NCBI GenBank assembly: GCA_937891805.1
Contig: CALATK010000064.1
Location: 1-20,896, forward strand
Direction: 5' to 3'
Length of the DNA stretch: 20,896 nucleotides
Source: an uncultured Fibrobacter sp.
GTDB taxonomy: Bacteria > Fibrobacterota > Fibrobacteria > Fibrobacterales > Fibrobacteraceae
The translations under genes and the position numbers were made by a program. The number at the start of each line of letters is the position of its first letter. Position 1 is the stretch's first letter. Shown here piece by piece: positions 1-20,896 of this stretch. The notes beneath the pieces were generated by a model that did no database searches, was not told where the DNA came from, and saw only the letters and a program-made list of their open reading frames with translations.

Positions 1-115
1 AAGGTTCACTCACGCATGCCTTGTGGATGCGCGGTTCATGCATTTTTTCAAACGCGTAGGCCCCCGCCCGAAAGCGGATACGCCCCGGCTGGTCATATAC
101 TATTTTATAAATCAT
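1..115 (-). CDS. Heavy-metal translocating P-type ATPase, N-terminal fragment
   Basis: This is the start of a gene that runs off the left edge; 38 codons are visible. The protein begins MIYKIVYDQPGRIRFRAGAY, followed by AFEKMHEPRIHKACVSEP. The YKIV-x-D-x-PGRIRFR-x-G-x-YAF pattern resembles the first strand of the ferredoxin-like N-terminal domain of a group of metal P-type ATPases found in anaerobes. These pump transition metals across the inner membrane. The catalytic DKTG and CPx motifs would lie outside the window, so the metal cannot be inferred. The ATG at 113-115 has no clear Shine-Dalgarno sequence. The small DUF6110-like gene lies 87 bases upstream on the same strand, an arrangement I recall for such ATPases. 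Only the N-terminus supports the call. Confidence 0.6.
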   Translation of the reverse strand, partial: MIYKIVYDQPGRIRFRAGAYAFEKMHEPRIHKACVSEP

Positions 116-138
116 GATGATTGATGGTTAAAACAATC

Positions 139-204
139 AATGTGAAATGTGAAGTGTGTGATGTAGAATAGCCATTACACATTTCTCATTTCACATTACA
201 CATT
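139..204. repeat. Heptad inverted repeat, locus 1
   Basis: Seven-base units run through this stretch. The left arm has AATGTGA, AATGTGA and AGTGTGT, then diverges. The centre reads TAGCC. The right arm has ATTACAC, ATTTCTC, ATTTCAC and ATTACAC (174-201). The arms are roughly complementary, so the transcript could fold into a long imperfect hairpin. It lies between the DUF6110-like gene, whose stop codon it touches, and the P-type ATPase start. Related elements lie at 16816-16895 and 20412-20500. Confidence 0.7.
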
Positions 205-424
205 ATTTATTTGCTTCTTTCTTCGCGTCGTTGCAGATATCTGCAGCCTCGTCTTTCATATCCTGGAAAGTGGCCTTGGCGTCGGCGGTAATCTTCATGC
301 CTTCGGCAAGTCCCTTTACCGCATATTCGCGAGTCTTGGGTGCCTTGAGAATCTTCTTGATGATAGTTGGGCCAACGACACCGGCCACCACACACCAGAA
401 CTTTTCATTTTTCCATACGGACAT
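203..424 (-). CDS. DUF6110-like small membrane protein
   Basis: A 73-residue protein with one hydrophobic segment at about residues 8-24 (FWCVVAGVVGPTIIKKIL). An amphipathic, charged alpha-helical tail follows (GLAEGMKITADAKATFQDMK onward). The size, the single membrane anchor and the AVKGLAEGM-type motif resemble the DUF6110/YtxH-like proteins that often precede metal P-type ATPases in anaerobes, and the fragment downstream fits that pairing. The start is well supported: AAAAGGAG lies at 431-438, six bases before the ATG. A candidate promoter sits at 508-536. The function is unknown; a role as an accessory or small subunit of the ATPase is an inference from context. The family name is from memory, not from a search. 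Confidence 0.65.
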   Translation of the reverse strand: MSVWKNEKFWCVVAGVVGPTIIKKILKAPKTREYAVKGLAEGMKITADAKATFQDMKDEAADICNDAKKEANK

Positions 425-451
425 AGTTTACTCCTTTTGTTTCGCCCTAAT

Positions 452-479
452 GTCATCCCCGACTTGGTCGGGGATCTTC
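452..479. repeat. REP-like palindrome, copy a
   Basis: GTCATCCCCGAC-TTG-GTCGGGGATCTTC. The arms ATCCCCGAC (455-463) and GTCGGGGAT (467-475) are perfectly complementary around a 3-base loop. It lies in the presumed 5' leader of the DUF6110-like gene, between the candidate promoter and the ribosome binding site. Confidence 0.8.
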
Positions 480-507
480 ATTAAAGCCTTGTTGTTCCTT
501 GCACAAT

Positions 508-536
508 AATCTACCTAATTATTTATCAAAAAGCAA
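508..536 (-). promoter_or_regulatory. Candidate sigma-70 promoter for the DUF6110-like gene
   Basis: Read on the minus strand, TTGCTT (531-536) and TAGATT (508-513) are separated by exactly 17 bases. They lie 84 bases upstream of the start codon at 424. The only support is match to the bacterial consensus, and the region is AT-rich, so chance is possible. Confidence 0.35.
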
Positions 537-594
537 CTTACATACAAACTAATAGACGAGCTTCAAGCCCAAGTCCTGTATGGCTTCCGTGCGA

Positions 595-647
595 CTAACA
601 TTGTTAGAATTTTCCTAATTTAGTTCAGCCTATTTAACTTAGTTAGC
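595..647. promoter_or_regulatory. Cluster of TTAG/CTAA motifs, possible metal-regulator site
   Basis: CTAAC-ATT-GTTAG (595-607) is an inverted repeat. TTAGTTCAGCCTATTTAA (620-637) partly resembles the DtxR/IdeR consensus, in which TTAGGTTAG and CTAACCTAA half sites flank a GC centre. TTAGTTAGC follows at 639-647. The cluster lies downstream of exbD and upstream of the DUF6110-like gene. It may equally be an AT-rich chance pattern. The surrounding gene-free interval 425-663 holds only this, the candidate promoter and REP copy a. Confidence 0.25.
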
Positions 648-663
648 GTAAAAAAAGTTAGCC

Positions 664-1056
664 CTATTCTTGTTCCAACTCGTTTATCAACTGAATATTA
701 TACAGTTTTTGCACTTGCAAGATGTCGAGAATGATTGCAATCCTTTCGTAAGTTGTACCCTTGTCTATTTTGATAGCGACAGGAGATTTTTTATTCTGTA
801 CAGTTGCAGCCTTTTCGCGAAGTTCGTCGGGAGTGCCCCGCTGACCATTAAAAGCAAGTTCCGTTTCGGAAAGTTCAATATACAGGCCTTCGGGAGTGTC
901 ACGCTTGACTTCGCTTTGCGTTTCGGGCAAAATTAGCTTGAGTACGGATTCGTCTTGCTTGAACACTGATGTCACCAAGAAGAATACAAGTAGCAAAAAG
1001 ACGCAGTCGATGAGAGGCGTCATATCGGGCCGGATTCGGCGTGTTCTTTTTGCCAT
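664..1056 (-). CDS. exbD: Biopolymer transport protein ExbD
   Basis: ExbD sits in the inner membrane and works with ExbB to harness the proton gradient and energise TonB. The protein has 130 residues, normal for the family (about 130-145). It has a short basic cytoplasmic tail (MAKRTRRIRPDMTPLIDCVF), one membrane helix at about residues 14-31, and a periplasmic domain. Asp17, at the start of the helix in the PLID motif, matches the conserved proton-relay aspartate of ExbD/TolR. The periplasmic part ends with the usual alternating hydrophobic and charged pattern (VAIKIDKGTTYERIAIILDI). The start codon directly follows the exbB stop with no gap, and GAGGA precedes it, so translation is probably coupled. 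It is last in the tonB-exbB-exbD order. TolR is the alternative, but the adjacent tonB favours ExbD. Confidence 0.92.
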   Translation of the reverse strand: MAKRTRRIRPDMTPLIDCVFLLLVFFLVTSVFKQDESVLKLILPETQSEVKRDTPEGLYIELSETELAFNGQRGTPDELREKAATVQNKKSPVAIKIDKGTTYERIAIILDILQVQKLYNIQLINELEQE

Positions 1057-1623
1057 TTATGCATCCTCGTTTTGGGAGCGTATGTGGTCCTTTTCTTTGA
1101 GAATGCGGCCCAACTGCAAAAGCACATCGTTTTCCACGTTGTCCTGCTCCGATTCCATTCGGGCATTCAGGTAATTGAATGCAATGACATGTGGAATAGC
1201 GACCACAAGACCGATTACGGTTGTAATAAGGGCGAGCTTAATGCCCGTGGCAAAAGCCCCGGCGTCAGAAAGACCTGAAACAGCGATGACGCTAAAGGCG
1301 TTAAAGATTCCGAACACCGTTCCCAAAAGGCCGAGAAGCGGAGAAATGCTAGCGATGTTTTCAATGGTGGTCATGCCCTTTTGTAGCGGTGAAAAGGCAA
1401 GCGCTATTTCGGTACGGATACTTTCTATGATGATGTGGTGATCGGTATTGTGGCTCACCACGCGATGCAGGATTTTTGCCGGAAGGCGCATGCGGATACT
1501 TCTGTTGAAGAGGATAAGCGAGATGATTTTCCACACGATGATGGAGTAGCCAACGAAATTCATGGCCACGAGTATATAAGCAATAATGCCACCCTGTTGG
1601 ATAAAGTCTAAGATGTAGTTCAT
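1057..1623 (-). CDS. exbB: Biopolymer transport protein ExbB (MotA/TolQ/ExbB family)
   Basis: This is the proton-channel scaffold of the TonB energising complex in the inner membrane. It has 188 residues with three membrane segments at about 11-38, 91-115 and 126-151 and a cytoplasmic loop between the first two, which is the ExbB/TolQ topology. The segment SPLLGLLGTVFGIFNAF followed by GIKLALITTVIGLVVAIP is the family hallmark. It is shorter than E. coli ExbB (244 residues), mainly in the loop. It lies between tonB (38-base gap) and exbD (no gap). A REP-like palindrome fills the tonB-exbB gap. No Shine-Dalgarno sequence stands at the expected distance; the sequence just before the ATG is GACAAAAAA from the repeat edge. 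Confidence 0.92.
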   Translation of the reverse strand: MNYILDFIQQGGIIAYILVAMNFVGYSIIVWKIISLILFNRSIRMRLPAKILHRVVSHNTDHHIIIESIRTEIALAFSPLQKGMTTIENIASISPLLGLLGTVFGIFNAFSVIAVSGLSDAGAFATGIKLALITTVIGLVVAIPHVIAFNYLNARMESEQDNVENDVLLQLGRILKEKDHIRSQNEDA

Positions 1624-1629
1624 TTTTTT

Positions 1630-1656
1630 GTCATGCCCGCGTAGGCGGGCATCTCC
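1630..1656. repeat. REP-like palindrome, copy b
   Basis: ATGCCCGC (1633-1640) and GCGGGCAT (1645-1652) form a perfect 8-base stem with loop GTAG, flanked by GTC on one side and CTCC on the other. It occupies almost the whole tonB-exbB gap, 6 bases before the exbB start codon. Confidence 0.85.
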
Positions 1657-1661
1657 TTTTA

Positions 1662-2399
1662 TTAATGAAGGTTATACTTAATCGGAATCTCCATTTTCCA
1701 CATGTCCTTGCCAAGCACGGTAGGTATGGGGTCAAATTTGTGAACTGCCTGTACGGCGGCAAGGGCACTTTCGTTCAGCGAGGAATAGGGGCATGGTTTT
1801 GAGACTGTTGCCCCGCTGATACTCCCGTCTTTGGCGACTGTGAACTGCACGCGTACCGTTCCCTCTTGTTTTAGGCGACGTGCCGTCGCCGGGTAATCCT
1901 TCTGTTTTTCAAATGCCTTGGAAAGCCCGATGAGATAGGCCTTTGTCACCTTCATCAACGAATCCTTGGAAGGTTTCGGCGGCGGAGGCGGTGGCGGAGG
2001 TGGCGCAACTGGCTCTGGAGCTGCTTTGACAACGGGTTCGACGGGGGCAGCGTCCGTGACCATAATCGGCTCCGGTTCCGGCTCGGGTTCAGGTTCTGGA
2101 ATCGTATCTTGCACGATGTTCGGGATGATTTTTGCGCGAACCACCTTCTTCGTGATTTTTTTGACTTCGGGCGGTGGCGGCGGAGGCTTGAGCAGTAGGC
2201 GCTCCACATGAATGACCTCAGCGTCTTCGCGAGTGGTAACCACCTGCGTCCGCTTCAGGAATCCCCACGCATAAAAACCCACATGCAACAAAATGGCGAT
2301 AGTAATGCCCATGTAAAACACACGCCGCATTGTAAATGCGGAATAAGGGTTTTTGCGGCGAGGTTCAAGACCTGGCTTAAATTTAAGGGCAGCGCTCAT
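1662..2399 (-). CDS. tonB: Energy transducer TonB
   Basis: TonB transmits energy from ExbBD to outer-membrane receptors. The 245 residues show the full architecture: a cytoplasmic tail, a membrane anchor at about 26-48 with His39 inside it (a membrane histidine is functionally important in E. coli TonB), and a periplasmic spacer. The spacer contains Pro runs (72-77 and 133-141), a Pro-Glu repeat (101-111) and basic KK/RAK segments. The C-terminal domain spans about 160-245, with the YPATARRLKQEGTVRVQFTV motif and a final IPIKYNLH strand. It heads the operon tonB-exbB-exbD and is divergent from feoA, sharing a hairpin-forming intergenic element. The start has no Shine-Dalgarno sequence, but it leaves a natural cytoplasmic tail. 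The likely client is the receptor at 12167-14401. Confidence 0.93.
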   Translation of the reverse strand: MSAALKFKPGLEPRRKNPYSAFTMRRVFYMGITIAILLHVGFYAWGFLKRTQVVTTREDAEVIHVERLLLKPPPPPPEVKKITKKVVRAKIIPNIVQDTIPEPEPEPEPEPIMVTDAAPVEPVVKAAPEPVAPPPPPPPPPKPSKDSLMKVTKAYLIGLSKAFEKQKDYPATARRLKQEGTVRVQFTVAKDGSISGATVSKPCPYSSLNESALAAVQAVHKFDPIPTVLGKDMWKMEIPIKYNLH

Positions 2400-2433
2400 T
2401 TGGTGAGCAAATTGAGTTTTTTTATTGCAAAAA

Positions 2434-2474
2434 TTCTACTCCAAACGGTTTTTCAAAACCCATTTGGAGTAGAA
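2434..2474. promoter_or_regulatory. Divergent inverted-repeat element between tonB and feoA
   Basis: TTCTACTCCAAA (2434-2445) and TTTGGAGTAGAA (2463-2474) are perfect 12-base inverted arms. Between them GGTTTT (2447-2452) and AAAACC (2455-2460) pair again. On each side the sequence reads TTTGGAGTAGAA towards the gene: tonB starts 35 bases away, feoA 31 bases away. The same sequence recurs at 15783-15795, pointing at the lipoprotein gene. A terminator is unlikely, since both neighbouring genes start here. It is more likely an operator or an unusual promoter shared by iron genes. Confidence 0.6.
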
Positions 2475-2504
2475 CTTTTTTACCCCCGAATCTACCTTTA
2501 GCAC

Positions 2505-2753
2505 ATGCCAAAAGAACCTGAAAATACCATTAAACTCGCCGAAATGGGCGAGAATCGATGCGGGACAATCGCCCGGATCGAAGGCGATTCCCGCTTTATT
2601 TCAAGAATTGTTTCCATCGGGCTTACGCCGGGTTCCGCCTTTACGCTCCTCAAGAACGATAAACGTTCGCCGGTGCTCGTTTTTTGCCGCGATACGGTTA
2701 TCGCTGTCAATCACAAGGAAAGTTCACAGATTTTTGTCAAGGTAGAATCGTAA
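2505..2753 (+). CDS. feoA: Ferrous iron transport protein FeoA
   Basis: FeoA is a small cytoplasmic SH3-like protein that assists FeoB in ferrous iron uptake. The 82-residue length is typical. The family pattern is visible: IKLAEMGENRCGTIARIEGD near the start, then the RIVSIGLTPGSAFTLLKND motif, equivalent to the L-x-x-x-G-hydrophobic-x-P-G-x signature, and a closing strand around VIAVNHKESSQIFVKV. The gene ends two bases before feoB, so the two are surely co-transcribed. It is divergent from tonB across a 105-base gap holding the TTTGGAGTAGAA inverted repeat. No Shine-Dalgarno sequence precedes the ATG; the sequence there is CTACCTTTAGCAC. Confidence 0.93.
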   Translation: MPKEPENTIKLAEMGENRCGTIARIEGDSRFISRIVSIGLTPGSAFTLLKNDKRSPVLVFCRDTVIAVNHKESSQIFVKVES

Positions 2754-2755
2754 AG

Positions 2756-4804
2756 ATGAGCGAAATCAAGACTATTGCTTTGCTCGGACAACCCAATTCC
2801 GGTAAATCGACGCTTTTTAACAACTTAACGGGACTTCACCAGCGCGTGGGCAACTGGCCCGGCAAAACGGTGGAACAGGCCGAGGGTGAATTTGTTTTTG
2901 ATGGTACGACGTATAAAGTAATTGACCTTCCGGGCAGTTACGGGCTTTCGGCGAACTCCGAAGAAGAAGTCGTGACCCGCGACTATATTCAGAGCGGCAA
3001 GGCGGACCTCGTGTGCATTCTGGTAGATGCGTCGCAGCTGGAACGCAGCCTTTACATGCTGGCTGATTTTGTGGGCATTCGCATGCCCGTGATGCTGGTG
3101 CTCAACATGATGGATGTGGCCGAAGCGGCGGGCAAGAAGATTGACGTGGGTGCGATTGAAAAGCGCCTCGGCGTTCCGGTGCTTGGCTTCAGTGCGGCCG
3201 AAACGGAACGTTATCCTGAATTCTTCAAGAAGATGGTTTCGGCTATCAAGACGCCTGTTTGCTTGGATAGCGGGAGCCTGCGCGAGGAACTCGTTAGCGG
3301 AGGAGAACCTGGCGAAAAAACGGATGATATCATTGGCCGCATCGAAGCAGCCCTCGGTGATTTTGAATATGGCGTTTGCGAAAGAATCTGGATTGCGGAA
3401 AAGCTTCTCGAAAAAGACAAGCTCATTTGCGGTGTCGTGAATGAAATGCTTCCGTTTGCCCGTAAAAATGCGATTGACGCGATTCTCGATAGCGAAGAAG
3501 GGCGCGACGGCGGAATTCTCACTGGCGAGGCCAAGTACCGCTGGGTTTCGAAAATCGTACGCGAATCGGCTACTCCCAAGTCCATCGAGAAGGTCTTTAG
3601 CAAGTGGGACCGCATCGCCACGCACCATATCAAGGGCAAGTTCTTTGCATTCAGAATCATGGTTGTTTCGCTGATTGCGTGCATGATTCTCGCGTTCCCG
3701 GGCATGGGAATCGGTTTTGGAATGCAGCCTGTATTGCAGTCGCTTGTAGAACGTGTTGGCGGCGCGCTTGGCGTCTGGCCTGTGGTAATTTCGTTCATCA
3801 ACTTGGTGCTTGTTGGTGGAACTTGTATTACAATTTGTATGACAAGTTTCATTTTCTCCATCATTTTCGTATTCCGCATTCTCGAGGAAATCGGCTACAT
3901 GGCGCGTTTCTCGTATGCGTTTGACAACTGGCTTTCGCGCCTCGGTTTGCAGGGCAAGGCGATTATGCCGCTGTTCTCCGGAATTGGCTGCACGGCGGGT
4001 GCGGTTTGCGGCACGCGCGTGCTTGATACCCGCGGGCAACGCCTACTTGCGCTCGTTCTGTTGTGGGCGATTCCGTGCGGGAGCAAGGTGGCTGTGGTGC
4101 TGTTCCTGGCGTCGACTTTCTTCGGGTCGGCCGCACCGCTGTTCGGTATCGGCTACGTGGCGCTGATTTTTGCAAGCTTCTATCTGTCTTCGCGCCTATT
4201 CGGAAAAAAGCTTGTCCCGCAGAATGAACGCGTGGGCATGATTATGGAGCTGCCGCCGTATCACAAGCCGCACTGGAAGATGATTGCCGCGATGGTGGGG
4301 CGCAGCACCTGGGGCATTTTCAAGAAGGCTTTGAAGATGATCCTGATGGTGGCGGCCCTTTTCTGGGCGCTCTCTTACGCGGGCGACGGAAATGTGGAAA
4401 ATACTCTCCTTTACAAAATTGGCAATGCGATTGAACCGGTGACGATGTTCTTTGGCATGCGCTGGGAACTGTTCGTCTCTTATCTGGGCGGCATGTTCAG
4501 TAAGGAAGCTTCGCTTGGCATTATGAGCACGCTCTTCAACCACACCGGCGAGGCGTTCTCGCTGGTGACCCGCGTGGCAGCGAGTGAAAACCTGGGCGAG
4601 GCGCTTGCAAGTACCATCAGCAAGCCCGAAGCACTTGCATTCCTGTTTGCGTCGATGTTCAACGTTCCCTGCGTGCTGGCGATGGGCACTACCTACCGTG
4701 AGGCCGGTTCATTCAAGTGGCTGGCCACCATTATGGGTTACTATCTCGCCCTTTCGCTCGGGCTCGCCTTTATCGGCTACCACATAGGATTGCTGATTTT
4801 CTAA
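2756..4804 (+). CDS. feoB: Ferrous iron transporter FeoB
   Basis: FeoB is the inner-membrane ferrous iron permease with a cytoplasmic GTPase domain. It has 682 residues, shorter than E. coli FeoB (773) and without a Cys-rich tail. The N-terminal G domain shows G1 GQPNSGKST (11-19), G3 DLPG (57-60) and G4 NMMD (117-120; the family norm is NxxD). Multiple membrane helices follow from about residue 300. In the gate motifs the two family cysteines are present (Cys412 and Cys441), but their context is GCTAGAVCGTR and PCGSKVAVV, not the classical GCNVPA and SCSARLP forms, so this is a divergent FeoB subtype. The ATG at 2756 was chosen over an upstream in-frame start inside feoA, because the GTPase domain begins here. 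A strong GGAGG for the next gene lies in the gap after its stop. Confidence 0.93.
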   Translation: MSEIKTIALLGQPNSGKSTLFNNLTGLHQRVGNWPGKTVEQAEGEFVFDGTTYKVIDLPGSYGLSANSEEEVVTRDYIQSGKADLVCILVDASQLERSLYMLADFVGIRMPVMLVLNMMDVAEAAGKKIDVGAIEKRLGVPVLGFSAAETERYPEFFKKMVSAIKTPVCLDSGSLREELVSGGEPGEKTDDIIGRIEAALGDFEYGVCERIWIAEKLLEKDKLICGVVNEMLPFARKNAIDAILDSEEGRDGGILTGEAKYRWVSKIVRESATPKSIEKVFSKWDRIATHHIKGKFFAFRIMVVSLIACMILAFPGMGIGFGMQPVLQSLVERVGGALGVWPVVISFINLVLVGGTCITICMTSFIFSIIFVFRILEEIGYMARFSYAFDNWLSRLGLQGKAIMPLFSGIGCTAGAVCGTRVLDTRGQRLLALVLLWAIPCGSKVAVVLFLASTFFGSAAPLFGIGYVALIFASFYLSSRLFGKKLVPQNERVGMIMELPPYHKPHWKMIAAMVGRSTWGIFKKALKMILMVAALFWALSYAGDGNVENTLLYKIGNAIEPVTMFFGMRWELFVSYLGGMFSKEASLGIMSTLFNHTGEAFSLVTRVAASENLGEALASTISKPEALAFLFASMFNVPCVLAMGTTYREAGSFKWLATIMGYYLALSLGLAFIGYHIGLLIF

Positions 4805-4817
4805 TGGAGGAATTTTT

Positions 4818-5432
4818 ATGAGTAATGTAAGATCGACCGGGAAAAAATCTTCAAATACCCTGGTCCGCGACTTGGTGAACGTAGGCATATTTTCGGCACT
4901 TTATATCGTGCTTGGTTTTATGTCGTCGAGCATCGGTTATATTCCCGCCCTTATTGTTTTTTCGACCGCGAGCATCGCGCTTGTGACGAGCGTTCCCATG
5001 TTCCTGTTTTATTCGAAAATAGAAAGGCCGATTCTGTGCTGCATGCTTTTCTGCGGCATTTTCGGGGGCGCAATGTTAGTGATGGGTCAGAGCATTATCA
5101 TGTTTGCGATAAGCCTTGCAGTTGGGCTACTGTCGGGAACAATTCTGAAAATCATAGGGAAAAATTTTGCTGGCTTGTACATGGCAAACATTGTCTTGAG
5201 CCTAATGAGTTCTTCAATGATGCTTCCGCTTTGGCTTTATACCGAGGAATATCTGGAATATACCCGTGGCATGTGCGACGAAGGTTACGTTGCGAAGCTG
5301 GCGGAACTTTCTAACAGCATCTGGCCCCTGGTCGGAATCTACACCTTCGGCATCTTGGGTGCCGTTATCGGTGGACTTGTGGCCCGCCGCATCATGAAAA
5401 GACACTTCGAACGAATTGGGCTTGCTCGGTGA
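4818..5432 (+). CDS. ECF transporter S component, MptD / Trep_Strep family
   Basis: This is a substrate-binding membrane subunit of an energy-coupling factor importer. The 204 residues are mostly hydrophobic, with about five or six predicted membrane helices. The family hallmark, a strongly basic stretch near the C-terminus, is present (ARRIMKRHFERIGLAR). The N-terminal VRDLVNVGIFSALYIVLGF resembles the opening of this family. It is preceded by GGAGG six bases before the ATG. It lies 13 bases after feoB and overlaps ecfT by 4 bases, so all are one operon. The substrate of this family is not established; the FeoAB and siderophore-type neighbours suggest a metal or metal-chelate, which is inference. 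The family assignment is from recognition, not a search. Confidence 0.8.
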   Translation: MSNVRSTGKKSSNTLVRDLVNVGIFSALYIVLGFMSSSIGYIPALIVFSTASIALVTSVPMFLFYSKIERPILCCMLFCGIFGGAMLVMGQSIIMFAISLAVGLLSGTILKIIGKNFAGLYMANIVLSLMSSSMMLPLWLYTEEYLEYTRGMCDEGYVAKLAELSNSIWPLVGIYTFGILGAVIGGLVARRIMKRHFERIGLAR

Positions 5433-6115
5433 AATTGGACCCTCGGACAAAACTGTTCCTAACGATTGCGGGAAACAGCATCATTCTTTCCGCGCCAGTG
5501 ATTTACGGCGCCATGATTGTTGTTTTGCCGGCGGTTTTACTGGTGCTTGAAAAAAGATGGCGGCTTTCCCTGCTCTTTTCTTTCTTGTACGCAATATCTG
5601 CATTCAGTTTTGATTATTTAAAAACAATGGATGTCGGGCTCGCGGGCACGCTGTTTGTCTCGACAATGATGCTTGTTTCGCATGTGATGCCGATAAGCGT
5701 TATTTTTTACTATGTCATGACGACCACCAAGGTGAACGAGTTTATGGCGGGAATGTCGAAGATGCATATTCCTAACAAAGTGACGATTCCCTTGGCGGTG
5801 ATGATTCGCTTTTTCCCCACCGTATTTGACGAGGCTCGCGATATCGGAAACGCAATGCGCATGCGCGGCATACGCCTGTTCAGTCTGCGGACCTTGAAAA
5901 ATCCTTTCCTGTTCCTCGAATACAGGCTCATTCCGCTGCTGGTGTCGCTCACGAAAATCGGTGACGAACTTTCGGTGGCGGCGACGACGCGCGGACTTTC
6001 GCCAGAAATGAGACGCAGTTGCATGGTCAAAATCGGGTTCCGCGTTCAAGATGTTATCGTGTTTGTTTATTGTTTAGCTGTTGTAGCTTTATTCTGTTCT
6101 CGGTCAGTCCCTTAA
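5429..6115 (+). CDS. ecfT: ECF transporter transmembrane component EcfT (CbiQ family)
   Basis: EcfT couples the ATPases to the S component in the inner membrane. The 228 residues open with KLDPRTKLFLTIAGNSIIL, the usual EcfT/CbiQ start, followed by several membrane helices. Two Ala-Arg-Gly-like coupling motifs are visible in the cytoplasmic region: AMRMRGIRLFS and ATTRGLSPEMRR, the segments expected to touch the ATPase grooves. The start is GTG at 5429-5431. It overlaps the stop of the S-component gene (shared GTGA), a classic sign of translational coupling. The ATPase gene follows after a REP-like repeat. Together the three genes make a complete dedicated (group I style) ECF transporter. Confidence 0.87.
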   Translation: MKLDPRTKLFLTIAGNSIILSAPVIYGAMIVVLPAVLLVLEKRWRLSLLFSFLYAISAFSFDYLKTMDVGLAGTLFVSTMMLVSHVMPISVIFYYVMTTTKVNEFMAGMSKMHIPNKVTIPLAVMIRFFPTVFDEARDIGNAMRMRGIRLFSLRTLKNPFLFLEYRLIPLLVSLTKIGDELSVAATTRGLSPEMRRSCMVKIGFRVQDVIVFVYCLAVVALFCSRSVP

Positions 6116-6118
6116 TTG

Positions 6119-6144
6119 TCATTCCCGCGAAGGCGGGAATCTCC
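6119..6144. repeat. REP-like palindrome, copy c
   Basis: ATTCCCGC (6121-6128) and GCGGGAAT (6133-6140) form a perfect 8-base stem with loop GAAG, flanked by GTC and CTCC. It fills most of the ecfT-ecfA gap. Read in the ecfA frame it encodes the artificial leader SFPRRRESP if translation began at the TTG at 6116. Confidence 0.85.
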
Positions 6145-6157
6145 TTGCTTGTTAGAA

Positions 6158-7654
6158 ATGACTATCACATTAAAAAACGTTTCCTTCTCCTACACGGAAT
6201 CTCTTGACGATGCCGTCATCAAGAACTTGAATTTTGAAATCAAGTCCGGTGAATGCGTTGTGCTTGTAGGCGAATCGGGCTGCGGCAAGACGACAATCTC
6301 TAAGTTGATCAACGGGCTTATTCCGCTTTATCAATCGGGAACGATGTCGGGTGACGTATTGCTCGGCGACAAGAATTCCGCCGACATGATGCTTGCCGAA
6401 ATTTCAAGACATGTGGGTTCCGTTTTCCAGAATCCCCGTTCGCAGTTTTTCAATATCGATACCGATAGTGAAATCGCCTTTGGCTGTGAAAACTTGGGAA
6501 TGGATCCGGAAGAAATCCGGGAGCGCGTGGATCGCGTCGTGAAGGAATTCCACATAGAACATCTGGTGGGCAGGAACATCTTTCACCTTTCCGGCGGAGA
6601 AAAGCAGAAAATCGCCTGCGCCTCGGTCTCTGCGACCGATCCCGAAATTTTCGTTCTCGACGAGCCTTCGGCTAATCTTGACTTGAAAGCAGTCGCAGAC
6701 CTCGCCGGAATCATCAAGTTCTGGAAATCTCGCGGCAAGACCGTTGTTATCGTGGAGCACCGCATCCATTACCTGCGAGACATTGCAGACCGGATTTGCT
6801 ATGTAAAAGACGGTCGCATTGCGCATGAATGGACTCCTGCGGAACTCGAAGCGAAAGGCCCGGAATATGCGGCAAGCCTCGGCCTGCGCTGTGTCAACTT
6901 GAAACAACTAGGTGAAACAGAAGATGCCCGCCTGCGCGGGCATGACAAGAAAGGTGTCATTGCGACCCTGAACTCGTTTCAGGGGAAGCAATCTCCTGTC
7001 GACGAGTTCACCTTCAACAACCTTCATTTCGCCTACAATCGCAATTTCCCTGTTTTAGACATTCCGGAGCTTTCACTCCCCCGCTATCAAATCACTGCCA
7101 TTATCGGCCATAATGGTGCTGGCAAATCGACGCTGGCCCAGGTGCTATGCGGGCTTCGCGGGACTTGGCGTCAAAAACGCAAGGCCCGTAAGTACGGGGC
7201 GTACTTGATTATGCAGGATGTAAACCACCAACTGTTTACAGAAAGCGTCCTTGACGAAATCTTGCTGGGCATGAATCTGCAAGATGAAAACGCCGCCCTT
7301 GAAATCCTTGAAAGGCTTAACCTGAAAGAATACGCTAGCTGCCACCCGATGGCGCTTTCGGGTGGGCAAAAACAGCGTGTTGCAATCGGTAGTGGCGTTT
7401 CTAGCGGTCGCGAAATTGTTGTATTTGATGAACCCACCAGTGGCCTTGACTATAGACAAATGCTGGCCGTATCGGCGACTCTCCAGAAATTGGCAGCCAC
7501 CGGAAAAACGCTACTCGTGATTACTCACGACCCCGAATTCATTCTAAACTGTTGCGACAACGTTATACGCATGGAGCACGGCAACATCGCCGAACAATAC
7601 CCGTTGCATGGTAACTGTGAACGGCTCATTTGCACAATGACGGAATCCTATTAG
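6158..7654 (+). CDS. Fused ECF ATPase (EcfA-EcfA' tandem ABC protein)
   Basis: Two ABC ATPase domains in one 498-residue chain would power the ECF importer. Domain 1: Walker A GESGCGKTT (38-46), Q-loop Gln91, signature LSGGE (144-148), Walker B FVLDEP (165-170), switch His201. Domain 2: Walker A GHNGAGKST (317-325), signature LSGGQ (400-404), Walker B VVFDEP (421-426), switch His457. All catalytic motifs are intact, so both sites should hydrolyse ATP. The linker at about residues 255-280 is encoded by two REP-like repeats in frame. The ATG at 6158 gives a normal ABC start (MTITLKNVSFSY). A longer reading from TTG 6116 would translate another repeat and is judged artificial, though neither start has a Shine-Dalgarno sequence. 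The stop overlaps the stop of the convergent barrel gene. Confidence 0.9.
   Translation: MTITLKNVSFSYTESLDDAVIKNLNFEIKSGECVVLVGESGCGKTTISKLINGLIPLYQSGTMSGDVLLGDKNSADMMLAEISRHVGSVFQNPRSQFFNIDTDSEIAFGCENLGMDPEEIRERVDRVVKEFHIEHLVGRNIFHLSGGEKQKIACASVSATDPEIFVLDEPSANLDLKAVADLAGIIKFWKSRGKTVVIVEHRIHYLRDIADRICYVKDGRIAHEWTPAELEAKGPEYAASLGLRCVNLKQLGETEDARLRGHDKKGVIATLNSFQGKQSPVDEFTFNNLHFAYNRNFPVLDIPELSLPRYQITAIIGHNGAGKSTLAQVLCGLRGTWRQKRKARKYGAYLIMQDVNHQLFTESVLDEILLGMNLQDENAALEILERLNLKEYASCHPMALSGGQKQRVAIGSGVSSGREIVVFDEPTSGLDYRQMLAVSATLQKLAATGKTLLVITHDPEFILNCCDNVIRMEHGNIAEQYPLHGNCERLICTMTESY
6921..6996. repeat. Two REP-like repeats (d and e) inside the fused ECF ATPase gene
   Basis: Copy d has stem ATGCCCGC (6924-6931) / GCGGGCAT (6936-6943), in inverted orientation relative to copies a-c. 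Copy e (6956-6996) begins GTCATTGCGACC and ends GCAATCTCC, with an inner palindrome CCCTGAA-CTCG-TTTCAGGG. The two are head to head and both are translated without stop codons, giving the interdomain linker residues (RLRGHDKKGVIATLNSFQGK and flanks). Confidence 0.85.
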
Positions 7655-8865
7655 AAATAATACTTCGCTTTCGCCCAGATTTCGCGGTTCTTGTCGTAGC
7701 CTGCGAGTTGCCCGCGCTTGCCGCCAAAGTGGTCGTAGCCGAGCGAAATCATTACCTGGTCAGTGACGGAGTAATCGCCCGAAACGCGTGCGTAATAAGC
7801 AAGGTTGTCGATGTCGAACATGCCGTAGAGCGAAAGCTTGAGCGTGTTGTTCAGGAGTTCCTTTGAAATACGGAAGGTCATTTCAGAAGAATTCTTTTCG
7901 GCAGCAAATTTGTCTGAATAGTCAGCGATATACTTGTGCAAATACTGCACCATGAAAGTCCAGTTGTCGCCGGCGTACCAGTCGATTCCACCGAGCGCAT
8001 TGAACGTGTTCTTGCGGGCGTAATCGAGGTTGCTTGCGTAACCGAGCGCTTCGCCGAAGTATTCTGCGATTTCGGCACGCAGCACGAATTCGCCGACAGG
8101 CATCGAAAGGTCGCCACCGATCATGGTCATGGTTTCGTGAATGCCGTGGATGACAATAGAATCCTTGACGGGGTCGTAGCCTGCGACCGTAACGGGCGAC
8201 TGGTTATGCGTATGAAGCGCCGAAATGGAGAAATCCAGATTCGAGAGGAAGAACGAAACTCGCGTTCCGAAATCTCCGTTCTTGAATTTGGCATCGGGAC
8301 CTTCTGGGAAATCGATGCTCGCTTTTTCGGGCAATTCAGGACGCCAGGGGTTTTCTTCTTGCATGGGCATCTGGAAATATCGCGGCACGGGCACGTAAAC
8401 GATTTCGGCATTTACACGCTCGCCGGGGTACTTGATACGGAAACCGTCGACAGCCATGCGCATGTCGTCGTAGTCACTCGACATGAACTCGGTGTAGTCT
8501 ACTGGCGAAATCAGGTCGGTAACGCGAAGCCCGTCGGCAACGCCCCATACCACAATCTGGCGGCCTGCACGAATTTCAAGAAAGTCGTTCTGGTAGTTGA
8601 AATACGCTTCTTGCAACTGCACGCCGGTGCGGTCTTCGAGAATGCTGTTGTGCACGCCATTCAGGCTTGCAAACAGGTAAGCGTTCTCGTAGTCCACGCG
8701 GAGTTCCGCACGCAGGCGCGTCCGCGACGTGGTAAAATCGTGCGGATGCTGCGTCTGCACGGCGTGATACGTGTCCACGAACCCATTGAATTGAAACGGG
8801 CTTTCTTGGGCGAAGGCTGCGACAGCGGCCGCCAATAACAATGCTGCTAGAGATTGCTTCGTCAC
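7651..8865 (-). CDS. Outer-membrane beta-barrel protein (DUF1302-like)
   Basis: A 404-residue protein with a signal peptide (hydrophobic run, then AAFA; cleavage probably after Ala19). The rest is rich in alternating amphipathic strands and ends in an aromatic C-terminal strand (WAKAKYYF), typical of barrels handled by the BAM machinery. The segment GRQIVVWGVADGLRVTDLIS, followed by PVDY, resembles the signature of DUF1302-type barrels found with RND/MMPL exporters and LolA-like proteins. It is last in the operon after those two genes, which supports a joint envelope transport role; the cargo is unknown. The start chosen is GTG at 8863-8865, with AAGGAG 7 bases upstream. A longer frame to 8964 only translates repeats. 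Its stop overlaps that of the convergent ATPase gene. Confidence 0.75.
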   Translation of the reverse strand: MTKQSLAALLLAAAVAAFAQESPFQFNGFVDTYHAVQTQHPHDFTTSRTRLRAELRVDYENAYLFASLNGVHNSILEDRTGVQLQEAYFNYQNDFLEIRAGRQIVVWGVADGLRVTDLISPVDYTEFMSSDYDDMRMAVDGFRIKYPGERVNAEIVYVPVPRYFQMPMQEENPWRPELPEKASIDFPEGPDAKFKNGDFGTRVSFFLSNLDFSISALHTHNQSPVTVAGYDPVKDSIVIHGIHETMTMIGGDLSMPVGEFVLRAEIAEYFGEALGYASNLDYARKNTFNALGGIDWYAGDNWTFMVQYLHKYIADYSDKFAAEKNSSEMTFRISKELLNNTLKLSLYGMFDIDNLAYYARVSGDYSVTDQVMISLGYDHFGGKRGQLAGYDKNREIWAKAKYYF

Positions 8866-8883
8866 TTTATTTCTCCTTAATTT

Positions 8884-8967
8884 GTCATTCCCGACTTGGT
8901 CGGGAATCTCCTTTTCTACTAAAAAAATGTTTTGTAAAGGGGAGATGCCCGCCTTCGCGGGCATGAC
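8884..8967. repeat. Inverted pair of REP-like palindromes (copies f and g)
   Basis: Copy f has stem ATTCCCGAC (8887-8895) / GTCGGGAAT (8899-8907). Copy g has stem ATGCCCGC (8945-8952) / GCGGGCAT (8957-8964). They are in opposite orientation, separated by 29 bases, so the pair could also fold as one larger hairpin. They fill the 120-base gap between the LolA-like and barrel genes, a typical place for paired REP units that shape mRNA stability. Confidence 0.85.
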
Positions 8968-8985
8968 AAAAGTGGGGATAGTTCC

Positions 8986-9768
8986 TTATAAACCTCTTTC
9001 TAAGCGCGGGACGGTGAATGTCTTTGCGTCTAGCGGAATGTTGAACTTGATGTCGCCGAATTCAAGGAGCGTCTTGTGGTTGGTCTGCACGTTTTCCATG
9101 CTCATCTTGGCGATAGACCAGAAGCCGTCAACCTGAACCACGTTTTCGACTTTCAGCGGGCGGTGCAACTTGCCGAGCTTGTCGTAGTATTCCACCTTGG
9201 CGGCAATCAGGCAGTCCTTGCGAATCCAGGAAATTTTCTTCGAGAAGATTTCGTCGCCTTTTTTCGGCACAGATTCAACTACCCAGCAATCGATTCCGTC
9301 TACCTTTTCTTCGCGGAGGAGCTTGTGCGTGTCTTCGTCGATGTTGCGCTGGCCAACGTCGTCGTAAGTGAAGTCGGAACCCATGAAGTAATCCGTCTTG
9401 GAGCTCTTTCCGCTAATGCGGCGCGTCTTTTTCATGGCGGGCAGGTAAAGCCATTTGTCGTCATCCTTGTTGATGTCGTCGTAATCGACGGTCAGGAATC
9501 CCGTGCCCTTTACGTCGTTGGGGTAGCGGAAGAACATAATCTGCTTGGTGTCCTTGCCCACATCCATTGCGAACGAGGTAATCTTGCGTTCGCGCCTGGC
9601 TCCGCTCTTGTTGATGAGAGTCATTGAGAGTTCGGAACTGCGGGTGTCGCCATCGGGGCGGTCATGTACCTTCTGTACAATGTCTCGACCGGTCAATGTT
9701 TCTGCGCTCACCATGGCGCTCAAGGCGACAATAATTGTCGCGGCTGTTTTTGCGAATTTCATATTCAT
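8986..9768 (-). CDS. LolA-like periplasmic outer-membrane lipoprotein-sorting protein
   Basis: A 260-residue exported protein: signal peptide [22 protein letters not shown] with likely cleavage after Ala22. The mature part has the pattern of the LolA-like family that accompanies RND transporters. Visible are [20 protein letters not shown] near the start, the [20 protein letters not shown] stretch, [18 protein letters not shown], and [14 protein letters not shown]. Such proteins have a half-open beta barrel that binds lipid or another hydrophobic ligand in the periplasm. Here it probably passes ligand between the RND protein and the barrel; the ligand is unknown. It starts 9 bases after the RND stop, with AGGAG overlapping that stop, so translation is coupled. 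It is not the housekeeping LolA, which is smaller and lacks this context. Confidence 0.82.
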
Positions 9769-9777
9769 ATTTTTCTC

Positions 9778-12153
9778 CTATTTTCCAAAAATCTTGAATT
9801 TCTTGATTAAAAGCGGTGTCACGAAGAGGTCTGCGAGCAGTGCCGAGACAAGGCCCACGAACACCACGAAACCGAAGTTGAACATCTGCGTTGCGGCTGA
9901 GGTGGTAAAGCCCGCAAAGGTCGCCACCATGATAATCGTCGTCATCACGAGAGCCGGGCCCGCCGTGCGGAACACGTTGAGAATCGATTCGCGGTAATCG
10001 TGGGTGCGGTCAAATTCCACATGCCCATGGTTGATAAAGTGAATCGTGTCGTCAACGGAAAGGCCGATAATCATCGGGATGAGTGTCGCTGTCATCATGT
10101 CAAGCGGAATGTCCGTGAGCCCGAGATAACCGCCCACGAAAATACCCGGCGCAATGTTCGGAATCAGGCAGATAAGGCCCGTGCGAATGCTGCCGAAAAC
10201 GATCATCAAAAGGACTGCCACGATGACCACGGAAATCAGGAATGACGTCATCTGGCCGACTTCCAGGTACTGCTGCATGGCGGTGAACTGCGGCAAGTTA
10301 CCCACGGCAGTCACCTTTGCGTCCGGGTAAAGCTTGCGCGCGAAATTCTGCAAGTCCTCGATTTCCTTCTGGAGTTCGTTGGAGTTGTAGCTCGAAATTT
10401 CAATCATCAGGCGGAGCTTCTTGTAATCGTAATCCATCCAGTAGCTCGCTTCGCTGCCGCCAGCGTTTTCGTAGAGCAAAAGCAGTTGCGCGACTTCTTC
10501 TTCAGTTTCGGGAATGGCGTATTTGTCCTGACGATTTTCATTCAGCGTGCGGTCCAAATCCTTGACGATATCAAGAATGGAGGTAGAACGCTTGGTAAGC
10601 GGGTACTTGCCTGCGTATTCCTGCAACTGTTCCAACTTTTTAAGATTTTCGACTTCCTTGGCCTTGTCATTTGCGCCAAAGTCAATCACCAAGTCGTAAG
10701 AGTAGAAGCTTCCGATTTCGGATTCTGCCACGTAGAGCATCTTGTTCACGTATTCGACCTTGCGGCCCATGGTGCGTTCCACGTCAAAGGCGGGTTCTAT
10801 CTTGGCGAGTCCGAAAACAGAAATTGCTGTCACGACGGCGAATACGATGGCGATGGGCTTTCCATGCCCGAGAACGAACCTGCCGATAGAATCGAGAATG
10901 ACTCCCATGCGCGTGTCGCCACGTTCAAGTACCTTGGCGTTTGGCTTCTTGTCTTTACCGAAACTCAGAAGAATCGGCGAAATGGTCAACGCTACAAGCA
11001 AAATGAATCCGACCGCAATCGACGAGAGAATGCCCACGGAGCGAATCGGCTTGAGCATCACCGAAAGGAAACTGAGCAATGCGACAATCGTGGTAAGACC
11101 CGAGAACAGCACCGACCAGCCTGTTTCACGCATGGCGTAAAGCACCGATTCCTTGCGCTTGCCCGTAAGCATCATGTTCTTGCGGAAGAACGAGTTGATG
11201 TGAATGTTGTATGCAATCGAGACGGCGAAGGCCAAGATCACGGGCACCATGATGTTGGTCGCATCCATGTAAAGCCCGAGATAACCCACCAGGCCAAATG
11301 TCATGATGACACCCGCAAAAGTCGTAATCAGCGGAGAGACAATTCCGCGGAGCGAACGCGTCACCAAGAACATCACGATGATGGCGCAGAGAATCGTCAT
11401 GATGAAAATGCGGCCCATTTCTTCGCCGATGTATTTCAGCTTCTGGAAACTCAGGTAGGGCATGCCTGTAGCACGCGGGTGCAGCGGCGCATACTTTTCC
11501 TTCGCGATGATTTCAGTTGTTTCACGGCCCGTCTGCATGTCGGGAGCTTCCGCCTTTTCGCCTTTGGCTTCGCCTTCGGCCTTCCAAACGGAATCTTCGG
11601 GGAAGGGGCGCAGCTTGATGTTGATGAAGGCCTGCTTGCGGTCACTTGAAATCAGCTTCTTCGCCAGTTCCGGCTTGTCGGCCAGGCGTTTTTCGATTTC
11701 GGCAAGCCCCGCCTCGTCCGTCGGGATTTCTTCAGGCACAATCTGCGTAATTTCCATGCCCTCTTCGGTGCCGAGCATGTATTCCAAATCGACAATTGAA
11801 GTCGCCTTGCCGTCGGAGTACGAGAGGCTGTCGCGCAGTTCGTTGGAAAGTTCGCGCAAAAGTTTTAGGTTGTCCGGCGTCAAGATGGAATGGTCGCTCT
11901 CGACCAGCACGCCCACGAAATAGTCGTTACCGAAAGTTTCCTTGAACTTGTCGGTTTCCACAAGCATCGGGTCGCCCTCGATAAAGTAGCTGTCCCACGA
12001 CGCCTCGACGTAGATTTTTTTCATGCCCACGATCGAAACCGCAAGCAAAACGACAAACGCCACCAGCAAAATGGCGCGGTGATTGAGCAAGAATTCGCCA
12101 AAACGGCCGAACCGCTCGTTGATTCTTTCAATGTTGATTTTTGGAAGGCTCAT
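9778..12153 (-). CDS. RND/MMPL family transporter (HAE3-type predicted exporter)
   Basis: A 791-residue inner-membrane protein with the RND two-fold layout: helix 1 at about 27-44, a large periplasmic loop, a block of helices, then the same plan again. The second half carries GLSVDDTIHFINH, whose aspartates are the expected proton-relay residues. The equivalent first-half segment (FAVSIAYNIHINS) lacks the Asp. The first loop has a low-complexity insert (EGEAKGEKAEAPD). This type moves lipids or other hydrophobic compounds and often pairs with LolA-like proteins. The ATG at 12153 has AGAGGA upstream. A longer frame to 12267 lies inside the receptor gene and is rejected. It lies 13 bases after the receptor stop and 9 bases before the LolA-like gene. 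Confidence 0.85.
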   Translation of the reverse strand: MSLPKINIERINERFGRFGEFLLNHRAILLVAFVVLLAVSIVGMKKIYVEASWDSYFIEGDPMLVETDKFKETFGNDYFVGVLVESDHSILTPDNLKLLRELSNELRDSLSYSDGKATSIVDLEYMLGTEEGMEITQIVPEEIPTDEAGLAEIEKRLADKPELAKKLISSDRKQAFINIKLRPFPEDSVWKAEGEAKGEKAEAPDMQTGRETTEIIAKEKYAPLHPRATGMPYLSFQKLKYIGEEMGRIFIMTILCAIIVMFLVTRSLRGIVSPLITTFAGVIMTFGLVGYLGLYMDATNIMVPVILAFAVSIAYNIHINSFFRKNMMLTGKRKESVLYAMRETGWSVLFSGLTTIVALLSFLSVMLKPIRSVGILSSIAVGFILLVALTISPILLSFGKDKKPNAKVLERGDTRMGVILDSIGRFVLGHGKPIAIVFAVVTAISVFGLAKIEPAFDVERTMGRKVEYVNKMLYVAESEIGSFYSYDLVIDFGANDKAKEVENLKKLEQLQEYAGKYPLTKRSTSILDIVKDLDRTLNENRQDKYAIPETEEEVAQLLLLYENAGGSEASYWMDYDYKKLRLMIEISSYNSNELQKEIEDLQNFARKLYPDAKVTAVGNLPQFTAMQQYLEVGQMTSFLISVVIVAVLLMIVFGSIRTGLICLIPNIAPGIFVGGYLGLTDIPLDMMTATLIPMIIGLSVDDTIHFINHGHVEFDRTHDYRESILNVFRTAGPALVMTTIIMVATFAGFTTSAATQMFNFGFVVFVGLVSALLADLFVTPLLIKKFKIFGK

Positions 12154-12166
12154 TGTATCCTCTTTT

Positions 12167-14401
12167 TTATCTAAAACTGTATCGGATCTTTGTCGCAAAT
12201 GTGCGGCCGGGTTTACTTTCGCCGTACTTGTCGTAAACGGTTTCGTCCATAAAGTTGTCGACCTCAAAACTCCAGGCGAGTTTGTTATCCCAAACAGAGT
12301 ATTCTATGCCCAAATCTTGTGAGAAAGACGCTTCGATTTTGCGGCTCTGGCGAGAACTGACTCGCCAACCGTAATAGTATTCGTCGGTATAGTTGGCAGC
12401 CCACCAGAACTTGACAAAATCGTTCCTGTTGAGTATATCACCCATGTGGAATTCGGCAAGGAAGTTCATGAAGAATCGTGGAATGTTCGGAATGATTGCG
12501 TCTTTGGAAATTCCCTGCTTGGCGTTGTAATCAATGTTGCGTAAGTCCTGGAAAGTCCAGTTCGTGCCAAGTAGCACCCATTCATTAACGTCTAGCTTGA
12601 CATCGCCCTCGTAGCCCCAGCCGCGAATGGGCTCCATGTTAAAGTATGGTACAGACATTAGGGCGGAACTCATATAATGAATGCGGTTCTTGTAGTAGGT
12701 GTAAAACGCATCGACGTCTAGACGGAGTCTTGCTACAAGGGGGAGCTCCTGCAGGTCAAGCGAAAAGCCGGCATTGATGTTGTCTGATTCTTCAGGTTTC
12801 AATCCGGGAGCTGCACCGATTCCTGCGCCGTCACCAAAGAGTTCATCAGGAGTGGGGAGCCGTACGGAATGCTGGTAAGAGGCTTTTAGTGTTAGGGGCT
12901 CTACCACATTAAAACTTAGGCTTTCATCGTAGGCATAATCATGGTAATCTGTTTTTTCTATGGTGGGCTCAACAAGGGCACTGTAGGTTCCCTTTGATAT
13001 TTCGGCCTTCATATAATGAACCTTGAAACCAATCATATTCTGGAATTTCCAGAAGCTGTTTTCTAGTGAAAGTCCGCTGGTTACCGAAATCCGTTTTCCC
13101 GGGAATCCTGCGATGTTAAAGCCCACCGATTCTGATCCGAAGTCGTCTTCCGGTTTTTCTTTGTAGTAGCGGAATAGGGTGTTCCAGTAAATAAATTGTT
13201 TTTTGAATAATTCATAGTCGAGATTCAGCAAGTCATTGAAATTGTAGGCTTCAACAGTGCGGAGCCGCGGAAGTCCCATCGAAGAAAGTTCACCAATATT
13301 TTTGTTGGCGGTATCGCAAGAAATCCAATTGCGGCAATGGGTCTTTGTTGTATCAATAACCTTGTTTTTATTGTAATCAAAGGAGAAAAAGTCTCCGAAT
13401 CTTAGGCCCTTTATAAACAAATCAGCCTTGTCTAGCCCAAATGTGGCTCCAACGCTGCGGGAATTCATTTCGGTTTCCGTTATCCGGTAAGAAACGCCTT
13501 GCACCTCTTTCCATGTTGCTCCGTAACTTACCCCAAGAGAAATCTGGTCAAACCATGCTTTGTTTAGGTTTGCGAAAGCTTGTACGCTTGTTGATGTATA
13601 GTGATCATGGTCGCGAATGACAGAAGTATCCTGGCCTTCGCTGCCCTTCATATAGGGGGATGTAAATTCATAATCGTTGTCGGAATGGTTGAAATAGCCC
13701 GATACACCGACTTCAAGACTTGTGCCGCCTGCAATGCTGTCAATCAGGTGGCTTGCGCTTACCGAGGCCTTGTGTGTGTTGAAGCTTGAAAGACTATAAG
13801 AAGCATCTATGGCATTAACAGAACGTTTTTTGGTAACGATGTTTACGGCTCCGCCAGCGCCATCTGTAGCGAATCGGGCGGGTACATAGCCCTTGTAAAC
13901 TTCAATGTCTGCAATCTGGTCAATGGGAATGTCGTCAAGTCCTAAGTTGCCCTGCGTTTCGACAGGAACTCCGTTCACCAGCACCTTGATGTTCTTTCCC
14001 TCAAAGCCACGAATATTGATTTTTCCTTCGCTTCCCATACCGCCGGACTTGCGAACCTTCACACCCGATGTAGAGTTGATGGCCTTAGAGATGGTCTTGC
14101 TTGTGTTCTGCATTTCTGCCGCATCTATAGTCGCAACAGACTCCATCTTTTTGGCTTGCTTTACTTGTTCCGCCTCTACGTCGGATTCTACGGAAAGCTC
14201 ATCTAGCTGAGTTACATTGTCTGAGTCTGAGCCATTCGTGTTGCTACTTGCGACCTTGTCTTCGGCAACTTCGTTGGCGGATTCTTCCAGAAAATCGTCT
14301 ATGGAGGTGATTTCGTCATCTTGCGCATAGGCCGCTATGGAACCAAATGCTGCCATAATAATCGCAAGTGTTGTTGCCTTATATGTGTTCATCTTTTTCA
14401 T
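12167..14401 (-). CDS. TonB-dependent outer-membrane receptor
   Basis: A 744-residue gated channel for import of a large substrate, probably a ferric chelate given the neighbours. A signal peptide ends near AYA (26). An acidic, Ser/Asn-rich stretch follows, with a possible TonB box around QLDELSVESD (65-74). The plug domain spans about 88-192, with GKINIRGFEGKNIKVLVNGV, the IADIEVYKGYVPARF segment and GAGGAVNIVTKK, all family hallmarks. The 22-strand-type barrel ends in a terminal Phe-Arg (TKIRYSFR). Two cysteines spaced HCRNWISC near residues 355-362 may form a disulfide in an external loop. No N-terminal signalling domain is present. The start could be Met1 (14401) or Met4 (14392); neither has a clear Shine-Dalgarno sequence. 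It follows the lipoprotein gene across a hairpin and precedes the RND gene by 13 bases. Confidence 0.93.
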   Translation of the reverse strand: MKKMNTYKATTLAIIMAAFGSIAAYAQDDEITSIDDFLEESANEVAEDKVASSNTNGSDSDNVTQLDELSVESDVEAEQVKQAKKMESVATIDAAEMQNTSKTISKAINSTSGVKVRKSGGMGSEGKINIRGFEGKNIKVLVNGVPVETQGNLGLDDIPIDQIADIEVYKGYVPARFATDGAGGAVNIVTKKRSVNAIDASYSLSSFNTHKASVSASHLIDSIAGGTSLEVGVSGYFNHSDNDYEFTSPYMKGSEGQDTSVIRDHDHYTSTSVQAFANLNKAWFDQISLGVSYGATWKEVQGVSYRITETEMNSRSVGATFGLDKADLFIKGLRFGDFFSFDYNKNKVIDTTKTHCRNWISCDTANKNIGELSSMGLPRLRTVEAYNFNDLLNLDYELFKKQFIYWNTLFRYYKEKPEDDFGSESVGFNIAGFPGKRISVTSGLSLENSFWKFQNMIGFKVHYMKAEISKGTYSALVEPTIEKTDYHDYAYDESLSFNVVEPLTLKASYQHSVRLPTPDELFGDGAGIGAAPGLKPEESDNINAGFSLDLQELPLVARLRLDVDAFYTYYKNRIHYMSSALMSVPYFNMEPIRGWGYEGDVKLDVNEWVLLGTNWTFQDLRNIDYNAKQGISKDAIIPNIPRFFMNFLAEFHMGDILNRNDFVKFWWAANYTDEYYYGWRVSSRQSRKIEASFSQDLGIEYSVWDNKLAWSFEVDNFMDETVYDKYGESKPGRTFATKIRYSFR

Positions 14402-14426
14402 TGTGCGCTATAGCTTTTTTTGCGGT

Positions 14427-14462
14427 AAAATCCGCCCCTGCTTTGGGACAGGAACGGATTTT
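14427..14462 (-). terminator. Hairpin between lipoprotein and receptor genes, possible attenuator
   Basis: AAAATCCGCCCCTG (14427-14440) and CAGGAACGGATTTT (14449-14462) flank an 8-base loop. In the minus-strand transcript the 14-base stem pairs completely, counting two G-U pairs, and ends in UUUU. It would act as an intrinsic terminator or partial terminator. It lies in the 92-base gap, so the lipoprotein message could be more abundant than that of the receptor and downstream genes, and the receptor may have its own start downstream of it. Confidence 0.7.
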
Positions 14463-14493
14463 GTGTTTTATGAGGATAAACGTTTATTGTTGC

Positions 14494-15705
14494 TTATTCA
14501 AGCGGAACGAGCCACATGGGAATCAGGTCCACATCGGCAATCTTTTCGGCCGTATCGTCCTTCGGATTGTAGCGGTAGTAGGCGTTGCCGTCCTTGGTAG
14601 AAACCGCAAAGACAACCGTCCCGTCATTCTCAATAACCTTACCAAAAGAAGCCCAGCTAGAAGAAAGGTCGATGGGCAGAGCCTTGATGGTCTTCTTGGC
14701 AAGGTCAAGCTGCACTGGCTTGCATGTCGGATTGTAATAGTCTTCTTCAGAGGTCCAAGATTTCTTCAAGTCTTCCATCACGTTCAAGAAGGAATAGACA
14801 ACAGAGCCTTCGTTGTTGGAGAACGGAGCGAGATACTTGAACACGCCCTTCTTTGTCAGGTCCTTGATTTCGACTTCATCGGAGATATTCCAGACGTAGC
14901 CCTTGTCAAATTCCTTTTCGCCCACCTTGATGCGGAGGAATCCATCTTTTTGACCGGGGCCGTAACCCCAAGAGGCGTTGGAGTAGGTGTAGATGTAATT
15001 GTCAACTACGATAAAGGCGTGATTCTCGCTGTCGTCAAGAGAACCCACAGCGGCCACGCGGTCATCCTTGGCAACGGCAATCACTTCGTCTTTTTCTACG
15101 TCAATGATGGCGACTTGGGCCACATCACCTGTGGCATACTCGCTCTGGTTTTGCAGCAGGCCTATATAGAGGAGTCCGTCAACTATCACGCCTGTGCTCG
15201 GAGTGACCGATGTTGCAGTCTTGTCTTTGTACTTGGCAAGATTGATGGAACCGGTAACTTTCATGGTCTTTGGATTGAAAATCACCAAGGAATCCATCAT
15301 GCCCGCAATGTAGCCCTTCTCCTTGTCGACAAAGAAAAGGTGAGCTGCCCAGGCACCAGCCAACGTAATAGAGCCTTCCTTTTTGCCAATTTTGTCACCT
15401 TCGATAGCGTAGCGAGTGATGCTTCCTACGTCCAGATCCATAATGAATGCGGAACCGTCAAAATAGGCGGCACCTGCGCGGTTGCCCACTTCGATGTAGT
15501 CCTTGCCAACGTCTTGTGTGTTGTCAAGGCTCACGATACCGATGAAGATGTTATCTTGGGCGGCTGCGGCATGAATGTATTTGCCATTGCCGGCAGCGCC
15601 GCCATTTTCGCCATTGGCAGAAGAAGAGGAATCGTCACCGCAAGCAGTGAGCATGGCGACTGATGTCAATGCCGCAGTAAGGGTAGTGAGAATTTTGGAT
15701 TTCAT
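14494..15705 (-). CDS. Exported lipoprotein, beta-propeller-like (DUF4374/XusB-like candidate)
   Basis: A 403-residue lipoprotein: signal peptide with lipobox LTAC and lipidated Cys22. A flexible acidic and Ser-rich linker (GDDSSSSANGENGGAAGN) follows. The mature part has repeated short blade-like units such as GKYIHAAAAQDNIFIGIVSL, GSITRYAIEGDKIG, TPSTGVIVDGLLYIGLLQN and GNAYYRYNPKDDTAEKIADV, the look of a beta-propeller. In Bacteroidota, DUF4374 lipoproteins such as XusB sit next to a TonB receptor and capture siderophores at the cell surface. The position just upstream of a receptor fits that role; the homology is suspected, not proven. Acidic residues after the Cys would fit surface export as in Bacteroidota. 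The ATG at 15705 is preceded by CAGGAG; a longer frame adds 48 unlikely residues. It is divergent from the araC-type gene. Confidence 0.7.
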   Translation of the reverse strand: MKSKILTTLTAALTSVAMLTACGDDSSSSANGENGGAAGNGKYIHAAAAQDNIFIGIVSLDNTQDVGKDYIEVGNRAGAAYFDGSAFIMDLDVGSITRYAIEGDKIGKKEGSITLAGAWAAHLFFVDKEKGYIAGMMDSLVIFNPKTMKVTGSINLAKYKDKTATSVTPSTGVIVDGLLYIGLLQNQSEYATGDVAQVAIIDVEKDEVIAVAKDDRVAAVGSLDDSENHAFIVVDNYIYTYSNASWGYGPGQKDGFLRIKVGEKEFDKGYVWNISDEVEIKDLTKKGVFKYLAPFSNNEGSVVYSFLNVMEDLKKSWTSEEDYYNPTCKPVQLDLAKKTIKALPIDLSSSWASFGKVIENDGTVVFAVSTKDGNAYYRYNPKDDTAEKIADVDLIPMWLVPLE

Positions 15706-15782
15706 AAATACTCCTGTAAAAATGGGGCGAGTGGTTCGCCGGTTGAATTTTGCGGAGCATTTTAGAAATGTCTTTGCGGCCC

Positions 15783-15956
15783 TTCTACTCCAAATAGCGT
15801 TATAAAAATCCAAATGGTCATGGATATTTTGCCTAAGATAACACTCCAATTGGACGATTTTGGCTCTAAAAAGGCAATCTTGTAACGAAGATTTGGCTTT
15901 ACGGGAATAAAATTAGCCTTGACAAAGATTTCAACATAAGTTAGATTTGGCTTACT
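15783..15956. promoter_or_regulatory. Shared lipoprotein/araC control region with CCAAAT/ATTTGG boxes
   Basis: TTCTACTCCAAAT (15783-15795) matches the tonB/feoA element. A second CCAAAT lies at 15810-15815. A perfect palindrome TCCAATTGGA lies at 15845-15854. Then come ATTTTGG (15857-15863) and two copies of AGATTTGGCTT (15889-15899, 15943-15953), 54 bases apart. The boxes face inwards around the central palindrome. The last copy overlaps the candidate araC -10. This looks like an operator region, perhaps for the AraC-type protein itself. The whole gap is 269 bases. Confidence 0.5.
15919..15947 (+). promoter_or_regulatory. Candidate promoter of the araC-type gene
   Basis: TTGACA (15919-15924) is a perfect -35 match, followed after 17 bases by TAGATT (15942-15947). 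The start codon is 28 bases further on. ATTAGCCT (15912-15919) and AGGCTAAT (15967-15974) form an 8-base inverted repeat that brackets the promoter. Confidence 0.6.
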
Positions 15957-15974
15957 TTTTAAGACGAGGCTAAT

Positions 15975-16811
15975 ATGCTGAATATAAAAGGTATTGAATG
16001 GCTGTACAAAATCGGGTGCTACCATACGACGCTCGCAAGGGAACCCATTCTAGTTCTCGAATTTTGCAGGAAAGGGGATATCAGTTGGGCTGGAGGTGCC
16101 CTTCCCTGTAATCAGCTGAAAGCTGGAGAATTGCTGGTTTATGACGCCTGGACTTCGGGAGCGCTGACCCGTTCTGCGGATTATTCCGGTGATCGTATTT
16201 TGTTTTATGGGGAATCCCAAAAGTATATCCGTGAACATTTTGCGGGTTTTCAAATCGATATTGAGAATCTTGCCCAAAACTTCTGCAAACCCGGTCGCCC
16301 GTTTATCGTGCACACCAAAGAAGAAGTTGTGCGAGCCTTCGAGAAGGTCGAAAACAAGTCCAAATCGGCGTTGGACGAATACGGCAAACTCGTCATTTTG
16401 GAACTTTTGTTGACCTTGAAGAATCTTGACCAGCAACGCGAATACGTTTGTCGCGAATATAATCTGTCTTCGTTACAGATTGAAAAAATTTACTGCGTCC
16501 GTTCGTTCATCTGCGAGAACATGGACAGTCATTTTACCATCGAAGAACTTTCCGACAAGTTTGACATGCCGCCTACCGCAATGAAGCTTTGCTTCAAGAA
16601 TGTTTTTGGAATGCCCGTTTTTACTTATGCACGCCACGAACGCATGAAACTGGCCGCCAAGCAACTTCGCGAATGCGACCGTGGGATTCTCGAGATCGCT
16701 GGCGAAGTCGGTTACAATAACGGGAGCAAGTTTGCCCACGCCTTCCAGGACGTGATGGGCATGACCCCCAAGGAATACAGGAAAAAATACAGACTCACGA
16801 ATGTAGCATGA
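15975..16811 (+). CDS. AraC-family transcriptional regulator
   Basis: A 278-residue DNA-binding regulator. The C-terminal about 100 residues hold the two AraC helix-turn-helix units: the first at about 188-209 (FTIEELSDKFDMPPTAMKLC), the second at about 237-258 (ILEIAGEVGYNNGSKFAHAF). The family-typical MGMTPKEYRKKYR closes the domain. The N-terminal about 160 residues, presumably ligand sensing, are not assignable to a known binding fold. Position between the receptor/lipoprotein operon and the ABC pair matches AraC-type activators of siderophore uptake such as YbtA, so a chelate-responsive regulator is likely. GAGG lies 5 bases before the ATG. Its own promoter overlaps an ATTTGG box, which suggests autoregulation. 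Confidence 0.87.
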   Translation: MLNIKGIEWLYKIGCYHTTLAREPILVLEFCRKGDISWAGGALPCNQLKAGELLVYDAWTSGALTRSADYSGDRILFYGESQKYIREHFAGFQIDIENLAQNFCKPGRPFIVHTKEEVVRAFEKVENKSKSALDEYGKLVILELLLTLKNLDQQREYVCREYNLSSLQIEKIYCVRSFICENMDSHFTIEELSDKFDMPPTAMKLCFKNVFGMPVFTYARHERMKLAAKQLRECDRGILEIAGEVGYNNGSKFAHAFQDVMGMTPKEYRKKYRLTNVA

Positions 16812-16815
16812 TAAC

Positions 16816-16895
16816 AATGTGCAATGTGTAATGAGGAATGTGTAATGACAGCCCATTCTAATTTCACATCTCACATTTCACATTCAACATTTTCA
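16816..16895. repeat. Heptad inverted repeat, locus 2
   Basis: Clear seven-base units: AATGTGC, AATGTGT, AATGAGG, AATGTGT, AATGACA (16816-16850). A centre GCCCATTCTA follows. Then come ATTTCAC, ATCTCAC, ATTTCAC, ATTCAAC and ATTTTCA (16861-16895). The arms are partly complementary. It fills the gap between the araC-type gene and the first ABC gene, ending 8 bases before the ABC start codon, where a ribosome binding site would be expected. Confidence 0.8.
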
Positions 16896-16903
16896 ATTAA
16901 ACC

Positions 16904-18688
16904 ATGAAAAACACTTTCAAAAAACTCTACGCATACATGGGTTCGCGAAAACCGCTGTTCCCGCTAGCATTGATTCTCTCGGCATTGAGCGCCATCGCGG
17001 GGCTCGTGCCGTTTTTACTGATGTGGCTGATTGTCCGCGAGGTTATCTCTGGCGGCGACATGACGAACATCAAGATTTTCGACTACTCCATCGGGGCGGT
17101 TCTCGCCTCGGTCGCAAGCGTTCTGCTCTACTTTGCGGCCCTCGCCTGCTCGCACTTGGTGGCATTCAGGCTCGAAGGCGACCTGCGTCGATTCGCCATG
17201 AAAAAACTGATGTCTGCGCCACTCGGATTTTTCGACAAGAACCCGACCGGCAAACTCCGCAAGATTATTGACGACAACGCCGCGATTACGCACACCTTCA
17301 TTGCGCACCAGATGCCCGACATTTCAGGCACCATCTTGATTCCCGTCGTGGCGCTCGTGATGATGTTCAGCTTTGACTGGCGACTTGGCCTCGCCTCTTT
17401 GGTGCCTATCGCATACGCCTTGTTTATTTTGGGCACGCTTGGCCGCAGGGGAACCAAGTTCATGGAACGCTACATGCAGGCCCTCGAAGAGATGAACGCC
17501 GAAGCAGTGGAATACGTGCGCGGGATACCCGTAGTCAAGGTTTTCCAGCAGACGATTTTTTCATTCAAGAGTTTCTACAACAGCATCGCGACCTACCACA
17601 AGATGGTGACTGCCTATTCCGACAATTGGAAAGTTCCTTACTGCATCTACACGACCCTCGTGAACGGCTTCGTACTGTTCCTGGTGCCGACGGCAGCGCT
17701 CATTATCGGTAACGACGGCGATGTAAAACTCACCATCGTGAACATGATGATTTACGTGCTGGTGACGCCGCTATTTTCGCAGTGCGTCATGCGCAGCATG
17801 TACCTAAGCAACGCTACGAACCAGGCGGGACTTGCCATTGACCGCATCAACGATATTGCACGCACCAAGGATTTGGAAGTTTGTGAAAATCCCGTACCGA
17901 TGCAAAAATTCGATGTAGAATTCCGGAACGTGAACTTCACCTACCCCGATACCGACAAACAGGTACTGAGCGACATTTCGCTCTCGGTACCGGCGGGCCA
18001 TACGGTAGCACTTGTCGGGCCTTCGGGCGGCGGCAAGAGTACGATTGCAAAACTCCTGCCACGATTCTTCGATGTCGATAGCGGCGAGATTACCATTGGC
18101 GGTGTTCCCGTAAAGCAGATTGACCCGAAGGAACTGATGAAGAACGTTTCGTTCGTGTTCCAGAATACGCGCCTTTTCAAGATGAGCATTCTGGACAACA
18201 TTCGCTACGGCATGCCCGACGCGACTCTCGAGCAGGTAAACAAGGCGCTTGATCTTGCGCAGTGCCGCGAAATCATCGACAAGTTGCCCGGCGGTATTGA
18301 TACTGTTATCGGGAGCAAGGGAACTTATCTTTCGGGTGGCGAGCAGCAGCGAGTGGTGCTTGCGCGCGCTATCTTGAAAAACGCCCCCATCGTGGTGCTC
18401 GACGAGGCGACCGCCTTTGCAGACCCCGAAAATGAACGCCTGATTCAAGAAGCCTTGCACAAGCTTGCCGCCGGCAAGACCGTTCTGATGATTGCCCACA
18501 GGCTTACAAGCGTGGTGAACGCCGACCAGATTATCGTTGTGGAAGATGGCGAAATCGCTGAACGCGGAACGCACAGCGAATTACTTGAAAAGAACGGCAT
18601 TTATGCCAAGATGTGGGCCGAATACCAGCAGTCCGTCACGTGGACCCTCGACAATTCCAAGAATAATGAAGGAGGCGAAAATGTATAA
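16904..18688 (+). CDS. ABC transporter permease/ATPase, siderophore-importer type (YbtP/IrtA-like), first subunit
   Basis: A half-transporter of 594 residues: an N-terminal six-helix membrane domain (about 1-310) fused to an ATPase domain. Walker A is GPSGGGKST (372-380), signature LSGGE (476-480), Walker B IVVLDE (496-501), then the D-loop variant ATAFADPENE and the switch-His segment AHRLTS. I recall the AFADPE form in the exporter-fold importers YbtPQ/IrtAB, which bring ferric siderophores through the inner membrane. The second subunit follows with an 8-base overlap, so they form a heterodimer. The context (AraC regulator, TonB receptor) supports import of a ferric chelate, but export cannot be excluded from sequence, since the fold is that of exporters. 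The ATG at 16904 has no Shine-Dalgarno sequence because the heptad repeat abuts it. Confidence 0.82.
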   Translation: MKNTFKKLYAYMGSRKPLFPLALILSALSAIAGLVPFLLMWLIVREVISGGDMTNIKIFDYSIGAVLASVASVLLYFAALACSHLVAFRLEGDLRRFAMKKLMSAPLGFFDKNPTGKLRKIIDDNAAITHTFIAHQMPDISGTILIPVVALVMMFSFDWRLGLASLVPIAYALFILGTLGRRGTKFMERYMQALEEMNAEAVEYVRGIPVVKVFQQTIFSFKSFYNSIATYHKMVTAYSDNWKVPYCIYTTLVNGFVLFLVPTAALIIGNDGDVKLTIVNMMIYVLVTPLFSQCVMRSMYLSNATNQAGLAIDRINDIARTKDLEVCENPVPMQKFDVEFRNVNFTYPDTDKQVLSDISLSVPAGHTVALVGPSGGGKSTIAKLLPRFFDVDSGEITIGGVPVKQIDPKELMKNVSFVFQNTRLFKMSILDNIRYGMPDATLEQVNKALDLAQCREIIDKLPGGIDTVIGSKGTYLSGGEQQRVVLARAILKNAPIVVLDEATAFADPENERLIQEALHKLAAGKTVLMIAHRLTSVVNADQIIVVEDGEIAERGTHSELLEKNGIYAKMWAEYQQSVTWTLDNSKNNEGGENV

Positions 18689-20414
18689 GTGGGTTCAGAA
18701 TACTTTTGCTCTTTCGGAAGAAGGCTCGCGCACGTTTGTCCGTGGCGTCGTCTGGACATTCCTGCACTTTGTTTCGCTTATGTTCCCGATGATGATGCTC
18801 TTTTATTTTTTGATGGAGCAGATGGGCGTCGGTGAATTTGCAGGCAAGACTCCGCACGGGACCTTGTTCTATGTAGGAATCGCGGTGGTCCTGTTTGTCG
18901 TGATGCTTGTCATTTACAGGTTCTCGTACAGCGCCACCTACGATAGCGTGTACGACGAAAGCATGCGCCGTCGCGTCTCGATTGCCGAAAAGCTCCGCAA
19001 GTTGCCACTCTCGTTCTTTGGCAAAAAGAACCTTTCAGACTTGACTTCGACCATCATGGACGATTGCAACGCACTCGAAATGATTTTCTCGCATGCGGTG
19101 CCGGAACTTTTCGCCGCTATCGGAAGCGTCACCATAATCGGAATCATGCTGTTCTGCTACAACTGGAAAATGTCTATCGCGCTTTTCTGGGTGGTACCCG
19201 CAGCAGCATTGCTCATTGCGCTTTCCAAGAAAATTCAGGATCGATGGTTCGAAAATTCATATAACGCCCGCCGCGTGATTATGGAAGATATCCAGGAAGG
19301 TCTCGAAAACGTGCAGGAAATCCGCTCGTACTCGGGTGAAACCGCCTACCTCAATCATTTCGACAAGGACTGCATCAAATACGAAAAATCGCAGATGGAT
19401 TCCGACGTGAAGGTGGGTTCATTCCTGAATTCGGCACAAGGCATTCTCAAGATGGGCCTTGCCACGGTGCTGATTACTGGCGCACGCCTCTGGACCAAGG
19501 GCGAAATCGACGTGTTTACCTACCTGGTGTTCATCGTGTGCGCGGCGACTGTTTACAACCCGGTTTTCCTGGTGTTCAACAACCTCGCTGAACTGTTCTT
19601 CGTGAATGTGCGCCTGCGCCGGTTCCGCGAAATGGACCAGATGAAACCTCAGGATGGCGTAACTATATTCACTCCGCAGAATTATGATATCGAATTCAAG
19701 GATGTCGATTTCAATTACAACGAGAACAAGCAAGTCCTGAAAAAAGTTTCGTTCACGGCAAAGCAAGGTGAAATTACCGCACTTGTGGGCCCGAGCGGCA
19801 GCGGAAAGACGACTGCAGCAAAACTCGCGGCACGCTTCTGGGATATTCAAGGCGGCAAGGTGACCCTCGGCGGGCAGGACATCAGCAAGATTGACCCTGA
19901 AACGCTCCTCAAGAATTTTTCCATCGTCTTCCAGGACGTGGTGCTGTTCAATACGAGCATCAAGGACAATATCCGTATCGGCAAGCGCGATGCCAGCGAC
20001 GAAGAAATCCTGAAGGTGGCAAAACTTGCGGGCTGCGATGAATTCGTGCAGAAGATGCCGCAAGGCTATGACACTGTCATCGGCGAAAACGGAGAAACGC
20101 TCTCGGGCGGAGAACGCCAGCGAATCTCGATTGCACGCGCCTTGTTGAAAGACGCGCCCATCATCTTGCTTGACGAAGCGACCGCAAGTCTCGACGTGGA
20201 AAATGAATCCAAGATCCAGCGCGGCATTTCGCAGCTGGTGAAGGGCAAGACCGTCATCATCATTGCGCACCGCATGCGTACCATCGCAAACGCCGACAAG
20301 GTCGTGGTTCTGCAAAACGGTCACATCGTCGAAACAGGCTCCCCTGCCGAACTCAAGGCGAAAGGCGGGCTGTTCGCCCACATGTTAAAGTTACAGGAAG
20401 TAAATGAGTCTTGA
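18681..20414 (+). CDS. ABC transporter permease/ATPase, siderophore-importer type (YbtQ/IrtB-like), second subunit
   Basis: The partner half-transporter, 577 residues, with the same plan: a membrane domain, then an ATPase domain with Walker A GPSGSGKTT (370-378), signature LSGGE (474-478), Walker B IILLDEA, D-loop ASLDVENE and switch-His segment AHRMRT. All catalytic motifs are intact, so both sites of the heterodimer could be active. The start is ATG at 18681, inside the end of the upstream gene, with GGAGG six bases before it; a longer in-frame reading from 18537 lies wholly within the first subunit gene and is rejected. It is followed by a heptad-repeat element and then by a DUF3793 gene on the same strand. 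Substrate: probably a ferric siderophore or similar chelate, inferred from neighbours. Confidence 0.83.
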   Translation: MYKWVQNTFALSEEGSRTFVRGVVWTFLHFVSLMFPMMMLFYFLMEQMGVGEFAGKTPHGTLFYVGIAVVLFVVMLVIYRFSYSATYDSVYDESMRRRVSIAEKLRKLPLSFFGKKNLSDLTSTIMDDCNALEMIFSHAVPELFAAIGSVTIIGIMLFCYNWKMSIALFWVVPAAALLIALSKKIQDRWFENSYNARRVIMEDIQEGLENVQEIRSYSGETAYLNHFDKDCIKYEKSQMDSDVKVGSFLNSAQGILKMGLATVLITGARLWTKGEIDVFTYLVFIVCAATVYNPVFLVFNNLAELFFVNVRLRRFREMDQMKPQDGVTIFTPQNYDIEFKDVDFNYNENKQVLKKVSFTAKQGEITALVGPSGSGKTTAAKLAARFWDIQGGKVTLGGQDISKIDPETLLKNFSIVFQDVVLFNTSIKDNIRIGKRDASDEEILKVAKLAGCDEFVQKMPQGYDTVIGENGETLSGGERQRISIARALLKDAPIILLDEATASLDVENESKIQRGISQLVKGKTVIIIAHRMRTIANADKVVVLQNGHIVETGSPAELKAKGGLFAHMLKLQEVNES

Positions 20415-20500
20415 GTTTTGTGTAATGAGTTTTGAATTCTTATAATCGCGCCTTCGGAGCCATACTAAAAACTGACAACTCACAACTGACAACTGATAAC
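20412..20500. repeat. Heptad inverted repeat, locus 3
   Basis: Left arm: TGAGTTT, TGTGTAA, TGAGTTT, TGAATTC (20412-20439, beginning at the ABC stop codon). The centre contains GAGCCATACT. Right arm: AACTGAC, AACTCAC, AACTGAC, AACTGAT (20470-20497). The unit sequence differs from loci 1 and 2, but the 7-base period and the AGCC-AT centre are shared. It fills the gap before the DUF3793 gene. Confidence 0.7.
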
Positions 20501-20505
20501 CCAAT

Positions 20506-20896
20506 ATGACCGCACAACGTTTGATGGATTACAAATTGGTTCGCCAGTGCGCACCGACCCTTGCCGCCCGCAAAGTCGGGAGCCTCTTCTGCGTCGATAG
20601 TTTGTCGACCCATGAACCGCTTTGCGCCTTGGTCGCCCGCTGGAATCGTGACCTGAATCCATCCGGCATATACGTGCGCGTCGTTGCCGAACGCTGCGGG
20701 CGAAGTTTCGTGTACGTTTACCGACGCAACCTCTTGAAGTGTTTGTGCGAAGCCTGCGATGTCCGGCGATTCCTCGAGCAATACGATTACAAGCACTTCG
20801 ACGAAGAGAAACTCATTGCAAACCTGACGTATCGCATCGGCAAGTGTCACTGCTTTCCGCACGAAATCGGGCTTTTCTTGGGCTACCCGCTTGAAG
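20506..20896 (+). CDS. DUF3793 family protein, truncated by the window edge
   Basis: An open frame of 130 codons that runs off the right end without a stop. It begins MTAQRLMDYKLVRQCAPTLA, has a central region with several Cys (RNLLKCLCEACDVRRF), and ends in CHCFPHEIGLFLGYPLE. The PHEIGLFLGYPLED-type motif is the hallmark of DUF3793. The function is unknown. As I recall, these genes often lie next to flavodoxin or iron-uptake genes in anaerobes, which fits this place right after the ABC importer pair on the same strand. No Shine-Dalgarno sequence is seen; the start is chosen because it follows the repeat and gives the family N-terminus. The minus-strand frame over the same bases is a shadow. 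Confidence 0.8.
   Translation, partial: MTAQRLMDYKLVRQCAPTLAARKVGSLFCVDSLSTHEPLCALVARWNRDLNPSGIYVRVVAERCGRSFVYVYRRNLLKCLCEACDVRRFLEQYDYKHFDEEKLIANLTYRIGKCHCFPHEIGLFLGYPLE

Follow-up and report, generated by a model that had tools for sequence, protein, structure and literature searches.

The window analysed here, a stretch of 20,896 bases of Fibrobacter DNA, raises the question of why one short sequence, TTTGGAGTAGAA, stands in front of three iron genes and what might recognize it there. Exact copies lie at 2434–2445 (−), 2463–2474 (+) and 15783–15794 (−); there is no other copy in the window, and none of 100 dinucleotide shuffles of it contained an exact TTTGGAGTAGAA. All three copies point into an iron gene (tonB, feoA and a lipoprotein gene), with start codons 34, 30 and 77 bp away, the last being the ATG at 15705. 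This agrees with the first-pass annotation, which had described copies reading towards their genes at about 35, 31 and 78 bases, and had seen a perfect 12-base inverted repeat between tonB and feoA, which the sequence bears out. Its further claim, that the same 13 bases recur at 15783–15795, stands in part: the 13-mer TTCTACTCCAAAT is present there and is common to the reverse strand of the feoA copy (2462–2474), but the 13th base of the tonB copy is C, unlike TTCTACTCCAAAT. With up to three mismatches allowed, the window holds 24 motif matches versus 17.4 expected, a number reached by 10 of 100 shuffles and near background. Since mismatched copies are not clearly enriched, the signal in the window resides in the exact copies.

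The genes around these copies form an iron-uptake cluster. On the minus strand, tonB (1662–2399; Pfam TonB_C) is followed by exbB (1057–1623; MotA_ExbB) and exbD (664–1056; ExbD). On the plus strand, feoA (2505–2753) and feoB (2756–4804), matched by Pfam FeoA and FeoB, are followed by genes assigned by Pfam to a Trep_Strep ECF S component (4818–5432), a CbiQ-type T component (5429–6115) and a two-domain ABC ATPase (6155–7654). An MMPL/RND-like membrane protein (9778–12150, −) precedes a LolA-like protein (8986–9768) and a DUF1302 protein (7651–8964); these three are a conserved trio inside the iron cluster (7651–12150). The TonB-dependent receptor (12167–14401, −; Pfam) has as its best curated match the myxochelin receptor MxcH, at 326 bits and below the cut-off of 925. 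The lipoprotein (14494–15705, −) is an XusB-like propeller by its predicted fold. Divergent from the third site lies the gene of an AraC-family regulator (15975–16811, +; Pfam HTH_18, 6.7e-18, and HTH_AraC). Two ABC transporters follow at 16904–20414 (+); in both, the membrane domain is fused to the ATPase domain (Pfam ABC_membrane, ABC_tran). They span 16904–18688 and, from the first start codon, 18537–20414. A DUF3793 gene (20506–20895) comes next and runs off the window; it occupies the same place in genomes G030, G088 and G095.

Anatomy of the element

On the evidence of the aligned sites, TTTGGAGTAGAA is only the promoter-proximal half of a longer element with two half-sites. The distal half-site CCATTCGGATTTT comes first, C(C/T)R-TTTGGAGTAGAA lies 20 bp further on, and after another 18 bp there is a TAnnTTTG-like −10 box. 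The motif would thereby span about −42 to −31, a position at which a bound activator would overlap the −35 region. The logo comprises 73 distinct sites (3 copies outside the target families dropped, 7 repeats merged), with position 0 set at the first T of the motif. C occupies −3 in 73/73 sites, and a distal block CC-A-T-T-C-GG-x-TTTT runs from −23 to −11; at offset −23 this block is matched on average at 9.2/13 positions, and no other offset exceeds 6.2. The distal block and the proximal one form a direct repeat, offset by 20 bp, although the distal half-site is weak at some MMPL-paralogue sites (alignment A1). Downstream, C is found at +29 in 71/73 sites, T at +30 in 64/73 and T at +35 in 73/73. 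The block at +30 starts 19 bases past the motif and reads TAnnTTT(G/C) or near, with TA exactly there in 43 of the 73.

TAnnTTTG is the −7 consensus of sigma-ABfr of Bacteroides (PMC7366714). As a general promoter mark it gave a weak outcome here: for 191 upstream regions the counts were 19 in sense and 15 in antisense orientation, with a shuffle mean of 13.1. We therefore base the assignment of the −10 box on its conserved position and on the araC promoter (15919–15949, +), which combines TTGACA (15919–15924) with TAGATTTG (15942–15949) over a 17 bp spacer. In the araC upstream alignment (21 genomes and the window; G082 left out), TTGAC and TAGATTT(G/A) are conserved at a spacing of 17 bp counted as for a hexamer. 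This promoter calibrates the −10 box, and by that measure the motif takes the place of the −35 hexamer in the other promoters. TATAAT was found in 5 of the same 191 regions on the sense strand and in 13 on the antisense strand (shuffle mean 22.6) and seems to be avoided.

For searches we used R1, a sequence-only profile made of 39 of 80 sites after removal of near-copies; 22 genomes were searched, and the 150 best candidates in each were scored. All three window sites are among the 39 that built R1, so their E-values are not independent. For the tonB element the R1 match covers 2408–2467 (−; E 4.3e-12) and includes the proximal half-site, at about −42 to −31, the distal half-site CCAAATGGGTTTT (2455–2467, −; consensus CCATTCGGATTTT) and the −10-like box TCAATTTG (2408–2415, −). 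The feoA element (R1 match 2440–2497, +; E 3.6e-10) has its distal half-site CCAAACGGTTTTT at 2441–2453 (+) and its −10-like box TACCTTTA at 2493–2500 (+). The corresponding features of the lipoprotein operon (R1 match 15757–15818, −; E 3.7e-13) are CCATTTGGATTTT (15805–15817, −) and TAAAATGC (15757–15764, −). Distal half-sites were read from the sequence and alignment A1; each −10-like box has its first base 19 after the motif and is assigned from position-specific conservation. In both the tonB and the feoA element the half-sites are spaced one base closer than usual, and the distal half-site of each overlaps the proximal half-site of the other. Read in this way, the 41-bp inverted repeat between tonB and feoA is two elements overlapping head to head. 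Such overlapping pairs also occur in G028, G030, G056, G061, G076 and G077, and G031 has one before its tonB and feoA.

Distribution of the element and the regulator

We searched 111 genomes of the family for the AraC protein and then counted exact motifs. An orthologue (62–89% identity; AraC-A below) is present in 22 of the 111, all in the genus of the nearest genome, G001, which has 35% of sampled words in common with the window; 19 other genomes gave AraC matches at 29–34% identity only. The exact motif has 147 matches in the 111 genomes. The 22 AraC genomes hold 80 of them, at least two each, versus 3 for the reversed-pattern control. The 58 congeners without the orthologue hold 38 (control 14), and the 31 genomes of other genera 29 (control 13). 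Two or more copies are found in 22/22 AraC genomes versus 10/58 congeners (Fisher p 2e-12, a value made too small by kinship).

The copies concentrate where the first-pass annotation had suggested looking, in front of iron-cluster genes of related genomes: 79 of 83 copies (AraC genomes and window) precede seven recognised cluster families, namely MMPL (25), lipoprotein (20), TonB-dependent receptor (18), ABC transporter of ~588 aa (10), TonB (3), Trep_Strep (2) and FeoA (1). One more precedes an alpha/beta-hydrolase gene and three lie elsewhere. Target groups were formed by blastp linkage, and representatives of five groups were named by Pfam. G001 itself has only three exact copies, on one contig within 12 kb, before the MMPL paralogue, the lipoprotein and the receptor; its gene order differs from that of the window. 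The annotation's idea of a common regulon signal, oriented towards iron-uptake units, gains support from the recurrence of the exact motif before the same gene families in the 22 genomes, as well as from its constant orientation and fixed distance to the −10-like box across them. What comparison among these sequences shows is the element with its constant layout, the genes it targets and its association with this AraC. At L115:9771–10967 (G077, −) a box precedes the alpha/beta-hydrolase gene; a siderophore esterase there would fit the regulon.

Outside the AraC-A genomes, 51 of 67 matches were inspected. Among the 20 inspected copies from other genera (29 found), 17 overlap an ORF of at least 100 aa and 13 one of at least 200 aa; by the identical mechanical measure, which is coarse, 30/80 and 15/80 target sites do so. 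The copies in other genera look like background. G104, which with 7 matches had seemed a promising carrier, was rejected, as 7/7 overlap ORFs of at least 183 aa. At L241 (G100, another genus; − strand) the flanks are nearly identical to the main-genus MMPL-paralogue promoter, by transfer or assembly contamination.

R1 gave a similar distribution. Its best E-values are 1e-13 to 1e-10 for 11 AraC-A genomes, with many of their sites being part of the profile itself, and in 8/8 AraC-A genomes on few long contigs every listed match with E < 0.01 among the 150 best candidates sits on the araC contig. In 4/4 genomes without a match to this araC or TonB, R1 found nothing below E 0.19 among the 150 best candidates. 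Five genomes with a second regulator type, AraC-B, gave best E-values of 5e-6 to 4e-4.

AraC-B, of only ~30% identity, accompanies related iron clusters in 17 genomes, one of which (G085) has both types. The tonB promoter of these genomes has the same layout but carries TTTAGAGTAGAA, found before tonB in 15/17 genomes. In the 21 AraC-A-only genomes there are 78 TTTG forms against 9 of the TTTA type, for which the reversed pattern gives 8; the 16 AraC-B-only genomes have 16 TTTG and 24 TTTA forms (reversed pattern for TTTA, 5), a difference with p 1e-8. Several TTTG forms in AraC-B genomes precede ABC transporter and other genes. As AraC-B genomes still hold 16 TTTG forms, the G-to-A core change that tracks the AraC type in these sequences is a preference and not absolute. 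The idea that the motif merely tracks the iron cluster does not hold well when tested with the AraC-B genomes. In three of these (L264, L268 and L272 of G072, G075 and G087) an ORF of ~186 aa is preceded by the TTTG form, accompanied by a block resembling the distal half-site and, at close to the normal distance, a TCTAAAAT-like box.

Two genomes depart from the association. G061 and G062 are both 100% complete and lack this AraC, yet have perfect sites (best R1 E 3e-12 and 5e-12), with 3 and 2 exact sites, respectively, before cluster genes. G061 has no HTH_18 match at E 0.001 and none to this AraC; G062 has weak partial AraC matches only (26–40% identity). In G062 (C1:482531–488638) the ABC–araC–lipoprotein–receptor stretch of G095 is missing, and a second, partial MMPL-paralogue end is joined to the far flank; in G061 (C3:51221–62779) there are similar extra 3′ MMPL-paralogue fragments (loci L138, L147 and L148 of the two genomes). 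Recent loss of the araC–ABC–lipoprotein–receptor cassette is likely in both, to judge from these arrangements, and best explains the persisting sites. The cassette joints look like loss or gain by recombination. G031, 93% complete and fragmented, has sites and no araC match.

The candidate activator and rival explanations

We consider it very probable that the AraC-family protein encoded at 15975–16811 is an activator of the local iron-uptake cluster and that TTTGGAGTAGAA is the proximal half of its operator. The protein has the features of the AraC/XylS family, a C-terminal double HTH (HTH_18) and an N-terminal AraC-type ligand/dimerisation domain, and its model (pLDDT 86.7) folds as an AraC-type regulatory domain with an HTH pair. 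Its best NCBIfam match is E. coli AraC (54.8 bits, cut-off 208). The curated equivalogs Btr (29.0 bits, cut-off 900) and RhrA (23.3 bits, cut-off 500) fall far below their cut-offs, and there is no PchR or YbtA model among the best 25 of 29 curated matches. Two traits of siderophore-sensing AraC proteins are present: the gene is flanked by the receptor, the XusB-like lipoprotein and the two ABC transporters, all with putative siderophore cargo, and a common oriented box stands before several iron operons.

From the layout of the sites we infer binding, dimer geometry and activation as follows. An AraC dimer would bind two direct half-sites 20 bp (about two helix turns) apart, CCATTCGGATTTT distal and C(C/T)RTTTGGAGTAGAA proximal. 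The proximal half-site would replace the −35 hexamer upstream of the TAnnTTTG-like −10 box, and bound AraC would recruit RNA polymerase as a class II activator. The predicted regulon comprises tonB-exbBD, feoAB, the XusB-like lipoprotein with the receptor, MMPL and the ABC transporters. As the likeness to PchR and YbtA suggests, the regulator probably responds to an imported ferric siderophore, and an iron-dependent repressor probably limits araC. An imperfect palindrome, GTTAG...CTAA(T/C), in full GTTAG...CTTA/TAAG...CTAA, lies over the araC −10 box (15940–15974, +) and is conserved in the upstream alignment; our guess is that it is a repressor operator, a site for an iron repressor. A DtxR-family gene scoring above the cut-off is found on the iron-cluster contig in 6/6 genomes searched, a weak link given how long these contigs are. 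AraC-B genomes also carry TTAG/CTAA palindromes before their araC.

Other readings of the element have to be weighed against this one. It might be bound by another, unlinked DNA-binding protein that G061 and G062 have kept, its association with AraC reflecting shared cluster membership only. The perfect sites of those two genomes, which lack this AraC, favour such a protein, but both carry cassette scars, and the core's G-to-A change parallels the AraC type though MMPL is 90% identical in several of these genomes; we think this reading unlikely. The motif could also mark a promoter type without an activator, serving as the −35-type element for a dedicated sigma factor such as an ECF sigma. Such a promoter would account for the constant 18 bp that separate the motif from a conserved −10-like box, for the nearly invariant bases and for the persistence of sites in G061, where there is no HTH_18 match. 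It would not be expected to have a second conserved half-site 20 bp upstream (peak at −23), and the −10 box resembles TAnnTTTG, which also occurs at the araC promoter together with TTGAC. Moreover, the motif is tied to AraC-A, with a preference of its variant for AraC-B, and at 12 bases the core is longer than expected of a −35 element. A dedicated sigma factor thus appears quite unlikely.

That the element is an ordinary Fur or DtxR iron box is suggested by the iron genes themselves and by the presence of Fur- and DtxR-family proteins in 6/6 genomes searched. The element, however, is an asymmetric direct repeat, and with up to three mismatches the window contains neither a match to the 19-bp GATAATGATAATCATTATC-like Fur box nor one to the DtxR consensus; the first-pass annotation was right that it does not look like a Fur box, and we see next to no chance of this identity. 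Equally implausible is an intrinsic terminator or RNA hairpin at 2434–2474. The perfect 12-bp inverted repeat is followed, one base later, by six T on the plus strand, as a terminator might be. But tonB and feoA diverge from it, for which we rejected a terminator here, and the third copy and most copies elsewhere stand alone before genes. A terminator scan found none at 2434–2474, although its 8-base loop limit would miss the 17-base loop.

Probable siderophore uptake and known systems

The cargo of the cluster is suggested by the lipoprotein, which has no Pfam match above cut-off. DUF4374 matches it weakly (E 0.014, 14.7 bits, cut-off 25), and the protein database precomputes PF14298.14 for it. 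Its model (pLDDT 81.0) has B. fragilis XusB as the top six PDB chains (E 4.2e-15, TM 0.68–0.70, 16–17% identity), and the next-best folds are B12-binding BtuG-type propellers (TM 0.55–0.60). XusB, a DUF4374 propeller, binds siderophores of foreign origin according to PMC13142918. Since the lipoprotein model matches XusB and the best curated match of the receptor is MxcH, the cluster likely takes up siderophores. As in XusAB of Bacteroides, a TonB receptor gene lies beside that of a lipoprotein whose model matches XusB. The differences are the 16–17% identity, DUF4374 below cut-off, a receptor closest to MxcH, and the combination here with ABC transporters, Feo and an AraC regulator; the term 'arac' has 0 occurrences in the main text of the XusB paper (PMC13142918).

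We speculate, with considerable doubt, that the AraC protein senses siderophores of other microbes as the signal receptor of an Xus-like iron piracy, and that the tonB and feoA boxes form a two-way switch. The bound dimer would then drive either tonB or feoA and so tie ferric-siderophore to ferrous-iron import.

The proposed activation by AraC has familiar counterparts. E. coli AraC at araI1–I2 occupies two half-sites in direct orientation, spaced by about two turns, of which the proximal one overlaps −35; the half-site geometry is the same here, whereas half-site sequence, ligand and the 20 bp spacing differ. YbtA of Yersinia, likewise of the AraC type, regulates a siderophore system that has a TonB-dependent receptor and, like the cluster here, two ABC transporters. 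The Yersinia system also makes its siderophore, and the likeness is one of arrangement. Repeats upstream of the YbtA target operons are putative YbtA sites (PMC8725597). PchR of Pseudomonas aeruginosa is an AraC-family activator of siderophore uptake operons and is likened here by regulatory logic. Ferric pyochelin binds PchR and induces biosynthesis and uptake operons (PMC8477383). The logic proposed here is likely PchR/YbtA-like. Among the titles and abstract openings we searched, with most subscription papers outside their range, there was no paper on an AraC-controlled iron regulon or on promoters of Fibrobacter.

If the proposal is correct, an iron regulon of Fibrobacter, cellulose degraders of gut and rumen, gains an operator, a probable activator and a list of targets. 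The box with its −10 would be a ready reporter for which foreign siderophores these anaerobes sense, AraC-A and AraC-B would offer two naturally diverged regulators with box preferences that differ in a single core base, and some Fibrobacter promoters would have a working −10 consensus. The lipoprotein homologues P0106, P0120 (Fibrobacter sp. UWB13) and P0133 are all from Fibrobacter, at 61–66% identity.
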